A stretch of DNA of 64,000 nucleotides from Pseudofrankia sp. DC12 (GTDB lineage Bacteria > Actinomycetota > Actinomycetes > Frankiales > Frankiaceae): contig NZ_KQ031391.1 in assembly GCF_000966285.1 (NCBI RefSeq), positions 3,631,208 through 3,695,207 on the forward strand, in the 5' to 3' direction. Below, piece after piece: positions 1 to 64,000 of the stretch. The stretch's first letter is position 1. Every line of letters starts with the position of its first letter. The position numbers and the translations under genes were made by a program. A model generated the notes under the pieces. The model was not told the origin of the DNA, did not search any database, and saw nothing but the letters and a program-made list of their open reading frames with translations.

Positions 1-300
1 GCCACGGACCGGGCGGCCCGATATCTCACCCAGTTGTGCGGCCATCTCAACGCCATCCAACACCGCCACGAAGCACGACACAGCAGCGCTGGTCTGCCCC
101 AGATCCGGACCGTGACCCTGAGCGGCAACGCTGCCCTGCTCGAGTTCGACCGCGGGACCTGCCGGCTCGAAGCCAACGACGACGCGCTCATCCTCTCGGC
201 CGACGCCACGGACGCCGACAGCCTGCAACAGATCAAAACGGCGCTCACCCACCGGCTGGAGACGATCGGCGCCCGGGAAGGACTGAGGCTCACCTGGTAG
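1..300 (+). CDS. DUF2218 domain protein, 5' end cut by the window
   Basis: The reading frame is open from base 1 to the stop at 298-300, so the first codons lie outside the window. The visible 99 residues include a DRAARYLTQLCGHL start-like segment, a central FDRGTCRLEA strand and a REGLRLTW end. This pattern is typical of the small (about 100 aa) actinobacterial DUF2218 proteins, so only a few residues should be missing. These proteins often sit beside metal or siderophore genes. No catalytic function is established for the family and none is claimed here. It converges on the permease gene downstream. Confidence 0.75.
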   Translation, partial: ATDRAARYLTQLCGHLNAIQHRHEARHSSAGLPQIRTVTLSGNAALLEFDRGTCRLEANDDALILSADATDADSLQQIKTALTHRLETIGAREGLRLTW

Positions 301-324
301 GCAAACGCGGCAAGCGCCGGGCCG

Positions 325-1608
325 TTACGCCGGCGCCGACCGCCCGGTGCCGTCTCCCTGACCGGCATCGGGATCGTCGGCACTGGTCTCGTGCGCCGCC
401 GGGCCGGCCTGGTGGCCACCGTGAGAAGGGCCCTCGTGCTGGGCATTGTGATCGTGGCTGGCCATGTCGTTCGGCCCGCCGCCCATCATCGCGAGCATGG
501 CTGTCCCGCCGGTGCGCACGAAACGCACGACGAGCGCGGCGGCCAGCGCCAGGAAGGCGATATTGAGGAACGTGGTGTAGTTCCACGACAGGTGCGCCAT
601 CTCCACCCTCGCGTGCCGTCCGGACGGGATCAGACCGGCGACGCCGAAGAGAATCTCGACAAGGTAGCCCGCGATGACCATAGAAACGTAGAAGGTGACG
701 GCCAGGAATGCCGTCATGCGGACGCCGTAGTACCTCCGATAGATCATCAGGATCGGGAGGATCAGCAGGTCGGCGAAGATGAAGCTCGCGACCCCGCCGA
801 AACTGATCCCGCCGTTCCACAGCACCGCGGCCAGCGGCACGTTGCCGATCGAGCAGACGAAGCTGACGACGGCGACGAGTGGGCCGACGAGCGGGCCCCA
901 GATCTTGGCCAGCAGCGGGTGATCGGTCAGGAAGAAATGCCGCCAGAAGCTGTCGGGCACCCAGGCGCCGATGGCGCCGGCGATGAGCAGGCCGATCACG
1001 ATGTCCCGCAGCACCGCCGCCCACTCCATGACGAAGATGTGGCTGACCGCGGTGCGTCCCCGGGACGACGAGAGCCGCCGCCAGAACGAGCCGTCGGCCT
1101 GGACGCTCATGTCCATCGCGGCGTGGCCCTCCATCGACCCGGCCAGCCCGCGGTCCGCCTGCCGGCGGGCCTCCGCGACCAGCGCCGGCCGGAGGAACAG
1201 GCGGAACAGCGCCGCGAGGGCGACGATCATGATCGGGCCGCCGACGAACTCACCGAGGGTGAACTGCCAGCCGAGCAGCAGCGCCAGAATGATGCCCAGC
1301 TCGATCACCAGGTTGGTCGAGGCGATCTCGAACGCCATCGCCGCGGTGAAGTTCGCGCCTTTGCGGAACAGCGAGCGGGCCAGGGCCACCGCCGCGTACG
1401 AGCACGACGACGACGCCGCGCCCAGCCCGGCGGCGACGCCGAGGGTCCTGGGCCGGTCGTCGCCGAGCAGGCCGGTGATGGTCTGTCGACGGACCAGCGC
1501 CTGGACCGCGGCGGACAGGAAGAACCCGAGGACGAGCGCCCAGGTGATCTCCCACGTCATCGCGAACGCCAGTTCCAGGGCGTGACCGAGCGCAGCTAGA
1601 AGAGCCAT
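325..1608 (-). CDS. ArsP/YraQ-type permease (DUF318)
   Basis: This is a 427-residue polytopic membrane protein starting with ATG at 1608. Two hydrophobic blocks (about residues 1-140 and 195-345) flank a soluble linker. The first block contains a GAASSSCSYAAVAL stretch with a conserved cysteine, and the second contains the related CSIGNVPLAAVLW. This duplicated cysteine-containing layout is typical of the ArsP/YraQ permease family, members of which export organoarsenicals or are linked to metal and redox homeostasis. The C-terminus is hydrophilic and His-rich (DHNAQHEGPSHGGH), a possible metal-binding tail. The substrate cannot be told from sequence. The first gene upstream is broken off at the island border, so any partner regulator may have been lost. 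Confidence 0.85.
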   Translation of the reverse strand: MALLAALGHALELAFAMTWEITWALVLGFFLSAAVQALVRRQTITGLLGDDRPRTLGVAAGLGAASSSCSYAAVALARSLFRKGANFTAAMAFEIASTNLVIELGIILALLLGWQFTLGEFVGGPIMIVALAALFRLFLRPALVAEARRQADRGLAGSMEGHAAMDMSVQADGSFWRRLSSSRGRTAVSHIFVMEWAAVLRDIVIGLLIAGAIGAWVPDSFWRHFFLTDHPLLAKIWGPLVGPLVAVVSFVCSIGNVPLAAVLWNGGISFGGVASFIFADLLILPILMIYRRYYGVRMTAFLAVTFYVSMVIAGYLVEILFGVAGLIPSGRHARVEMAHLSWNYTTFLNIAFLALAAALVVRFVRTGGTAMLAMMGGGPNDMASHDHNAQHEGPSHGGHQAGPAAHETSADDPDAGQGDGTGRSAPA

Positions 1609-1642
1609 CAGTTGCCGCCTCCGCAGGTCGGGCTGGGCGCTG

Positions 1643-1770
1643 TCAGCCGCGTCGCATCAGCCGTGCGACGGAGGCCATGAGCTCGTCGGTCTTGTCGACC
1701 CGGTCGGCGCCGTTCGGCTGCAACATCGCCGCGCTGCCACTCGCCGCCGCCAGGCTACTCAATCCTCTCT
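1643..1770 (-). pseudogene. C-terminal remnant of an unidentified gene at the island border
   Basis: A minus-strand frame open across the left attachment repeat ends at a TGA at 1643-1645, just upstream of the permease gene and in the same direction. Its last residues read like a normal soluble C-terminus (NGADRVDKTDELMASVARLMRRG). No family was recognised. It may be the tail of a permease partner, such as a metalloregulator or thioredoxin-like protein, whose front was lost when the island formed. It could also be chance coding. Confidence 0.3.
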
Positions 1771-1796
1771 TCAGGGACTCGAACCCTGAACTCGCC
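1771..1796. repeat. Left attachment-site repeat (tRNA-Lys 3' fragment)
   Basis: These 26 bases are identical to 30985-31010 inside the intact tRNA-Lys gene. They cover the T arm, variable loop and start of the anticodon stem on the minus strand. They are in the same orientation as the tRNA copy. This is the expected footprint of integration by a tRNA-targeting tyrosine recombinase and marks the outer left edge of the island. Confidence 0.85.
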
Positions 1797-1839
1797 TGCT
1801 AGTCCTGTCTTTCGCACGTGCGTGTGATGGGCCAGTTGT

Positions 1840-2665
1840 GTGATGTTTTGGTTGTTCCGTGTCGGGCCCGCTGGTCGGCAGGACCGGTCTCCGCGGCTCC
1901 GGCTTCGCGGCCAGGACGCGGCCGAGAGGGACGCCGAAGACAAGCTGGCGATCGTGCGGGCCGGCCAGCGGCACGTCGGAACGCTCACCGTCAGCCAGTA
2001 CCTGGACGAATGGCTCGCGGGCAAGCGGCGGCTGCGGCCGACCACACGGCGTGGCTACGAGACCGACATCCGCTTGCACCTCAAGCCGCTGATCGGGGCG
2101 GTGCCTCTGTCGGGCCTGGCGCAAGGCCCACATTGACGCCATGATCAGGCGGCTTGAGGACGGCAACGCGACTCGGCGCCGGAAGATCGGGCCCAAGACG
2201 ATCGCGGAGATCTTCGGCACGCTGCGGGCCGCGCTGAACGACGCGGTCGACAACCGGCTGATCTCCTTCAACCCCTGCAACGACGTCGAGCTACCGGAGA
2301 ACGACCGGGCCGAGATCGAGCCGTGGGAAGCCAAGGAGATCGGACGGTTCCTCGACGAGGCCGCGGGCGACCGTCTGTCCGCGCCGTTTGAACTGATCGC
2401 CCTGCACGGGCCGCGTCGGGGCGAGGCCTGCGGGGCGACGTGGGACGGCCTGGACGGCGAGACCGGGGTGCTCACCATCCGGCAGCAGATCACCGACTCC
2501 GGCGGACAGGTCGGTGTGTGGCCGCCGAAGACCAGGTCCGGCAGGCGAAAAGTCGATCTGGACGGCGACACGCTCGGGTCGTTGGCGGCGCATCGCCTGG
2601 CCCAGGACGCGGAGCGCGAGCGGCTCGCAACGGCATGGGACAACGGAACCCTGCCCGATCAGCGG
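1840..2665 (+). pseudogene. Phage-type tyrosine integrase, frameshifted and lacking its C-terminus
   Basis: The N-terminal DNA-binding region is readable in one frame (VSQYLDEWLAGKRRLRPTTRRGYETDI). The protein then continues in another frame from about base 2118 (RKAHIDAMIRRLE) through the first catalytic arginine (HGPRRGEACG) to about DNGTLPDQ. The frame change at about 2118 breaks the gene. Integrase-like sequence stops at about 2660, immediately before the end of jetC, so the HxxR, GH and tyrosine boxes are all missing. The extreme N-terminus also looks disturbed around 1890-1920. Similar missing boxes occur at the far end of the island (30718-30880). Not functional. Confidence 0.85.
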
Positions 2666-5600
2666 TCACACCTGGGGGGTCAGGACGAGGTGCGGCGAGG
2701 TGGTCGCGCGCCGCGTGCCCGGGGAGCCGAGGAGAGCGGTAAGGGTGCCGGTCTCGTCGGCGATCAGCTCGCTGCCGTCCCACACCAGCAGCAGGGCGCT
2801 GACCGTGTGCTGGACGGGGGAGTGCGCGAGGTCGTAGTGCGCGGCGGCGCGGACCGCGGCCGAGGTCGCCCACAGGTCGTAGCCGGTCATGAACAGGTCG
2901 AGGTCGAACTGCGCCGCCAGGGACATGAGCTCGGCGCGGCCGGTGTCGTCCACCCCGGCGAACGCCTCGTCGAGGGCAAGCAGCCGGGGCGCGTCGGGGC
3001 GCGCCGTGTTCAGGGTCGCGTGCGCCGCCGCAAACAGCGGCAGGTGCAGCGACACCGACTGCTCGCCGCCGGACAGCCTGCTGTGCCTGGCCCGGGTCAG
3101 CGTCTCCTCCCCGCCCTCGGGGCTGACCAGATGGAACGAGAACTGCCGCCAGCGCCGGTAGTCCAGCACGGAGGCGAGGAGTTCGCGGTAGGGCTGGTCC
3201 CGGTGGCGCGCCCGCTCGGTCTTGATCCGATCGGCGAAGTGCGCCCGCATCCGGGCGAGCGACTCCGGCGCCAAGCGGGAGGATTCCGTGTCGAGCAGGC
3301 TCACGACCGCCCGCTGCTCGGCATCGAGGGCATCGGACATCTGCCAGCTCACGCCGACCTTCTTGCCCGACGACATCCGCCGCTCGCGCATCTCCCTGTT
3401 CATCGCCCGGATCAGGTCGCGCGCGTCGACGGTGCGGTCGTGGATCTGTTGTGCCAGCCGGGTCAGCAGCGCGTCCTCGAGGATCCGCTGCTCGCTGCCG
3501 GACAGCAGCAGGTGCTGGTCACGGCGCGCGGCGGAGATCCGGTTGGCGAACGCCGCGGCGGGCAGCGGCCCCTGCTCGTCAGCGATCCGCACGACGATCA
3601 CACCGTCCGGGCTGTCCCACTCGGGGTGGTAGTCCTGGCCGGCCGCCGCGAGCTGCGCCTGCAGCTCCTCGAGCGCCCGGGTCAGCCGGGTGGTCGATGC
3701 CTTCTGCGACGTCTCGGTCGCGGACATGCCCCGGGTGGCCGTGAGGATCGCGTCATGGATCGCGAGCGCTGCCGGCGGGGTCTCGCCACGCGTCCACTCA
3801 TCCTCGCTCGCGGGCCACCGCAGCCCAGGCGGGCACGCCAGCACGTCGAGCAGCTCCCGGGCCGCGAACGGAGCCAGCCTCCGGGCGGTGGCGAGCTCCT
3901 CGTCCAGCGCGACGCGCAGCGCTGCCCGGCCCGAGGCGACCCGCTCGGTGGCAGCGGACGCCAGCCGGATCGCCTCCATCTCGGCGCCGCGGGCGGCCTT
4001 CTCCTCGCCCTGCGCGGCGGCCAGCCCGGACTCGGCCTCCGAGACCCGCGCCAGTACCGCCTGAGCCTCGGCGCCGACGGACTCCCGCAGCGCCTGCAGC
4101 TTCGCGTCCTCCTCGGCGTGGCGGCGGTACGCGGAGCGGTGCGTGCTGGCGGCCGCCTGTTCCTCCGCATCGGCGTGCTCGACGCGGTCGCGGGCGTCGG
4201 CGACGGCGTCGGCCTGCCGCCCGCGTTCCCGGTGCCTGGCTTCGAGGTCGCGGGCGGCCGCCTCGAAACGGCGGGTCGCGTCCTCGACCTGGTCGGCGCC
4301 CTCGGGGGTGAGCGCGTTGTCGGCAGCGACCCGGCGCAGGGCGCGCTCGGTCACGGTGACGGCGGCGACGGACTCGTCGAAGCTCGCCCGAGCCTGCTCA
4401 GCGGCGTGCCGGGCGCTGCGCAGGTGCCCGGCGGCCCGGTTGTGCTCCCGCTGGGCGCCGGCGATCTGACCGGTCGCGGGCAGGTCCCTGCGTGCCTCCC
4501 CGAACGCGGCCAGGGTGCCGGCGAGCGCCCGCGCCCGCTCGTCGAGGCCGGCGATCTCGGTGGTCAGCGTGGCGATCCTCGCGTCGCACTCGGCGATCCG
4601 CGCGGCGCGGCGGTGGGCGCGGGCGGTCGCGCCGATGTACTCGGCATGCTCCTTGCGGTGCCACCCGGCGATGATGCCCTGCGAGTAGCGCCCGTCGGCG
4701 CCGGTCACGGCGGCGCTGGAGAACAGGCTCCCGTCGAGCGCGACCGACGCCAGGATGGCGGTGACCAGTCGCCGTGGCACGGGTGTGTCGTCCTCGGGTT
4801 CCAGTACGCCGGTGAGGTTCGGGCCGGCGACGGCCGTCCCGGGGACCAGGTACCCGTCATGGCCGGGCGCGGCCAGCAGGCTGGCGTGGTCGTCCGGCGA
4901 CACCCAGGCGTCGAGCATGCCGCTGGCCTCAAGGGCCGCCTCGATCGCCGCCGCCCGCGTGTCGTCGACGCCGGGCGCGAAGCGGACCAGGCGCCACAGC
5001 GGGGCGCCGGCGACATCCGTGCGGTCCGCGGTCCGTCCGGGATACCGCGGCGGGGCGTCATCTCGCTCGGCGGCGATGGCAGCCCGGTCGGCGGTCACGG
5101 CCTTCCGCTCTGCGGCGAGGGCGGTGTGCTGGGCGCGCAGTGCCGCCTGCTCGTCGCGGACCTGGTGTTCCGCCGGGGCAGTCCCGGCGTTGTACGTGCT
5201 CTCCGGCAGCGCCGCGCCCGGCTCGCCGAACAGGGTCAGCGCGTCGCCCAGCGCCTCGGTGAGGTCCGCCCAGTTGTGCGTGGGCAACAGCCCGGAGTGC
5301 CGGGACGACCAGGCGGCCAGGGCCTGCCCGGCGGCCTCGACGGCGCTGGCGACCGCGCCGTCGGCGGCCTGCTCGGCCTGCTCGGCGTCGGTGCGGGCCT
5401 GGGCTGCGCGGTCAAGGGCGATCCGGGCGAGGTCACGGGCCTGCTCGGCCTTGCGATGCTCGGCGTCGGGCGCGCGGACGGCCCGGACGTTCTCGAGGCG
5501 GACGGCAGCGCGGGCGCTGGCCCGCCGTACCACTCCGGCCGCCTCGGCGTCGGCAGCCTGCCACTCGATCCCCGCCCGCGCCGCATGGTCGAGGAGCTCC

Positions 5601-6748
5601 GCCGCGGCGCGGGTCGCCGCCGCGGAGAGGTCGGCGAGCTCGGTGCCCGCCCGCTCGGCCTCGGACCGCGCGCGGGCGGTTGCCGCCTGGCGGCGGCCCA
5701 GCTCGGCCCTCGTCTCGTTGGCGGTCTGCAGGCAGGTGCGGACCAGGCGTTCCAGGTCGCCCATCTGCTCGACCGCCTGGTAGGCGCTGCTCGCCCTGAG
5801 CTGCTCGATCCGGCCGCGCAGCCCGGCGACGGCCGTCTCGGCCTGCTCGCGGCGGTCCTCGGCGACCCGCTGCCCGTCGTGCGCGGCCCGCTCGGCCTCC
5901 TCGTCCGCCGCGGCCGCGGCGCGGTGGGCCTGCGTCGCCTCGCGTCGGCGGGTCAGCGCGTCGGCGGCGGCGCGGGCGTGGGTGCGCAGGTAGGTCGTGT
6001 AGCTGGCGAGGAACGCGGCAGTCGCCTCGTCGGTGGCCACCAGGCCCTCCAGGGTGCGGGTGACCGCCTCCATATCGTCGAAGCTGCGCGCCGCCTCGTT
6101 GATGAGGTCGTCGCCGACGGGCCGCAGGCCGTCGGTCAGCGTGTCCGACAGCCTGACCGGGTCGAGGTTCTTGGCGAGCTGCGGCCTGCGCAGCGTGAGG
6201 ATCAGGGTGACCAGCTGCTCGTAGCGCTCGGCGCCGAGCTCGAAGAGCCGGGCGTCGATCGCGGCCCGGTACTCTGTCGCCGAGGCGTGAATGTTCGCGT
6301 CGCCGATCTCCTCGGCGAGCTGCTTGCGCGTCATCGGCCGGTCGTCGTCGGTGAGCAGCGAGAAGTCCTCGCCGACCCGGCCGTCGGCGACGAAGTGCCA
6401 GCGCACCGGCGTGTCCCGGTGCCGCTGGGCGTGCAGCCCGATGCCGACGGTCACCGCCTGTCTCGTGTCGCGGTGGCGGAACTCGAGCCAGACGTAGCCG
6501 ACCGCGTTGTCCATGCCCCGGTACAGCAGGTTGGACTTCATCGTCCGGTCCTCGGCGGCGAACGGGTTGAGCCGCTTCGGGTCGATCCGGCCGTCGAGGA
6601 CGAAGGGGAAGAGGACTTCGAGGGCCTTGGTCTTGCCGGACCCGTTCGGCCCGCGCAAAACCAGCCAGCCGTGGGCGAACGAGAACTCCTCGTCCCGGTA
6701 GTCCCACATGTTGATGATCCCGGCCCGGGTGGGCTCGTACCTGGTCAC
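2666..6748 (-). CDS. jetC: Wadjet type II SMC-like ATPase JetC (TIGR02680 family)
   Basis: This 1360-residue SMC/SbcC-type ATPase belongs to the TIGR02680 family. A Walker A box (GPNGSGKT) lies at residues 33-40. Alanine- and glutamate-rich coiled-coil segments fill the middle. An ABC signature (LSGGEQ) at about residue 1225 and a Walker B box (LLALDEAFAG) at about 1256-1265 complete the ATPase. In Wadjet, JetA, JetB and JetC form a condensin-like complex that extrudes loops on small circular DNA, and JetD cuts it. The GTG start overlaps the jetB stop by 4 bases (GTGA). Length and motifs look complete. The gene that should follow, jetD, is absent: the stop codon abuts a truncated integrase gene. 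Confidence 0.92.
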   Translation of the reverse strand: MTRYEPTRAGIINMWDYRDEEFSFAHGWLVLRGPNGSGKTKALEVLFPFVLDGRIDPKRLNPFAAEDRTMKSNLLYRGMDNAVGYVWLEFRHRDTRQAVTVGIGLHAQRHRDTPVRWHFVADGRVGEDFSLLTDDDRPMTRKQLAEEIGDANIHASATEYRAAIDARLFELGAERYEQLVTLILTLRRPQLAKNLDPVRLSDTLTDGLRPVGDDLINEAARSFDDMEAVTRTLEGLVATDEATAAFLASYTTYLRTHARAAADALTRRREATQAHRAAAAADEEAERAAHDGQRVAEDRREQAETAVAGLRGRIEQLRASSAYQAVEQMGDLERLVRTCLQTANETRAELGRRQAATARARSEAERAGTELADLSAAATRAAAELLDHAARAGIEWQAADAEAAGVVRRASARAAVRLENVRAVRAPDAEHRKAEQARDLARIALDRAAQARTDAEQAEQAADGAVASAVEAAGQALAAWSSRHSGLLPTHNWADLTEALGDALTLFGEPGAALPESTYNAGTAPAEHQVRDEQAALRAQHTALAAERKAVTADRAAIAAERDDAPPRYPGRTADRTDVAGAPLWRLVRFAPGVDDTRAAAIEAALEASGMLDAWVSPDDHASLLAAPGHDGYLVPGTAVAGPNLTGVLEPEDDTPVPRRLVTAILASVALDGSLFSSAAVTGADGRYSQGIIAGWHRKEHAEYIGATARAHRRAARIAECDARIATLTTEIAGLDERARALAGTLAAFGEARRDLPATGQIAGAQREHNRAAGHLRSARHAAEQARASFDESVAAVTVTERALRRVAADNALTPEGADQVEDATRRFEAAARDLEARHRERGRQADAVADARDRVEHADAEEQAAASTHRSAYRRHAEEDAKLQALRESVGAEAQAVLARVSEAESGLAAAQGEEKAARGAEMEAIRLASAATERVASGRAALRVALDEELATARRLAPFAARELLDVLACPPGLRWPASEDEWTRGETPPAALAIHDAILTATRGMSATETSQKASTTRLTRALEELQAQLAAAGQDYHPEWDSPDGVIVVRIADEQGPLPAAAFANRISAARRDQHLLLSGSEQRILEDALLTRLAQQIHDRTVDARDLIRAMNREMRERRMSSGKKVGVSWQMSDALDAEQRAVVSLLDTESSRLAPESLARMRAHFADRIKTERARHRDQPYRELLASVLDYRRWRQFSFHLVSPEGGEETLTRARHSRLSGGEQSVSLHLPLFAAAHATLNTARPDAPRLLALDEAFAGVDDTGRAELMSLAAQFDLDLFMTGYDLWATSAAVRAAAHYDLAHSPVQHTVSALLLVWDGSELIADETGTLTALLGSPGTRRATTSPHLVLTPQV

Positions 6749-8175
6749 TTGGTCGTTTCCTTGAGCTGGGCCGTGACGCCCCGGTAGCGGGCGAGCAGGG
6801 GCAGGATGAGGGCGCCGCCGTCGGTACGGGCCACGAAGCCCACGCTGGCGAGCAGGTTCAGGGCGTCGTCGAGGAGACTGGCCGGATCGGCGATCTGGCG
6901 CTCGGACATGCCGCTGCCGAACTCCTCGACCAGCTTCGTGAGCTCCGCCCGCAGCCAGGAGTCGCTGAGGAACGGATAGGTGGCCTCGCGACCGGCTGCC
7001 TTCGTCGCCTCGGCCGCCACGTCACCAGAAGGCAGAGCGTCACCCGAAGGCAGCGCGCCGCCGGGCGTCGCTGCGGCACTGGGCTGCCCGGCGCCGTCGG
7101 TCGCTGCGGCGTCGGCGGCGTCCGCGAGCAGGGCGGTGACACCGGAGCGCGCGGGCAGCGCCGCGTCGATGCGGGCGGCAGCGTCGGCGAGCCGCTCGGC
7201 GGCCGTGGCGGCGGGCAGCTTCTCGACGCGGTGCGGGCTGAACGTCAGGTAGCCGGCGATCCGGGCGCACAGCAGCAGCGCCGCCTGGGCGACCGTGCCG
7301 GTGCCGGGGAACGTGATGTCGGTGAGTCGGCCGCCCGTGTTGATCAGCGCGACTCCCTCGGCGCGGCGCTCCAGCGGCAGCCCGGTGAGGCGTTCCAGGT
7401 CCTCGGCGAGAGCAGGGGCCCGCAGCTGGCCGCGCAGGCCCTCGTCCACGTCCGCGTAGTAGACGACGGGCTGTTCCAGGGCGAGGCGGCGGGCCCGGCG
7501 GCCGGTGCGTCGGCGCTCGGCGTTGATGCCCTGCGCCGGGCCCGCGCTCGCGGCGTCGCCGAGAAGGCCGGTCACCGAGTTCAGGTGCTGCAGGACACGG
7601 CTCGGGGCGTAGACCGCCCCGGTGATCTCCCGGTCGATGTCGTAGAGCGCCTCGGCGCGTTCGGGGTCGTTGACCCAGTCCACAGCGCTGCCGTCGGCCA
7701 TGCGCAGCGCGCCCCGCGTCTCGAGCCACGCGACCGCGTCCACGAAGGCGTCCCGGTCGGGCTTCCGCGCATTGTCCATGCCGAGGCCGTCGACCCGTCC
7801 GGCCTCGGCGGCCACCGCGTCGGCGAGTTCGGACAGGGCGATCTGGGTGCCGGCGCGGCCCAGCACCGACAGAGCGAGCACAAGGTAGGCGTAGCGGCGG
7901 CGGTCGAAGGGCTTCCTCGCCCGGGTGAACGCCGGGTGCGTCGCGTCGAGGGTGTCCTGGACGCGGCGCAGCCGGACCGTGTCGCCGTCGCTGACCAGGG
8001 TGTACCCGAGCGTCTCGGCGAGGTCCACGCGCAGCTGCGATGCCCACTTGCGGACCAGCGGAAGTGCGGTCCTGTCCGGGTAGGACGCCGTGATGAGCGG
8101 ATGGCGCAGCACCTGACGGGCGGCCTGCTGGTACTCGTCGAGATCCAGGGCGCTGACGTTCTGAGCGACCCTCAC
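6745..8175 (-). CDS. jetB: Wadjet type II JetB (DUF2398, TIGR02678 family)
   Basis: This 476-residue protein lies between jetA and jetC. Segments such as RKPFDRRRYAYLVLAL and a long helical C-terminal region match the DUF2398/TIGR02678 family, the kite-like or MukE-like partner of the JetC ATPase. The start is the GTG at 8173-8175, which overlaps the jetA stop as GTGA; the open frame runs further upstream only as a shadow of jetA. A low-complexity stretch with a repeated PSGDALPSGD lies at about residues 360-400 and is probably a linker. The stop overlaps the jetC start. Tight overlaps on both sides indicate one transcript and translational coupling. Confidence 0.9.
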   Translation of the reverse strand: MRVAQNVSALDLDEYQQAARQVLRHPLITASYPDRTALPLVRKWASQLRVDLAETLGYTLVSDGDTVRLRRVQDTLDATHPAFTRARKPFDRRRYAYLVLALSVLGRAGTQIALSELADAVAAEAGRVDGLGMDNARKPDRDAFVDAVAWLETRGALRMADGSAVDWVNDPERAEALYDIDREITGAVYAPSRVLQHLNSVTGLLGDAASAGPAQGINAERRRTGRRARRLALEQPVVYYADVDEGLRGQLRAPALAEDLERLTGLPLERRAEGVALINTGGRLTDITFPGTGTVAQAALLLCARIAGYLTFSPHRVEKLPAATAAERLADAAARIDAALPARSGVTALLADAADAAATDGAGQPSAAATPGGALPSGDALPSGDVAAEATKAAGREATYPFLSDSWLRAELTKLVEEFGSGMSERQIADPASLLDDALNLLASVGFVARTDGGALILPLLARYRGVTAQLKETTK

Positions 8176-9791
8176 GCCGGGACCGCCGCCGCAGGCGCGA
8201 CCAGCCCCGAGCCGGCGCTCCTGACCTCGATCGCCAGCCCGTCGAGGTGCAGCCTGCCGCGGACCGTCCGCACGGTCGTGACGCCTGGCCCGGGGCGCAG
8301 CGTGAGGCGCACGCCGTCGGAGGAGCCGGTGGCGACCGGGCCGGGGCCGGAGCCGACGGTCCGGCTGACCGGGACCCGGGCGACCAGGGCGATGCTGAGC
8401 AGGCCGAGCAGGGCCTCGGTCTCCGCCTCGTCGAGGACGCGGTCGTGGACGCCGTTGCCGGCGAGCCGCGCCATCGCGGAACGGCGCTGCGTGGTGGCCT
8501 TGAGCTGCTCGGCGCGCAGCCACTCCTTCGCCGCCTCGTCGCGCTGGAGCCGGCCGGGGCCCTGCAGCCCGGCTCTGCGGCCGACCCGCACGAGGGTGCG
8601 TGAGAGTGCCACCGGCTCGGCCTCCCACCAGGACTGCCTGCTGGGGATCAGCTCGGGGTCCTCGTAGCCGGCCGCGACGTGCCGCGGCCCGCCGAGACCG
8701 AAGACCGCCTGGTACAGCGCATGCGCGTCGGTGTCGGCGGGCAGGCTGGCGAACCACTGCGCGAGGTGGCGCAGCTGGCTCTCGCGGCTGACGCCGCCCC
8801 TCCTCGACTCCGTCACCCGCCGCAGCAGGGCGGTGACGTTGGCGATGGCAGTGATCGTCGCGTCCTGTAGCCGGTCCGCCTCGCTGGCCCGCTGTGCTCC
8901 CCCCTGGGAGGTGCCGAACCACTGGACAAGGCCGGCCCAGCGCCGTCGCCACTCCGCCGTCCCGTCGCGGGAGCGGAAGAGGGAGTCGTCGGCCTCGGCG
9001 GCCAGCGCCGCGACCCGGTCCGGGCCCTCGGCGCCCACCGCCTCGACCGCGTCGGCGAGCAGCGGCGCGTATCTGCTGAGCTCGGAATGGAACTCGCGCA
9101 TATGGGCGAGCAGGGCGTCCTTGTGCGCGAGGAAGACCTCGGGGCGTGTGTCGTTCGTCCGCGACAGGTCGCCGAGCATCAGGTAGAATCGGGCGGCGCG
9201 CTGCGCCATGTCCGCGAGGACGCCGTCGAGGCGGGACAGCTTGCGGTACACCTCTGGCGCGTCGCCCTCGCGCACCGCCTCGGCGAGCGCCTGCAGGTCC
9301 GCCAGGATATCGGGGAAGACCAGCCGCGACAGCTGCGCGTCCTCCAGGCTGGCGGACAGCACGTCCTCCACCGCCCGGTAGGCGCGGTAGCCCGCCTGGG
9401 TGAACTGGTAGACGTAGTGCCGGTTGCGGTACTCGGCCAGGTTCGCGGCCCGGGTGCCGTCATAGGAGCGGTCGAGGACCTTCCAGTCGGCGAGCGAGTC
9501 CAGCAGGGACTGGACGTCGGGCACCCGCGCGTCCGGGCGCTCCTCGGCCAGGGCGTCGAGCGCCGCCTGGGCATCGGCAACGTGTACCAGCACCTGGTAG
9601 TCGGCGCGTGCCCGGTCGAGGGCACGCATCAGCCACAGGTATTCGTGGCGCTTCTCGGTGGCGGCGAAGTGGAACAGGCGCAGGCGGTCGTCGGCGGTGA
9701 ACGCCGCGATACCGAAGGCGCCGCCCGGCACGCCCGGCGCGGGAATGCCACCCGGCGTGGCCAGTGAGTCCTGGGCGCTTGTCGTTGTCAT
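8172..9791 (-). CDS. jetA: Wadjet type II JetA (DUF2397, TIGR02677 family)
   Basis: This 539-residue protein of the DUF2397/TIGR02677 family is the kleisin-like (MukF-like) subunit of Wadjet type II. The region FHFAATEKRHEYLWLMRAL followed by VQSLLDSLADWKVLDR is the winged-helix-like N-terminal part of the family. Long helices and a C-terminal part ending AGSGLVAPAAAVPA follow. The ATG at 9791 is preferred over a TTG at 9833, which would add a non-family leader. It lies 62 bases after the helicase stop and overlaps jetB by 4 bases, so it is the first of three coupled jet genes. It probably shares a transcript with the upstream helicase. Confidence 0.88.
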   Translation of the reverse strand: MTTTSAQDSLATPGGIPAPGVPGGAFGIAAFTADDRLRLFHFAATEKRHEYLWLMRALDRARADYQVLVHVADAQAALDALAEERPDARVPDVQSLLDSLADWKVLDRSYDGTRAANLAEYRNRHYVYQFTQAGYRAYRAVEDVLSASLEDAQLSRLVFPDILADLQALAEAVREGDAPEVYRKLSRLDGVLADMAQRAARFYLMLGDLSRTNDTRPEVFLAHKDALLAHMREFHSELSRYAPLLADAVEAVGAEGPDRVAALAAEADDSLFRSRDGTAEWRRRWAGLVQWFGTSQGGAQRASEADRLQDATITAIANVTALLRRVTESRRGGVSRESQLRHLAQWFASLPADTDAHALYQAVFGLGGPRHVAAGYEDPELIPSRQSWWEAEPVALSRTLVRVGRRAGLQGPGRLQRDEAAKEWLRAEQLKATTQRRSAMARLAGNGVHDRVLDEAETEALLGLLSIALVARVPVSRTVGSGPGPVATGSSDGVRLTLRPGPGVTTVRTVRGRLHLDGLAIEVRSAGSGLVAPAAAVPA

Positions 9792-9853
9792 GGGTTTCGG
9801 TATCCCAGCGAATACGCGGTCGGAATGGCTCAAGACGGTGCTCGGTATGCTGC

Positions 9854-12800
9854 TCAGTCATCTCGGTCATCGTCGGCGTGCAGTCCGGACAACGACCGGA
9901 GAATTGCCAGGGCCGCGCCGCGTGACAGATCTTCATGGTAGCGCTCGTTGCCGGCGGTCCGTAGGCAGCCGTAACAGGATGTCTCGAGGCCACAGTCACA
10001 CGCGCTTACCCGCCGCAGAGCGGAGTCGACGACGATATCCAGCGACGCGGCGATACGCGCCGCGCTGCCCGCCCCGCCGGGGACGGTGTCGAACAGCACC
10101 AGACCACTGCGTCCGTCGGCACCCGCGTGCACGACGCCGTCGATGTCGCTCCGGCCGATCTCCAGGCCCTCGGCGCAGCCTTCCAGCAACGCGTAGAGCA
10201 GCGAGTGCCACCGCGCCCGCTCGTCGGTGCCGGAGCCGGTGGCGCCCAGACCGGGCGCGTCGACCTGGACGCGCAGGATGTCGGTCTCGTAGGTGTGCGC
10301 CAGCGACCGCCAGCGCAGCGGGCCGGTACACGGCTTGCCGCGCAGCGGGTTGATGTGCGACTTGGGTGCGCGGCCGTGGTTGGCGCCGCCCCAGCCGCAC
10401 CAGTCGCAGAGCAGGAAGCCCGCGCCGCCCGGCCCTTCGGACAGCGACACGAGCCGGCCCCGCGTGCCGCTGTGGCACCAGGCCATCGCGCCGTCCGCCG
10501 ACCGCCAGCGGCTCTCGCTGAGCTCCGCACCGAGGGACACCACGTGGACGCCGCCGTTCCAGACGCGCAGCGGCGGGGCGGTGCCCGGCTTGGCTGTGCG
10601 CGGGTCGGCCACGAAGCCGAACTCGGGCACGCAGTACTCCCGCACCGGCCCGTCGGCAGGCCGCCCGCAGGCCGTGCACGCCGGTTCGAGGTCGTCGCCG
10701 CCCTCGCGGTAGTGCTGGCAGCCGCGGCAGACCGTGTAGGAACGGGTGATGAGCTCCCGGCCGGGCAGCCGGTAGATCCCGGCGCTGCGCCACAGCACGC
10801 CGCCGGCGACCAGCTCGGAGCCGGGCGCGTACTCGTGGATCGCCATCGCCAGGTCACGGGTCAGTTCGAGGCGCGCCCCCACCTGGGAGTCGCAGTGCGC
10901 CGTACGCAGCTCGACGGTGTCGACCGGGAACCCGTACTTGGGCAGGATGTTGCGGTTGGCGAGGAACCCGATCAGCGACCGCCGGGTGATCGTGTTGATG
11001 GACCGCTCGAACCGGGCGGCCAGGTCGCTGCGCCGGGACTCGAACGCCTCCTTGCGCCGCTCCTCGAACAGGGCGACGTCCTGGGCGAGCTCGGCGCGGA
11101 CCGCCGCCAGCAGCGCGTCGAGCTGGTCCACCCAGGCGCCGGAGTCGAGGCCGATCTGCTCGTGGACGGACTTGGGCAGGACCGCCCTCAGCGCGGCGTC
11201 GACATCGTCCGGTACCGGCGTCAGGAAGCCGCGGACCAGCTGTGACGGCGCGGAGAGCGGGCCCGGCCGGCCGGTAGCCCCGCCCCGCTCGCCGAGGAAG
11301 AAGGCACCCGCGGTCTTCCATTCCTGGCCGGCGTCCTCCTTCGCGTCGCGGAAGAACGCCGCGAGCGCCACCGAGTGCGCGTGGCGCCGGTCGATCCTCG
11401 GGTTCCCGAGCGGCACGTAGGGGGCGCGGACCTGGCCGGTCAGCATCGTCTCGGGCGCGGCGTAGCGGGACAGGTCGTGGGAGCGGCGCTGCGCGTAGGT
11501 CAGCACGAGGGCCGGCGAGCCCGCGCGGCGGCCCGCCCGCCCGGCCCGCTGGATGTAGCTCGCCGTGGTGGGCGGCATGTTGCGCAGCAGCACGGCGTTC
11601 AGCGCGCCGACGTCCACGCCGAGCTCGAAGGTCGTGGAGCAGGACAGCACGTTCACCTCCCCGGCCAGGAAACGCTGCTGGATGTCGGCCGCCTCCAGCC
11701 CGGTCCACTGGGCGGTGTGCTCGCGGGCGGTCAGGGAGACCGGCGCGGTGCGCTGGTAGAGCGCCCGGTAGTGCTCGTCGTCGTTGTCGGTGGCGGCGGT
11801 CACCGGCGCCAGCCGGCCGGCGCAGCGCAGTGTCGGGCAGACGCCGCGCACGGACACGGAGACCCGGCGGCGGCACACGTCGCACTGGTGCAGGTCCCCT
11901 GCGCCGCCCGGCGCGAGCGTCAGCCAGGTGTGGTCGACCTGGTAGACCTGGCCGGCCTTCGGCAGCGCCGCTCCGGCGAGCCAACCGCCCCGGACGGCGG
12001 TCAGCGCCCGCCAGCAGCCGGCCAGCGTCTCCCGCGGGTCGGCACCGCCCGCGCCGAGCACGCGGCGAACGTAGTCCAGGCGCCTGTTGACACCGCGGGT
12101 CGGCAGCCAGCTGAGCACCTTGAGCTTCGCCTCGGCGCCGTCGACGCGGACGTAGATCGGTCCCCGGCGCGGGTCGAACATCTCGTCCGCCGGGTCGACC
12201 TCTTCCGGCATCGACAGCGCGCCCTGCAGCCGCAGCGTCCGCGCGAGCTCGCCGAGCAGCAGCCAGCACTCGTCGGCGGTGAGGCCGAGCGCGAGCAGCG
12301 GGGCCGGCGCCCGCCACGCCGGGTCGACGTCGAGGGCGACACGCAGCAGGCCAAGACCTTCCAGCGACTGCCTCTCGTCGAGGGCGATCAGTTCGCGCGC
12401 CACCCAGCGGGCGGTCTCCCGCCGGCGTGCCTGCCGGGACTCGCGGCGCCCGAACACCCCGGCGGCCCCGGCCTCGGCGGCCACCGCCTCGATCAGGTCG
12501 TCCACGGAGCACGAGGGGTCGGACGCGGTCGCCCGGGCCAGCCCGTCGAGGATCAGGCGGCGCTGCTGTACCAGCGCGTGGCTGGACTCGAGATACGGCG
12601 CGAAGAACGCGGCCGCCTGCCTGCTGTCGCTGAACGCCAGCAGCTTGCGGCCGCCTCCTGGCCGCCCGGCGAACTCGTCGTCGGCGGGCAGCGCCTGGTA
12701 GAGAGCCGTCGCGAGGACGGCGGCGGAGGCCTCGTTGCCGCTCTCGAACAGCCGGATCATGCCGGTGCCGCGCGCGCCGCACGACAGGCAGCCACGCGGC

Positions 12801-14527
12801 GTCCCGGACCGGCCCGGCAGCCGGCGCACCGCACGCAGGTACGCGGCGGAACATCCGCACGGGGCGACGGCGCCTGTCGCGGTGGGCGCGTGCAGCGCGC
12901 CGCACCTGCCGCACAGCAGCGCGTCCTTCGCGTCCTTCGCGTCCTTCGCGTCCTTCGCGTCCTTGGCGTCCTGCTCGGCGGTCTCCTCGAACGCGGCGTC
13001 GTCCTCGTCGGCCCCCTGCGCCGCGTCCTCGGGCTGCGCCGCGCCCCGCGGCCGCGGCGTGTCTCCGAGGACGAGCCAGGCGCGTCGGTCGCCACGCGCG
13101 ACCCGGGAGGTGAAGTACTCCCCGGATCTCTCCTTGCGGATGACGCCGGTGAGATGCACAGCGCCGCACCGCTTGCAGCACCCGAACTCGAACACCGCGG
13201 CCGAGCAGTCGGGGCAGACCTCGCGCCGGGCCAGTGCGACGTGCGGCCCGCCCCCGCTCCCGGCGTCACCCGCGAGGCAGGTGAACGCGCCCTCGGTGGC
13301 GCGGGCGAACAGGTGGTAGCGCGCGGACAGCACCGGCGCGCCCGAGGCGTCCCGGGTCGCCGTGCCGAGCGCGACCAGTTCCGCCAGCCGGGCCCCGGAG
13401 ATCCCCGCGGCCGCGGCCAGATCGGTGGACAGGCGCGGCCCGCCGGCGAGGAGCGCGCGGACCTGGCCGAGGCCGGCGGCGTCGTCCAGCCCCAGGCCGG
13501 GGGCGTCCCGGACCGGGCCGTCCGGCGCCGTCACCCGGGTGGCCTGGACAAGGTCCTGGCGGGTCGGGTTGCCGGGGCTCCACTCGAACGGGGCGTCGAA
13601 CAGCTTCGCGGCGAACTCCATGACGGCCGCCGGGCTGTCGCCGACCGTGGCGGACGTCGCGATGGCCTGCAGCGAGCGGGCGGAGTCCGCTCCCTGGAAG
13701 AAGACCTTCTGCTTGAGCCGGCGCAGCAGCATGCCGACTTCCTCGGCCTTCGCCCCGTCGTAGACGTGCGCCTCGTCCAGCACGACGAAACGCCAGTGCC
13801 CGCCGTGCGGCCCCTCGAACAGGTCCATGTCCGCGGGGCGCAGAAGCAGGTACTCGAGCATCGCGTAGTTGGTCAGCAACAGATGCGGCGGGCTGTCGCG
13901 CATCTCGGCCCGGGAGAGCAGCTCGTTCGGGAGCCTGGCCTCGCCCGGGTTCAGGGCCTCGAACAGGGAGGCGCCCTCGGCGGGCCGCTCCGGTGTCTCC
14001 CCGGTGTACCGGCCGAACGTGATCTCGGGTGTGCCCGCGAGCACCTGCCGCAGGCGGCGCACCTGGTCGTTGGCCAGGGCGTTCATCGGGTACAGCAGCA
14101 GCGCCCGGACCCCTGGGCCCAGCGTCCCGGCTTCCCGCTGTCGGACGAGCTCGGAGAGGACCGGCAGCAGGAAGCTCTCCGTCTTGCCCGACCCGGTCCC
14201 GGTCGCGACGACGAGGTTGCGGCCCGCGGCGGCCTTGCGGATCGCCATTTCCTGGTGCGCGTACAGCGGCCGGTCCAGCGGCAGCGCGGGCCCGCCTAGC
14301 CGGGCGAACCCGCTGGGCAGGACACCGTCGGCGATCAGCTGCCGCAGGCTGGCGCCCGCCGCGTACGGCGGTGTCGCCTCGAGCACCGGCCCCTTGGTCA
14401 GCAGCGGGCTGGCGTCGATCGCGTCCCGCAGCGCCCGCGCGAGCTTCGGGTCGCGCACCGGCAGCAGCGACCGCAGGTAGCGGCGGTACGTCAGGCTGAG
14501 GTGCTCGGCGGTGGCGATCACGTCCAT
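9854..14527 (-). CDS. DEAD/DEAH-box helicase with C-terminal DUF1998-like zinc domain
   Basis: This 1557-residue superfamily 2 helicase has Walker A at about 109-117 (ATGTGSGKT), a DEAH box at about 251-254 and motif VI (YIQRAGRAGRR) in the second RecA domain. Between the two RecA domains are several CxxC pairs flanking a run of Ala-Lys-Asp repeats. The C-terminus contains a four-cysteine cluster (CDCGLETSCYGC) after DTVPGGAGSA, characteristic of DUF1998/MrfA-like modules. Helicases of this architecture occur in Druantia (DruE) and in MrfA repair; DISARM carries helicase and DUF1998 on separate proteins. The ATG at 14527 follows the upstream gene by 77 bases. It sits directly before the jet genes, so a joint defence role is likely but inferred. 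Confidence 0.85.
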   Translation of the reverse strand: MDVIATAEHLSLTYRRYLRSLLPVRDPKLARALRDAIDASPLLTKGPVLEATPPYAAGASLRQLIADGVLPSGFARLGGPALPLDRPLYAHQEMAIRKAAAGRNLVVATGTGSGKTESFLLPVLSELVRQREAGTLGPGVRALLLYPMNALANDQVRRLRQVLAGTPEITFGRYTGETPERPAEGASLFEALNPGEARLPNELLSRAEMRDSPPHLLLTNYAMLEYLLLRPADMDLFEGPHGGHWRFVVLDEAHVYDGAKAEEVGMLLRRLKQKVFFQGADSARSLQAIATSATVGDSPAAVMEFAAKLFDAPFEWSPGNPTRQDLVQATRVTAPDGPVRDAPGLGLDDAAGLGQVRALLAGGPRLSTDLAAAAGISGARLAELVALGTATRDASGAPVLSARYHLFARATEGAFTCLAGDAGSGGGPHVALARREVCPDCSAAVFEFGCCKRCGAVHLTGVIRKERSGEYFTSRVARGDRRAWLVLGDTPRPRGAAQPEDAAQGADEDDAAFEETAEQDAKDAKDAKDAKDAKDALLCGRCGALHAPTATGAVAPCGCSAAYLRAVRRLPGRSGTPRGCLSCGARGTGMIRLFESGNEASAAVLATALYQALPADDEFAGRPGGGRKLLAFSDSRQAAAFFAPYLESSHALVQQRRLILDGLARATASDPSCSVDDLIEAVAAEAGAAGVFGRRESRQARRRETARWVARELIALDERQSLEGLGLLRVALDVDPAWRAPAPLLALGLTADECWLLLGELARTLRLQGALSMPEEVDPADEMFDPRRGPIYVRVDGAEAKLKVLSWLPTRGVNRRLDYVRRVLGAGGADPRETLAGCWRALTAVRGGWLAGAALPKAGQVYQVDHTWLTLAPGGAGDLHQCDVCRRRVSVSVRGVCPTLRCAGRLAPVTAATDNDDEHYRALYQRTAPVSLTAREHTAQWTGLEAADIQQRFLAGEVNVLSCSTTFELGVDVGALNAVLLRNMPPTTASYIQRAGRAGRRAGSPALVLTYAQRRSHDLSRYAAPETMLTGQVRAPYVPLGNPRIDRRHAHSVALAAFFRDAKEDAGQEWKTAGAFFLGERGGATGRPGPLSAPSQLVRGFLTPVPDDVDAALRAVLPKSVHEQIGLDSGAWVDQLDALLAAVRAELAQDVALFEERRKEAFESRRSDLAARFERSINTITRRSLIGFLANRNILPKYGFPVDTVELRTAHCDSQVGARLELTRDLAMAIHEYAPGSELVAGGVLWRSAGIYRLPGRELITRSYTVCRGCQHYREGGDDLEPACTACGRPADGPVREYCVPEFGFVADPRTAKPGTAPPLRVWNGGVHVVSLGAELSESRWRSADGAMAWCHSGTRGRLVSLSEGPGGAGFLLCDWCGWGGANHGRAPKSHINPLRGKPCTGPLRWRSLAHTYETDILRVQVDAPGLGATGSGTDERARWHSLLYALLEGCAEGLEIGRSDIDGVVHAGADGRSGLVLFDTVPGGAGSAARIAASLDIVVDSALRRVSACDCGLETSCYGCLRTAGNERYHEDLSRGAALAILRSLSGLHADDDRDD
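12921..12974. repeat. Six tandem 9-bp units inside the helicase gene
   Basis: The unit gcgtccttc is repeated four times exactly, followed by two variant units. On the coding strand it encodes an Ala-Lys-Asp run between two zinc-ribbon-like cysteine clusters. The unit is a multiple of three, so copy-number changes keep the frame and would only change linker length. Confidence 0.9.
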
Positions 14528-14604
14528 CGCTGAAGGATCTCGCGTCGGGATTTCCCGCTGTTCGGGGCCCTCGCGGGTGGCCCGCGCGAGGGGGAGGCGC
14601 GGTG

Positions 14605-16248
14605 TCAGGCCCGTGTGACCGTCCACGGATCATTGGCCGGGCCGGCGCCGGTCACGGTGGCGAACGTCACGACGGTTCCGTCGTCGACGGTGATGGTGAG
14701 CTCGGTGTCGCCGTGGACGGCCGCCGTGTCCAGGATGCGGCGCAGCGGGTAGCGGCCGTCGCGCAGCGCCCCCAGGACCTGGACGGGTTCTCCGCCCGCC
14801 ATGACCGTGATCGCCGGTGGCGTGGCGGCGCCCGGCAGGTCGATGCGCAGCAGGCCCCCGCGCCACAGGTCGTCGTGGGTGAGGCGCAGCGGGCCCGTGT
14901 GGTGCCACCCGGTCCCCTCGGCGCCGCTGCCCGGTTCGGGATCGATCCGCAGCCGCAGGTGCGGCGGGGTCACGGCCAGGCGCTGGACCACCGCGCCGGC
15001 GACGCAGGTGACCTCCCGCGTCACCGTCTCCTCCTGGTACGCGGCCGCGGCCGGGGAGACCGTCATGCCCGGCGGGGCCGAGATCACCGCCTCCGCGGGC
15101 TGGAGCCCCCTGGCGCTGGTGAGCCGAGGGGCCGGGTACGAGGTGACGCCCAGGCCCTCCGCGAGCACCACGGTGCGGCGCAGCCCGGGGATCACAGAGA
15201 TCACGAGCTCGCCGAGCAATGGCCGCCGCACACCGCGCCACAGGACGTCCGGTCGCCACGTGTCACCGGTCGTCGTGACACTCGCGAGGGCGGCCCCGGA
15301 GTCCGTCCGCCGCGCCTCGACCCGGAAGGTGGCCTGACCGGGTGGGAGCAGAACCTCGGGGGGCGAGGTGAGGACGGGCCTGCCGGCGGCGGTCGTGACG
15401 CCGGGGATCGGCGGGCCCGTGCGCAGCACCGGCCTGGTCCGGCCGCGCACGAGGCGACGGCTGTCTTCGGCATCGGCATTGTCGCCGAGGGCGATCCAAC
15501 AAGCCCCCCGCAGGTCCACCTGGATGAGGCGCCAGCCACGCCAGGCCAGCGGGAGCGTGCTCGTCACGAGGGTCCGAACCGGCATGTCGGAGCGCAGTTC
15601 GGCGCCCGCCGGGCAGAGCACCCAGACGGCGTCGGCGGGCAGCGCCCCGTCCACGAGTGCCCCGTCCTCGTCGAAGGCCAGCAACGTGGCGCCCTCGGCG
15701 GTGATCTCCTCCGGCAGCGCCGCGCGGGCCTGTCCCGATACGCCGTCCGTCAGGAGGACCCCGCCGCCGAACGGGTCAAGGCGCGCCTGGCCCACCCCGT
15801 CGGAGCGGTCGCCCTCGGAACCGGCGTGGTCCTCCGGCGTGGTCGCATGGGCGAGCACGGCCACCTCCGCGGTGGGCTCGGCAGGCAGTCCCAGCGCCCC
15901 GAGCGCCGCGAGGAACGCGTCGCCCCACTCACGGGCGGACCGCGCACTTGACCGCAGCCCAGCGGCCCGGTGCCAGGCAGGCCAGAACGCCGTCGGGTCG
16001 GACCCGGCCGCGGCGCGGGCGATCCCGACGACGACGCAGGCCGGCCACCTCCGCGCCACCCCGCCGGCCCTCAGAGCCCGGGACTGTGCTCCCAGCGCCG
16101 TGGCCACCGCCTGCGCGAGCCCAGGCTCTGCCTCAAGCCGCCCGGCGACGGCACCCGCCCGGAGCTCTCGTCGCCAGCCGGACTCGAGCAGGTCGAGCAG
16201 CCTGTCACCGGCGATGGTGCCGCTGATGGCTCTACCTTCACTGGGCAC
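14605..16248 (-). CDS. Unknown protein paired with the defence helicase
   Basis: No family was recognised. The GTG at 16248 is chosen because GGAGG lies 7 bases upstream; the frame extends further but without a ribosome site. The 547-residue protein has a helical N-terminal third (DRLLDLLESGWRREL onward) with a WPAWHRAAG motif. A long C-terminal half is rich in predicted beta strands, with repeated Leu/Val-Thr patterns and Gly/Pro turns. No signal peptide, membrane helix or metal motif is visible. It is the first gene of the helicase-jetABC group, 77 bases before the helicase start. By position it could be the substrate-recognition or partner protein of the helicase, comparable in arrangement to two-gene helicase defence systems. 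That role is inference only. Confidence 0.6.
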   Translation of the reverse strand: MPSEGRAISGTIAGDRLLDLLESGWRRELRAGAVAGRLEAEPGLAQAVATALGAQSRALRAGGVARRWPACVVVGIARAAAGSDPTAFWPAWHRAAGLRSSARSAREWGDAFLAALGALGLPAEPTAEVAVLAHATTPEDHAGSEGDRSDGVGQARLDPFGGGVLLTDGVSGQARAALPEEITAEGATLLAFDEDGALVDGALPADAVWVLCPAGAELRSDMPVRTLVTSTLPLAWRGWRLIQVDLRGACWIALGDNADAEDSRRLVRGRTRPVLRTGPPIPGVTTAAGRPVLTSPPEVLLPPGQATFRVEARRTDSGAALASVTTTGDTWRPDVLWRGVRRPLLGELVISVIPGLRRTVVLAEGLGVTSYPAPRLTSARGLQPAEAVISAPPGMTVSPAAAAYQEETVTREVTCVAGAVVQRLAVTPPHLRLRIDPEPGSGAEGTGWHHTGPLRLTHDDLWRGGLLRIDLPGAATPPAITVMAGGEPVQVLGALRDGRYPLRRILDTAAVHGDTELTITVDDGTVVTFATVTGAGPANDPWTVTRA

Positions 16249-16268
16249 GAGGGCCTCCGAGGAATCGC

Positions 16269-16877
16269 TTGCGCTGTTTGTCCCGCGAGGACTGGCATGA
16301 GACGGCGTCCTCGAAGGCCTCCGGCGCAGACCTGACGCCCACGAGGGTGACACGCTGGCCGTTCGTGGACGCGCTGGCCGCCGTGCCCTGCGAGGAGATC
16401 GTCGCCTTCGCCCGCTCCGCGGACCACGGCTGGCCGGAGAGGTTCGCGAACAAGGCCAGCACCGCGCGGACGGACCGCCGGCTGACTGCCCGCCCGGAAC
16501 TCGGGCCGGTGCTCCACCCGGACGACGTCATGGCCGGCAAGGTCGACGCGCTGTGCAACCGTGCCGCCGCCCGCGACTTCCTGGACGTCGACGCCGCGAT
16601 CAGCGGCGGGCATTACACCCTGGATCGCCTGTGCGAGATCGCTCATGAGGCTGACCCCGGGTTTGACCGTCGGAAGTTCGCGGCCATGCTCGGGTTGATC
16701 GGCCGGCTCGATGACCACGACGATTTCGCCGTCTACGGTGTGACTCCCGACTACCTGACCGGCCTGCGGCAGCGAGTCGCGGACTGGCGTGTTCGCTCAC
16801 CAGCGACTGACCAGGACTTGGCCGACCGACCGCCCCGGTGGGCGGCGGTGCGGACCATCAGTAGCCATTGGCGCTGA
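16269..16877 (+). pseudogene. AbiEii-like nucleotidyltransferase toxin, N-terminally degraded
   Basis: The C-terminal two-thirds (from about TARPELGPVLHPDDVMAGKVDAL through ARDFLDVDAAI to DYLTGLRQRVADW) match the AbiEii/AbiGii-type nucleotidyltransferase toxins of type IV toxin-antitoxin systems. The expected N-terminal catalytic region with a G-S and paired-aspartate motif is not present in any frame here. The residues ahead of the match look unrelated. It is therefore probably a remnant. A second, independently truncated copy of the same C-terminus lies at 23051-23320, suggesting that both island segments once carried related cargo. Confidence 0.65.
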
Positions 16878-17201
16878 CTCCGTGGCTGCCTACGCACACT
16901 GCATGTGATCCCCGTGCGGACCTGATCGCATTGGGGTGAGCGTCCAACTGGACTCGCGGAGAGCCTCGGGCTGGCCCTCGCGTCCAACGGCCGGTCCTCG
17001 CTCTCCGTCTATGGCTGGCACTCTGCCCCGGCCACCCCCCGCGACGGGTCGGAGAGCGGTCGATGCGAGGTGGCCGCCGCGATGGCCGCGCCACATGCCG
17101 GCGCTCCACCGACCACATACCGACCACAACGACCTTGAGGTCATTTTTAGAGCCCCAGCACGGGAAGATGATGAAGGAACCGGCAGGTCACGGACCTGTG
17201 A
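16878..17201. other. Gene-free stretch with integrase-end and winged-helix relics
   Basis: No intact gene is visible. Bases around 16885-16930 resemble 22393-22440, the end of the winged-helix remnant. Bases 17180-17201 resemble the sequence just upstream of the tRNA-Lys gene (30952-30972), which is the 3' end of the island integrase. This suggests that an integrase gene once ended here at the middle attachment repeat. Confidence 0.45.
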
Positions 17202-17251
17202 ACGGGTGGGCCGTCAGGGACTCGACCCTGAACTCGCCGGTTAAAAGCCGG
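17202..17251. repeat. Middle attachment-site repeat (partial tRNA-Lys copy)
   Basis: These 50 bases match 30973-31023 with a single base deletion in the T loop (actcgaccc instead of actcgaaccc). They cover the bases after the tRNA, the acceptor 3' strand, T arm, variable loop and anticodon loop of tRNA-Lys on the minus strand. The 5' half of the tRNA is missing, so this is not a working tRNA. It divides the island into two tandem segments of about 15 and 14 kb. Confidence 0.88.
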
Positions 17252-17283
17252 TCTCAGGCTCGGCCGGGTACGGACGGCCAAGA

Positions 17284-17613
17284 GTGAAAGTGCCTACGCC
17301 GCAGCACTTTCCGGCTCGGGCGCGACCGGGTACGAGTGATCCAAAACGGGCGCGATCGGGCGCCGTGTGCTTGTCGTGTGCTAGGCGGATGGCACGGCCA
17401 GCCAGCCCGTTTGACCGTGCCGAGTGCTCGGTATGCCCCGAAATTCGGCTACTGCCGGTAGCTGCCGGCCCGTGGTTCGCGCGGCCCATTCCACCCGGCT
17501 CGGCCGGGCACCCGGCCGCCTCGACGTCCGGCGCTGCCTGCATCCGATCCCGCCCGTGTGGTCCGGTCTGGCGCGGGTTCGCCGGCCGTGACCTGCGGAC
17601 CACCTGCTCATGA
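17284..17613 (+). CDS. Possible small cysteine-containing protein
   Basis: This 109-residue open frame starts with GTG and has two CxxC pairs (CLSC at about residues 29-32 and CSVC at about 48-51) in a spacing that could hold zinc. It ends 13 bases before the start of the next gene on the same strand. There is no clear ribosome site and no recognised family. Small zinc-ribbon-like proteins are common in actinomycete integrative elements, but this may be chance coding in GC-rich DNA. Confidence 0.3.
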   Translation: MKVPTPQHFPARARPGTSDPKRARSGAVCLSCARRMARPASPFDRAECSVCPEIRLLPVAAGPWFARPIPPGSAGHPAASTSGAACIRSRPCGPVWRGFAGRDLRTTCS

Positions 17614-17626
17614 ACGGAGCTTTCCT

Positions 17627-18037
17627 GTGCCCATCGTCCGCACCCTGCCCGCGTCGGTTCGGCCTGCGCCTCGTCTCGTCGGCTCGGGCCGGTCGGGTGG
17701 TCAGGTGACGCGGCCGGTCCTCGTCGCGGCGCCCGCCGAGCCGGCCGGGCCGGTCGTCAGCGCCGTTCGGGACGTCGAGGCGGACCGGGCCGCATCCTCG
17801 TCGGCGCCGGCCGGTCCGCTGGTCCGAGTGAGTCTGCCGGCTGGCTGCACGGTGGCGGAGTTGCGGGCCGCTCTCCGCCGGTTGAGCGGGACGGATCGGC
17901 TCACGGACGTGGTGCTCACCAACCAGTTCGGCGACGTGTCGTTGACGTTGTTGGACACGGTCACGCTGACCGTGCAGCCGTCCGGGACGGGCAGCGCGCC
18001 GACGAGGCGGACGGCCAGCCCGGGGCGTCTCGTCTAG
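17627..18037 (+). CDS. Hypothetical 136-aa protein of the integrative element
   Basis: The GTG start at 17627 has a GGAG site 11 bases upstream. The first half is a proline/alanine/valine-rich, probably flexible segment. The second half looks folded: VRVSLPAGCTVAELRAALRRL followed by VVLTNQFGDVSLTLLD and a strand-rich end. No family is recognised. It is followed by a strong stem-loop and faces the excisionase-like gene. Its setting in the tRNA-proximal part of the element suggests element cargo or control, but no function can be read. Confidence 0.55.
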   Translation: MPIVRTLPASVRPAPRLVGSGRSGGQVTRPVLVAAPAEPAGPVVSAVRDVEADRAASSSAPAGPLVRVSLPAGCTVAELRAALRRLSGTDRLTDVVLTNQFGDVSLTLLDTVTLTVQPSGTGSAPTRRTASPGRLV

Positions 18038-18081
18038 CCGGGATGGCGACCACCGGGCGCCCGAGCAGGTAGCGGCGCCCA

Positions 18082-18129
18082 CCTGCACAGCGGCCCGCTT
18101 CGTCCGTCGAGGCCCGGCCGCTGTGCAGG
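18082..18129. terminator. Stem-loop between convergent genes
   Basis: A perfect 14-bp inverted repeat (CCTGCACAGCGGCC at 18082-18095 and its complement at 18116-18129) encloses a 20-base loop. It lies between two convergent genes and has no T tract, as is usual in high-GC actinomycetes. Likely a bidirectional terminator. Confidence 0.65.
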
Positions 18130-18187
18130 CCATGGAACTGTGGTGGATCGCTGTAGGCCATGGAACTGCCGGCTGCGTGCCGGCCCG

Positions 18188-18427
18188 TCAGCGGACCGGC
18201 GGGGCGTCCCGCCAACCCGGGCGGTAGGTGTCTAGCCAGCCGTGGACGTCTGGCCGAAGCCAAAGACGGGTCTGCCCGTCGGGTCCCTCGTACCACGGCG
18301 CCGGGAACGAGCGGTCCCGCGTGATCGTGTAGGCCCGTGCCTTTCCGACCCCAAGAACGGCCCGGATCTCGGCCATACCGATCAACTCATCCGGTGTCGC
18401 GGCCCGTGGCCCGGTGCTGTGCCCCAC
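18188..18427 (-). CDS. AlpA/excisionase-like DNA-binding protein
   Basis: This 79-residue protein has a MerR/AlpA-type helix-turn-helix: DELIGMAEIRAVLGVGKARAYTI, a wing with FPAP, then RLWLRPDVHGWL. Proteins of this type act as excisionases or as regulators of excision and transfer genes in actinomycete integrative elements, binding near the attachment site. It lies about 1 kb from the middle attachment repeat and converges with the 136-aa gene. No intact integrase is left beside it, so its target is uncertain. Confidence 0.75.
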   Translation of the reverse strand: MGHSTGPRAATPDELIGMAEIRAVLGVGKARAYTITRDRSFPAPWYEGPDGQTRLWLRPDVHGWLDTYRPGWRDAPPVR

Positions 18428-18604
18428 GCGTCTCTACCCTGATTGCAGATGGGTCGATGCACGACCGGGTCTGTCGCGGTCGATGCAAACGCGCTACCGT
18501 TCCCGATTGGACGCGGGCCGCCCGAGTGGCCGGGTCCGCCGGAACGAGAACGGCCCGCCCGGTGTGGCTGCACCGAACGGGCCGCGACGCTATAGGGAGC
18601 GCCG

Positions 18605-18784
18605 ATGGTGTCATCCTGCCCGACTGCGGGCGCCGACGTCGCCGAGCCAGTAACCGAGCCGCTGGCCGAGCCGGTTCGGTGGGCCGATGTGCCGCGCGGC
18701 CCGTGGATCGAACCGTGCCGGGCGTGCATCCTGCGCCACTGGAACCGGCGCGCCGCTGGCCAGCACGGGTCGTCCGGCCGGTGA
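18605..18784 (+). CDS. Small 59-aa protein translationally coupled to the next gene
   Basis: ATG at 18605 follows GGGAGC by 5 bases. The frame ends with a TGA at 18782 that overlaps the GTG start of the next gene (GTGA). The 59 residues have an acidic, proline-rich N-terminus (GADVAEPVTEPLAEPVRW) and a cysteine pair in CRACILRHWNRR. No family was recognised. The ribosome site and the overlapping start-stop support it as a real gene. It probably forms a two-gene unit with 18781-19059. Confidence 0.55.
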   Translation: MVSSCPTAGADVAEPVTEPLAEPVRWADVPRGPWIEPCRACILRHWNRRAAGQHGSSGR

Positions 18785-19059
18785 GCGCCACCGAGCGGGC
18801 CGCCGCGCGCCACCCAGTCATGGCCGCCCGGTACGGCCAGCGCGGCGCCGGGGCGGAGTTGGACGGTGCGGCGTGCCGGGTGCGGATCGTCGGCACTCCG
18901 GCCGACGTCGCGGCGATGGTGGCCGGTATCCGCCTCGTCGCTGACGTGCAGCAGGTCAGCCCGCACTTTCCCGCCCCGGCAGACGAGGACGTGACCGTCT
19001 TCGTTCACTGCCGGCCGGTGGATGGGGTCGAGGCGCTTGCCCGCGTCGTGACCACCTGA
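18781..19059 (+). CDS. Hypothetical 92-aa protein of the integrative element
   Basis: The GTG start at 18781 overlaps the stop of the 59-aa gene. The product has an alpha/beta pattern: CRVRIVGTPADVAAMVAGIRLVADVQQVSP followed by VTVFVHCRPVDG. It looks like a small folded domain of unknown family. A 14-bp stem terminator follows 50 bases after the stop. The pair with the gene upstream and its position beside an excisionase-like gene indicate accessory element cargo. Confidence 0.6.
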   Translation: MSATERAAARHPVMAARYGQRGAGAELDGAACRVRIVGTPADVAAMVAGIRLVADVQQVSPHFPAPADEDVTVFVHCRPVDGVEALARVVTT

Positions 19060-19109
19060 GCCGGCGCCGGCCGGCATCCTTCCTGCCCGTCCAGCCGGCG
19101 CCACCCGAC

Positions 19110-19147
19110 CCACCGCCCCCGGATCAACGGCGCTCCGGGGGCGGTGG
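19110..19147. terminator. Strong stem-loop after the small two-gene unit
   Basis: A perfect 14-bp stem (CCACCGCCCCCGGA at 19110-19123, complement at 19134-19147) with a 10-base loop lies 50 bases after the stop at 19059. No T tract. Likely transcription terminator. Confidence 0.75.
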
Positions 19148-20078
19148 CACGTTTCAGCCCCAGCGTTTCCGAACCGCCACCCGTCGCGGGCCTCCATGGG
19201 GTAACCGGCGTTCATGGGGTCGGCCGGGTTCGGGGTGTTCATGAGGTCGGCTGGGGTGGCGTCGATGGGTATGCCGGTTCGATGGGTCGGACCGGTGGGC
19301 GCCGATCGATGGGTCTGCGTCGATCGACGCCCGCCGACGGGTCAGCCCCGCGCGCCGGGGTGGTCGATCGGCTATGTGGTCGAACGGTGGCCACGGTGCG
19401 TGGCTCGGGCGGGCAGGCACGCGGGCGGGTAACCGATCGGTCAGGCGGTCGATCGGCGCGTCGGCTCGGGCCAGGTGACCGGGTGCGGGTTGCAGTCTCA
19501 TGCTCGGTCGGTGGATGCTCGGACCGAACCATCGGTCAGCGTCGAAGGTGCGGGAGTTCTGGCGCCGATGGCATGCCGGGTGCCCGCTGGGTACCTGTTT
19601 GTCGTCGGTTTTCGGCGCGGACATCGGCGGTTACGGAGCCTGCCCCTGTCCGCAGCGTGGACGAGGCAACCGAGACTATCTGGTCCGACGGGTGACCATT
19701 AGCCATGGCGGTCGATTTCAGATGATTCAGGATCTAGCACGTAATCGGGCGGTTGCTCGCGCACCCCTCGCCCCACAAGACTGATCAATTCGGCTTCCTC
19801 ATCGATGACCCCCGTGGCGTCTTCCCTAACCACCATCAACGCGGGGCTACTCAACCCACCACCTGGAATGGACACATCACGCCCACAACGATCTTGCTGT
19901 GTTGCGCCCTGTTGGGTGTGCTGGACTGCTTCCTCTGCCCAAACGGCGGGGGCCCGCTGCGTAGCCTTAGCCCGTGTCGGTTGCCTCCGGCCCAAGCGTG
20001 CGCCGAGCCGACTCCAGCAGTCGCGGGCTCGATCGGGCGGCAATCCGGGCAACACCGCGCAGGCCGATCGACGCCCTG
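19148..20078. other. 930-bp stretch without a supportable gene
   Basis: No reading frame here has a convincing start, ribosome site or family signature. Bases 19195-19480 are rich in short repeated motifs (ggtcgg, cgatcgg, gatgggt) in both orientations. From about 19690 the sequence is less GC-rich than its surroundings. A minus-strand frame ending at 19699 has a protein-like tail (LMVVREDATGVIDEEAELISL) and may be a gene remnant. A transfer-origin or replication function for the repeat-rich part is possible but unsupported. Confidence 0.4.
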
Positions 20079-20672
20079 CTAGCCGGCCGGGGCGTCGTCG
20101 TCCGCTGAATCGAGCGCGCGAGGGGTGCGAAGTGCTGCGACCGAATCGACAAGCCCCGCACGTTCCAACTCGTCGAGCACCTCATCGACCGACTGCGGTG
20201 GGCGCGTCCTGGAGTCGACGATCTGCTGGATGGCCCCGGCTACCTTCGGCATCGAGATGCCCATCTGGTCCAGCACGAACGCGTCAGGCGACTTGGCCTC
20301 GATGTCCCACTGCGCCAGGTATTTGGCGGGGAAGTCCCTGAGGTTGCTGGTGACGATGACCTCCGCGCCGGCTTTGATCGCCGCTGCGAGGACATGCCGG
20401 TCGTCAGGATCGGGCAGATCGAGACCTTCGACGAGCGGTTCGTAGTCGGTCACCAGGACGTCCCTGATGGCACCGTTCATGCGCTCGCGCAGGATGCCGA
20501 GCTTCTCGCCTGTGATGTCCGGGCGCTTGCGCCCGAGATTGTCGAGCATCTCGTCGAGGATCTTGTCTGTCCACTTGGCCTGGACGAGCTCTGACTGTGC
20601 GATCCGGATCAGCAGGTCGCGCACCGTGGTCCCATAGAGGGCGTTGGCGTCGTAGACCACGACGAAGGCCAT
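20079..20672 (-). CDS. PIN-domain ribonuclease toxin (VapC-like)
   Basis: This 197-residue protein begins VVVYDANALYG, with the first PIN-domain aspartate at residue 8. An acidic cluster in LDLPDPDDRHVLAAAI follows at about residues 85-100, and then VIVTSNLRDFP. These are the acidic residues and strand order of PIN nucleases, which cut RNA with bound metal. The C-terminus carries an added helical region. It starts 3 bases after the stop of a helix-turn-helix gene, the usual arrangement of an antitoxin-toxin operon. The partner is an excisionase-like DNA-binding protein rather than a classic VapB. Toxicity is inferred from family and context. Confidence 0.85.
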   Translation of the reverse strand: MAFVVVYDANALYGTTVRDLLIRIAQSELVQAKWTDKILDEMLDNLGRKRPDITGEKLGILRERMNGAIRDVLVTDYEPLVEGLDLPDPDDRHVLAAAIKAGAEVIVTSNLRDFPAKYLAQWDIEAKSPDAFVLDQMGISMPKVAGAIQQIVDSRTRPPQSVDEVLDELERAGLVDSVAALRTPRALDSADDDAPAG

Positions 20673-20675
20673 GGG

Positions 20676-21134
20676 TCAGTACAGCCCCAGCTCTTCACCC
20701 AGCGCCGTCAGGCTGTCGGCGGTGCGTCTCCGCTGCAGGTCGTCGCGGTTCTTGTACTCGCGGAGGTCGCGGAACCTGATCCGTCGGTGGGTGCCGACCT
20801 TGCGGTACGGGATCTCGTCGGACTCCAGCAGCTTGATCAGGTATGGGCGGGAGACGTTGAGGACGTCTGCGGCCTGCTGGGTCGTCAGCTCGGCCGAATC
20901 GGGCATGACGGTAACACCCTCGCCGCGGGCGAGGGCTCCGAGGATCTGAGTCAGGAGGACGGTTGCGCCCCTGGGGACGACGAGAGCCTCGTCGCCGACC
21001 AGTTCCGCGTTGATCGTGTCTTGGTCGTCGTTCGGATGCGCTGAGAGGTATTCGCGGATGCGGCGGTGTGCTCGTCGGGCGACCTCTCGGTCGCGGTCCG
21101 TCGGTCTGGTCTCGCCGTCGACCTGCGCGGGCAT
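20676..21134 (-). CDS. Excisionase-family helix-turn-helix antitoxin/regulator
   Basis: The ATG at 21134 is preferred because GGAGG lies 8 bases upstream; an ATG at 21140 would sit directly on that site. The 152-residue protein has an N-terminal helical region (DREVARRAHRRIREYL). A MerR-like excisionase domain follows in the C-terminal half (LTTQQAADVLNVSRPYLIKLLE, then a wing RKVGTHRRIRFRD). Pairs of this domain with a PIN protein immediately downstream are a known toxin-antitoxin layout in actinobacteria. It likely binds its own promoter and neutralises the PIN toxin. Cotranscription is indicated by the 3-base gap. Confidence 0.8.
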   Translation of the reverse strand: MPAQVDGETRPTDRDREVARRAHRRIREYLSAHPNDDQDTINAELVGDEALVVPRGATVLLTQILGALARGEGVTVMPDSAELTTQQAADVLNVSRPYLIKLLESDEIPYRKVGTHRRIRFRDLREYKNRDDLQRRRTADSLTALGEELGLY

Positions 21135-21379
21135 GCTCATCACCTCCGGGGCCATCGGACTCGCCGACCCGCTCAACGCGTTGGCGCGGTCCTTTATTCG
21201 CATCATCCGCAGCAGCCGCAATATCCGCAAGCGTTGTGGGCAGGCCGACACGGGCTGCCCATGGCCCGCCGCGGACATCGCTGTGGTGGCTCTACGTCAG
21301 GGCATGCAGGAGGCGCCGAGGCCCGGCAGGTCGAAGGTGCCCTCGGTAGCGGTGCGTGACGCTGCGAGGAGGGGTTCGG

Positions 21380-21574
21380 GAAGGTTGCCCGTTCAGCGGG
21401 CCATTGGACCCACTCGGGGAGCAGGGCGGTGGCCGCCTTGGTCACGGGGCCGTCGTCCCAGTCGCCGGTCAGGCTCCGGATGGGTGAGGTCCCGTGCCAG
21501 GTTTCTGGCCGCGCTGGGAGTGGCAGGTGCAGGTCTTCGCGCGGGCAGCGCAGGGTCGGGCGACCGGCATGCGG
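21380..21574 (-). pseudogene. Degenerate frame downstream of a broken antitoxin gene
   Basis: One minus-strand frame reads like genuine protein (REDLHLPLPARPETWHG, then DWDDGPVTKAATALLPEWVQW). It lacks an in-frame start, because the ATG just after the upstream stop is in another frame. It follows the broken antitoxin gene at 21575-21901 and may be its disrupted partner. Family not recognised. Confidence 0.35.
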
Positions 21575-21901
21575 TCACTCGTTCCAGCCGCCGACGCCGC
21601 CGAGCTGTTCGATCCGTTCTGCTGACAGGCCGGTCAGTGCGGCCACGCTTGCGGACAGGGAGCCGTCGAGGACCTTCATCGAGGCGGCCATGCCCCGGCG
21701 GATCTCTTCGCGGCGCTGGTCAAGGTAGACCCGGACGGCATCGGCGACGAAGTCCTTCTTCGACACGCCCAGGAAGCGTGCGGCCGAGGCGGCCCTTGAC
21801 CAGCTCGTCGCGGACGGACATCTGGACGCCTGGAGGCCCGGGGTCTACGAACCGGAAACCGCCGCGTTCGGTGGCGGCATAGCCATGGACATCGCGCATG
21901 C
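21575..21901 (-). pseudogene. Small antitoxin-like gene with a +1 frameshift
   Basis: The product can be followed from MRDVHGYAATERGGF through VQMSVRDELVK in one frame and then AASAARFLGVSKKDFVADAVRVYLDQRREEIRRG in another. One extra G near 21800 separates the two. The second part has the helix pattern of short DNA-binding antitoxins, which end in a helical tail. The intact protein would be about 108 residues. The frameshift should inactivate it unless translation restarts at the internal ATG near 21766. Confidence 0.55.
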
Positions 21902-22125
21902 CCCTCTTCGCCGCCGACAGCCGTGGCGCGCTCGATCTAGCCACCACGGACGGCCGCGGTATCGGGCGACGCGAGTTGTCGCTCCTGCTCGTCAGCGCGC
22001 TACTGCGCGGCACCGGCCTGGAGTGGTATGAGCGCGGAGACCTGTTCGACCGCGTCTGCACCGAACGACCCCTACCCCACGACGTGCCCACTGAGAAGAT
22101 CGCCGATCTCAGCGAAGCTCAATCA
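21898..22125 (+). pseudogene. Fragment of a thiopeptide/lanthipeptide dehydratase-type domain (SpaB_C-like)
   Basis: The readable part contains FAADSRGALDLA, then RRELSLLLVSALLRGTGLEWYERGDLFDRV and a short tail to KIADLSEAQ. The combination of RRELSLLL, a conserved WYE.GD and a following arginine/valine helix is the signature of the C-terminal domain of lantibiotic dehydratases and thiopeptide-type biosynthesis proteins. Only about 75 residues are left. The frame then runs into unrelated sequence. It fits with the FxLD-system methyltransferase remnant at 28846 as part of a broken RiPP cluster. Confidence 0.55.
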
Positions 22126-22210
22126 CCCGCGCGCACCACGCAGGGAAGACCACCACCGTCACGGCACACCCGCACCACCGGGAACACCGCACTACCTGAT
22201 CTTGAAAATC

Positions 22211-22414
22211 GACCCGGGGTCGAATTTCACGGACCCCCAGGGGGTCAAATTTCGGAAACCGTTGACAGGCCAGATCACCCGAAGCGACGCGGCGAACCTG
22301 TGCGCTCTGTCCTCCAGCCAGGCGTCCCGGTTGCTGCGCGACATGGCACGCGATGGCGGACCACTGGTAGCCGCTGGCGCAGGCCGTGCGACCGCCTACG
22401 CACGCCGCGTCTGA
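22211..22414 (+). pseudogene. Winged-helix C-terminal fragment
   Basis: About 67 residues end in ITRSDAANLCALSSSQASRLLRDMARDGG and a beta hairpin, a typical winged helix. This type of tail is seen at the end of AlbA_2/RecG-like ATP-binding proteins and some Fic proteins. No matching upstream domain is present, so it is a gene end left after rearrangement. A shorter relic of the same end appears near 16885. Confidence 0.45.
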
Positions 22415-22768
22415 TCCCCACGCGATCTAATCGCGCATACGAGAAATCGATCGCGCGCGCGCGAAAATGCGCGCATGCCTCCGGCGTCGGTCAACAGCGT
22501 CGGGCGGCTGGGCGCCCGGGCGACCTGGCAGGCGATCTCATGGCGCCTACCTGCCGTTGCGGTCGAAGCGGCTCAGCCATGACTATCGGTCTATCACTGG
22601 CACTCTGTTCGTCCATCGGCTCCGGCCCGTCGGCGTGCTCTATGTCAGGGGACCTGAGCCGGGAAGTGGTGTCGGAGATGAGCGGTTCGTGGTCCGGGGG
22701 CCCGCCGCCTGGGTCGCGGTACGCCGACGTGCGCCCGTACGCCGTGGCGGACTCCCTCGAGGATCTTC
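22415..22768. other. Gene-free stretch with an alternating CG tract
   Basis: No supportable gene. At 22446-22477 there is a run dominated by gatcgcgcgcgcgcg followed by atgcgcgcatgc. This contains nested palindromes and long alternating purine-pyrimidine sequence, a composition that can adopt Z-DNA or cruciform structure. The remainder has no clear signals. Confidence 0.5.
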
Positions 22769-23050
22769 ATGTCAACGACACTTCATGGTCCGACCGCTGG
22801 AGTGGTCGTCCTGGACCGGTGGCTGGACTGGTCAGGTTCTGGCCGGTACGACCTGGCCAGCCAGGGCAGGCTGGTCCGGATGTACGAGACCGTTCTGCGT
22901 GAGGCGTCGACGAAGGCGGACCTGTCGCGGTGGCTGGATGGGCGCACGCTCGCGCAACTGTGGCGTGAGCTGGTGCTGCCGCCCCAGGTGCGTAGCCGCT
23001 GGGAGGCGCGCTTCCTCGAGTTGGCCAGCGGGCACAGGCCTGGGGCGTAG
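22769..23050 (+). CDS. Small protein of the type preceding AbiEii toxins
   Basis: This 93-residue protein starts with ATG at 22769. The pattern VVLDRWLDWSGSGRYD, then LVRMYETVLREAS and LSRWLDGRTLAQLWREL, is a recurrent actinobacterial small protein encoded immediately before AbiEii-like nucleotidyltransferase toxins. It is probably their regulatory or antitoxin partner. Here its TAG stop is followed in the same frame, without a gap, by the C-terminal third of such a toxin. The deletion that removed the rest of the toxin gene therefore ends exactly at this gene's end. It may still be expressed, but it has lost its partner. Confidence 0.6.
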   Translation: MSTTLHGPTAGVVVLDRWLDWSGSGRYDLASQGRLVRMYETVLREASTKADLSRWLDGRTLAQLWRELVLPPQVRSRWEARFLELASGHRPGA

Positions 23051-23320
23051 CGGCACGCGCTGTGCAACCGCGCGGCCGCCCGCGACTTCCTGGACATCGG
23101 CGCCGCGGTCACGGGCGGGCACTACACCCTCGATCGCCTGTGCGAGATCGCTTACGAGGCTGACGGCGGGTTTGATCGCCGGCATTTCGCGGCCATGCTC
23201 GGGTTGATCGCCCGGCTTGATGACGAGGACGACTTCGCCGTCTACGGTGCGACCCCCGACTACCTGGCAGGCCTGCGGTCGCGAGTCGCCGACTGGCGTG
23301 TCCGCCTCACCGCAGGCTGA
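23051..23320 (+). pseudogene. C-terminal third of an AbiEii-like toxin, in frame after a stop
   Basis: Directly after the TAG at 23048 the same frame continues as ALCNRAAARDFLDIGAAV to DYLAGLRSRVADW and stops at 23318. Over about 80 residues it is clearly paralogous to the copy at 16530-16790, which reads ALCNRAAARDFLDVDAAI and DYLTGLRQRVADW. The nucleotidyltransferase domain is absent. It has no start codon or ribosome site of its own and is a deletion relic. Confidence 0.75.
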
Positions 23321-23374
23321 TCGCGACCGGGCGGGCCGACCTGTTCCTGCGGTGCTGACTGGCATCATTGGTGT

Positions 23375-24634
23375 ATGGACCTTGACCATGCCCTACGGGT
23401 TGTTGACACCGAGATTCAGTTGTCCGGAAGCAGCGACGACGAACTTGTCGGCAAGATCCAGAGTGTGAAGGGCTTCAACGCCGACAAGGACCTCGCGCCC
23501 GCCGTCGGGTTGGAGTCGGGTGTTCGCCTTCGGCCGGTTGAGGCGCTTCACATGCTCTCCTACGTGACTCGCTCTCGCTATCAGGATGACCTTCTCGACC
23601 TGTACCTGCAGTGGGGTCGCCTCCGCTATCTCGGCTTCTTCGAGCTGACCTCCGATGAGGTGCCGCAGCTGTGTGTCAGTGAGCCTGGTCGCGGGGTCGT
23701 CGGCAACCAGAGGCGGGTCACGTCGGAAGAGCTGGGTATCGGCTTCGGCGCACTTCTCGGCCAGCGCTGGTTCGAGCGGTCAGGCGTTGCCGGCGAGGTG
23801 ATCCGAGTGATCGACATCGATGTTGCGTTCCGTGACGGCCACGTACGCGCAGGCGGGGAGCGGTACCCGGTGAAGAAGGCTGGGGTGCGACGCCCTGACT
23901 ATCTGCTGCTCGCGGACGACGCTTCCGTTCCCTCGCGGTACCGCGTGCGGGCTGTCGAATGTAAGGGCACCAAGTACCCCGCACATGCGATCCAGCAGCT
24001 GGCGAGTGCCGTCGAGCAGCTCGGCGGGATCAGAGTGGACGGCCGAGTCCCAGCTGGCGTGGCCGTGAGCACCATCCTGGCCGACAACGGGTTGCGATAT
24101 CTCGCGCTGGATCCTCAAGATGAGGACGAGCCCAGTTACGGGGTACGAGCCGAGCGTGTACAGCAGATGCGAGGCTTCCGTATCGCCGACAATACTCGCG
24201 ATGTCGACTCACGAGATCTGGTGGACGCTGGGCTGCCTGGTTCATGGGCGATGCTCGCGGACTTCGCGGGCAACCTGCCCGCCGTCGAGCGCTGGGCGCC
24301 GAGGGTCATGCGACAGCGGTTGGACCGCAGGCCACGAGAACGGCCGTTCTATGAGACCCCGTTCGGCACAGCACGCGGGACGAGCGCCACATTCGCCTTC
24401 GAGGGTCAAAGGCTGACCGTCCGCTGTGGAGTCGAAGCGAACCTCGACCAACAACTGTCCACCGGCGACATGGGCGCTGTCCTCGAAGTCCAAGCGGCCT
24501 TCGCCCGGCGTCTCCCCGCCTCGGACGCGCGCTCGCGGGCGAGCGCCAGTCCCGACCGTGCCGAGCGGGGAGATACACGCGAGGTCCATTCCGCGATGCC
24601 CGACGGCTCGATCTACTCGCTGATCGCGACCTAA
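23375..24634 (+). CDS. Putative PD-(D/E)XK nuclease-like protein
   Basis: This is a 419-residue protein, ATG at 23375. No full-length family was recognised. Residues 171-197 contain RRPDYLLL, a spacer of about 15 residues, then VRAVECKGTK. This places Asp175, Glu195 and Lys197 in the D...ExK order of the PD-(D/E)XK nuclease core. A helix with two glutamines (HAIQQLASAVEQL) follows, as in many such nucleases. The N-terminal 160 residues are helical. The C-terminal region is weakly conserved-looking and rich in Arg/Asp. As an island gene with no methylase beside it, it is a candidate solitary defence nuclease. Activity is inferred from the motif only. Confidence 0.65.
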   Translation: MDLDHALRVVDTEIQLSGSSDDELVGKIQSVKGFNADKDLAPAVGLESGVRLRPVEALHMLSYVTRSRYQDDLLDLYLQWGRLRYLGFFELTSDEVPQLCVSEPGRGVVGNQRRVTSEELGIGFGALLGQRWFERSGVAGEVIRVIDIDVAFRDGHVRAGGERYPVKKAGVRRPDYLLLADDASVPSRYRVRAVECKGTKYPAHAIQQLASAVEQLGGIRVDGRVPAGVAVSTILADNGLRYLALDPQDEDEPSYGVRAERVQQMRGFRIADNTRDVDSRDLVDAGLPGSWAMLADFAGNLPAVERWAPRVMRQRLDRRPRERPFYETPFGTARGTSATFAFEGQRLTVRCGVEANLDQQLSTGDMGAVLEVQAAFARRLPASDARSRASASPDRAERGDTREVHSAMPDGSIYSLIAT

Positions 24635-24992
24635 GGTCGGCGAGCTTGCCGCGGACGGTATTGGTCGCGAACTCGACCTCGCGAGCATCGGCGCCCCTAC
24701 GCCGCCTAACCCGCTCAGCGCGCGCTGCCGGAGTGGCTGGTGGTCGGGTTCGCGTCGATCCTTCTTTCGTCGGCGGTGACATCGGGGGAATCCTGGGGTC
24801 ATCAACGCGGGGCTGGGGGCGCTGGTCGCGATCCGGTCGGTGCTGGGGATCTACACGTTGCTGAAGTTGCTCGGCGGTGCGGGGCGGCGGCGGTAACTCC
24901 GGTCGGTCGAAGGGCGGGACGGGTGGGCTTGTTGTTCGCTACCGTGGCGGAAAGATAGCGGCGGGTCATGACCCCACACGCCGGGCGGTGGA
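24635..24992. other. Degenerate stretch with membrane-protein remnants
   Basis: No intact gene. Bases 24730-24895 encode, across a frameshift near 24795, a hydrophobic peptide (EWLVVGFASILLSSAV, then INAGLGALVAIRSVLGIYTLLKLLGGAG and a TAA at 24893-24895). This looks like the end of a small membrane protein such as those of integrative-element transfer regions. It is reported as a relic with low certainty. Confidence 0.4.
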
Positions 24993-25144
24993 ATGGCTCG
25001 GTTCTCTGCTCAGCCCGCCTGGCGGGTCGTCCGCTGGTACTCGGCGTTCTTGCCACTTCTTGCCGCGCTGGTGGCGAGTGCCCTGGGCACCGTTGCCTGC
25101 ACTCCGCACGTTCGGTTTAGGTCTCTGACCAGCCCGTTTTCTTG
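24993..25144 (+). CDS. Possible truncated small membrane protein
   Basis: ATG at 24993 opens a 50-residue frame with a single membrane helix (WYSAFLPLLAALVASALGTVA) after a basic N-terminus, then a short tail that runs into the end of a transposase remnant at about 25130. It reads like the front of an element-encoded membrane protein cut by insertion of the IS fragment next to it. No family assigned. Confidence 0.35.
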
Positions 25145-25145
25145 A

Positions 25146-25409
25146 TCACGGGGGTTTGGTCGGGTCGACTCCGAGGAGGTCGAGCACGCGCTGCTGGAGC
25201 GGGGTGGGCCGGGGGATGTAGGCGGGCTGGCCGCCGTGGGCGGGCACGAGGCGCAGGTCGGCGAGGGCTTCGAGGATGAGCCGGCCGGTGGGCCTGGCCG
25301 GGCGGCGGGCGTAGAGGCCGGCGACCGTCCCGGTCGGGCCGGCGGCGCGGCGGGCCTCGCGCTCGATCAGCGAGAACAGCAGCAGCGCGAGGCCGACGAC
25401 GTGCAGCAG
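25146..25409 (-). pseudogene. C-terminal remnant of an IS1634/IS4-like transposase
   Basis: The minus strand encodes about 88 residues: LLHVVGLALLLFSLIEREARR, then a long basic segment and a C-terminus RPTPLQQRVLDLLGVDPTKPP. The pattern is the C-terminal end of a DDE transposase of the IS1634-like group. The frame is cut at 25410, exactly where the terminal repeat of the complete IS4-family element begins. The rest of the gene is not found on the other side of that element. Confidence 0.7.
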
Positions 25410-27496
25410 CCAATGCCGTTGTAAGGCGCTTGATCGCGAGGTGTGAGGTACCCGGCCGCGCCTGAGCTAACGGTGACGTTGGGTGACGGTCGGGGGTGGG
25501 GTGGGAGGTCGCCGGAGCGGAGGATTTGGGTGCTGGGAGTGCCCGGATTGCGGGGTTTGAGCGGATCTCCGGGTGAGGTGAAGGGTGTCGAAGCCAGTTC
25601 CCTGACCCGGAGTCCGCCGTGTCCTGTTTCTATCCTGTCGTCCCGTCGGTCGCGCTGCCCGGGGTGGCCTTCGGCCGGGTCGGTGCCGGGCTGCTGGCGG
25701 TGCGTGCCGAGGACCTGGCCGCGGGGCCGGTTCGCACGGCCGGGCGCCGCGGCGGCGGCCGGGCGCCGGCCCGCGACCGCCGCGGCCTGCTCACGCTGGC
25801 TGAGGGCGCGCTCCCGGCCCGCCACGGCGACCAGGTGATCGTCTACCGGCCGGTGCTGGCCGGGACGCTCAGGGCCTACGACAACGGGGATCTGGCCCTG
25901 TCGGGCCGGGCGGCGGACCACGTGTCGCTGGGAGCGGCGGAGGCCGAGCTCGACCGGCGGCTCGGCCCCGGCGCGCTCGACCGGCTGATCGCCGAGGCGT
26001 TCACCCAGTTCCAGGCGACGACACCGCCCGGCAGCGACGACGCCGCACCTGATGACGCCGTGCGCGGGCAGGAGACGGCGTTGGCGTTGACCCGGGGGGT
26101 CGTCGTGCGGGCGCTGGTCCTGGGGTCGTGGATGGCGGGCACCGGGTGGGACGACGTGCTGGCGGCGTTGTTCGCGCCGGTCGCGGACGTCCCGTTCACC
26201 CGCTGCTCCGCCACGCCCGGCGGGCCGGCGTTCTCCCGGGCGCGGCGCGGCGTGCCGGGGGTGGTGGTCGCCGCGGTGTGCGAGGCGGTCCTGGTGGTGC
26301 TGCGCGCGGAGCTCCTCGACCCGCACGACCCACAGGCGCTGGCCGCGGGAGCGTTCCGGGTCGCCGGCTTCGACGGGACCCTCCTGCGGCTGCCCGACAC
26401 GGCGGCGAACCGGGAGCGCTTCGGGGCGGGCACCGACCCGGCGCCGTTCCCGCACGTCCGCCTTCTGATCGACGTCGACGCTGGGACGAAGACCCCGCTC
26501 GGCTACGCCCACGGCCCGTCCTCGGGCGCGAAGGACGCCGGTGAGCAGACGCTGCTCGAGCAGGTCGCGACCGCCACCCCGGCGATCTGTCACCCTGGGC
26601 TCCTGCACGTCGGGGACCGTAACTTCCCCGGCGCCGAGCGGCTGAGGCGGCTGACCGGCGCCGGGATGAACCTCGCGGTGCGGCTGCGCGCCGGGATCAC
26701 CGTCGACGTCGACACGTGGCTGCCCGACGGCTCGGCGCTCGTCGACCTCGGCACCGACGACGTGCTGCACGGCTGGCGCGACGTCGAGTGGGACGTGTTC
26801 GCCGACGGCGTCCACACCGGTGAGACGTTCGCCGTGGCCACGAACATCACCGACCCCGCCGCGCTGCCCGCGCTCGCTCTCACCGCCGGCTACCGGGCCC
26901 GATGGGGCGCGACCGAGACCCCGATCCGCGAGACCAAGGCCACCCTGAACGACTCCGGACCCGGAGCCGGGCCGATGCTGCGCGCCACCGACCCGTTCGA
27001 GGTCGACCAGGAGATCCCCGCTCTCCTGCTCGGGGCGGCTCTCCTGCGCGCGGTGCAGCGCAGCGCCGCCGCGCAGGCCACCCCCGCCCAGCGCGGCGCC
27101 CGCGCCGGGCAGCCGGTCCTGGCCCGGGAACTGTCCACCAAGGCCACGGTGCTCGCGCTCACCCGCCACCTCGGCGCGGCGACCCCCGGCCTGCCCGACG
27201 AGGTCGTCGCACACCGGCTCGCCGCCATCCACAGCGCACTCAGCCGGCGGCGCAACACCCCCGACCGCAACCGCACCCGCGAACGCCGGGCGAAGAGCGT
27301 CTCGGAGTTCCCCCACGCCGGACCCGGCCTCACCACCCGCAAGGTCGTCTACGAGACCCGGATCTGCGGACCGATCACCGACACCCTCACCACGGCGGCC
27401 CCAACACTCACGCTTCCCGATGTCACCGAACGTGACCACACCCAGCCAGCCATGGCAGCCTGACCCACGCGATCAAGAGAGTTTCACTGGCATTGG
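25410..27496. mobile_element. IS4-family insertion sequence, about 2.09 kb
   Basis: The ends are inverted repeats. The left end begins CCAATGCC and carries CTTGATCGCG 19 bases in. The right end read inward does the same over 29 bases, with differences in the middle. One large transposase gene fills the element. No clear target-site duplication is visible in the bases outside either end, so flanking DNA may have been rearranged after insertion. The left neighbour is another transposase remnant and the right neighbour a truncated recombinase gene. Confidence 0.8.
25619..27463 (+). CDS. IS4-family DDE transposase
   Basis: This 614-residue transposase starts with GTG at 25619. The motif FDGTLLRLPDTAANRERFG carries the first catalytic aspartate. 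HVGDRNFPG carries the second, and the region RWGATETPIRETK holds the C-terminal glutamate. This is the DDE arrangement of IS4-family enzymes. An N-terminal helical region (SLGAAEAELDRRLGPGALDRLI) matches the usual DNA-binding part. No frameshift or internal stop is seen, so the enzyme may be active. It spans nearly the whole element between the two terminal repeats. Confidence 0.9.
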   Translation: MSCFYPVVPSVALPGVAFGRVGAGLLAVRAEDLAAGPVRTAGRRGGGRAPARDRRGLLTLAEGALPARHGDQVIVYRPVLAGTLRAYDNGDLALSGRAADHVSLGAAEAELDRRLGPGALDRLIAEAFTQFQATTPPGSDDAAPDDAVRGQETALALTRGVVVRALVLGSWMAGTGWDDVLAALFAPVADVPFTRCSATPGGPAFSRARRGVPGVVVAAVCEAVLVVLRAELLDPHDPQALAAGAFRVAGFDGTLLRLPDTAANRERFGAGTDPAPFPHVRLLIDVDAGTKTPLGYAHGPSSGAKDAGEQTLLEQVATATPAICHPGLLHVGDRNFPGAERLRRLTGAGMNLAVRLRAGITVDVDTWLPDGSALVDLGTDDVLHGWRDVEWDVFADGVHTGETFAVATNITDPAALPALALTAGYRARWGATETPIRETKATLNDSGPGAGPMLRATDPFEVDQEIPALLLGAALLRAVQRSAAAQATPAQRGARAGQPVLARELSTKATVLALTRHLGAATPGLPDEVVAHRLAAIHSALSRRRNTPDRNRTRERRAKSVSEFPHAGPGLTTRKVVYETRICGPITDTLTTAAPTLTLPDVTERDHTQPAMAA

Positions 27497-27556
27497 GTCA
27501 GCCACGCCCTCCTCGACAGCTACCCCCAGACCTACGACCTGCACCACCTGCGCGGC

Positions 27557-28543
27557 ATGCTCGTCCGCGCCGGTGTCCTGCCCGAACGTCTCGAGTACCT
27601 TGAACGCCTCGAACCGTGGCTCGACCAGACCCTCAGCGGCTGCCCTAAAGCGCACGCCCGGGTCGTGCGCCCGTTCGCGCAGTGGCACCTCCTACGCCGC
27701 GCCCGTGCCCGAGCCGCCCGCCAGGGCTTCACCTCACACGCCGCGCGCTGGGCGCGGACCCACGTCCTCATCGCCCTGGAGTTCCTCGCCTGGCTCGATG
27801 AACGCGGCACCAGCCTCGCCGACGCCCGCCAGGCCGACATCGACGACTGGCTGCACGACGCCGCTCAAACTCGCTACCTGGTGCGCGCCTTCCTCGCCTG
27901 GACCAGGGCCCGCCGACTGACCAGCGACCTCCAGGTGCCGACGCTGCCCCACTCCGAGCCGGACACCTTCCTCGACGAGGCCAGCCGCTGGCAGCTACTC
28001 GAGCGCTGCCTCAACGACGGGCAGATGCCCCTCGATGTCCGCACCGCCGGCGGACTGCTCCTGCTCTACGGCCAGATGATCTCCCGCCTGACCCGTCTGA
28101 CCAGCGGCGACATCCACCACAACCAGGCCGAGACCTACCTGCGGCTCGACAACGTTCCGGTGCTGATCCCTGGCAAGCTCGCCACCGTCGTGCGCGCACA
28201 GCAGGACGCAGCCACACGACGACGAAACTCCGCAGACCCCGACCGGCCGCTCTTCCCCGGCCGCGCCCCAGGAGCACGAGCCTCCAACGAGGTCCTGACC
28301 CGCCGGCTCCGCCAGCACGGCATCGAACCTCGCCACTCACGCAACCGCGCCCTCGCGGACTGGGCCAGCGAACTCCCCGCCCCGGTCCTCGCAGACCTCC
28401 TCGGCATCCACATCACCACAGCCGCCCGATGGGCACAGCGCACCCGCCACGACTGGACGAGCTTCATCGCCGCCCGAGCCGACCAGGGGATGTCCACCAA
28501 CCAACGAAGATCGACATCTAGGAATACCGCATGGTCCGATTAA
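27557..28543 (+). CDS. Tyrosine recombinase-like protein, probably 5'-truncated by the IS
   Basis: The frame is open from the IS border (about 27491, reading HWVSHALLDSYPQTYDLHHLRG), but the first ATG is at 27557, giving 328 residues. The sequence has an SAM-like helical N-domain and RLTRLTSGDIH in the position of the catalytic-domain entry. Its C-terminal end reads LGIHITTAARWAQRTRHDW. This resembles recombinase-like proteins found with integrases in Streptomyces and Frankia transposable elements. The canonical HxxR and tyrosine residues are not evident, so it may be an accessory or degenerate recombinase. The IS insertion removed its original start. Confidence 0.5.
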   Translation: MLVRAGVLPERLEYLERLEPWLDQTLSGCPKAHARVVRPFAQWHLLRRARARAARQGFTSHAARWARTHVLIALEFLAWLDERGTSLADARQADIDDWLHDAAQTRYLVRAFLAWTRARRLTSDLQVPTLPHSEPDTFLDEASRWQLLERCLNDGQMPLDVRTAGGLLLLYGQMISRLTRLTSGDIHHNQAETYLRLDNVPVLIPGKLATVVRAQQDAATRRRNSADPDRPLFPGRAPGARASNEVLTRRLRQHGIEPRHSRNRALADWASELPAPVLADLLGIHITTAARWAQRTRHDWTSFIAARADQGMSTNQRRSTSRNTAWSD

Positions 28544-28556
28544 GTGATCTCCACCA

Positions 28557-28814
28557 GTGATCCCCGGCGGCACCGTCGTGATCCAACCCTCCCCGGACGA
28601 CACCCCGCTCACCGCCCGCGTATCCAGCGCGATACCGGAGCCCAACTGGCCAGTCGTGTTCCGAACGGACGAGGAAACCCTGCGCCGGGTCGCCGAACGT
28701 CTACGCGCCCTCGATACCTGGCATGACAGCCCGGTCCTGCCCTGCCCTGCTCAGGCCTGGTATCCGCCTCCGTCATCTGACAGACCCACGAGGGCTACTG
28801 CGTCAAACGCATGA
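28557..28814 (+). CDS. Hypothetical 85-aa protein
   Basis: An open frame from GTG at 28557 starts 11 bases after the recombinase-like gene on the same strand. The middle (PNWPVVFRTDEETLRRVAERLRALDTW) looks like a folded small domain, with low-complexity ends. No family is recognised and there is no strong ribosome site. It ends before the ribosome site of the methyltransferase gene. Confidence 0.35.
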   Translation: MIPGGTVVIQPSPDDTPLTARVSSAIPEPNWPVVFRTDEETLRRVAERLRALDTWHDSPVLPCPAQAWYPPPSSDRPTRATASNA

Positions 28815-28845
28815 CCAAGCGCCGCCACCAAGGAGGAGCACCGCC

Positions 28846-29610
28846 ATGAGCACCGGCACGAGCACCCGGGCTGAGGATCTTCGTAACACTCTCGTCGACA
28901 AGATCGTCGAGCACCATGTGCGGCAGGGACTGACGATGCGCGCCGACGTGGAGCGGGCGTTGCGGAAGGTGCCGCGCGAGTTGTTCACGCCGGGCGTGCC
29001 GCTCGAGGAGGCATACCGGAACGGCGCGGTCATCACGAAACGCAGCCCGGACGGCGTGAACCTGAGTTCGGTATCCGCGCCTCATCTGATCGCTGAGATG
29101 CTGGGTCAGGCGAAAGGCCGTCACGCCCTTGAGATCGGCAGCGGAGGGTACAACGCCGCCTTGTTGCGTGAGATCGCCGGGCCAGACGGGTTGGTGATGA
29201 CTGTTGACATCGACCAGGAGGTCACCGACCGGGCTCGCGCGTGCCTGGACGCAGCCGGCTATTCCGACGTCGAGGTCGTGTGTGCGGACGCCGAGTTCGA
29301 GATCGAGCCTGGCCGCGCCTTCGATCTCATCGAGGTCACGGTCGGTGCGTGGGATATCCCGCCGGCCTGGATCAGCCAGCTTGCGGACGATGGCACCCTC
29401 GTCGTCCCGCTGCGCACGCTGGGCATGACCCGGTCGTGGGCGCTCCAACGCGCGGGGAATCACCTCGTGAGCAGCAGCAACCTGCTGTGTGGATTCGTGC
29501 CCTTATGCCGACGTCGGCATAACGGAACTTATGTGGACTCGAATTTTATGCCGACTATTGTAGGCAAGTCGTTGCTGGCACGTGTTTTGTGTGATGAGTT
29601 GTCGGCATAA
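28846..29610 (+). pseudogene. FxLD-system type methyltransferase (PIMT-like), C-terminally truncated
   Basis: ATG at 28846 is preceded by AGGAGGAG. The first 220 residues are typical of protein-L-isoaspartate methyltransferase-like enzymes of the FxLD lanthipeptide system. They include VPRELFTPGVPLEEAY, NLSSVSAPHLIAEML, an SAM-binding ALEIGSGGYNAALL, VDIDQEV and GAWDIPPAWI. After SSSNLLCGFVPL the sequence changes to 30 unrelated residues encoded by a palindrome-rich end of another element. About 150 residues of the usual C-terminus are missing. The remaining catalytic domain might fold, but the gene appears disrupted. It fits with the dehydratase-domain fragment near 21.9 kb as debris of a RiPP cluster. 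Confidence 0.65.
29503..29610. repeat. Inverted TTATGCCGAC motifs at an element border
   Basis: A perfect 20-base palindrome TTATGCCGACGTCGGCATAA (29503-29522) is followed by TTATGCCGAC at 29546-29555 and its complement GTCGGCATAA at 29601-29610. The four half-sites lie exactly where the methyltransferase gene breaks off and just before a tyrosine recombinase gene. They are probably recombinase binding or crossover sites at the left end of an inserted element. Confidence 0.7.
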
Positions 29611-29648
29611 TCTGCGGTCCAGGTACGGTGGCTTCTCCCGGTTCGTTC

Positions 29649-30720
29649 ATGATTCGCGAGGGGCTGAGCTTGGTTGACGTGTCGAGTGTCGCGGTGTCGG
29701 GGCCGTTGGCTCCGTTCGTGTTGGGTTTCGCCGGCGAGTTGGCAGGTCGGGGATATGCGGCGAGGACGGTGGAGCACCACTGCCGGCTGCTGGGCCAGGT
29801 GAGTCGCTGGCTGGAGGACCGGGATCAAAGAGCTAGCGCGCTGAGCGTCGATCTGGTGAGGGATTTTCTCGCTGAGTGCCATGCCGCTGGCCGGTATGCC
29901 TCGGTGCGGGTCGGTTCGTTCGAGCCCCTTCTGGCGTATCTCCGCGCCTTGGGCGTGACCGATGCCCAGAAGTCCGCTGGCCCGGTCGGCGCGGTCGATG
30001 CTGTGCTCGCTCGCTTCGCGAATTATCTCGCCGGAGAACAGGGCCTCGCGGAATCGACTGTCACTTTGAGGGTGAAGCTTGTCCGTCCGTTCCTGACGAA
30101 GCTGGCGGCTCGCGACGGGGTGGATCTGGGGTCGCTGACCGCGGAGGAAGTAGCTGAGTTCGTCGTCAGGGAATCCCGGCTTCGGCCGGCGTCGTTACCG
30201 CCGACGGTGACCGCGCTGCGCTCGCTGCTGCGTTTCCTGCATGTCGACGGCGTGATCGCCGCCGGGCTTGTCGACGCGGTGCCGACGGCCCGCACGCGCA
30301 GACTGGTGGGACTGCCCAAGGCGCTGGCCGGTGCGCAGGTCGCGGCCATGGTGGCGACCTGCGACGAGGCGACCGCGGTGGGGCGGCGCGACCGGGCGAT
30401 CCTGACGCTGCTGTCCCGCCTCGGCCTCCGGGCCGCCGAGGTCGCCGCTCTGCGGCTGGACGACATCGACTGGCGGCGCGGCGAGATCAGCATCGTCGGC
30501 AAGGGCACCAGCCACGAGCGGCTCCCGTTGCCCGCCGACGCCGGGAGCGTCCTCGTGGCGTATTTGCGGGACGGCAGGCCCAGCACCGATCTGCGCGAGG
30601 TGTTCCTCTGCGCCAGAGGCCCCTACCGGCCGATGAGCCCTGACACGGTCAGCAGCGTCACCGCGACGGCGGCCCGCAAGGCAGGGCTGGGGGTGGTCGG
30701 TGCCCATCGGCTGCGACACA
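29649..30720 (+). pseudogene. Tyrosine recombinase (XerC/D-like), C-terminal end replaced
   Basis: From ATG at 29649 the protein has two SAM-like helical regions. The catalytic domain has Arg in SRLGLRAAEVAAL, Lys in IVGKGTSHERLPLP and HRLRH with the HxxR pair. Directly after HRLRHSA the frame loses similarity. The remaining GH and tyrosine boxes lie in the neighbouring frame and look like the end of a different integrase. The recombinase thus lacks a nucleophilic tyrosine in its own frame. It sits next to the TTATGCCGAC motif array, its likely target ends. Confidence 0.7.
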
Positions 30721-31044
30721 GCGCCTACCGGTTTGGCCGAGGGCATCGACATCACCCTCGTCTCCAAGCGGCTCGGCCACTCCTCGCCGCACATCACCGG
30801 CCTGCTCTACACCCACCTTCTGCGCAGCGCCGGCCAGGCCGCGGCCGAGAAGGTGGCCAACGCAGTCCCGCGCCGCGTCGTGCGCCGCCACGCCCACCTG
30901 ACGCCCACAACGATCAACGAGGGGGAAGAGGGCCAAGCGCCCGAGGTAAACCTGCAGGTCAGCAACCTGAAGACGGGTGGGCCGTCAGGGACTCGAACCC
31001 TGAACTCGCCGGTTAAAAGCCGGCTGCTCTGCCAATTGAGCTAA
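30721..31044 (+). pseudogene. C-terminal third of the island integrase, reading into the tRNA gene
   Basis: In the frame of 30700-31044 the sequence reads GLAEGIDITLVSKRLGHSSPH, then LLYTHLLRSAGQAAAEKV. This carries the GH box and catalytic tyrosine of a phage-type integrase. It has no start and is joined out of frame to the recombinase before it. It continues through the tRNA-Lys gene on the opposite strand to a TGA at 31042. The missing first two-thirds correspond in type to the broken integrase at 1840-2665, 28 kb away. Confidence 0.65.
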
Positions 31045-31050
31045 CGGCCC
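30978..31050 (-). tRNA. tRNA-Lys (anticodon TTT)
   Basis: The minus strand folds as a standard cloverleaf. The 7-bp acceptor is GGGCCGT with ACGGCCC. There is a 4-bp D stem, an anticodon stem GCCGG/CCGGC with loop CTTTTAA (anticodon TTT), and a T arm CAGGG/CCCTG with TTCGAGT. The discriminator base is A and CCA is not encoded. It is the integration target of the island: parts of its 3' half are repeated at 1771 and 17202. Confidence 0.95.
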
Positions 31051-31270
31051 GCTGGCTGATCGTACCCGGGCGCGCCGGCCTGCCGGTGGCTTCACCGTTC
31101 GCCTGGACCGCGACGGGGTGCGGATCGGGGCGGGGCCGGGAGCAGTGCCCGGCGGGGCCCGCGTCGACACCACCATCCGTGATGGGCGGGTCACCCCCAA
31201 GAGGTGGATCCGGTTAGTACGCGGTACTGGGGGCACCGACCGGGGTGAACCGATGCGGAGGGAGCGACCC

Positions 31271-32242
31271 ATGACCGCGACCGGAGATACCGGATACAAC
31301 CTAGCCAGAGGAGCCTGGCGGATACCTCGCAGCCGCGGCGCGGTGGCTGGCCTGCTGCTGATGGCTCTGGGCGCCTGGGGTGCGCTCATCCCGTTCATCG
31401 GACCGGCGTTCCACTTCGGGTTCGGTGGCAGCCAGACGTGGTCGTGGACGGCCGCTCGGTTCTGGCTGGAGGTACTGCCGGGGATCGCCTGCTTTGTCGG
31501 TGGCCTGATGCTCATGCTCAGCGCCAATCGGGCTACGACGATGCTCGGCGCGTGGCTCGCCATGGCCGCGGGTGCCTGGTTCGTCATCGGCCCGACCTTG
31601 GCCGGACCGCTGCACCTGGGGGACCTGGGCTACCCGATGGGTGGGACCGCCCGGATCGCCTGGACCTGGCTGCTGTTCTTCTACGGCCTCGGGGCGGTGA
31701 TCCTGGCTGTGGCGTCGACCGCGCATGGCCGCCTCAGTGTGCGCAGCCTTCGCGACGTCGAGCACGCCACGATGCGCGCACGCAGCAAGCAGCTGGCCCG
31801 TCACGGTGGGCTGTTCGGCGGCCCTGGCGGCCACGGCGGCCGGGGCCGTGAGCGGGAGCCTGCGCGGCGCGACTCCGGCCGAGACGACCGGATGAACCGC
31901 GTCGAGCGTGACTACCGGGACCACCCTTACCCGTCCGACACGGCCCACTCAGACCGCGTCGATGGCCCGGCCGCGCTGCCGGTCGACAGCCGGAGCCGTC
32001 GGGACGTCCACGCGTCCGAGGGGGGGCATCGAGACCAGGACCCGGGCCGCCGTGGCGAGACGACGACCACCGTCTACCCGAGCGAGACCGAGCGCGTGCG
32101 GTCCGACACGACGGAGACCCAGCGCGGTCGGCACGAGGCCGGGCACGAGGGGTTCAGCGAGAAGATCGGGCATTTCGAGAGCGCGATCGGCCGCACGCTG
32201 GCCAGGCACGGCATCGGTGGCAGCAAGCAGGACCGCCGGTAG
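31271..32242 (+). CDS. Membrane protein with four helices and charged C-terminal tail
   Basis: The ATG at 31271 follows GGAGGGAG by about 7 bases. The 323-residue protein has four hydrophobic segments in residues 20-155, with short loops (for example GAVAGLLLMALGAWGALIPFIG). A long, strongly charged cytoplasmic-type tail rich in Arg, Asp and Glu follows. No enzyme motif is seen. The N-terminal block resembles small actinobacterial membrane proteins of unknown function. It is the first chromosomal gene to the right of the island and is followed by a strong terminator. Confidence 0.7.
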   Translation: MTATGDTGYNLARGAWRIPRSRGAVAGLLLMALGAWGALIPFIGPAFHFGFGGSQTWSWTAARFWLEVLPGIACFVGGLMLMLSANRATTMLGAWLAMAAGAWFVIGPTLAGPLHLGDLGYPMGGTARIAWTWLLFFYGLGAVILAVASTAHGRLSVRSLRDVEHATMRARSKQLARHGGLFGGPGGHGGRGREREPARRDSGRDDRMNRVERDYRDHPYPSDTAHSDRVDGPAALPVDSRSRRDVHASEGGHRDQDPGRRGETTTTVYPSETERVRSDTTETQRGRHEAGHEGFSEKIGHFESAIGRTLARHGIGGSKQDRR

Positions 32243-32274
32243 CCTCAGCCATTGGGCCGCGGAACCGCATCATC

Positions 32275-32309
32275 GGCGGCGACCGGGGGTTCGTCCCCCG
32301 GTCGCCGCC
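32275..32309. terminator. 15-bp stem terminator after the membrane protein gene
   Basis: GGCGGCGACCGGGGG (32275-32289) pairs perfectly with 32295-32309 around the loop TTCGT, 33 bases after the stop codon. It lacks a T tract, common in this kind of genome. It also argues that the next gene starts to the right of 32309. Confidence 0.85.
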
Positions 32310-32332
32310 ACCTTCGCCAGCGCCAGGCCGAT

Positions 32333-33202
32333 TTGGCCGATTCGGGCGCGGGAGGCACCAGGACGCCCCTAACGTTTGCCCAGGCGGTCCCTGGCCGGGT
32401 GCTGGGGGCGAAGAAGATCCTGGGGGCGGACGTGACCACACCCGTGCGCGAAGGGCGGGGCGGGTGGCCGTCGGACGGCCGCGGCGGAACCATCAGCGCC
32501 GACGGGACCGGATTCGGTCCCTACTACGGCGTCGGCGCGGGTCAGCGGTCCCCGGACGGCAGCGCGGCCGACGACATCATGGCGGTGAAGGCCGGCGTCA
32601 AGGCGATCCAACGGGCGTTGAACTGGCACCAGGCCACGAGCAAGCCCATCCCAACCGACGGCGTCTTCTCCCAGACGACCCGTAGCGCGCTGATCGCCTT
32701 CCAGCAGCAGAAGCAGCCCACCATCAACCGGGACATGTACATCCCGGCGAATGAGCGCAGTCCGCTCGGGCTGGTGCACAAGGAGACGTCCTACGCGCTG
32801 TTCATGCCGATCGCCGACCGCTACGCGATCAAGTACACCGTTCCCCGCGGTCTGCTCCGTGGCATCACGACGATCGAGAGCAACTGGGACCCGGGCGCGA
32901 TCGGGTACTACACGAACTCCGACTTCGGCCTGTGCCAGTGGAACACCACGTTGCCCGACGTCACCAAGGACAACGCGCTGGACCCCTTCTGGGCGCTCGA
33001 CTCGACCGCGCACATGATGCGTACCCGGATCGACGCGACCGACTGGGGCAGGAACTGGATCTATGTGATCGCCGCGCACAACGTGCCGACCTGGGCGCTC
33101 CAGTGGGCGCAGGGCAAGCTCGTCCCCGGCAGTGCCGATGACCAGCCCAAGCTCGACCGCATGACCGGCTACGTCACCAACGTCCTCGCGCGCACCTGGT
33201 AG
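32333..33202 (+). CDS. Peptidoglycan-binding/lytic transglycosylase-like protein
   Basis: The start is uncertain: the frame is open from 32252, but the terminator at 32275-32309 favours a start after it. The TTG at 32333 is used here (289 aa); GTGs at 32400 and 32431 are alternatives. Residues about 85-130 form a peptidoglycan-binding domain (VKAIQRALNWH, TDGVFSQTTRSALIAFQ). The C-terminal half is lysozyme/SLT-like: PRGLLRGITTIESNWDPGAIGYYTNSDFGLCQWN, with the catalytic-type glutamate in TTIESNW. No signal peptide is visible. It may be a cell-wall hydrolase or a phage-derived lysin. Confidence 0.75.
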   Translation: MADSGAGGTRTPLTFAQAVPGRVLGAKKILGADVTTPVREGRGGWPSDGRGGTISADGTGFGPYYGVGAGQRSPDGSAADDIMAVKAGVKAIQRALNWHQATSKPIPTDGVFSQTTRSALIAFQQQKQPTINRDMYIPANERSPLGLVHKETSYALFMPIADRYAIKYTVPRGLLRGITTIESNWDPGAIGYYTNSDFGLCQWNTTLPDVTKDNALDPFWALDSTAHMMRTRIDATDWGRNWIYVIAAHNVPTWALQWAQGKLVPGSADDQPKLDRMTGYVTNVLARTW

Positions 33203-33245
33203 CCCTGGCACCCAGGGATCGCTCGCCTTTCGGGCGCGGAAGCCG

Positions 33246-33680
33246 TCAGAGGCGGGTGCTGAGGTTGTCGAGGACGGCGGTCCAGAGCTTGCTGACGCCG
33301 CCGGGAGCGAAGATCCGCTCGAAGAGGCCGCCGACGCCGCCCGCGCCGGTCCAGGTGGTCATCACCGTGACGTGGCTGCCGTCGCCCTCGGGCCGCACCC
33401 GCCAGACCGTCCGCAGGGTCGAGTTCTGGTCGGCCTCGACGAGCGTCTGGGGGTCGGGCGCCGACACCTCCGCCGCGACGTCGCGGATCCGCTTCTTGGT
33501 CGCGTGCAGCCGGTAGCTGATCCGGGTGCCGGCGCCCTTGCCGCCGGCGAGGACCTGGTAGTCGGTGATGTTCTCCGGCCACAGCTCGGCGCGGGTTCCG
33601 GCGTAGTCGGCGGCCAGGTCGAGGACCCGATCCGTCGGCGCTGCCAGTGACCGCTGCGTCACAACGTTGATCTGCCCCAT
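33246..33680 (-). CDS. SRPBCC-family protein
   Basis: This 144-residue protein begins with ATG at 33680 after GGAGG. The order INVVTQRSLAAPTDRVLDLAADY, a set of beta strands (TRISYRLHATKKRIRDV, HVTVMTTWTG) and a final helix (GVSKLWTAVLDNL) is the START/polyketide-cyclase-like helix-grip fold. Such proteins bind hydrophobic ligands. The ligand is unknown. It converges on the transglycosylase gene and is read divergently from the DUF4407 gene. Confidence 0.8.
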   Translation of the reverse strand: MGQINVVTQRSLAAPTDRVLDLAADYAGTRAELWPENITDYQVLAGGKGAGTRISYRLHATKKRIRDVAAEVSAPDPQTLVEADQNSTLRTVWRVRPEGDGSHVTVMTTWTGAGGVGGLFERIFAPGGVSKLWTAVLDNLSTRL

Positions 33681-33960
33681 TGGTCCTGTCCTCCGTTCAT
33701 CGGGCCGCTGACCGGCCCCTCCCAGCGGATCGTCTCCGCGGTGCCCATCGCGGCCGTCGCGCCGCGGGACCCCGGGTCGGCGACCGCTTCGATCCAGGTG
33801 TCCAGGCGGAAGCCTCGGCGCAGGAGATCCTCCGGCTCCTGGACAGACGTTAGTCAGCGCCCCGGGGTGCCGCGCGGACGGCGGCGCCCGACGGCCCACA
33901 TCGGCGCCTTAACGTAACTGATCGAATGCGGATAGTGATTGAAACGGCTATGGTGCCGGC

Positions 33961-35355
33961 ATGGACTCCGGCGGCGATCGGCTGGACGGCGCTGACGGCG
34001 ACAACGCGCCGATCGGCGGCGACGCCGCCGTCGCCATGGCGGAGCCAGACGGATCCCGGGCATCGCGCCGGCGCGGCCGGGGGTCGGGGGTCGGCGCCCG
34101 CCGGACCGCGGTCGACCTGCTGATCGGCTGCACCGGGGCCGACCACCGCGCGGTCACCGAACGGGACCGATCGAGATACGCCAGCGCGGGCGCGCTGATG
34201 CTGTTGACGGCGAGCCTCGCGGCCTACGCGGGATCCTCGGTCGCGGCGTTCGGCTTCCGCACGTCGACGCTGGCAGCGCTGCCTTATGGGATCTTCTACG
34301 CGGCCTTCATCTTCTGCATCGACCGGTCGGTGCTGCTGACGATCCGACCTCTGCGGCTCGCTGGAAAGGGCGGCAAGGAGCGCATCCGACAGCGCCGGCT
34401 GCTGCCGACGGGCGCGCTCCGGATCGTGATCGCGATCATCGGCGCGATCCTGGTCGGTGAGTCGCTGCTGCTGCGCTTCTTCGACGCGTCGATCGAGCCA
34501 CGGGTCGCGGAGCTGCGCCAGCAGGAGCTCGCCGGGGTGATGGCGTCCTGGGACGCCGGTCAGCGAACCACCGAGGCGGGCCTGGTCGCAGCCCTCGACG
34601 ACCAGCGCGCCCAGCTCGCCGCGGCCGAGAACCTGGTGACCTCCAAAACCGGCGAGGTCGACTGCCAGCTGACCGGCGGCGACGGCTGCCTGGGCGGCCG
34701 GGGGCCGATCTACCAGGTCAAGCTGGGCGAGCTGCAGGCCGCGGCCGGGCAGATCCCGGGTCTGCGCACCGCGCGCGACGCCGCCCAGGCCCGGCTGGAC
34801 TCCTTCCGGGTGACCAGGGACCAGCGCCGCGCGCAGTACGCGGACACGGAATGGCGGTCGATCGGGAACGCCAACGACCTCCTGATGCGGGAGAAGGGCT
34901 TCTGGCGGCTCACCGCGAGCGACAACTCCGTCAAGGTGTGGCGAATACTGATCAGCCTGCTGATTCTCGGTATCGACCTGGCGCCGCTGCTGTTCAAGCG
35001 CAACCTCGACCGGACCGCCTACGCACGGCTGGAACGCGGCGCGCTGTGGGAGGGCGAGACCAACGAGGAGGTCGACGCCTTCCAGCTCAATCGCAATGCC
35101 AGGGCGCGGCGCGCCAAGGCGGGAGAGGTCTCCGAGCGCATGGCCGCGCGGTACGAGGAGTACGCGGCCGCCCGCGAGGAGCTGAGGCTGGCGGCGTCGA
35201 TGGACGAGGACGCGGGCGCCGCCGCGCTGCGGCGCGACGAGCGCCGGCTCGGGAACGACCGGCAGGCTGCGGACCTGCGCCGGGCCTACCGGCTGCCCGC
35301 GCCGCCGCCGCGCGGCAAAGAAACGGATAGTAGTGGTTCACGTACCCCGGGTTAG
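33961..35355 (+). CDS. DUF4407 membrane protein
   Basis: This 464-residue protein starts with ATG at 33961. Two hydrophobic helices near residues 75-120 (AGALMLLTASLAAYAGSS, YGIFYAAFIFCIDRS) and a third near 145-165 carry the FIDR-type signature of DUF4407. A long periplasmic or coiled region with two cysteines (CQLTGGDGC) precedes a fourth helix (ILISLLILGIDLAPLLF). The C-terminus is a charged coiled coil. Function is unknown; DUF4407 proteins are membrane proteins of actinobacteria and Bacteroidetes. Confidence 0.85.
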   Translation: MDSGGDRLDGADGDNAPIGGDAAVAMAEPDGSRASRRRGRGSGVGARRTAVDLLIGCTGADHRAVTERDRSRYASAGALMLLTASLAAYAGSSVAAFGFRTSTLAALPYGIFYAAFIFCIDRSVLLTIRPLRLAGKGGKERIRQRRLLPTGALRIVIAIIGAILVGESLLLRFFDASIEPRVAELRQQELAGVMASWDAGQRTTEAGLVAALDDQRAQLAAAENLVTSKTGEVDCQLTGGDGCLGGRGPIYQVKLGELQAAAGQIPGLRTARDAAQARLDSFRVTRDQRRAQYADTEWRSIGNANDLLMREKGFWRLTASDNSVKVWRILISLLILGIDLAPLLFKRNLDRTAYARLERGALWEGETNEEVDAFQLNRNARARRAKAGEVSERMAARYEEYAAAREELRLAASMDEDAGAAALRRDERRLGNDRQAADLRRAYRLPAPPPRGKETDSSGSRTPG

Positions 35356-35420
35356 TCACCGGCATGCCGGGCATCGACCCCGCGGTCGTCTCCTGAGGCC
35401 ACACCACACAGGGAGGCAAC

Positions 35421-36482
35421 ATGACGAGGTCGCAACGGTCGACGACGACCGGCAGGATGCCTCCGGATGGCACAGAGCGCGCGTACCCGGACGAACGTCT
35501 CGACGGCACGGCCACCGTGGTGACCGAGAAGGCGCCGACGCCCCCCGCGCCCGGCAAGGTCGGGAATGACGGGTCGGACGTCGCCGCGATGGGTGCCACG
35601 AAGCGGCGCAACCTTGCCGGGGCCACGAGCCGCCATGGGCTGCATGACGACGACCCACCTTCTGTCGACAAGCGCGCGGCCACCAGGACTCAGTACACGG
35701 ACGGCCAGTTCGACAACGGCTTGGACGTCTATCCGGAAGGCTCTTCCCGTTCGACCAGACCGGGGCACGACACCTTCCGGGACGACCGGCCCGAGGCGCA
35801 CGGCGACGGCCGCCCGCCTCCCGGCGGCCAGCGGGATGTCCGAAGCACCGACGACGGCCTCGGGACCTTCCCGGAGACCTCGCGCACCGTCCGACCGGCC
35901 TCGACGACGTCCACAGCGAACGGCTCGACCGGCCGGAGCTGGCCGGACGAACCGATCATCACCCGGGCCGGCGAGACCCCGGCCAGCGTCCGGGCGGCCG
36001 CGGCACCACCGGCCACCGCCCGGACCGGGACGACGACCGTCTCGCGCACGATGACCGCCGACCGGGCCACGGCGCCCCGAGGTGGCGCCAACGGGCGCAG
36101 GCAGGGCCGCCGCGGCGCCGGGGCGCTGATGTCCGACGTCGCGAGTGACATGTCGATGCTGGTGCGCCAGGAGGTCGACCTCGCCAAGGCGGAGATCCGC
36201 CAGTCGGCGGTCCGGGCCGGCAAGGGCGCCGGAATGTTCGGTGGCGCCGCGGGAGCGGGCGTCTTCGCGGTTCTCTTCCTGCTGCTCGCGGCCATGTTCG
36301 GCCTTTCGGAGGTAATGGCGCTCGGGTGGGCCGCACTGATTATCGGTGCGCTCCTGGTGGTGTCGGCCGCGGCACTGGCGCTGATAGGCCGGGCGAACGT
36401 GAAAAAGGCGCACGCCAAGCCGGCACAGACAGTCGAGACGCTGAAGGAGGATATGCAGTGGGCGCACGGCCTGAGGAAATAA
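35421..36482 (+). CDS. Actinobacterial Holin-X type membrane protein
   Basis: The ATG at 35421 follows GGGAGG. The first 230 residues are hydrophilic and low in complexity. The C-terminal 120 residues hold the family part: SDVASDMSMLVRQEVDLAKAEIRQS, then two membrane helices (GVFAVLFLLLAAMFGL, ALIIGALLVVSAAALAL). This is the DUF1469/Holin-X pattern; despite the name these are usually chromosomal envelope proteins. The stop overlaps the start of the DUF3618 gene by 25 bases, so the two are cotranscribed, the usual pairing of these families. The long disordered N-terminus is unusual. Confidence 0.85.
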   Translation: MTRSQRSTTTGRMPPDGTERAYPDERLDGTATVVTEKAPTPPAPGKVGNDGSDVAAMGATKRRNLAGATSRHGLHDDDPPSVDKRAATRTQYTDGQFDNGLDVYPEGSSRSTRPGHDTFRDDRPEAHGDGRPPPGGQRDVRSTDDGLGTFPETSRTVRPASTTSTANGSTGRSWPDEPIITRAGETPASVRAAAAPPATARTGTTTVSRTMTADRATAPRGGANGRRQGRRGAGALMSDVASDMSMLVRQEVDLAKAEIRQSAVRAGKGAGMFGGAAGAGVFAVLFLLLAAMFGLSEVMALGWAALIIGALLVVSAAALALIGRANVKKAHAKPAQTVETLKEDMQWAHGLRK

Positions 36483-37423
36483 GGTCAGAGATCGAGGAGA
36501 CCCGGGACCGGATCACCGCCGAGATCGACGAGCTGACCGCGCGGTACAGCCCAGGTCGGGTCGCCGGCCGGAAGGCGAGTGGCGCGCGTGACGCGGCGAC
36601 GTCCATGCGGGCGAAGGTCGGCTCGGGCGCGACCGGCATGAAGCAGCGCCTGGCCCTGCGCTCCAGCAGCCATCACGAGCACTCCAGCACCTGCGGCCAT
36701 CTGGGCGAAGGGCAGGCCAGTACCGGCCAGGCGCTCGACGTCGGCGCGGGACGGCCGGCGGCCGAACGGCGTGGCGAGGCAGGGCGCCGCGAGCGCGGCG
36801 GCCGGTTGCACCGGCACCGGCCGGACGCGGACGCACCGCCCGCGCCTTATCCGGCCGATTCGGCGCGGCGGTCCGAAGTCTCCTCGTACGACAGGACCGC
36901 CACGCCCGGCTCAGGCGACAACCGGCCGCCGCGACGCCAGGCCGAGTCCGACATGCCGTCACCTGATCCGTCCTCGTACCGGGCGGATGACCACGTGACG
37001 TACGCCCGGGCGCGCAAGCACCTGTTGTCGTTCCCCGGGGGGCAACACGAGCCGCATGGCCACGGCCATCGGCCAGCTGACCGGCAACGATCCGAAGAAC
37101 AGCGGTCGAGCGCCGCGGACGGCGGGTCGCGGCCGGAACGCCCGGGCGGGCGGGCGCGCAAGCGCGACCTGGGCCTCGCAGTTGCCTCACTCGTGATCGG
37201 TGCGCTCGGCGCCCGGACGGTCAGCCACCCGGGCCGCCGCGAGAAGGACCTGCTGGCGGCGGCGAAGAGCAAGCGGCCCTACGCGTCGTCCGGTCCAACC
37301 GGCAGCGAGGCGGGCGGCGGCGCTCGAGCCGGCGCGATGGCCGGGCTGACGTCGGCAGCGGCGCGGGCGGCCATGAAGAAGAAGCCGGCAGCGAAGAAGG
37401 AGCGGCACGAGACCGCGTCCTGA
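36458..37423 (+). CDS. DUF3618 protein
   Basis: The GTG at 36458 has GGAGG 7 bases upstream, inside the end of the previous gene. Residues 5-40 (RPEEIRSEIEETRDRITAEIDELTARY) are the DUF3618 domain, an amphipathic helix. The remainder of the 321 residues is disordered-looking and rich in His, Arg and Gly. A hydrophobic helix near residue 235 (LGLAVASLVIGALGA) precedes a lysine-rich end (MKKKPAAKKERHE). It probably associates with the Holin-X partner at the membrane. Function is unknown. A strong terminator follows. Confidence 0.8.
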   Translation: MGARPEEIRSEIEETRDRITAEIDELTARYSPGRVAGRKASGARDAATSMRAKVGSGATGMKQRLALRSSSHHEHSSTCGHLGEGQASTGQALDVGAGRPAAERRGEAGRRERGGRLHRHRPDADAPPAPYPADSARRSEVSSYDRTATPGSGDNRPPRRQAESDMPSPDPSSYRADDHVTYARARKHLLSFPGGQHEPHGHGHRPADRQRSEEQRSSAADGGSRPERPGGRARKRDLGLAVASLVIGALGARTVSHPGRREKDLLAAAKSKRPYASSGPTGSEAGGGARAGAMAGLTSAAARAAMKKKPAAKKERHETAS

Positions 37424-37510
37424 ACGGCGGACGAGATCTCCTCCGAAGTGCGACGCGCTGGTGCCCGTGCCGGCGCCGAGGCGGATGGCCGGCGCCGCGA
37501 TCCGAACAGA

Positions 37511-37560
37511 AGACCAGCTCGCCGCCGGTTCCGGCCTCGGAACCGGCGGCGAGCTGGTCT
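37511..37560. terminator. 22-bp perfect stem, bidirectional terminator
   Basis: Bases 37511-37532 are perfectly complementary to 37539-37560 around the loop GGCCTC. It lies between the convergent DUF3618 and ABC ATPase genes, 88 bases after one stop and 13 before the other. It is the strongest hairpin noted in the window. Confidence 0.92.
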
Positions 37561-37572
37561 CTACCGCCGACC

Positions 37573-38772
<1,200 letters not shown>

Positions 38773-39039
38773 GGGCTCCCTCTTCCCTTCCACCCCGGCG
38801 GGCTCGGCGCCGGGCGCGCATGCGAACAGTGCGCCGGTGGCCGGCACGGCCTTCGGCGGGCCGCGCCGGTCAGACCGGTGCTGGACGGGTGAGGGAGGGA
38901 GTCCCCAGTCGTCCTGGTCTGACGGCGTGCCGCAAAGGGTGACACGGCGGGGCCGGCGGCGTCCAGGCGATGGCTGGATGTGCTTTGAGTAGTCAGCCGG
39001 CTTCTGAAAGTGCGCGTGACATCTCTGGGCGACTGGCCC

Positions 39040-39092
39040 TTGACACCAGCGCAACCACGCATCACAGTTCCGAAGCCATGAGAGCGCTCACA
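39040..39092 (+). promoter_or_regulatory. Promoter -35 box and LacI-type operator of the sugar operon
   Basis: TTGACA at 39040-39045 is a good -35 box; the -10 region about 17 bases on is weak. Downstream, TGAGAGCGCTCACA (39079-39092) has the palindromic core GAGCGCTC. That core is the one in CebR sites of Streptomyces (TGGGAGCGCTCCCA), 42 bases before the binding-protein start. The LacI-family gene at 44523 is the obvious candidate for the bound repressor. The site is seen; binding is inferred. Confidence 0.65.
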
Positions 39093-39133
39093 CGCGATCA
39101 GTGCGGTGGGCGTGAAGCCAGAGGGAGGGCTTC

Positions 39134-40423
39134 ATGAGGGCACAACGCGGTCGCTTAGCGACCATGGCCGGGGCATTCCTGGTCACGGCGCTGGTGGCGA
39201 CGGCCTGTGGCGGTAGCAGCGACAACGGAGGAGGAGGCACCAAGAGCACGACGCTCGTCGTCAACGATTTCAGCACATTTGGCTACAAGGACGCCGGCCT
39301 GTACGCGGCCTTCGAGGCCAGCCACCCGGGCGTCAAGATCGTCGAGAACATCAACGAGTACAACACCCACCACAACAACCTGGTCAAGCACCTTGCCGCC
39401 GGGTCGGGTGCGGGTGACGTCGAAGCCGTGGACGAGGGCTTCATGGCCCAGTTCAAGGCGACTCCGGACCTGTTCGCCAACCTGAACGACTACGGCCTCG
39501 GCAGCCGCAAGTCCGACTATGGCGACTACAAGTGGACCATGGGTGAGTCGACCGACGGCAAGTCGCTCTTCGGCCTCGGCACCGACGTCGGCGGCCTGGC
39601 GATGTGCTACAACACCCAGCTCTTCCAGAAGGCCGGGCTGCCCACCGACCCGGCCGCGGTCGCCGCGCTGTGGCCGACCTGGGACGCGTACTTCCAGACC
39701 GGCCAGAAGTTCAAGGCCGCGAACACCGGCGCGACCTGGTTCGACACCGGCACCAACGTCTACAACGCCCAGGTGTTCCAGCTCAAGGAGAGCTACTACA
39801 AGCCAGGCACCGACGACGTCGAGGTCGGGACCAACCCGGGCGTGAAGGCGGCGTTCGACTCGACCGCGGCGGCGATCCGGGGCGGCCTGTCCGGCGGCCT
39901 CGTCTCCTTCTCGGACGACTGGACCAAGGCGATCGCGAACGGTGCGTTCGCCACGCTGACCTGCCCCGCCTGGATGATGGCGAACATCCAGCAGGCCAAG
40001 CCCGGCTCGGGCATCTGGAACGTCGCGACGGTCCCGGGCAAGGGCGGTAACTGGGGCGGCTCGTGGCTGACGGTTCCCGCGCAGAGCAAGAACAAGAAGC
40101 TCGCCGCCGAGCTGGTCGACTTCCTGACCAGGCCGGAGAACCAGGTCAAGGTCTTCAAGTCGATTGGCAACGTGCCGTCGACCGTCGGGGGCGTCAACGA
40201 CCCGAGCGTCCAGAGCTTCACCAACCCGTACTTCCTGAACGCCCCGACCGGCAAGATCTTCGGCGAGTCCGCGCTTTCCCTGACCCCGCAATACCAGGGC
40301 CCCAAGCACGGCGCCATCCGGGCCGCGATCGAGGCACAGATCCAGAACATGGAGCAGAAGCACACCGATCCGGCCGCCGCCTGGACGGCTGCCGTCTCGG
40401 ATGCCGAACGGGCTGCCCGCTGA
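39134..40423 (+). CDS. Sugar ABC transporter substrate-binding lipoprotein (CUT1)
   Basis: This 429-residue protein starts with ATG at 39134 after GAGGGAGG. A lipoprotein signal peptide ends in LVATAC with the lipid-attachment cysteine at residue 25, followed by a Gly/Ser/Asn linker. The mature part begins TTLVVNDFSTFGY and contains the family's central LFGLGTDVGGLAMCYNTQLFQKAGLP. Late in the chain is LAAELVDFLTRPENQ. It belongs to the extracellular sugar-binding proteins (family 1) and would capture a sugar outside the membrane. The GH1 enzyme in the operon points to beta-glucosides or cello-oligosaccharides. Confidence 0.9.
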   Translation: MRAQRGRLATMAGAFLVTALVATACGGSSDNGGGGTKSTTLVVNDFSTFGYKDAGLYAAFEASHPGVKIVENINEYNTHHNNLVKHLAAGSGAGDVEAVDEGFMAQFKATPDLFANLNDYGLGSRKSDYGDYKWTMGESTDGKSLFGLGTDVGGLAMCYNTQLFQKAGLPTDPAAVAALWPTWDAYFQTGQKFKAANTGATWFDTGTNVYNAQVFQLKESYYKPGTDDVEVGTNPGVKAAFDSTAAAIRGGLSGGLVSFSDDWTKAIANGAFATLTCPAWMMANIQQAKPGSGIWNVATVPGKGGNWGGSWLTVPAQSKNKKLAAELVDFLTRPENQVKVFKSIGNVPSTVGGVNDPSVQSFTNPYFLNAPTGKIFGESALSLTPQYQGPKHGAIRAAIEAQIQNMEQKHTDPAAAWTAAVSDAERAAR

Positions 40424-40746
40424 CCCGCTGACTGCTCACCCGGGCCGTCGATCCCGCCGGCCGGCCGCGCGCACCGGGCCCCTGGTGCGCGCGGCCCCCG
40501 GCGAGGCGAAGCGCACGGCCCTCAACAGGGGCCGCGAAGCAGCGCACAAACGCCCGCTCGACCGACCGGCCCATGAGCGAAACGCAACCACTCTCCCGAC
40601 CCTTGACCACGGCCAGCACACAGCCTTCCGCATCCGCACCTATCCACCTTTGGGAGGGCGCCCTAGGCGCCCGACCAGGCGGAGCGGCCCGCGGGCGCTC
40701 AGCGCCCGTTCGGGCCGACCACCATACTCGGGCCGGAGGAATCCCG
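40424..40746 (+). other. Intergenic leader between binding protein and permease genes
   Basis: This 323-base gap contains a hairpin at 40463-40496, a GGGCGCTCAGCGCCC palindrome at 40693-40707 and the GGAGGA ribosome site of the permease at 40735. There is no convincing gene. Such gaps let the binding protein be made in excess over the permeases. Confidence 0.55.
40463..40496 (+). terminator. Attenuator-like hairpin after the binding-protein gene
   Basis: GGCCGCGCGCACC (40463-40475) pairs perfectly with 40484-40496 around an 8-base loop, 40 bases after the stop. No T tract. Placed between the binding-protein and permease genes it probably lowers permease expression or protects the upstream message. 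Confidence 0.65.
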
Positions 40747-41940
40747 GTGACCACCCTCGTAACCTCGGCGTCCACCGCGGACGCCGCGCCGCCCCGGCGC
40801 CGCCCGAGCGCGGTCCGATCCGGAATCCGGCGATTGACCAGCGTGACGGCCCCGTACGGATTCGTCGCCCCCTTCTTCCTGCTCTTCGCGGTGTTCGGCC
40901 TCTTCCCGATGCTCTACACGTTCTGGGTCTCACTACACGACCGGAGCATGCTCAGCTCGCACAGCGGAAAGATGATCGGGCTGCGCAACTACACCGAACT
41001 GATGGCGGACCCGTACTTCTGGCACGCGGTCCGCAACACGTTCCTGCTGATGTTCATGTGCACGATTCCCCAGCTGCTCCTGGCGCTGGTGCTGGCGCAC
41101 ACGCTGAACTCCCGCATGCGTGGCCGGACGCTGTTCCGGATGGGGGTCCTGCTGCCGAATGTCACCTCGATCGTCGCGGTGACACTCGTGTTCGGACAGC
41201 TCTTCAGCTTCCACTACGGCCTGTTCAACTGGGCCCTGCACACGGTCGGCCTGCCGCGGATCAACTGGGAGGCCGGCACCTGGAGCTCGAAGATCGCCAT
41301 CTCCTCGATGGTCATCTGGCGCTGGACCGGCTACAACGCGCTGATCTACCTGGCGGCGATGCAGGCGATCCCCAGGGAGCAGTTCGAGGCGGCCGCGATC
41401 GACGGCGCCGGGACCTGGCGCCAGCTGTGGCACGTGACGCTGCCGGCGCTGCGCCCGACGATCGCGTTCACCGGGCTCGTCTCGATCATCGGCCAGATCC
41501 AGCTGTTCACCGAGCCGCTGCTGTTCGAGACGACGCCGGGCAGTGTCACCGGAGGCACCAGCCGGCAGTTCCAGACGCTGGCGCTCTTCATGTACGAGGA
41601 GGGCTTCCACCTCTACCACTTCGGCTACGCCTCGGCGGTCGCCTGGCTGATGTTCCTGCTGACGGTGCTGCTCGCCGCCGGCGCCTACCTGATCACCAGA
41701 GGCGGCGCGAGGGTCGGCGGTGCCCGGCGCGCCGGCCGCGCCCGCCGCCAGCCGACCGCGACGACCGCGACGACCGCGACGACCGCGACGACCGCGACGA
41801 CCGCGACGACCGTTCACGCACCATCCGCACCTGCCCCGAGTGGCAGCGGGCCGGCCATCCTCGCGTCCGCCGCCACCGCGGCCGTCGCGGTAACGCCGCG
41901 CGAGGCCGAAGCGGACGGCACCACCGGAGGGACCCGATGA
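40747..41940 (+). CDS. Sugar ABC transporter permease 1 (CebF-like)
   Basis: GTG at 40747 is preceded by GGAGGA. The 397-residue product has six membrane helices and the EAA loop (EQFEAAAIDGAGTWRQLWHVTLPALRP) that docks the ATPase. The long periplasmic segment before helix 2 is typical of the MalF/CebF-type CUT1 permease. The last 65 residues are an unusual soluble tail with Thr-Ala-Thr repeats encoded by 9-bp DNA repeats. The stop overlaps the next permease's start (ATGA). It forms the transmembrane channel with permease 2. Confidence 0.9.
   Translation: MTTLVTSASTADAAPPRRRPSAVRSGIRRLTSVTAPYGFVAPFFLLFAVFGLFPMLYTFWVSLHDRSMLSSHSGKMIGLRNYTELMADPYFWHAVRNTFLLMFMCTIPQLLLALVLAHTLNSRMRGRTLFRMGVLLPNVTSIVAVTLVFGQLFSFHYGLFNWALHTVGLPRINWEAGTWSSKIAISSMVIWRWTGYNALIYLAAMQAIPREQFEAAAIDGAGTWRQLWHVTLPALRPTIAFTGLVSIIGQIQLFTEPLLFETTPGSVTGGTSRQFQTLALFMYEEGFHLYHFGYASAVAWLMFLLTVLLAAGAYLITRGGARVGGARRAGRARRQPTATTATTATTATTATTATTVHAPSAPAPSGSGPAILASAATAAVAVTPREAEADGTTGGTR
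41753..41812. repeat. 9-bp tandem repeat in the permease 1 tail
   Basis: The unit cgaccgcga is repeated six times exactly plus a partial copy, encoding a Thr/Ala run in the cytoplasmic tail. Length changes would keep the frame. Confidence 0.9.
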
Positions 41941-42854
41941 GCGTCGCGACCCAGGAACCCGCCGGCTCGTCCGCGCCCGCGGCCGACCCACCGCACCCCG
42001 CCGCCCGCGGCTCGCGGCGCCGCCGGACCGACCCGAACGAGCGGCGCCCCGGCCTGCTGCGGTACCCGTTCCTGATCACCATCCTGCTGATCTCGGTGTT
42101 CCCGGTCTACTGGACGTTCCTGATCCCGTCGCGGACGAACGCGGACGTCGCGAAGGTCCCGCCGCCGCTGACCCCGGGTGGGCACTTCTTCGGGAACCTG
42201 CTGCGGGTCTTCGACACGGTCGAGTTCGGCAAGGCGCTGGCCAACTCACTGCTCGTCGCCACGGCCATCACGCTGTGCACGCTGCTGTTCTGCTCGCTGG
42301 CCGGCTTCGCGTTCGCGAAGCTTCGGTTCCGGGGCCGCAACGCCCTGCTGCTCATCGTGATCGGGACGATGATGGTGCCGGTCCAGCTCGGCGTCATCCC
42401 GCTTTACATCGAGATGCACAAGTTCGGCTGGACGAACCACCTGATCTCGGTGATCGTGCCGACGGCGGTGACCGCGTTCGGCGTGGTCTTCATGCGCCAG
42501 TACACCGAGCAGGCGGTCCCGGACGAGCTGCTCGAGGCCGGCCGGATGGACGGCTGCTCGACGCTCGGCCTGTACTGGCACGTCGTCCTGCCCGGCCTGC
42601 GCCCGGCGCTGGCCGTGCTCGGCCTGCTCACCTTCATGCAGGCCTGGAACGACTTCATGTGGCCGTTGATCGCGCTGAGCCCGCAGAACCCCACGGTCCA
42701 GGTCGCGCTCAGCACTCTTTCCGCCGGCTACTACCGCGACAACACGCTCGTCCTCGCCGGCACGGCGATCGGGACGCTTCCCGTGATCGTCGTCTTCATC
42801 GTTTTCGGCCGTCAGATCATCAGTGGAATCATGGAAGGCGCGGTCAAGGGATGA
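41937..42854 (+). CDS. Sugar ABC transporter permease 2 (CebG-like)
   Basis: This 305-residue protein starts with ATG at 41937, overlapping the previous stop. Six membrane helices begin at YPFLITILLISVFPVYWTFL. The EAA loop is DELLEAGRMDGCSTLGLYWHVVLPGLRP, and the late helix contains LTFMQAWNDFMWPL, as in MalG/CebG permeases. The N-terminal 35 residues are charged and flexible. Its stop overlaps the start of the beta-glucosidase gene (ATGA), so uptake and hydrolysis are translationally coupled. Confidence 0.92.
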   Translation: MSVATQEPAGSSAPAADPPHPAARGSRRRRTDPNERRPGLLRYPFLITILLISVFPVYWTFLIPSRTNADVAKVPPPLTPGGHFFGNLLRVFDTVEFGKALANSLLVATAITLCTLLFCSLAGFAFAKLRFRGRNALLLIVIGTMMVPVQLGVIPLYIEMHKFGWTNHLISVIVPTAVTAFGVVFMRQYTEQAVPDELLEAGRMDGCSTLGLYWHVVLPGLRPALAVLGLLTFMQAWNDFMWPLIALSPQNPTVQVALSTLSAGYYRDNTLVLAGTAIGTLPVIVVFIVFGRQIISGIMEGAVKG

Positions 42855-44365
42855 CTATCAGTGAACCTTTTCCATTGCCGGTGACGAGCAACACCGACCT
42901 GGACCAGGAGACGCATAAATGGCGAAGGCTCAGTACTGCCTCGGCCACCGGGGCGACCGGTACGCCCGAGACCGACGAGATCGCCGCCCGGATCGTGACC
43001 GGCCTGCCCGGGAACTTCGTCTGGGGCGCGGCCACCTCGGCCTATCAGATCGAGGGCGCCGTCACGGAGGATGGTCGTGGCCTCAGCATCTGGGACACCT
43101 TCGCCCGCACCCCGGGCAAGACCCGCAACGGCGAGAGCGGTGCCGTCGCCGTCGACCACTACCACCGCTACCGCGAGGACATCGCGATGATGGCCGGCCT
43201 CGGCCTCGCGGCGTACCGGTTCTCGGTGGCCTGGCCGCGGGTCATGCCGACCGGGTCCGGGGCTGTCAACCGGGCCGGGCTCGCCTTCTACGACCGACTG
43301 GTTGACGAGCTGCTCGCCGCCGGCCTCGATCCCTGGCTCACCCTCTACCACTGGGACCTGCCGCAGCCGCTGCAGGACCTGGGCGGCTGGGCCAGCCGGG
43401 AGACTTGCTACCGGTTCGCCTACTACGCCGACCAGGTGGCCACCGCGTTGGGCGACCGGGTGAAGCACTGGTCGACGCTCAACGAGCCGTGGTGCTCCGC
43501 GTTCGAGGGCCATCTGACCGGCCGGCACGCACCCGGCGTCCAGAGCGCGCATGCCGCCGTCCGCTCGGTGCATCACCTGCTGCTCGGCCACGCCCTGGGC
43601 GTCGAGGCGCTGCGCGCTCGCGGGGCCGGCGACGTCGGCATCACCCTGAACCTCATCCCGGCCGAGTCCCCCGAGGACTCGCCGGCCGCGCAGGACGCGG
43701 TTCGGCTCGTCGACGGCCAGACGATCCGGCTCTGGCTCGACCCGCTGCTGCGCGGCTGCTACCCCGAGGACGTCGTGGCGGACTTCGCCAAGGTGGGCGC
43801 CGAGCTGCCGGTCGAGCCCGGCGACCTGCTGCGGATCGCCGCGCCGGTCGACTGGATCGGGGTCAACTACTACGCCCCGCACATCGTCGTGCCCGGCCCG
43901 GATCCCGACCCGGCACCGATGCCGTTCGTCGCCGGCGACGACCTGACCCGGGTGAGGTCGACCGACGACGTGACCGCGCTGGGCTGGCCGATCCGCCCGC
44001 GAAGCTACGCCGCGCTGCTGCGCCGGCTTGACGCCGACTATCCGGGCACCTCCTGGTACATACACGAGAACGGCGCCGCCTTCCTCGACGAACCGGCGGC
44101 CGACGGTGAGGTGCCTGACCCTGGGCGGCTGCGCTATGTGGCCCAGCACCTGGACGTCGTGCGGGATGTGGTCGGAGACGGGGTGGACGTCCGGGGATAC
44201 TTCGTGTGGTCGCTGCTGGACAACTTCGAGTGGTCTGAGGGATACAAAATGCGGTTCGGCGTGGTTCACGTCGACTTCGACACCCTGGTCCGCACTCCGA
44301 AGTCGAGCGCGCTGTGGTACTCCCGCCTGATCCGTGATCACCGCGCCGTAAATGGGACAGCGTGA
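42851..44365 (+). CDS. GH1 beta-glucosidase
   Basis: This 504-residue enzyme starts with ATG at 42851, overlapping permease 2. It shows the GH1 signature FVWGAATSAYQIEGA at about residues 57-71. The acid/base glutamate is in TLNEPW (Glu212) and the nucleophile glutamate in IHENGAAF (Glu406). Substrate-ring contacts such as YHWDLPQPL and the C-terminal WSLLDNFEWSEGY are present. There is no signal peptide, so it acts in the cytoplasm on sugars imported by the adjacent transporter, releasing glucose from cellobiose or other beta-glucosides. About 45 N-terminal residues precede the barrel and look disordered. Confidence 0.93.
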   Translation: MTISEPFPLPVTSNTDLDQETHKWRRLSTASATGATGTPETDEIAARIVTGLPGNFVWGAATSAYQIEGAVTEDGRGLSIWDTFARTPGKTRNGESGAVAVDHYHRYREDIAMMAGLGLAAYRFSVAWPRVMPTGSGAVNRAGLAFYDRLVDELLAAGLDPWLTLYHWDLPQPLQDLGGWASRETCYRFAYYADQVATALGDRVKHWSTLNEPWCSAFEGHLTGRHAPGVQSAHAAVRSVHHLLLGHALGVEALRARGAGDVGITLNLIPAESPEDSPAAQDAVRLVDGQTIRLWLDPLLRGCYPEDVVADFAKVGAELPVEPGDLLRIAAPVDWIGVNYYAPHIVVPGPDPDPAPMPFVAGDDLTRVRSTDDVTALGWPIRPRSYAALLRRLDADYPGTSWYIHENGAAFLDEPAADGEVPDPGRLRYVAQHLDVVRDVVGDGVDVRGYFVWSLLDNFEWSEGYKMRFGVVHVDFDTLVRTPKSSALWYSRLIRDHRAVNGTA

Positions 44366-44476
44366 GCGCAGGAGCAGGCGAGCGGAGGTCTCGCCCGAGG
44401 AGCGCGGACGAGGCTGTAGCGAGTGCGGCGACGGAGCGAACCCGAGATGCCGTGAGCGAAGGAGCTGGCGAACGGA
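44361..44476. repeat. Imperfect direct repeat before the regulator gene
   Basis: A 26-base sequence at 44361-44386 (cgtgagcgcaggagcaggcg and onward) recurs at 44451-44476 with a few changes. The spacer is Gly/Arg-type GC-rich DNA with related shorter motifs. The function is unknown. The second copy lies about 45 bases before the LacI-family start. Confidence 0.6.
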
Positions 44477-44522
44477 CGGGGGCTCGGCCGAGGTCGGGGT
44501 GGCCGCGATGGATGGGGGAGCG

Positions 44523-45599
44523 ATGAGCGGGGCGATCGGCCTGGCCGATCCGAGCGGGACCTCCGGTGAGTCGGGCGGCCCCGGCCCGGCTCCACGCCGG
44601 GCGCCGACGCTGGAGGAGGTCGCGGAGCTTGCCGGGGTCTCGCGGGCGACCGTCTCGCGGGTGGTCAACGGGTCGTCCCGGGTGTCCCCGGAGGCCCGGG
44701 CGGCGGTCACCGTGGCGATCGCCGAGCTCGGCTACGTGCCGAACCGGGCCGCCCGCAGCCTGGTCACCCGCCGGACCGACACCCTCGTGCTGATCGTCCA
44801 CGAGCGGCCGGACACCGTGTTCTCCGACCCGTTCTTCGCCAGCGTGCTGCGCGGCGTCAACCGGGCGCTGAGCCCGACCGACCTCCAGCTCGTCCTGCTG
44901 CAGGCCCAGGGGGAGACCCAGCGCGACCGGGCCCTGCGCTACGTCGGCAACGGGCACGTGGACGGCGTGCTGCTGATCTCGCTGCACGGCGACGACATCA
45001 TGCCCAACGCCATCGCCGCCGCCGGGATGCCGCTGGTGATGGCCGGACGGCTGCTGACCGGCCAGACCGTCGACTATGTCGACGCGGACAACGTCGGTGG
45101 CGCCCGCGACGCCGTCGCCCACCTGCTCGCCACCGGCCGGCGCCGCATCGCGAGCGTCGCCGGGCCGCCGGACATGAGCGTGGGCGTCGACCGGTTGCGT
45201 GGCTACACCGAGGCGGTGCGCGACGCCGGCGGCGACACGGCGGGATGGGTCGTCGTCGGCGACTTCACCGAGGCCAGCGGGCAGGCCGCGACTGCCCGGC
45301 TGCTGGCCGAGCACCCGGACCTGGACGCCGTGTTCGCGGCGTCGGACCTGATGGCGCTGGGTGCGCTGCGTGCGTTGCGGGCGGCCGGGCGGCGGGTGCC
45401 GGACGACGTGGCCGTCGTCGGTTTCGACGACGCGGCGCTGGCCGCCTACGCCGACCCGCCGCTGACCACCGTCCGTCAACAGGTCGAGCTGATGGGCCAG
45501 GAGATGGTCCGCCTGCTGCTCGCCCGCATCGCGGATCCCGATGGTGACCCCAGCGAGATCATCCTCCCCACCGAACTCGTCATCCGCGCCTCCGCTTGA
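44523..45599 (+). CDS. LacI-family transcriptional regulator of the sugar operon
   Basis: The ATG at 44523 is preferred over one at 44509 because GGGGGAG precedes it. The 358-residue protein has an N-terminal LacI helix-turn-helix (TLEEVAELAGVSRATVSRVVNG) with the hinge region YVPNRAARSLVTRRT. A periplasmic-binding-protein-like sugar domain follows (VGFDDAALAAYADPPLTTVRQ near the end). It is last in the sugar operon and resembles CebR by position and domain order. It most likely binds the GAGCGCTC site at 39079 and is released by a beta-glucoside. Confidence 0.9.
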   Translation: MSGAIGLADPSGTSGESGGPGPAPRRAPTLEEVAELAGVSRATVSRVVNGSSRVSPEARAAVTVAIAELGYVPNRAARSLVTRRTDTLVLIVHERPDTVFSDPFFASVLRGVNRALSPTDLQLVLLQAQGETQRDRALRYVGNGHVDGVLLISLHGDDIMPNAIAAAGMPLVMAGRLLTGQTVDYVDADNVGGARDAVAHLLATGRRRIASVAGPPDMSVGVDRLRGYTEAVRDAGGDTAGWVVVGDFTEASGQAATARLLAEHPDLDAVFAASDLMALGALRALRAAGRRVPDDVAVVGFDDAALAAYADPPLTTVRQQVELMGQEMVRLLLARIADPDGDPSEIILPTELVIRASA

Positions 45600-45616
45600 G
45601 ACTGTCGGCCGGAACC

Positions 45617-45704
45617 GGGCGCTGAGCGCCCTTCGCTGACCTCCCAGATCGGCTTCGTCGATCCGGCAGGGACCCCGGCCCTGCCTGTCGGGCGCTGAGC
45701 GCCC
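45617..45704. repeat. Intergenic palindromic repeat, copy 1
   Basis: Two GGGCGCTGAGCGCCC palindromes (45617-45631 and 45690-45704) flank an approximately 58-base core. The core contains agatcggcttcgtcgatccg and a run beginning gcagggacccc. The whole unit recurs in inverted orientation at 47493-47560. It lies in the gap after the regulator gene and could also act as a terminator. Confidence 0.75.
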
Positions 45705-45802
45705 TCCCAAGGCTTGTTCGGCTGGACGTGGAGATTGGTGGTCGGCGCTGGTAAGGGCTGGCCTCGTGGTCGGCTGCCGCTGGACGGTGGGCGCGGTGGC
45801 TG

Positions 45803-47164
45803 GTGTGGAAGCGGCGGGTACTAGCCTTCCGGGACGTGCGGCCAGTGACGAACGGCGCGGAACCGGACTCGGCGCAAGCGATCGAGCACTCTATGTGCCG
45901 ATATCTGGCTCGGGCCTGGTGGGGCGGACGGCTGGTCGCCGCGTCGACCGCCGCGGTCCGGGTGAGCGAGCCCGCGCGGCTGCCTGAGCTGTACTTCCCC
46001 AAGGAAGACGTCCGGTTCGAGCTGCTGGGCGCGGCGGGCGGCCAGGCGGTCTGCCCGGTCAAGGGCACGGCCCAGCTGTGGTCGCTCGACGGGAAGTCGC
46101 CGGCGCCGCTGCCCGAGTGGCAGGACCCGGCGCACGCGGGTGACGGTCTGGTCGACGGCCAGGACGCGGTGTGGAGCTTCACCGAGCCGGCCCCCGGCCT
46201 GGACTGGCTCACGGATCTGGTCGCCTTCGACCACGACCGGGTGCGGGTGGAGATCGTCGACCTCGTCGAGGGGGAGGACTCCCGCGAGGCGTCGGTGAAG
46301 CGGTTCCCCATTTGGGGCGACGCCACCGACCTCATCGACATGCTGGATCTGCGGGTCGTCGGCGAGCGCCGCCAGGTGAGCACGGTCCGGCCGTTCGCCG
46401 CCCGCTCGGTCGTCGAGGCGAGCCAGATCCTCGGCCAGGCGATCGTCGCCGCGATGCGGCACACCGGCGGCCGCCGCGTCGTGTCGGCACAGCTGGTGAT
46501 GTACCGGGTCGCCGACACCAGCATCCCCCTCGAGTTCGACCTTGAGGACCTCAGCTCCGGCCGGACCTTCAGCGCGGTGCTCGTGCACGTCAGCCAGGAG
46601 GGAAGGCGCCGGGCCAGCGTCAGCCTGCTGCTCGACGTCACGGCCGCTGAGGTCTTCCGGCACGAGGAGCCGGCGCCGCCATGTGCCGGACCGTACGATG
46701 CGGTTCCTTACGACATGGCGGTCACCGGCCGCGATCTGCGCGTGGTGGACGCCGCGTGCGACAACGACTCGAACGCGCCGGTCGGACCGCCGACCCTTGA
46801 CGCGTGGGTGAAGTTCCGCGAGGTGCCGGCCGACCCGGCCCTGCACGCCGGCCTGCTCGCCCAGTTCACCGGGCACATGTCCCTCGCCGCCGCGATGCGT
46901 CCGCACGCCGGCTTCGGGCAGGACCAGGCACACCGCACCCTGTCGATGGGGATCAGCACGATCGCGATCTCGCTGCACGCCGATGTCCGCGCCGACCAGT
47001 GGATGCTCTACCACCACCACTCGACGTTCGTCGGCGACGGCATGGCACACGCGGAATGCCGGGTATACACCGAGGCTGGCCGCCTCGTCGCGTCGTTCAC
47101 TGTCGATGCGATCCTGCGCGCTCTGGAGGCCAGGTTCCATCACAGTGACAAGACCGCGATCTGA
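45803..47164 (+). CDS. DUF427-TesB-type thioesterase fusion
   Basis: The frame is open from GTG at 45803 (453 aa), but the start is uncertain; an ATG at 45893 is also possible. Residues about 35-120 are a DUF427 domain (WWGGRLVAASTAAVRV, LYFPKEDVRFELL, CPVKGTAQLWSL). Residues about 165-450 are a double-hotdog acyl-CoA thioesterase II (TesB-like), with HMSLAAAMRPHAGF and ISLHADVRADQWMLYHHHSTFVGDG near the end. TesB enzymes hydrolyse medium or long acyl-CoAs. The role of DUF427 is unknown. The gene stands alone between copies of an intergenic repeat. Confidence 0.8.
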   Translation: MWKRRVLAFRDVRPVTNGAEPDSAQAIEHSMCRYLARAWWGGRLVAASTAAVRVSEPARLPELYFPKEDVRFELLGAAGGQAVCPVKGTAQLWSLDGKSPAPLPEWQDPAHAGDGLVDGQDAVWSFTEPAPGLDWLTDLVAFDHDRVRVEIVDLVEGEDSREASVKRFPIWGDATDLIDMLDLRVVGERRQVSTVRPFAARSVVEASQILGQAIVAAMRHTGGRRVVSAQLVMYRVADTSIPLEFDLEDLSSGRTFSAVLVHVSQEGRRRASVSLLLDVTAAEVFRHEEPAPPCAGPYDAVPYDMAVTGRDLRVVDAACDNDSNAPVGPPTLDAWVKFREVPADPALHAGLLAQFTGHMSLAAAMRPHAGFGQDQAHRTLSMGISTIAISLHADVRADQWMLYHHHSTFVGDGMAHAECRVYTEAGRLVASFTVDAILRALEARFHHSDKTAI

Positions 47165-47173
47165 TGGCGCACC

Positions 47174-47404
47174 GTGCCGGCGCTGGTGTTCCGCGGCGGC
47201 GCGAGCGATCCCTTCCATCCGAGGGCGACCTCCGAGGCCGTCGCCGAGCTGCTACCGAACGCCCGCCTGGCCGAGCCCCCGTGGGGCGACCGCGAGTACC
47301 TGGAACGCCAGGCCGCGGCCGCGGCCGCCGGCAGCGCCTTCACCCGCTGGCCACTCCTCGTCCCCACCCTGCGTGACTGGGCGCGGCAAGCGCTCACCGA
47401 CTAG
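47174..47404 (+). pseudogene. C-terminal fragment of an alpha/beta hydrolase-like protein
   Basis: A 76-residue frame (VPALVFRGGASDPFHP, then SEAVAELLPNARLAEPPW) begins 9 bases after the thioesterase stop. It matches the last part of alpha/beta hydrolases, including the segment around the acid residue (GASDPFHP), but the nucleophile half is missing. GTG at 47174 could start translation, yet no complete enzyme can result. It is likely a gene relic left next to the repeat. Confidence 0.6.
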
Positions 47405-47492
47405 GAGAAAAATCAGCGCGACCCGGCAACGAAGCCGGTCCAGACCTGGATCGGCTGCGGGCTTCCACGCCGCCGTGGAGGAGACGTCGAGA

Positions 47493-47560
47493 GGGCGCTC
47501 AGCGCCCGAGGCGGAGCCAGGGTCCCTGCCGGATCGGCGAAGCCGATCTGGCAGGTAAGC
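47493..47560. repeat. Intergenic palindromic repeat, copy 2 (inverted)
   Basis: This begins with GGGCGCTCAGCGCCC and continues with gggtccctgccggatcggcg and aagccgatctggcagg. That is the complement of the core in copy 1 at 45617-45704 with a few differences. The two copies face each other around the thioesterase gene. It lies in the gap between convergent genes. Confidence 0.75.
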
Positions 47561-47593
47561 GGAGGCGCGAAGCGCCGTCGCCGGCCGATCGCC

Positions 47594-48481
47594 TCAGTCG
47601 GTTCGCTCTTGGGGGGAGGAGTGCTCCCAGTCGGCGAGGATCGTGCGGATGCCGGTGACCAGCAGGAGCGGCTGGTCGAGCATGACGTGGTGGCTGGCGA
47701 GCGGGATCTCGATCACCGGGGCGACCCGGCCGAGCAGGTTGTACATCTGGTCGCCGATGTCCGAGGTGACCAGGCCGTTCTCGGCTCGGAACAGGGCGAC
47801 CCGGCAGTGCACCTTGTGCAGTGCCTCGGGGGCCGGGGTCCGGTTGCCGAAGACGTTCGGGTCGAACTTCCAGGTCCAGCCGCCCTCGACCGAGCCGATC
47901 GAGCCGCGCGCGATGTGCTCGATCACGTACGACAGCGAATGCGTCTGCTGGGGGACGGTGCGGAACCGGGCGAGCGCGTCGGTGGCGGTCGCGTACACCC
48001 GAAGTGGCCCAAACGCGGTGCGGTCCCGCGCGGCCACCTCCTCCGGCGTGAAGTCCGAGACGGGCGAGTCGATCAGCACGATGCCGGCGACCCGGTCAGG
48101 GTGCTCCGCGGCCGTGGTGATCGCGATCCAGCCACCCATGCTGTGCCCGATGACGACCGGGGGCGAGCTGATGCCCGCGTCGTCGATCACGCCGACCACC
48201 TCGGCGGCCCAGGTGGACAGTGTGTAGTCGTCGCGGCGGTCGCTGTCGCCGTGACCGGACAGGTCCAGTGCGACCACGCGGTACTCGGCCGGTATCAGCG
48301 GCGCGATGTGGTCCCACCAGCCGGCGTGCGCCGCGCCGCCGTGCACGAGCACGATGGCCGGCAGCTCGGGTGGGCCGCCCCAACACCGGTAGGCGATCCG
48401 CGCGCCCTCGACCTCGACCTCGAAGTGCTCGGGCCGGTCGTCCAACGCGTGGTCGAACCAGGGCGGTGCTTCCTCGTCCAT
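47594..48481 (-). CDS. Alpha/beta-fold hydrolase
   Basis: This 295-residue enzyme starts with ATG at 48481. The oxyanion-type motif VLVHGGAAHAGWW, the nucleophile elbow GHSMGG (serine at about 133) and a late histidine (LASHHVMLDQP) follow the usual order. DSPVSDFTPEEVAARD and the helices after it form the lid. No signal peptide. Substrate is unknown; esterase, epoxide hydrolase-like and C-C hydrolase members share this outline. It stands alone and converges with the thioesterase region. Confidence 0.85.
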   Translation of the reverse strand: MDEEAPPWFDHALDDRPEHFEVEVEGARIAYRCWGGPPELPAIVLVHGGAAHAGWWDHIAPLIPAEYRVVALDLSGHGDSDRRDDYTLSTWAAEVVGVIDDAGISSPPVVIGHSMGGWIAITTAAEHPDRVAGIVLIDSPVSDFTPEEVAARDRTAFGPLRVYATATDALARFRTVPQQTHSLSYVIEHIARGSIGSVEGGWTWKFDPNVFGNRTPAPEALHKVHCRVALFRAENGLVTSDIGDQMYNLLGRVAPVIEIPLASHHVMLDQPLLLVTGIRTILADWEHSSPQERTD

Positions 48482-48737
48482 CTCCCGCTGTCCGCCTATT
48501 CGGCTTGTCGGCTGCCCGCGTGACTGCTGTCCGTGCGCGGGTGGTCGGTGGCCTCGCGGGCCGGCGGCCGGGGCTGTGGCCCGGTTCCGCCGGTTCCGCG
48601 GTCCCCCGGGGCTCCGGCCTGATCGGCGACGGGCTTCCGGCCGGACCGAGGGAGTCGGTCTGGTGGGTCGTCGATCTGGGCGGTCCGGGTCGGACCGACC
48701 CATCCTGCCTGGTGAGCGTAACGCCGCCAAGCCATGG

Positions 48738-49943
48738 TCAACACCCTCGTGGACGGTTGCCTGACCGTCCCGTGGGAGAGGCCGCTGCCCGCCGGCTCGC
48801 GAGGAGGTCACGGTAGAGATCGGCATGTGCGCCGGCGGCCGCGTCCCAGCTGTGCCGCGCGGCGAGGGCGGCGCCGGCCGCGCGACGGGTCGGGTCCGGC
48901 GCCGCGAGGGACGCCGCGAGCCCTGCGGCCAGCTCGGCCGGACCGTCGGCGAAGCGGACCGCACCGGCGAAGACCTCCCGCAGCACCGGCAGATCGCTCG
49001 CCACCACCGGCACGCCAGCCGCCAGCGCCTCCAGCGCGGCCAGGCCGAAGCCCTCCTTGACGGACGGGAAGGCGAAGACGGCGGCCGCCGCGACCAGCGA
49101 CGGGAGCCGGGCGTGGTCCACCGGCCCGAGGAGCACCGGCTCGAGGCCCACCTCGGCAGCCCGAGCGAGCACCCGGGTGCGGTAGTCCCGGTAGTCGAAC
49201 AACGTCTCGCCGCCCGCGACCACCAGCGCCGGTACCGGCGCGCCGGGCGGCACAAGTCCAGGAAGAAGGGCCATCGCCTCGACGAGGTCGAGGGTGCCCT
49301 TGCGTGGCTCGATCCCACCGACCGCCAGCACGAACCGGCCAAGCTGCCCGCGCCACCGGGCTCTCGCCTCGGCCGACGCCGGGTCCGCCGCCGCGGCGAA
49401 CCGCGCCGCCTCCACCCCGTTGGGGATCACGCGTGCCTCGATGCCCCAGCCGGCCGAGAGCTCGGCGGCGACCGCCGCCGACACGCAGACGTGGGCGTAC
49501 GGCCGGCGCAGGGCCAGTTCGTGGCAGGCCACCAGTTCCGGCGTGCTGAACGTGTCGAGGTGGTGGACGGTGCGCACGCACTCCGGTACCGCGTTCGCGC
49601 TGATGCAGTCCTGCGCGTGGACGACGTCATACCCACCCGGCCCGGTGGCGGGATGGTCGTGGAAGGCAGCGCCGAGGACCTCGACCGAGCGCAGCACCCG
49701 AGCCCCGACGGACTCGCCCGCCCGGTCCGGGAACGGCACCCCGTGGACCGTCACCCCCGGGGCTACCGGCCGGAAGAAGCCGCCGTCGCCGCCGCGGGCG
49801 AGGGTCCACAGGTCAACCTCATGGCCCGCGCGGGCGAGCGCCTCGGCCAGGCAGAGCGTGGCGACGACGCCGCCGCGTGCCTTCGTCGAGTACGTCAGCA
49901 ACGCGATCCGCAGCGCCTCGTCGGCGGTCGCGGCCCGGCTCAC
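48738..49943 (-). CDS. Glycosyltransferase family 4 (MSMEG_0565-like), Nit1C cluster
   Basis: This 401-residue GT-B enzyme starts with GTG at 49943, overlapping the previous stop as GTGA. The N-terminal domain has ALLTYSTKARGGVVATLCLAEALARAGHEV. The C-terminal domain carries FVLAVGGIEPRKGT, AAVFAFPSVKEGFGLAALEALAAGVPVV and the EX7E-type glutamates of GT4 enzymes. By order and family it corresponds to the glycosyltransferase (MSMEG_0565-like) of nitrilase clusters. It is the last gene of the operon. Acceptor and product are unknown. Confidence 0.85.
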   Translation of the reverse strand: MSRAATADEALRIALLTYSTKARGGVVATLCLAEALARAGHEVDLWTLARGGDGGFFRPVAPGVTVHGVPFPDRAGESVGARVLRSVEVLGAAFHDHPATGPGGYDVVHAQDCISANAVPECVRTVHHLDTFSTPELVACHELALRRPYAHVCVSAAVAAELSAGWGIEARVIPNGVEAARFAAAADPASAEARARWRGQLGRFVLAVGGIEPRKGTLDLVEAMALLPGLVPPGAPVPALVVAGGETLFDYRDYRTRVLARAAEVGLEPVLLGPVDHARLPSLVAAAAVFAFPSVKEGFGLAALEALAAGVPVVASDLPVLREVFAGAVRFADGPAELAAGLAASLAAPDPTRRAAGAALAARHSWDAAAGAHADLYRDLLASRRAAASPTGRSGNRPRGC

Positions 49944-51565
49944 CGCGAGCTGTCCGGGGCCTGGCGCTCGCCCGCGCGGGCGAGCGCGGCCTCTGCCGTC
50001 GCGACGAGGTCGGCGTGGCTGGGCCCGGCTGCCGGCGCGGGGCGCCAGCCGGAGGCCTGGACGGCGCGGACCCGGGCGACGATCCCGGGGTCGGCGAGCA
50101 CCTCCGACGGAAGCGCCAGCAGGTTCTGCAGCCGGGTGAAGGCCTGCCAGACGACCGGGTCGCGCGCCGCGGCGAGAAACGCCTCCCCGTTCGTCACCGG
50201 CTCGGAGCCCGCGCGGCCTGATCCGGCTCCATCCGGGCTGCGCGGAGCCGGGGCGACGGCCGGGGACGAGCGCCAGCGGGCGAGGCGCGCGGAGTCCTGG
50301 GCGCGGGAGTCGTGGTACCAGGGCAGCGCCTCGGCTCGCACGATCGCGTCGAGGCGCAGCGCGCGTTCGACCGGGTCGCGCGTGCTGGCGACGACGTCCG
50401 TCAGCCACGCGGCCGTGAGCGCCGCGAGCGTCGTGCCCCTGGTGTGGGCCGGATTGGTGATCAGCGCGGCGTCGCCGATGGGCAGCAGGCCCAGCACCGC
50501 GGGTTGGCCGTCGGCGACCCAGGGGTGGAACCGGTTGTGCAGCCCGGCCATCGCGGCGACCGGGCCGAGCGGTCCGACCGGGCCGCCGCCGGGCGTCGCC
50601 CAACTGCCGCCGGCCGGCGTCCGCGCCTCGGCGGCTGGCTCCGTGGGGTTGACGGCCGTCTTGCCGTCCAGCCAGGGTGCGATCGGGCCGATCGCCCGGA
50701 CCGCCGCGTCGAACGCGACGCCGTGCCGGAGCACCCGCAGCTCCGCGTCCTCGGGCAGGACGCCGAAGGTCACCGAGAACACGTCCTTGTCGGCCGGAAA
50801 GACCAGGCAGGAGTAAAGGTCGAAGGACCCGCCGGCGGTGTGGCCGCGGTTGAGGCCGGTGGCGAGCGACCGGTCGCCGCCGCGGGCGTAGAACCGCGAG
50901 TAGTACGTGATGCCGCAGGGCGCCTCGAGCGCGGCCGGCAGCGCCGCGCCGGCCGCCGCGAGCAGGTCCCGCAGCGGCGAGCGCCGCCCGCCCGCGTCGA
51001 CCACCAGGTCGGCCGCGACGCTGGTGCCGTCGGCGAGGCGCACGCCGCGCACCCACGGCACGCCGTCGGCGGCGGATGGGGCCGTCACCAGGCCGGTGAC
51101 CCGGGACCGGTCCTGGATGGTGACCCCCGGCTCGGCCTGTGCCGCCGTGCGCAGGACGTCGTCGAGCAGGGCGCGCCGGGCGCCGAGCACCACCAGCTCA
51201 CCCGACTCCGTCGGCAGCCCCGGAACGGTCGTGCCGGCGCCGGGACCGGTCAGCGACGACCGGATCTCGGCGGGAGCGGTCCGCGGGAGCGAGATCTCCC
51301 GTGCGCCCGCGGCGAGCAGGGCGGCCAGCAGGTCCGGTGCCCGCTGCCTGAGCAGCGCGCGGAACCGGGCCAGGTAGGCGTGCGAGTGCCGCGCCTGCGG
51401 CACCCCCGGCCGCGGCTCGCCCACCCCGGGCGGCCTGGCGGCGTCCCGGTCGACGACCAGGACCTGGCGGCCGGCGCGGGCGAGGAACACCGCGGCCAGC
51501 AGACCGCCGGCGCCGGCGCCGACGATCACGACGCGTTCGGTGGCCGCGAGGGTCATGGCGGGCAT
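49940..51565 (-). CDS. FAD-dependent oxidoreductase
   Basis: The ATG at 51565 is used because GGGAG lies just upstream; an ATG at 51556 is also possible. The 541-residue protein has a Rossmann FAD site (VVIVGAGAGGLLAAVFLARAGRQVLVVDRD), a second FAD motif (ADLVVDAGGRRSPLRD) and LPIGDAALITNPAHTRGTT near the end, as in PHBH-like monooxygenases and halogenase relatives. It lies 20 bases after the nitrilase stop and overlaps the glycosyltransferase start. It does not look like the standard flavoprotein (MSMEG_0569-like) of this cluster and may replace it. The C-terminal 100 residues are variable. Confidence 0.8.
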   Translation of the reverse strand: MPAMTLAATERVVIVGAGAGGLLAAVFLARAGRQVLVVDRDAARPPGVGEPRPGVPQARHSHAYLARFRALLRQRAPDLLAALLAAGAREISLPRTAPAEIRSSLTGPGAGTTVPGLPTESGELVVLGARRALLDDVLRTAAQAEPGVTIQDRSRVTGLVTAPSAADGVPWVRGVRLADGTSVAADLVVDAGGRRSPLRDLLAAAGAALPAALEAPCGITYYSRFYARGGDRSLATGLNRGHTAGGSFDLYSCLVFPADKDVFSVTFGVLPEDAELRVLRHGVAFDAAVRAIGPIAPWLDGKTAVNPTEPAAEARTPAGGSWATPGGGPVGPLGPVAAMAGLHNRFHPWVADGQPAVLGLLPIGDAALITNPAHTRGTTLAALTAAWLTDVVASTRDPVERALRLDAIVRAEALPWYHDSRAQDSARLARWRSSPAVAPAPRSPDGAGSGRAGSEPVTNGEAFLAAARDPVVWQAFTRLQNLLALPSEVLADPGIVARVRAVQASGWRPAPAAGPSHADLVATAEAALARAGERQAPDSSR

Positions 51566-51585
51566 CGTCTCCCTGCTGGCGGTGG

Positions 51586-52491
51586 TCAGCCGGTGCGCGC
51601 CGGCGGGATGAGCCGGAGCGGCTGGTGCAGGAGCGGCTCGCCGGCCAGCAGACACTGGGTGTCGTAGGCGTCCGGGCGCCGGCCGCGCAGGTGGTTCAGG
51701 CCGCGCCGGGCGACGAAGAGCGCATGGTCGACGTCCAGCCGGGCCACGGCCAGCCCCTCCTTGTCACCGGTCGCGGCGAGCCCGGTGCCGTCGGCGTGCA
51801 GGATCTTCGAGTTGCCGACGAACGTCAGTGTCCCGAACCGGCCAACCTGGTTCGCCGACACCCAGACCACCTGGTTCTCCAGTGCGCGGGCCTCGTCGAA
51901 GGTGTCGAACCGGAAGCGCCAGCGGTCGGCGGCCGGGGTCTCGGCCGGGTTCGTGCGCGACATCGGCCAGGCCGACAGGCAAGCGATGATCTTCGCGCCG
52001 TCGAGTGCCAGGCTTCGGGCCGACTCGGGGAAGACCTTGTCGTAGCAGATCAGCATGCCGATCCGCCCGATCGGTGTGTCGAACGCGTGGAAGCCGGTAC
52101 CCGCGTCGTAGGAGGCGCCCTCGGACAGGGGCAGGTGGACCTTGCGGTAACGGCCGAGCACCTCTCCGGCGCCGACGCAGACGGCGCTGTTGTAGCGGCG
52201 GGCCCCGTCCCGTTCCGAGTAGCCGATGCAGACGACCATGTCGCCGGCCAGGTCGACCAGGTGGGCGATCTCCGGCCCGTCGGCCGCGAGCAGTGGGGGC
52301 GGCTCGACGATGCCGGGGTCGTCGGTCGAGTCGAGCTCCGGGAGGTAGCCGCCGAGCGACGCCTCCGGCAGCGCGAGCAGCTGGACACCTTGCGCCCGCG
52401 CCGACTCGATGTACCGGGCCACCCGCTCGAAGCACGCGGCCAGGTCCCGCCCGAACGTGTCGGACACCGCCCCGATAGTCATAGTGCTCAT
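51586..52491 (-). CDS. Nitrilase/carbon-nitrogen hydrolase of the Nit1C cluster
   Basis: The ATG at 52491 follows AGGAGA. The 301-residue enzyme has the full catalytic triad of the nitrilase superfamily: Glu43 in LPEASLGG, Lys117 in YRKVHLPL and Cys149 in LICYDKVFPE. The order and spacing are standard. It groups by context with Nit1 nitrilases, whose cluster has been linked to cyanide and nitrogen assimilation in other bacteria. The natural substrate here is unproven. It is cotranscribed with the GNAT/AIR-synthase-like gene upstream (105-base gap) and the oxidoreductase downstream. Confidence 0.9.
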   Translation of the reverse strand: MSTMTIGAVSDTFGRDLAACFERVARYIESARAQGVQLLALPEASLGGYLPELDSTDDPGIVEPPPLLAADGPEIAHLVDLAGDMVVCIGYSERDGARRYNSAVCVGAGEVLGRYRKVHLPLSEGASYDAGTGFHAFDTPIGRIGMLICYDKVFPESARSLALDGAKIIACLSAWPMSRTNPAETPAADRWRFRFDTFDEARALENQVVWVSANQVGRFGTLTFVGNSKILHADGTGLAATGDKEGLAVARLDVDHALFVARRGLNHLRGRRPDAYDTQCLLAGEPLLHQPLRLIPPARTG

Positions 52492-52596
52492 CCGCAGGTC
52501 TCCTGCCCCCCACCACTGTCGTGCGCCGGCCACGAACTGCCGCGGGCCGGCTCCTTCGTTCCCGAACCCAGGTCCCGTCCGGGCTTCGGCGTCGGA

Positions 52597-54078
52597 TCAT
52601 GCGGGCCCCATCCCGGTGACGTGACCGCCGAGAACCGGGGTCCGCAGGCCGTCGGGCCACACCAGCGAGACGCCGGTCCCGGGTACCAGCCGCCCGCAGC
52701 AGGCCGAGACGGCCTGCGACAACGCGGGCATCGGCCGCTCGGGGACGTCCGCGGTGACCAGGGCGAAGCCGGGGAAACAGGTCAGCCAGTCGCCGGCCGG
52801 GACGCCCGCCGGCCGCGGCACCCGCGCCACGTCGATCTCGGCCGAGCAGCCGCTGGACTCGGCGAGCATGCCGAGGGTGCCGACGATCCCGGCCATGCTG
52901 ACGTCCTTGGCCGCCACAGGTCGGTGGCGGACAGTGAGCGAGAGCATCCCGCGCAGCTCGGCGGTCCGACGGGCCGAGGTCGAGTCCCACTGCCGGCCGG
53001 TGTAGCCGGGGCGCCAGCCCCCGGCGAGATCGGCGGTGACGGTGACGACGTGTCCGGGCAGGCCGGCGCCGGCGCGGATCGGCTCCTCGGCCCGCCCGAT
53101 GGCGGTGACGGCGAGCGACGACGCCACCCCGAGCTGGCTGTGCCCGCCGAGGATCGGCACCGCGAAGGCGTCGGAGGCGGCCCGCAGCCCGGCCAGCACC
53201 CGGCTGACCCGGGCCTCCGTCGGCCCGGCGACCGCGTCGAGCAGCCCGAGCGGCTGGGCGCCCATCGCGGCCAGGTCGTTCAGGTTGACCAGCACCCCGC
53301 ACCAGCCGGCCCAGAACGGGTCCCGGTCGACCATCGCCGGCAGGATCGCGTCGCACGCGGCTACCAGGTCGGTTCCCGGCACCGGCGCGCCGTCGTCACC
53401 GACGAAGCCGGTGCCGCCCGGGCGTAGCCCGCCGAGCAGCGCCCCCAGTGGCGCCTTTGTGATCGCGGCGAGCATGGCGACCCGGTGGATCGGCCAGCGC
53501 ATCAGCACGTGCGGCGCGCCGTTGACCGTCGTCGGCCCGACCGTCATCCAGCCGAGCCGGCCGAAGAACCGCTCCCGCGCCCGGTGGACCGTCGCGTCGA
53601 ACCGGAGCGCGCCGGCCGCCTCGGCATGCGCGCACGCGACCCGGACCAGCGCGCCGCCGACGCCGGCGTAGCGCTCCCGGGCGGCGGCCGTCACCGCGAG
53701 CCGGCCGCCCTGCCACCAGCCGATGTCCGGTCCCGGCCAGGCCGCCGTCGGGCCGAGGCGCACCCCGCCGATGATCTGGCCGTCCTGTGGCCCGCCGACG
53801 GCCCAGGCGGCGAGCACGATCGTGCGCGAGTCCTCGTCGGTGGCGTCCAGGTCGCCGGTCGGCCCGTCGGCGAACAGGCCCTGCTCGTCGACGAACACCG
53901 CCCGGCGCAGCCGGTGGTAGGCGGCGATGGCGGCCGCGTCCTGCGCCCGCTCGATCCGGTAGCTCGGGCGCAGGCGCAGCGGGCCGGGATCGCCCCAGAC
54001 GGCGAGGGTGTCGACCGGGCCCGGCCGGCCGACCGGGCCGGCCGGGACCGGGTCACCGGCGAGCAGCGCTGCCACCAT
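52597..54078 (-). CDS. GNAT acetyltransferase-AIR synthase-like fusion (MSMEG_0567/Sll0787)
   Basis: This 493-residue protein starts with ATG at 54078. Residues about 40-190 form a GNAT domain (YHRLRRAVFVDEQGL, IIGGVRLGPTA, RYAGVGGALVRVACAHAEAAG). Residues about 205-490 are related to AIR synthase and hydrogenase-maturation HypE proteins (LVNLNDLAAMGAQPLGLLDAV, ILGGHSQLG, VAAKDVSMAGIVGTLGMLAES). The fusion of the two is the MSMEG_0567/Sll0787 family of nitrilase clusters. Only 6 bases separate it from the radical SAM gene. It may acetylate and activate an intermediate with ATP, but the reaction is not known. Confidence 0.88.
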   Translation of the reverse strand: MVAALLAGDPVPAGPVGRPGPVDTLAVWGDPGPLRLRPSYRIERAQDAAAIAAYHRLRRAVFVDEQGLFADGPTGDLDATDEDSRTIVLAAWAVGGPQDGQIIGGVRLGPTAAWPGPDIGWWQGGRLAVTAAARERYAGVGGALVRVACAHAEAAGALRFDATVHRARERFFGRLGWMTVGPTTVNGAPHVLMRWPIHRVAMLAAITKAPLGALLGGLRPGGTGFVGDDGAPVPGTDLVAACDAILPAMVDRDPFWAGWCGVLVNLNDLAAMGAQPLGLLDAVAGPTEARVSRVLAGLRAASDAFAVPILGGHSQLGVASSLAVTAIGRAEEPIRAGAGLPGHVVTVTADLAGGWRPGYTGRQWDSTSARRTAELRGMLSLTVRHRPVAAKDVSMAGIVGTLGMLAESSGCSAEIDVARVPRPAGVPAGDWLTCFPGFALVTADVPERPMPALSQAVSACCGRLVPGTGVSLVWPDGLRTPVLGGHVTGMGPA

Positions 54079-54084
54079 CGGGGT

Positions 54085-55305
54085 TCAGCCCCCCGCCTCG
54101 GGCAGCGCCGAGCAGGCACCGCAGGCGGCGCAGCCCGCGGTCTGGTCTCTCCCGCGCATCCCTGCGGACCGCAGGGCGGCCGCGACCCGGCGGGTCACGT
54201 CCGCCACGACCGCCGGGTTCGGTGCCGCGGCGCCGTCACGGGCGGCGAGGGTGCCGGCGATCGGGCGGAACGGGACGACGAACGGGTAGACACCAAGGCC
54301 GATCAGCCGCTCGGCGCCGGCGACGAGCTCGTCCGGGTCCTCGCCGAGGCCGGCCAGCAGGTAGGTGGAGACCCGGTTGCGGCCGAAGACGCGGACCGCC
54401 TCCGTCCACGCGGCCTCGTAGGCGGCCAACGGGACGGTCGCTTTGCCGGGCATCCAGCGGGCGCGTACGGCGTCGTCGAGCGATTCGACGTGGATCCCGA
54501 TCGCGCTGGCGCCGGCCCGGCGTAGCTCGGAGATCGCCGCGAGGTCCCCGGGTGGCTCGCACTGGACCTGGATCGGCAGGCCAGGAACCACCTCGAGCAC
54601 GGCCCGGACCGCCTCCGCGAGCAGCCGGGCGCCCCGATCGGGCGCGGCGGTGCTGCCCGTCGTCATCACCATCTGCCGCACCCCGTCGAGGCGAACGGCC
54701 GCCTCGGCGACCTCGGCCAGCTGGGCCGGGGTTTTCAGCGCGGTAGTGGCTCCGGCCCGCAGCGACTCCTCGATCGCGCAGAACCGGCAGCGGTCCGCTT
54801 CCTGGTAGCGGACGCAGGTCTGCAGCACGGTGGTCGCCAGCACGTCGGCGCTGTGCAGCCGGGCGAGCTGGTCATAACGGATGCCGTCGGCCGTCGTCAG
54901 GTCGTAGAACCGGGGCCGGCGGACCGGCTCGACCGGGACGCCGAGGTCGGTGCCCTCGAAGAGCAGCCGGTCGCCGCTGACCTCGTACCGGCTGGTCGCC
55001 ACGATCGGCAGCGCGACGCCGCGGCCGCCGAGCACGACGTGCCCGTCGTCGCTCGGACCGGCTCCGGCCCGCCGGCTCACCGGCGCGGTGAGCCGCACGC
55101 CGTGCACGGCGAGGCCGACCCGGGTCTCCAGGCTTGGCGGTCGGGGAGCCCGCACGTCGCTGTCGAGGTCCGCCGCCACGGTGAGGGCCGCGGTGGCCTT
55201 GTCGGCCGGGGAGCCGGGGAGCCGGTTGTGGCCGGCCGCCGCGGGGCGGCCGGTTCCGTCACTGGCGTTGACGCTCGCCGCGGAGGGGGTGGGCGGCAGC
55301 GTCAT
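54085..55305 (-). CDS. Radical SAM protein of the Nit1C cluster (MSMEG_0568-like)
   Basis: This 406-residue protein starts with ATG at 55305, overlapping the previous stop (ATGA). The iron-sulphur site is CVRYQEADRCRFC, a Cx8CxxC spacing rather than the classic CxxxCxxC. It is followed by a TIM-barrel with MVMTTGSTAAP, IQVQCEPPGDL and YLLAGLGEDPDEL. The C-terminus has a further cysteine group (GCAACGAC), which could hold a second cluster. These features fit the MSMEG_0568 family. The first 45 residues are low in complexity. Reaction unknown. Confidence 0.88.
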   Translation of the reverse strand: MTLPPTPSAASVNASDGTGRPAAAGHNRLPGSPADKATAALTVAADLDSDVRAPRPPSLETRVGLAVHGVRLTAPVSRRAGAGPSDDGHVVLGGRGVALPIVATSRYEVSGDRLLFEGTDLGVPVEPVRRPRFYDLTTADGIRYDQLARLHSADVLATTVLQTCVRYQEADRCRFCAIEESLRAGATTALKTPAQLAEVAEAAVRLDGVRQMVMTTGSTAAPDRGARLLAEAVRAVLEVVPGLPIQVQCEPPGDLAAISELRRAGASAIGIHVESLDDAVRARWMPGKATVPLAAYEAAWTEAVRVFGRNRVSTYLLAGLGEDPDELVAGAERLIGLGVYPFVVPFRPIAGTLAARDGAAAPNPAVVADVTRRVAAALRSAGMRGRDQTAGCAACGACSALPEAGG

Positions 55306-55814
55306 CAGAACATGTAGGTCGAGTTGATGACGGCGCCCTTGCGGGCGTAGTGGATCACACAGTCCTGGATGTCCAGCGGGTGCGCCGGGATGGCGCCCTC
55401 GATCAGGTCCTCCTCGCGTAGCCCGTGCAGGGACAGGCCGAACCGGCAGACGTAGACCTTCCCGCCTTCCTTGATGAAGGTCTCCAGCTGGTTGTTGATG
55501 TTGTGCTCGCCGGCGAACGCGGAGTCGCCGGTGTGTGGGAAGCCCCGGGTGGCCATCGCGTTCATCGCGCCCGGCCCGTAGAAGTAGATGACCGACTCGA
55601 AGCCCTTCCGCAGGGCGCGGGTCGCCTGCAGGATCGCCACGAAGCTCACCGACGACTCGTGCGCGATGCCGTGGATCAGGGTGAGGTAGCTTTCGCCGTT
55701 CTCGGCCTGGTAGTCGGGAAAGATCTTGGTTGAGCCGTACAGGTTGCTGCCGGGCGGCAGTGACGGGTGCGGTACCTCGGCGATGCTCTGCTGCTCCAGC
55801 TCGGTCAGCTCCAT
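55305..55814 (-). CDS. MSMEG_0572/Sll0783-like nitrogen-starvation protein
   Basis: This 169-residue protein starts with ATG at 55814 after GAAGGGAAG. The pattern GSTKIFPDYQAENGESYLTLIHG, then a DsrE-like ALRKGFESVIYFYGPGAMNAM and GKVYVCRFGLSLHGL, is that of the Sll0783 family. These proteins rise on nitrogen starvation in cyanobacteria and mycobacteria and mark nitrilase (Nit1C) clusters. A single cysteine in VCRFG sits where DsrE folds often carry one. It is translationally coupled to the radical SAM gene. Confidence 0.9.
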   Translation of the reverse strand: MELTELEQQSIAEVPHPSLPPGSNLYGSTKIFPDYQAENGESYLTLIHGIAHESSVSFVAILQATRALRKGFESVIYFYGPGAMNAMATRGFPHTGDSAFAGEHNINNQLETFIKEGGKVYVCRFGLSLHGLREEDLIEGAIPAHPLDIQDCVIHYARKGAVINSTYMF

Positions 55815-55986
55815 CGGGGGGCGACTTCCCTTCTACTCGTCGGCCTGGGTAGGTCTGATCCTTCTGGCACGGTCCAACTGTGAAGTGGAGATCGCTCACC
55901 GGTCTGTGATCCCGCTGTGGGCCTGATGGCCGGGCCGCCCGGCGCTCGTTCGGCGATCGCCGGTCGGTGGCTCGGTGACGGGGTTG

Positions 55987-56826
55987 TCAGGGCGAGTGGC
56001 AGCCGTAAAGGGTGTCGAAGTTGTCGGTGAAGACGTGCCGGGCCAGCTCCCCGTCGCCGACCGCGGCCGCCAGCCGGGCGAGCTCGCCGGGGTGGTCGCC
56101 CCAGGGCTCGTCGCTGGCGAAGAGCAGCCGGTCGTGGCCGAGGCCGCGCCGCTCGATCTCGGCGGCCAGCCAGCGGGCCGCGAAGCCGACCGCCCAGCTG
56201 GTGTCGGTGTAGACCCGCTTGCCGGCGGCGACCCAGTCGAAGAACCGGCCGCCGATCAGCTTGATGTGCCCGCTCACGCCGCCACCCAGGTGCACGAGGT
56301 GAATACGCACCTCGTCGGCGTACCGGTCCACGAGGTTCCCGACGACGTCGATGTCGGAGGCGGCTCCAGGGGAGGTATGGACATGCACCACAAGGTCGCG
56401 CGCCGCCGCCGTGGCGAAGATCGCGTCCAGCTGGGGCAGGCACTCGGCGGCGTCGGCCCGGCCGCCGAGCAGGAAGCTGAGCTTCAGCGCCACGACGCCG
56501 GGCTCGTCCGTCAGCTGGAGCGCCTTGGCGGTGTGTGCCGCGTCGGACGGCCGGGGTGACACCCACACGCCGGCCCGGATCCGGTCGTCGGCCTGGGCCG
56601 CCTCGACGCACAGCTCGTTGAAGCCGAAGGTGACCGCGACGTCCGGGACGCCGTAGTTCGGGATGACCAGCGCCCTGGCGGTGCCTTCGCGGTCGAGATC
56701 GGCGCGCAGCTCGGCGAGGGTGCCACGGGCCGAGACATCCGGCGTCACCGGCGGCCCGCCGTAGAAACCGTAGGCGGGAAGTACTCCGAGATGTCGGTGC
56801 GCGTCGCGCACCTCTCGCAGCGGCAC
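55987..56826 (-). CDS. Amidohydrolase-family TIM-barrel protein
   Basis: This 279-residue protein starts with GTG at 56826. It has the metal-site start DAHRHLG, followed by VVALKLSFLLGG (lysine), LVVHVHTSPG (histidine pair), IHLVHLGGG and LLFASDEPWGDH near the end. This is the order of metal ligands of ACMSD/amidohydrolase-type hydrolases or decarboxylases. It lies 172 bases upstream of the Sll0783-like gene on the same strand, so it may be the first gene of the nitrilase operon. It is not a standard member of the published cluster. Confidence 0.78.
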   Translation of the reverse strand: MPLREVRDAHRHLGVLPAYGFYGGPPVTPDVSARGTLAELRADLDREGTARALVIPNYGVPDVAVTFGFNELCVEAAQADDRIRAGVWVSPRPSDAAHTAKALQLTDEPGVVALKLSFLLGGRADAAECLPQLDAIFATAAARDLVVHVHTSPGAASDIDVVGNLVDRYADEVRIHLVHLGGGVSGHIKLIGGRFFDWVAAGKRVYTDTSWAVGFAARWLAAEIERRGLGHDRLLFASDEPWGDHPGELARLAAAVGDGELARHVFTDNFDTLYGCHSP

Positions 56827-57688
56827 ACCTCACAGTGAAGCAGACAATCGTTTCCGTGAGGCTAGTGAGCGACCATGGTTACCGGATGGTGACCCAAAGG
56901 TGCCATCGGTGATCCGTCCGGGCCTGCCTCCGTTGTGCGATATATCCAGGTCAGGGCTGGTGGGCCTGGAACCACCGTTGCGGAATGCTGTCAAACAAAT
57001 TCGGAGCGTAGAAGTGGTAGGCCCAGCTAGCGCTGAAAGTAGAGACTTTGGTCCCATCCCACCTAGACGTTCGGGGGACGTAAGGTGAACCCACGCCCCG
57101 ATAGACCGGTTCTCCTGCGTTCCCCCCGTACGTCAGGAGTCAACGGACTGTCGGGGCATCCACTTTTTGTGCTGTTTGTTCGTCTCCGCGTGTTCTCTCG
57201 CTTCGCGTGATATCGCTCCCTGCCGGCGCACGGCCCACGGACCGCGCTCTCGCGCTTTCCCGGCCGCATTCGTGCCGTGGCCGGCAGGTCGAGATCGGCC
57301 GTCGGTCGCCGGCCGATCCGGAAGCCAGCGCGAGATTCATCGCTCGCTGCGCCGCGGCTTCGGTGGCCCATTCCGGGATCACGGTCCATTTGTTCTCCAT
57401 CGGCCCTTTTCGGCTGAGGTGCCGGGAAAATGCCGGAACAAGACCACGAGTCTGCCGACGTGGGGACTCCTGGATCTCGTTCTACGGATACGACGGGCCG
57501 CAGTGGCCGAGAGCGGTTAACGTCTGCTGACGGCGCCGCCGCCGAATGGGCGACGGATCGGGGATCTCCCGGGTGGCGCCGCACCGTCGGCGATCCGGGC
57601 GGTCGGCGGTTCGGGAGGTTCGGAACCTGGCCGGCCCGCAGGCCCCCGGAATCGGGGCGAAGCGCGATCGGGGAGACAGGGGGAACTG
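56827..57688. other. 862-bp intergenic region between divergent operons
   Basis: No convincing gene on either strand: the open frames are short and without family features. The sequence is less GC-biased than usual around 56860-57200 and 57330-57500. It must hold the promoters for the nitrilase operon (leftward) and for the aminotransferase operon (rightward). No clear -35/-10 pair or operator was identified by eye. Confidence 0.55.
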
Positions 57689-58819
57689 GTGCAGGTGCCA
57701 GCGGCGAGAATCGTCTTCTCCGAGGCGGACCGTGCCGAGATCGCGGCGGCGACGGCCGAAGTCCTGGCCACCGGCCAGCTCACCCTCGGCACGTACACCC
57801 GCGAGTTCGAGGACGCCTTCGCGCGGGCGCAGGCCGCTCCGTTCGCGATCGCGGTGAACAGCGGCACGGCCGCACTGGAAATCATCCTGCGGGCCGTGGA
57901 CGTGGCCGGAGCCGACGTCGTGCTGCCGACGAACACCTTCGCGGCGACCGCGTTCGCGGTGCAGCGCGCCGGCGGGCGACCGGTCTTCGCGGACGTCGAC
58001 CCCGATACCTTCGCGCTCTCGGCCCAGACGGTGGCGGCGGTGCTGACCGACCGGACGAAGGCGGTCGTCGTCGTCCACGTCGGCGGGCTCATCCCGGCCG
58101 GGATCGACGCGCTCCAGGCTCTGTGTGACGAACGTGGCCTGGCCCTCGTCGAGGACGCCGCGCACGCGCACGGCTCCCGGCGCGCCGGTCGGTACGCCGG
58201 CCAGTTCGGCGTCGCGGCGGCGTTCTCGTTCTACCCGACGAAGGTCATCACGAGCGGTGAGGGCGGCATGATCGTCACTGCCGACGAGCGGATCCGGAAT
58301 GAGGCGCTTCTTTACCGGGACCAGGGGAAGGCGGCATTCCTCGGCAACGTCCACATTCGGCCGGGCTACGCGTGGAGGATGAGCGAGATCCATGCCGTCA
58401 CCGGTCTCGTGCACCTGCGCCGGCTGCCGGAGTTCCTCGCCATACGGGCCCGGATCGCGGCCCGCTACGACGCGGTGATCGACGCGAACCCCGCCCTGGA
58501 GCGCCTGCGGACACCGCCCGCGGACACGCACAACTATTACAAGTACATAGTGCTGCCAAGTGTCGGCGTCGATCGGACGTCGCTGCGCAAGGAGCTGAAG
58601 GAAAAGCATGGAGTGGGCCTTGCCGGCGAGGTCTACGAGGCCCCGCTGCACCAGCAGCCGGTCTTCGAGGGCCTCACCGCGGGGGCGCTTCCTGCCGCCG
58701 AGGACGTCTGTGCTCGGCATATCTGTCTGCCCGTCCATTCGGATATGACCGACGCCGAGGCCGACCACGTTCTCGCCGGCCTCTCCGGGGCACTGAGAGC
58801 CCAGTTGCTGACCGGCTGA
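57689..58819 (+). CDS. DegT/DnrJ/EryC1-type PLP aminotransferase
   Basis: This 376-residue protein starts with GTG at 57689. The cofactor site includes AVNSGTAALEI, EDAAHAHGSRR (aspartate to the pyridine ring) and SFYPTKVITSGEGG, with the PLP lysine at 185. It belongs to sugar aminotransferases that act on nucleotide-linked keto sugars. The substrate may be made by the epimerase-like enzyme encoded next, 168 bases on. The product is presumably an amino sugar for a glycolipid or polysaccharide, an inference from the neighbours. Confidence 0.9.
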   Translation: MQVPAARIVFSEADRAEIAAATAEVLATGQLTLGTYTREFEDAFARAQAAPFAIAVNSGTAALEIILRAVDVAGADVVLPTNTFAATAFAVQRAGGRPVFADVDPDTFALSAQTVAAVLTDRTKAVVVVHVGGLIPAGIDALQALCDERGLALVEDAAHAHGSRRAGRYAGQFGVAAAFSFYPTKVITSGEGGMIVTADERIRNEALLYRDQGKAAFLGNVHIRPGYAWRMSEIHAVTGLVHLRRLPEFLAIRARIAARYDAVIDANPALERLRTPPADTHNYYKYIVLPSVGVDRTSLRKELKEKHGVGLAGEVYEAPLHQQPVFEGLTAGALPAAEDVCARHICLPVHSDMTDAEADHVLAGLSGALRAQLLTG

Positions 58820-58986
58820 GGAAACGCCAGGCAGACTCGCCAGCTGGCGGCTCGACGCGTGACGCACGCCTTCGGTCGCCGCGAGCGGGACATCTTCCGT
58901 CTCCCGCGCAGATCCGCGAGCCGTCGCCGTCACGGTCGTTCTCGTCCGGCCGTCCCGGCGGAGGTTCCCCCGTTTGGAGCACTGAC

Positions 58987-60090
58987 ATGCGAGTTGCTGT
59001 TACTGGCGGTTCCGGCTTCATCGGCGCGCACGTGGTCGACCGGCTGCTGGACGCGGGCCACGAGGTCCGCGCGCTGGATCTGGCCGTCAACGGCGCCGAG
59101 ACCCGGGCGGACCACCAGGTGATCGACGTCCTCGACCTCGACGCCGTGGCCGGCGCGTTCGACGGCTGTGACGCGGTCTTCCACATCGCCGGCATGTCGA
59201 ACGTCGACCTGGCCTTCGCCGACCCGGTCGGCACCGTGCGGCTCAACGTCGAGGGCACCGGCAACGTCTGCGAGGCGGCCCGCCGGACCGGCGTGCGCCG
59301 GGTGCTGTTCGCCAGCACCGTCTGGGTCTACGGCGCCGTGCCCGACGCCGACGGGAGGCCCGAGCTCGGCGCGGCGGGCGGCGAGGGGCTGACAGAGGAC
59401 TCCGTCATCGAGCTCGGCCGGGCCGGCCACGTCTACACCTCGACCAAGCTGGCGGCGGAGCTGCTGCTGCACAGCTACCGGGAGACCTACGGCCTGCCGT
59501 TCGCGATCCTGCGCTATGGGATCCCTTACGGTCCCGGGATGCGCGACGAGCTGGTGCTGGCCCGCTTCGTGGCCCGCGCGGTCGCCGGCGAGCCGCTCAC
59601 CGTCGCCGGGGACGGCCGGCAGTTCCGCCGGTACGTCTACGTCCGGGACCTCGCCGACGCGCATGTCCGCGCGTTGACCGCTCCCGCGGCGGAGAACGAG
59701 ACGATCGCGCTGGAAGGCGCCGAACGGATCAGCGTCCTCGACATGGCTGAGGCTGTTCGCGCGCACTTCCCCGGCGTGGAGATCGAGCACGTACCGGCCA
59801 GACCTGGTGACTACCGCGGACGCGAGGTGTCTACCGAGCGGGCCGCCCGGCTCCTCGACTGGCGGCCGACGACGACGTTCCACGACGGAGTACGCCAGTA
59901 CGTCGAGTGGTACCGCGCCAACCGGGTGGACGGCCAGGCGACAGTCGCCGGGTCGCCGGCCGGCCGGCCGCGCACGCCGGCCGTCCCGGCCGAGGACTCG
60001 ACGGCGCGCAAGCCCGGCCGGCGGGACGGCGCTCCGGCGACGCCGTCGGCGCGCCGGGCGGGTCTGGCCGCGAGCCCGGTGGAGCGGTGA
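58987..60090 (+). CDS. NAD-dependent nucleotide-sugar epimerase/dehydratase
   Basis: This 367-residue extended SDR enzyme starts with ATG at 58987. The NAD site is VTGGSGFIGAH at residues 5-15. The active site has STVWVYG and YTSTK (Tyr150, Lys154). GIPYGPGMRDELV and RRYVYVRDLADAHVRAL follow in the usual order. The last 50 residues are a disordered, Arg/Ala/Pro-rich tail beyond the family's end. The stop overlaps the next start (TGATG). It probably makes or epimerises the sugar used by the adjacent aminotransferase and glycosyltransferase. Confidence 0.88.
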   Translation: MRVAVTGGSGFIGAHVVDRLLDAGHEVRALDLAVNGAETRADHQVIDVLDLDAVAGAFDGCDAVFHIAGMSNVDLAFADPVGTVRLNVEGTGNVCEAARRTGVRRVLFASTVWVYGAVPDADGRPELGAAGGEGLTEDSVIELGRAGHVYTSTKLAAELLLHSYRETYGLPFAILRYGIPYGPGMRDELVLARFVARAVAGEPLTVAGDGRQFRRYVYVRDLADAHVRALTAPAAENETIALEGAERISVLDMAEAVRAHFPGVEIEHVPARPGDYRGREVSTERAARLLDWRPTTTFHDGVRQYVEWYRANRVDGQATVAGSPAGRPRTPAVPAEDSTARKPGRRDGAPATPSARRAGLAASPVER

Positions 60091-61388
60091 TGGCCGCGGA
60101 GTCCGCCTGGCCCGCCGGAAGCGGCCGGATCGGAGACCCGGCCCAGGTCCCGACCGTCCCGTTCCGGCCCGAGGACGTGCCTACCTTGCCCGACTCGGGG
60201 CCCGCCTCGGGAACCTCGCCAGGGGCCGCGCGGCAGGCCCGGCAGGCCGGTGTGCGCGGGTTCGACGTCCCGTTCGCGCGCCCCCGCCCGAGTGGCGGCG
60301 CACTGCTGCTGACCGGGTCGCTCGGCATGGGGCACCACGTGATGGCGCAGGCCTGCGCCGCCTCGCTGGAGGCCCGCCAGATGCGGGTGCGCACGCTGGA
60401 CAGCCTGCGGATGCTCGGCGGGCCGGGCGGTCGGCTCGGCGAGGTGGTCTTCCGCGGGATGCTGGAGGTCCCGGGCCTCTACGACGCGTTCCACTTCAAC
60501 CAGCTGCGGACCGGCGGCCGGGTCGCGACCGCGATCGACGCCCTCTCCAGCCGCTTCCTGGTGCCGCGGATGCGCGACGAGCTGACGCGCGAGCCGGTCA
60601 GCGTGGTCATCTCCGTCTTCGCCACCGGCGCGGCCGCCGCCAGCCGGGTCAAGGCCGACTTCCCCGGCCTGGTCACGGTCGTGTTCTGTACGGACGTCTG
60701 CCCGCATCGGCTGTGGGTGCACCCCAACACCGACCTTTACCTGGTCACGTCGCCGACGGCGATGCGCTACGTGCGTCGGTTCCACCCACGCGCCGAGATC
60801 GCCGTCGTCCCGACGCCGGTGCGGGCTCCGTTCTACGAGGCGCCGACGCAGCAGGATGCCCGTCTTGCCTTCGGCCTCCCGCTGGAGGCCCGCTGCGTGC
60901 TGCTGATGTCCGGCTCCTGGGGCCTCGGCCCGCTGGTCTCGGCGGCCGAGGCGATGGCCGCGGCCGGCGTGTGGGTGTTCGCCGTCGCCGGGCACAACGC
61001 CAAGCTGGCCCGCCGGCTCGCGGCGCTGGCCGAGCGGGAGCACCGGGTGATCCCGTTTGGCTTCACCGACCGGATTCCCCAGCTCATGGCTGCCGCCGAC
61101 CTGGTCGTGACCTCGTCCGGTGACACCTGCAGCGAAGCGCGGGTCGTCGGCCGCGACCTGCTCCTGCTGGATGTCGTGCCGGGCCACGGCCGGGACAACC
61201 TCCAGGGGGAGCTGGAGAAGGGCGGCGCCGAGATCGCCGGCCGCGACCCGCGTGCCCTCGTTCGCTCGGTGCTGGCCGCGCTGGACCGGGTCCGGCCGCC
61301 GACCCAACGGATCACTCGCGGGCCCCGCGACTGGGAAGACGCCTTTGGCACAGCCATGGCCCTGGTCGGCCTGACCCCAGGTCGGTGA
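60090..61388 (+). CDS. MGDG-synthase/UgtP-like glycosyltransferase
   Basis: This 432-residue GT-B enzyme has its ATG at 60090 overlapping the epimerase stop, with GGAGCGG upstream. After a variable 65-residue leader comes LLLTGSLGMGHHVMAQACAASL, the lipid-binding and His motif of MGDG synthases and processive diacylglycerol glucosyltransferases. VVTSSGDTCSEARVVGRDLLLLDVVPGHGRDN then forms the nucleotide-sugar site. MurG is a more distant relative. It would glycosylate a membrane lipid at the cytoplasmic face. Confidence 0.82.
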   Translation: MAAESAWPAGSGRIGDPAQVPTVPFRPEDVPTLPDSGPASGTSPGAARQARQAGVRGFDVPFARPRPSGGALLLTGSLGMGHHVMAQACAASLEARQMRVRTLDSLRMLGGPGGRLGEVVFRGMLEVPGLYDAFHFNQLRTGGRVATAIDALSSRFLVPRMRDELTREPVSVVISVFATGAAAASRVKADFPGLVTVVFCTDVCPHRLWVHPNTDLYLVTSPTAMRYVRRFHPRAEIAVVPTPVRAPFYEAPTQQDARLAFGLPLEARCVLLMSGSWGLGPLVSAAEAMAAAGVWVFAVAGHNAKLARRLAALAEREHRVIPFGFTDRIPQLMAAADLVVTSSGDTCSEARVVGRDLLLLDVVPGHGRDNLQGELEKGGAEIAGRDPRALVRSVLAALDRVRPPTQRITRGPRDWEDAFGTAMALVGLTPGR

Positions 61389-61422
61389 TCGGCGCTTCGC
61401 GAACGGGATCGGCGGGAGGCCG

Positions 61423-62391
61423 TTGAGCGCGGCAATCGGGTACGGGCTGCCGGCGACGATCGGTTCGGCGGCCCTGTACGGGGTCGCGCCGTTGGTACAG
61501 GCGAGGGCGGCGCGCCGCGAGGCGGCCGGCCGTGGTCTCGGGCTCGGTCTGCTGGCCCAGCTCGTCCGCCGGCCGCTGTGGCTGGTCGGCCTCGCCGTCG
61601 AGACGGCCGCCTTCCTGCTGGAGGTGTACGCGCTGTCGGTCGCGCCGGTGGCGCTGGTCGGCCCGGTGATGGCGCTCGACATGATCGTGTTCACGCTGCT
61701 GGCCCGCCGTGCGCTGCGTGAGCACCTCAGCCGGGCCGGGGCGGCGGCGATCTGCCTGATGGTCACGGGCGTCGGCCTGCTCGCCTACGCCTTCGCGCGG
61801 CACGGCAGCGTCGGTTCCATGGCCAGCACGAAGGTTCTGCTGCTGTTCCTGTCCGCCGGGCTGGTGTTCGCGCTGGTTGCCGCGTTCGCCGCGAACCGCT
61901 CGGCCGCGGTGGGACGGGTGACGACCGCCGCGTTCGGGTTCGGCGTCGCGGCCGGGGTCGCCTATGCGATCGCGACGCTCGCGACCCGCCAGTTCGGGCT
62001 GGCCCTCGACGAGCGCCGGTCCAGCGGAGACCCCATCGGCTCCTACCTGTTCGATCTGCTGCGCGGCCCGGCGTTCTACCTGCTGGTCGTGTTCTCCGTG
62101 CTGGCGATCGGCCTGGAGCAGCGGGGCCTGCAGGGGCAGGCGGCGGTCATAGCCTTCCCGGTGACCAGCGGCATCTCCGCCTTCCTGCCGGTGGTGCTGG
62201 GTCTGACCCTGTTCGACGAGCCGGCCCCGGCCGGTCCGCGCCTCGTCGCCTTCGTCGCCGCCCTGGTGCTCATCGCCGCCGGGATCGCGGGTCTCGCGCG
62301 GGACCGGGTCGCCGTCGTCGGACAATCGGCCGGTATGCCGCGTCCGGGGGTCACTCGTCGCGCAGATGGCACGCCGGCCACCAAAGCGTGA
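61423..62391 (+). CDS. Multi-pass membrane protein (EamA/DMT-like)
   Basis: TTG at 61423 is supported by GGGAGG directly upstream. The 322-residue product has about nine hydrophobic helices arranged as two similar halves, with small-residue-rich helices such as APVALVGPVMALDMIVFTLLA. This is the shape of drug/metabolite (DMT, EamA-type) transporters. It follows the glycosyltransferase by 34 bases and is probably in its operon. It could flip or export the glycolipid product. Substrate unproven. Confidence 0.75.
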   Translation: MSAAIGYGLPATIGSAALYGVAPLVQARAARREAAGRGLGLGLLAQLVRRPLWLVGLAVETAAFLLEVYALSVAPVALVGPVMALDMIVFTLLARRALREHLSRAGAAAICLMVTGVGLLAYAFARHGSVGSMASTKVLLLFLSAGLVFALVAAFAANRSAAVGRVTTAAFGFGVAAGVAYAIATLATRQFGLALDERRSSGDPIGSYLFDLLRGPAFYLLVVFSVLAIGLEQRGLQGQAAVIAFPVTSGISAFLPVVLGLTLFDEPAPAGPRLVAFVAALVLIAAGIAGLARDRVAVVGQSAGMPRPGVTRRADGTPATKA

Positions 62392-62420
62392 CCGGACGTG
62401 TGCTTACTGTTATCAATGTT

Positions 62421-63230
62421 TCAGGCCGGCCGCCCGGGTTCACCCCCCGATCGCCCGGGCGCCCGGCCGTCCACCCGCTGCCACCTCTGCCGCTGAGGTG
62501 TCCGGTGTCGCGCGGGCGTCGGGCGCAGCATCGCCGGATGCAGCAGCGGCGCCAGGCCTGGCCGGAACAGCTCGGCGGGCCGGCCGCCGTCCACGCGGCT
62601 GGTCTGACCGGTAGGCACCAGGAACCCGGCCGACGAGGTCACCTTCCGGTGGAAGTTGCGCGGGTCCAGCCGGGTGTCCCAGACGAGCTCGTAGACCCGG
62701 CGCAGCTGGGCGACGGTGAACTCCGGCGGGCAGAACGCCGTGGCCACGGGGCTGTACTCGATCTTCGACCGGGCCCGCTCGACCCCGTCTCGAAGGATCT
62801 CCAGATGGTCGAACGCCAGTGCGCTGGGCTGTGCGCCAGTGAGCGGTGCCTCGGCGAGCAGGGGGCCGACCGGGGCCCAGCGGCTGGCGGCCGCGTCGGT
62901 ACCGGCTACCGGGTCGGGCAGGTCGGGCGCGAGCGCCAGGAACGCCACCGACACCACCCGGCCACGCGGGTCGCGGCCCGGGTCGCCATAGGTCGCGAGC
63001 TGCTCCAGGTGGCCGGGCTGTCGGCGGACCCCCGTCTCCTCGGCGAGCTCGCGGGTCGCGGCGTCACGCAGTGCCTCATGCAAGCCGACGAACCCCCCGG
63101 GCAGCGCCAGTTCGCCGGCGAACGGCGGGTAGGCGCGCCGGACCAGCAGGGCGCACAGCGCGTCGTCCCGGAGTGTCAGCACGACGAGGTCGACCGCCAA
63201 CACCACCGGCGCCGGTGGCTCCACTGTCAT
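62421..63230 (-). CDS. NUDIX hydrolase with winged-helix tail, NrtR-like regulator
   Basis: This 269-residue protein starts with ATG at 63230. The NUDIX box GGFVGLHEALRDAATRELAEETGV (about residues 45-68) is complete, including the catalytic-type glutamates. Residues about 150-215 (SPVATAFCPPEFTVAQLRRVYELVW, then RNFHRKVTSSAG) form the winged helix found in NrtR-type repressors. The 55-residue tail after it is low in complexity. Family members sense ADP-ribose or related nucleotides and repress NAD metabolism or neighbouring genes. A palindrome in the divergent promoter is the likely operator. Confidence 0.82.
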   Translation of the reverse strand: MTVEPPAPVVLAVDLVVLTLRDDALCALLVRRAYPPFAGELALPGGFVGLHEALRDAATRELAEETGVRRQPGHLEQLATYGDPGRDPRGRVVSVAFLALAPDLPDPVAGTDAAASRWAPVGPLLAEAPLTGAQPSALAFDHLEILRDGVERARSKIEYSPVATAFCPPEFTVAQLRRVYELVWDTRLDPRNFHRKVTSSAGFLVPTGQTSRVDGGRPAELFRPGLAPLLHPAMLRPTPARHRTPQRQRWQRVDGRAPGRSGGEPGRPA

Positions 63231-63264
63231 GGACCCGACCCTACCGCCTCATCTCGTCACCTTG

Positions 63265-63291
63265 ACGATAACGGACATATCCGGCTATCGT
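63265..63291. promoter_or_regulatory. Palindromic operator between NUDIX regulator and SPFH genes
   Basis: In the 86-base gap between divergent genes, ACGATA at 63265-63270 and TATCGT at 63286-63291 are inverted, with CGG/CCG and a central acatat inside. The whole is an imperfect 27-base palindrome. Its place 34 bases from the regulator start and 25 from the SPFH start fits autoregulation and control of the neighbour. Binding is inferred. Confidence 0.55.
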
Positions 63292-63316
63292 CGTGATGAC
63301 GAAAAGAGGTGACCGC

Positions 63317-64000
63317 ATGGCCGACATCAGCCGGCGACCGTTGCTCAACCACCTGCGCGGCACGCCGACCACCTATGTGCGCTTCGTGCGCGGCGGCGCG
63401 GTGCGCCGGCAGGGCGTCGGGCAGTCGTTCTGGTACCGGCCGCGAACCGCCGTCCTGTCGGAGGTCCCGGTCGACGACCGGGAGCTGCCGCTGCTGTTCC
63501 ACGCCCGCACCGCCGACTTCCAGGACGTCGCCGTCCAGGCGACGATCACCTACCGGGTCGCCGACCCGGCTCTCGCCGCCACCCGCCTGCCCTTCGACAT
63601 CGACCCGGACCGCGGCAGCTGGCGGACCGGCGTGCTGGAGCAGGTCGCCGGCCTGATCACCGAGACCGCCCAGCAGTACGCCGCCGAGCTGATCGCCCGC
63701 GAGCCGCTGACCTGGGCACTGGTCGACGGCGTCGGGGCGGTCCGGGAGCGGGTCGGCGCCGGGCTCGTCGGCGACCCGCGGCTGGCCCAGACCGGGCTGG
63801 CCGTCGTCGGCGTGCGCGTGGTCGCGATCCGGCCCGAACCGGAGCTGGAGAAGGCGCTGCGGACCCCGACCCGGGAGCAGGTCCAGACCGACGCCGACCG
63901 CGCGACCTACAGCCGCCGGGCCCTCGCTGTCGAACAGGAACGCCGGATCGCCGAGAACGAGCTGCAGAACCAGATCGAGCTGGCCAAGCGCGAGGAGCAG
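63317..64000 (+). CDS. SPFH/Band 7 domain protein, 3' end beyond the window
   Basis: The ATG at 63317 follows AGAGGTGA. The 228 residues visible begin with an N-terminal strand region (TTYVRFVRGGAVRRQGVGQSFWY). They continue with VDDRELPLLFHARTADFQDVAVQATITYRVADP, typical of the SPFH core, and then a helix-rich segment with RALAVEQERRIAENELQNQIELAKREE, the start of the family's coiled coil. There is no N-terminal membrane anchor, so it is a soluble or peripherally attached type. The gene continues past 64000. It is divergent from the NUDIX regulator. Confidence 0.88.
   Translation, partial: MADISRRPLLNHLRGTPTTYVRFVRGGAVRRQGVGQSFWYRPRTAVLSEVPVDDRELPLLFHARTADFQDVAVQATITYRVADPALAATRLPFDIDPDRGSWRTGVLEQVAGLITETAQQYAAELIAREPLTWALVDGVGAVRERVGAGLVGDPRLAQTGLAVVGVRVVAIRPEPELEKALRTPTREQVQTDADRATYSRRALAVEQERRIAENELQNQIELAKREEQ

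Follow-up and report, generated by a model that had tools for sequence, protein, structure and literature searches.

The window, as we call the 64,000-nucleotide stretch of Pseudofrankia sp. DC12 DNA analysed here, carries on its minus strand, between positions 2666 and 16353, five tightly spaced genes for a protein that we call U, a DruE-family helicase and the JetA, JetB and JetC proteins of a type II Wadjet system. U, a short DruH-like protein (14605..16353), measures 582 aa from its first GTG, about 558 aa from position 16281 and 547 aa in the initial annotation of this locus, depending on the start chosen. It is followed by a 1557-aa SF2 helicase of the DruE/YprA family with an MZB (DUF1998) zinc domain (9854..14527), the kleisin JetA (8172..9791; DUF2397), the KITE protein JetB (6745..8175; DUF2398) and the SMC ATPase JetC (2666..6748), whose Walker A, signature and Walker B motifs are intact. 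Gaps of 77 nt (U–helicase) and 62 nt (helicase–JetA) separate the first three genes, and 4-nt overlaps join JetA to JetB, where the GTG start of jetB overlaps the jetA stop (GTGA), and JetB to JetC. All five open reading frames listed in the initial annotation were recovered on the minus strand, with gaps of at most 77 nt. Scans for promoters and terminators, limited to consensus sites and of little weight in high-GC Actinomycetota, detected no terminator within the five-gene unit and a single promoter-like match, on the opposite strand. Two plus-strand fragments border the unit: a truncated, frame-broken tyrosine integrase (1840..2665), which lies outside the system, abuts the jetC stop and occupies the place of jetD in relatives, and an AbiEii-like fragment (16377..16874), which sits on the left edge of the shared block and probably does not belong to the system either. 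None of nine left-edge ORFs scanned proved to be an integrase C-terminal half.

Recurrence of the unit in other genomes

The co-directional order U–helicase–JetABC occurs in eight genomes: that of the window, three other Frankiaceae (L012, L013, L015) with the same five genes and no JetD, two MAGs (L014, L016) and two other Actinomycetes (L107, L114), bearing out the stable link between helicase pair and JetABC that had been proposed. The Frankiaceae blocks are collinear with the window at 94–97% DNA identity, L013 in two pieces, and their flanks are unrelated to the window's apart from short repeats. Because gene order and JetD absence recur in these three genomes, they reflect neither chance nor a sequencing accident. 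In the MAGs, where helicase identity is 72–83%, the genes run to the contig end inside jetC, and the JetA of L014 is divided between two frames. The set is complete with JetD, six genes in all, in L114, and in L107 JetD runs into the contig end; two relatives thus retain JetD, which the four Frankiaceae copies do not have. In our class sample, 6 of the 18 U loci examined are Jet-linked; the upstream genes therefore do adjoin jet genes, rather than almost never as the initial annotation had allowed, nor do they always precede a complete jetABCD behind its own promoter, JetD being absent in the four Frankiaceae copies. U/helicase pairs stand without co-directional Jet genes at 14 loci and with them at 8, and at L113/L130 a Druantia-like pair has an unrelated JetABC some 5 kb away, on the opposite strand. 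Within the family the distribution is sporadic: U is matched in 6 of 35 genomes, among them one long U without Jet genes and one remnant. Most of the cassette is lost in Frankia G027.

Shared homology stops 4–41 bp past jetC, the distance from its stop codon being 3–4 bp for the window and L012, roughly 18 bp for L013/L015 and roughly 41 bp for L013/G027. With ends this variable, the sharp edge is partly owed to later insertions, and the idea of a discrete transposon whose end coincides with jetC was dropped. Mobile-element debris adjoins the cassette in the window and in L012.

The genes are intact and constrained. None has an internal stop in the four complete copies, JetC has 1360 codons in the window, L012 and L013 and 1363 in L015, and dN/dS is below 1 in every gene (JetC 0.32–0.40, JetA up to 0.40, JetB up to 0.66), with values for the three Jet genes somewhat higher than in JetD-bearing pairs. 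In the helicase tree the ten Jet-linked or probably linked rows form one clade (SH-aLRT 92), with long-U locus L104 as its sister (support 100). In the tree of JetABC, the six nearest copies group at 100 and join L107, L114 and four sets from Streptomyces plasmids in a clade of 12 rows, also at 100; as far as this tree resolves the branching between the Streptomyces JetABCD and the two groups that combine helicase and Jet genes, one joining, two joinings or a helicase loss would each fit.

A Druantia III-like pair and a Wadjet motor

The helicase has the Pfam domains DEAD and Helicase_C, an MrfA-type MZB/DUF1998 zinc domain and intact GTGSGKT, DEAH, SAT and QRAGRAGR motifs, and thereby the SF2 motifs and zinc domain that define DruE of Druantia type III; its best PADLOC match is DruE (535 bits). 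The best match among PDB sequences is 9tu7, a 2108-aa helicase (E 7e-77) that we take to be the DruE of PMC13192584. The protein ends shortly past the MZB domain without a recognised nuclease domain, and neither an HxK (PLD) motif nor a Pfam or PADLOC nuclease match was found in it. On plasmids, it matched 214 records, none at 80% coverage, with 28–34% identity among the 30 matches listed. Four of these plasmid regions were inspected: one is an E. coli pair whose annotation resembles Druantia III, one adjoins DruA, and the other two are cyanobacterial, with a coiled-coil ATPase gene upstream of the helicase.

U matched no Pfam, NCBIfam or PADLOC family at E 0.01, no Pfam or PADLOC family even at E 5, and no PDB sequence up to E 1. 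An AlphaFold2 model of U alone (seven rows) predicts, at low confidence (mean pLDDT 58), a helical N-terminus and a beta-rich remainder, consistent with the beta-rich character first ascribed to it. Foldseek returned no PDB match for this model at E 0.001 or better; Ig-like multidomain proteins are among its weak top rows. No relative of U was found in viral contigs, nor on plasmids any relative of the two long U proteins searched. Long forms of U are found as partners of the helicase at loci free of Jet genes, and a profile built with 11 of them aligns with DruH over 492 collinear columns (hhalign E 8e-5), against a best value of 0.22 in 30 column shuffles, 0.66 and 0.67 for reversed sequences and 0.3–0.95 for five decoy families. 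Omitting one DruH row weakens the match to E 0.015–0.28, in rebuilt alignments for which the MAFFT mode was changed as well, and DruH has no significant match when U is represented by the short form, whether by itself or joined by just two long ones. The profile match, together with the partnership of long U and helicase at Jet-free loci, gives the pair a Druantia III-like appearance.

Compared with its unlinked relatives, U at Jet-linked loci is missing roughly the C-terminal third. Past the profile end it has 2–10 aa at 8 of the 9 loci with a certain or probable Jet link and 112 aa at the ninth, L107, compared with 219–493 aa at all 11 unlinked loci, the rows being loci other than the window's own. 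The end of short U was placed on long U through L016, L114 and the profile end, since a handful of stray terminal residues had spoiled the joint alignment for L018, L107 and the window. Jet-linked U thus stops before the 219–493 aa of its relatives, short of a full-length DruH with its C-terminal part, and this shortening is confined to the Jet-linked clade. What accompanies Jet linkage is that U has lost roughly its last third; a replacement of JetD by the helicase is not supported.

JetA, JetB and JetC lie in one operon, as in type II Wadjet, and all exceed the NCBIfam cut-offs: JetA2 531 bits in PADLOC and 209 with TIGR02677, JetB2 525 and 142 with TIGR02678, JetC2 1274 and 752 with TIGR02680. 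JetD (TIGR02679), which type II also requires, is not found within 18.9 kb downstream of jetC; the only genomic copy lies 2.06 Mb away in a separate complete JetABCD, in agreement with the nuclease-less JetABC of the initial annotation. The genome's other JetC is 33% identical to that of the cassette. A tblastn search for JetD remnants in the window, L012, L013, L015, L021 and L022 gave only chance-level hits among the matches listed, the best of which (E 0.005) lies in the window but well away from the cassette. All 28 assessable stand-alone Jet loci of the order have retained JetD, and none of the 28 fetched stretches shows a helicase (at least 2.5 kb upstream visible in 23). Among the order's Jet loci JetD is missing exactly in the helicase-carrying copies. 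Elsewhere, L074, L075 and L130 have JetABC with neither JetD nor a helicase gene in the same operon, L074 and L075 at a common metH neighbourhood. In two of the four genomes with a JetD-less cassette, G020 (completeness 96) and G026 (completeness 100), TIGR02679 found no match in the whole genome; JetD without JetABC nearby is present in G030 and in the MAG genomes of L014 and L016, whose JetD genes are 46–48% identical to that of L114. The nearest relatives of this JetABC beyond the unit belong to Jet sets carried by Streptomyces plasmids, with JetC identity of about 61%; of seven such sets, the four inspected are complete with JetD.

Origin and possible mode of action

We favour, at roughly even confidence, the explanation that the locus is a composite operon in which a Druantia III-like module, the short DruH-like U and the DruE-like helicase, is combined with a type II Wadjet JetABC motor. 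The Jet-free U/helicase loci (14 without co-directional Jet genes) and the helicase-free Jet loci (28 of 28 assessable, all with JetD) indicate that each half exists alone, and together with the L113/L130 arrangement they are what one would expect of two independent neighbours in a defence island moved together by hitchhiking; we think this rather unlikely given an order and strand fixed in eight genomes amid unrelated flanks, a single helicase clade, U shortening only in the Jet-linked clade and the window's 62-nt helicase–JetA gap. It is less likely still that the cassette is a decaying remnant in which JetD was lost, JetABC is drifting and little or no protection is left in Frankia. The absence of JetD from all four complete Frankiaceae copies, the largely deleted G027 copy, the split JetA of L014 and the somewhat raised dN/dS fit such decay, but the four complete copies have no internal stops and JetC of 1360–1363 codons, the window keeps its catalytic motifs, and dN/dS stays below 1 throughout.

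Service in trans by a JetD encoded elsewhere could draw on the distant JetABCD of the window genome or on orphan genes like those of G030 and the two MAG genomes; we consider it improbable, as G020 and G026 have no TIGR02679 match and the 33% identity of the other JetC makes cross-service doubtful. The initial annotation had suggested that the helicase pair replaces JetD, here as the cutter. The coincidence of helicase presence and JetD absence in the order's Jet loci speaks for it, as does the nuclease activity of E. coli DruE and DruH described in PMC13192584, yet we judge it very improbable: L114 and L107 have JetD alongside the helicase, the helicase here matches no nuclease family and has no PLD motif, U is without the C-terminal region that authors suspect of nuclease function, and JetD-less JetABC without an operonic helicase exists (L074, L075, L130). 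Least credible of all, to the point of near-exclusion, is a JetABC turned condensin that organises the chromosome, the role suggested for Pseudomonas aeruginosa MksBEF, with the helicase aiding repair; the metH neighbourhood shared by the JetD-less L074 and L075 would suit it, but the cassette is sporadic (6 of 35 family genomes match U), it is tied to a defence helicase, and mobile-element debris lies beside it in the window and in L012.

For the composite operon, we infer that a DruH–DruE pair became linked to a JetABCD set, that DruH lost a C-terminal part needed for function in the DruH proteins studied, and that the Frankia lineage lost JetD afterwards. The Ig-like part of U may sense infection; JetABC, by analogy with Wadjet, would capture invading DNA and reel it in, and the helicase would load on exposed 3' single strands of the captured DNA and unwind that DNA. 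Where JetD is kept, it would cut; in the window's JetD-less form the outcome would be that circularisation or replication is blocked, with any degradation left to host nucleases. A bolder version, tentative and in our estimate a long way from probable, is that JetABC took the place of the C-terminal effector part of DruH, coupling an Ig-like phage sensor and DruE to a loop-extruding SMC motor, and that the JetD-less Frankia form is a nuclease-free SMC–helicase immune machine in which extrusion and unwinding are what halt foreign DNA.

Relation to known defence systems

A description of a Druantia–Wadjet composite operon was not found in the literature searched, where the structures of Wadjet and Druantia III are being solved and the systems studied apart; this mixture of two immune systems, in which a phage-defence helicase pair and a plasmid-defence DNA motor without its cutting enzyme pass on jointly as one five-gene unit in Frankia relatives, has apparently not been described before. 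A natural joined operon with DruH shortened and JetD kept or missing offers a direct test of the role of the DruH C-terminus, and lets DruE action on SMC-extruded DNA and SMC-motor defence without a dedicated nuclease be tested. Annotation tools are likely to call it an incomplete Wadjet plus an incomplete Druantia.

MksBEF is not known to have a DruE or DruH partner, whereas this Jet set shares an operon with a defence helicase. Unlike DISARM, which has separate DrmA helicase and DrmB DUF1998 genes, the unit combines helicase and MZB in one protein, and methylase and DrmC are absent from its five genes. The nuclease domain is most often absent from the Druantia III-like branch of YprA helicases (Bell et al., PMC12458937), a feature that our helicase shares; the main text of that paper does not mention Wadjet, SMC or Jet. 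In Druantia type III (DruH–DruE; M. smegmatis MSMEG_1253/1254, E. coli), as here, a beta-rich partner directly precedes a DruE-family helicase, and the long U relatives and their helicases are similar in size to the M. smegmatis pair (1132 and 1667 aa; PMC13316683). By position, four of seven published defence-impairing DruH mutants (E842, R864/865, E1096/1099, D1108) fall in the C-terminal third, where E998A caused no such impairment (DruH/DruE biology from PMC13316683 and PMC13192584). The present unit differs from type III in that U is without about this third, the helicase is without the PLD nuclease found at the C-terminus of E. coli-type DruE and reported missing from most III-like helicases, and three or four Jet genes come after the helicase. 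With type II Wadjet (JetABCD) it shares JetA, JetB and JetC that match the PADLOC and NCBIfam type II models, and it departs from it in the absence of JetD from the window and three Frankiaceae and in the co-directional helicase and DruH-like genes upstream.

A five-gene unit conserved in Frankiaceae

The unit occupies 2666-16353 on the minus strand of the window and comprises, in this order, U, a DruE-family helicase, JetA, JetB and JetC. As described in the initial annotation, the five genes share one strand with tight spacing: 77 nt separate U from the helicase and 62 nt the helicase from JetA, and the JetA-JetB and JetB-JetC pairs each overlap by 4 nt. The catalytic motifs of the helicase and JetC are intact. 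JetD, the Wadjet nuclease, is absent beside JetC and from the 18.9 kb downstream. The sole other Wadjet set of the genome is complete and lies 2.06 Mb away, its JetC being 33% identical to that of the unit. A truncated, broken tyrosine integrase (1840-2665, plus strand) abuts the jetC stop, and an AbiEii-like toxin fragment (16377-16874, plus strand; Pfam E 2.8e-4, just below the curated cut-off) lies opposite the U start. By eye, a stretch similar to this fragment is visible in locus L012, where a TnpB-like gene, also read by eye, starts ~90 bp past jetC instead of the broken integrase. The helicase reading frame contains a short KDA repeat (12911-12970, minus strand) between CxxC motifs.

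Eight loci came from a scan that used the helicase as query on genome contigs. In three of them, L012 (Parafrankia soli), L013 (Frankia nepalensis) and L015 (Frankia sp. CIT1), all five genes stand in the same order, and JetD was not seen after jetC within the visible 0.4 kb (contig end), 2.8 kb and 2.8 kb, respectively; L021 and L022 gave longer views past jetC at the places of L013 (3.6 kb) and L015 (5.6 kb). In two MAG loci (L014 and L016) U, helicase, JetA and JetB are followed by a sequence end inside JetC, and in L017 and L018 the sequence ends inside the helicase. The last, L019 (also L007; genome G027, Frankia sp. CiP1), carries an internal deletion that fuses residue 360 of the helicase with residue 1324 of JetC and amounts to a naturally occurring near-knockout of the unit. 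DNA identity between the window and L012, L013 and L015 is 94-97%. The shared block begins near the U start and ends 4-41 bp past jetC (41 bp for L013 against G027), and the flanks of these four copies are unrelated except for short repeats.

The four complete copies have no internal stops, and JetC has 1363 codons in L015 against 1360 in each of the other three. Among these copies dN/dS, which is noisy because dS is low, was 0.19-0.26 for the helicase, 0.17-0.40 for JetA, 0.25-0.66 for JetB, 0.32-0.40 for JetC and 0.38-0.73 for U; in nine JetD-bearing pairs it was 0.07-0.25 for JetA, 0.13-0.34 for JetB and 0.20-0.33 for JetC. The Jet values of the unit are raised, yet they show that constraint remains. 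U is its fastest-evolving gene; DruH has been reported to evolve faster than DruE (PMC13192584).

JetD loss with and without the helicase

The initial annotation also suggested that the helicase module might replace JetD. A JetA2 match was present in 28 of 35 genomes of the order. Profile scans of 31 further JetA regions fetched from the order detected JetD in 28, the other three (L046, L063, L064) being cut or fragmentary so that JetD could not be judged, and showed no helicase or U in the whole set of 31; in 23 of the 28 the visible sequence extended 2.5 kb or more upstream of the Jet genes, the contig ending sooner in L037, L043, L051, L053 and L059. The closest JetC proteins outside the unit (60-62%) belong to seven Streptomyces plasmids; the four sets opened (L029-L032) all carry JetD and none the helicase. 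In the phylum sample of 396 genomes, 33 gave a JetA match and 36 a JetD match (24 of the latter exceeding the family cut-off), counts that may include misses because only three or four candidates were scored per genome. By listed coordinates, 21 of the JetA matches share a contig with a JetD match no more than 10 kb away. Ten regions were fetched, from the remaining JetA matches plus two of those 21; L079 and L083 hold JetD, and six reach a contig edge (L076, L077, L078, L080, L081, L082). L074 (2375-9705) and L075 (2713-10204) contain a complete JetABC with neither JetD nor helicase, metH (named by eye) adjoining both, and L130 (5271-12765) has a complete JetABC without JetD on the other strand, ~5 kb from a Druantia-like pair. 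Because these three lost JetD without an operonic helicase, JetD loss is not tied to it, and locus L114 keeps both helicase and JetD; replacement of JetD by the helicase therefore finds no backing here. Nor can JetD acting in trans be general, because two genomes with the unit's genes (G020 and G026) lack any JetD match genome-wide; a third, G030, has one JetD, with no JetABC in the 20 kb fetched around it.

JetD genes without an intact JetABC nearby occur in L124 (10496-11905), L125 (8096-9388), L126 (40-1431) and L127 (13881-15380), all from genomes in which the Druantia-Wadjet unit is present, whole or in part; that of L127 sits behind a shrunken JetA-JetB-JetC remnant.

Distribution and history of the pairing

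With U itself as query, six of the family's 35 genomes gave a match. A seven-row U profile matched in 3 of 396 phylum genomes, one (G302) marginal and empty on inspection, and a broader eight-row profile in 19 of 364 class genomes and 4 of 361 phylum genomes. Eighteen of the 19 class loci were inspected, the marginal G684 being left out. Jet genes lie directly downstream of U and helicase in six (the window, G030, G026, G020, G473 and G545), one is the G027 remnant, and eleven, including the decayed G011, have the helicase with no Jet gene running the same way in the sequence fetched. L114 (from G545) encodes U, helicase, JetA, JetB, JetC and JetD on one strand, and L107 (from G473) has the same set, its JetD cut off where the contig ends. 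The proposed link of U and helicase with JetABC was seen in eight loci (the window, L012, L013, L015, L014, L016, L107, L114), JetD being kept in L114 and L107, and 14 others showed no co-directional Jet genes (L020, L027, L104, L105, L106, L108-L113, L115, L128, L129); two more are cut (L017, L018) and one deleted. These totals are not frequencies, because several loci were reached through close helicase relatives. The Jet-free L020 carries one run of two DruE-like helicases, a UvrD-like protein (named by eye) and a long U (255-18636), and in L104, the nearest Jet-free relative, 4.6 kb separate the long U from its helicase (6976-11584).

In quick trees without bootstrap, the ten Jet-linked or probably linked helicases form one clade (SH-aLRT 92), with the long-U locus L104 as sister (100). 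The JetABC tree, in which several long branches meet elsewhere, groups the window, L012, L013, L015, L016 and L014 (100) and, separately, L107 and L114 (100); both groups and the four Streptomyces plasmid sets make a 12-row clade (100) whose inner branching order the tree does not settle. The simplest of the possible accounts is that two modules joined once and JetD was lost afterwards in the Frankia line.

Relation to Druantia

DruE models are the closest match of the helicase, and its top PDB sequence match is 9tu7, a 2108-aa helicase, presumably the DruE studied in PMC13192584. No PLD motif was found in the helicase, which ends soon after MZB; helicases of a Druantia III-like branch are reported most often to lack any nuclease domain (Bell et al., PMC12458937). 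On two cyanobacterial plasmids (L065, AP018224.1, 4161-14357; L068, AP018241.1, 3528-14366), a DruE-like helicase is preceded by an annotated chromosome segregation ATPase-like gene, with weak JetC/LmuB model matches in L068 (best E 6e-8) and none in L065, perhaps another coiled-coil/DruE pairing.

Unlinked U relatives are long (open frames of ~1100-1270 aa), and all 11 that were measured extend 219-493 aa beyond the end of the profile. U stops 2-10 aa past it in eight of nine Jet-linked or probably linked loci (L012-L018, with L017 and L018 counted as probable, and L114; window left out) and 112 aa past it in L107. Aligned together, 11 long forms matched an alignment of six proteobacterial DruH proteins with E 8e-5, the match running collinearly through 492 columns; controls gave at least 0.22 (30 column shuffles), 0.66 and 0.67 (reversed) and at least 0.3 (five other families). 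The match stays at or below 5e-4 whichever long form is dropped and weakens to 0.015-0.28 on dropping one DruH row (re-aligned, in a different MAFFT mode). U is thus best called DruH-like, short of a proven DruH. Its AF2 model, of low confidence, has a helical and then a beta layout.

With anatomy, conservation, short U and JetD loss observed directly, the activities of JetABC, the DruH-like protein and DruE may be coupled in the unit. JetABC extrudes DNA, and JetD is triggered on completed extrusion (PMC10586767, PMC12647877); DruE loads onto 3' single strands and unwinds (PMC13192584). In the JetD-keeping form JetD would cut, and the JetD-less form may depend on stalling and host nucleases. 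Our search of open-licence literature (titles and abstract starts) found no Druantia-Wadjet arrangement, and earlier notice elsewhere is possible; the main texts of PMC12458937, PMC13192584 and PMC13316683 mention neither Wadjet nor SMC.

In M. smegmatis, DruH and DruE are reported to interact and to stop phage DNA circularisation and replication (PMC13316683); in E. coli, a stable DruH-DruE complex was reportedly not seen (PMC13192584). The E. coli DruH N-terminal part has three Ig-like domains, for which a role in sensing phage is proposed; the C-terminal part, which makes contact with ATP in the dimer, is the suspected source of nuclease activity (PMC13192584). The M. smegmatis genes, said to be highly conserved in Actinobacteria, encode a DruH of 1132 aa and a DruE of 1667 aa and overlap by 17 bp (PMC13316683). 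By these published sizes rather than by sequence, the Jet-free pair of L110 resembles them, with overlapping frames of 1114 and 1675 aa. Against the 1114 residues of L110, short U ends near residue 707 by profile, or at ~780 if the final residues of L016 and L114 are aligned to the DPW motif of the long form. Defence was reported mostly lost in the DruH mutants E842A, R864/865A, E1096/1099A, D1108A, D240A and R536A, and not in E998A (PMC13316683). With numbering mapped approximately, E842, R864/865, E1096/1099 and D1108, and also E998, fall by position beyond the short-U end, and JetABC may substitute for the part of DruH lost from U.
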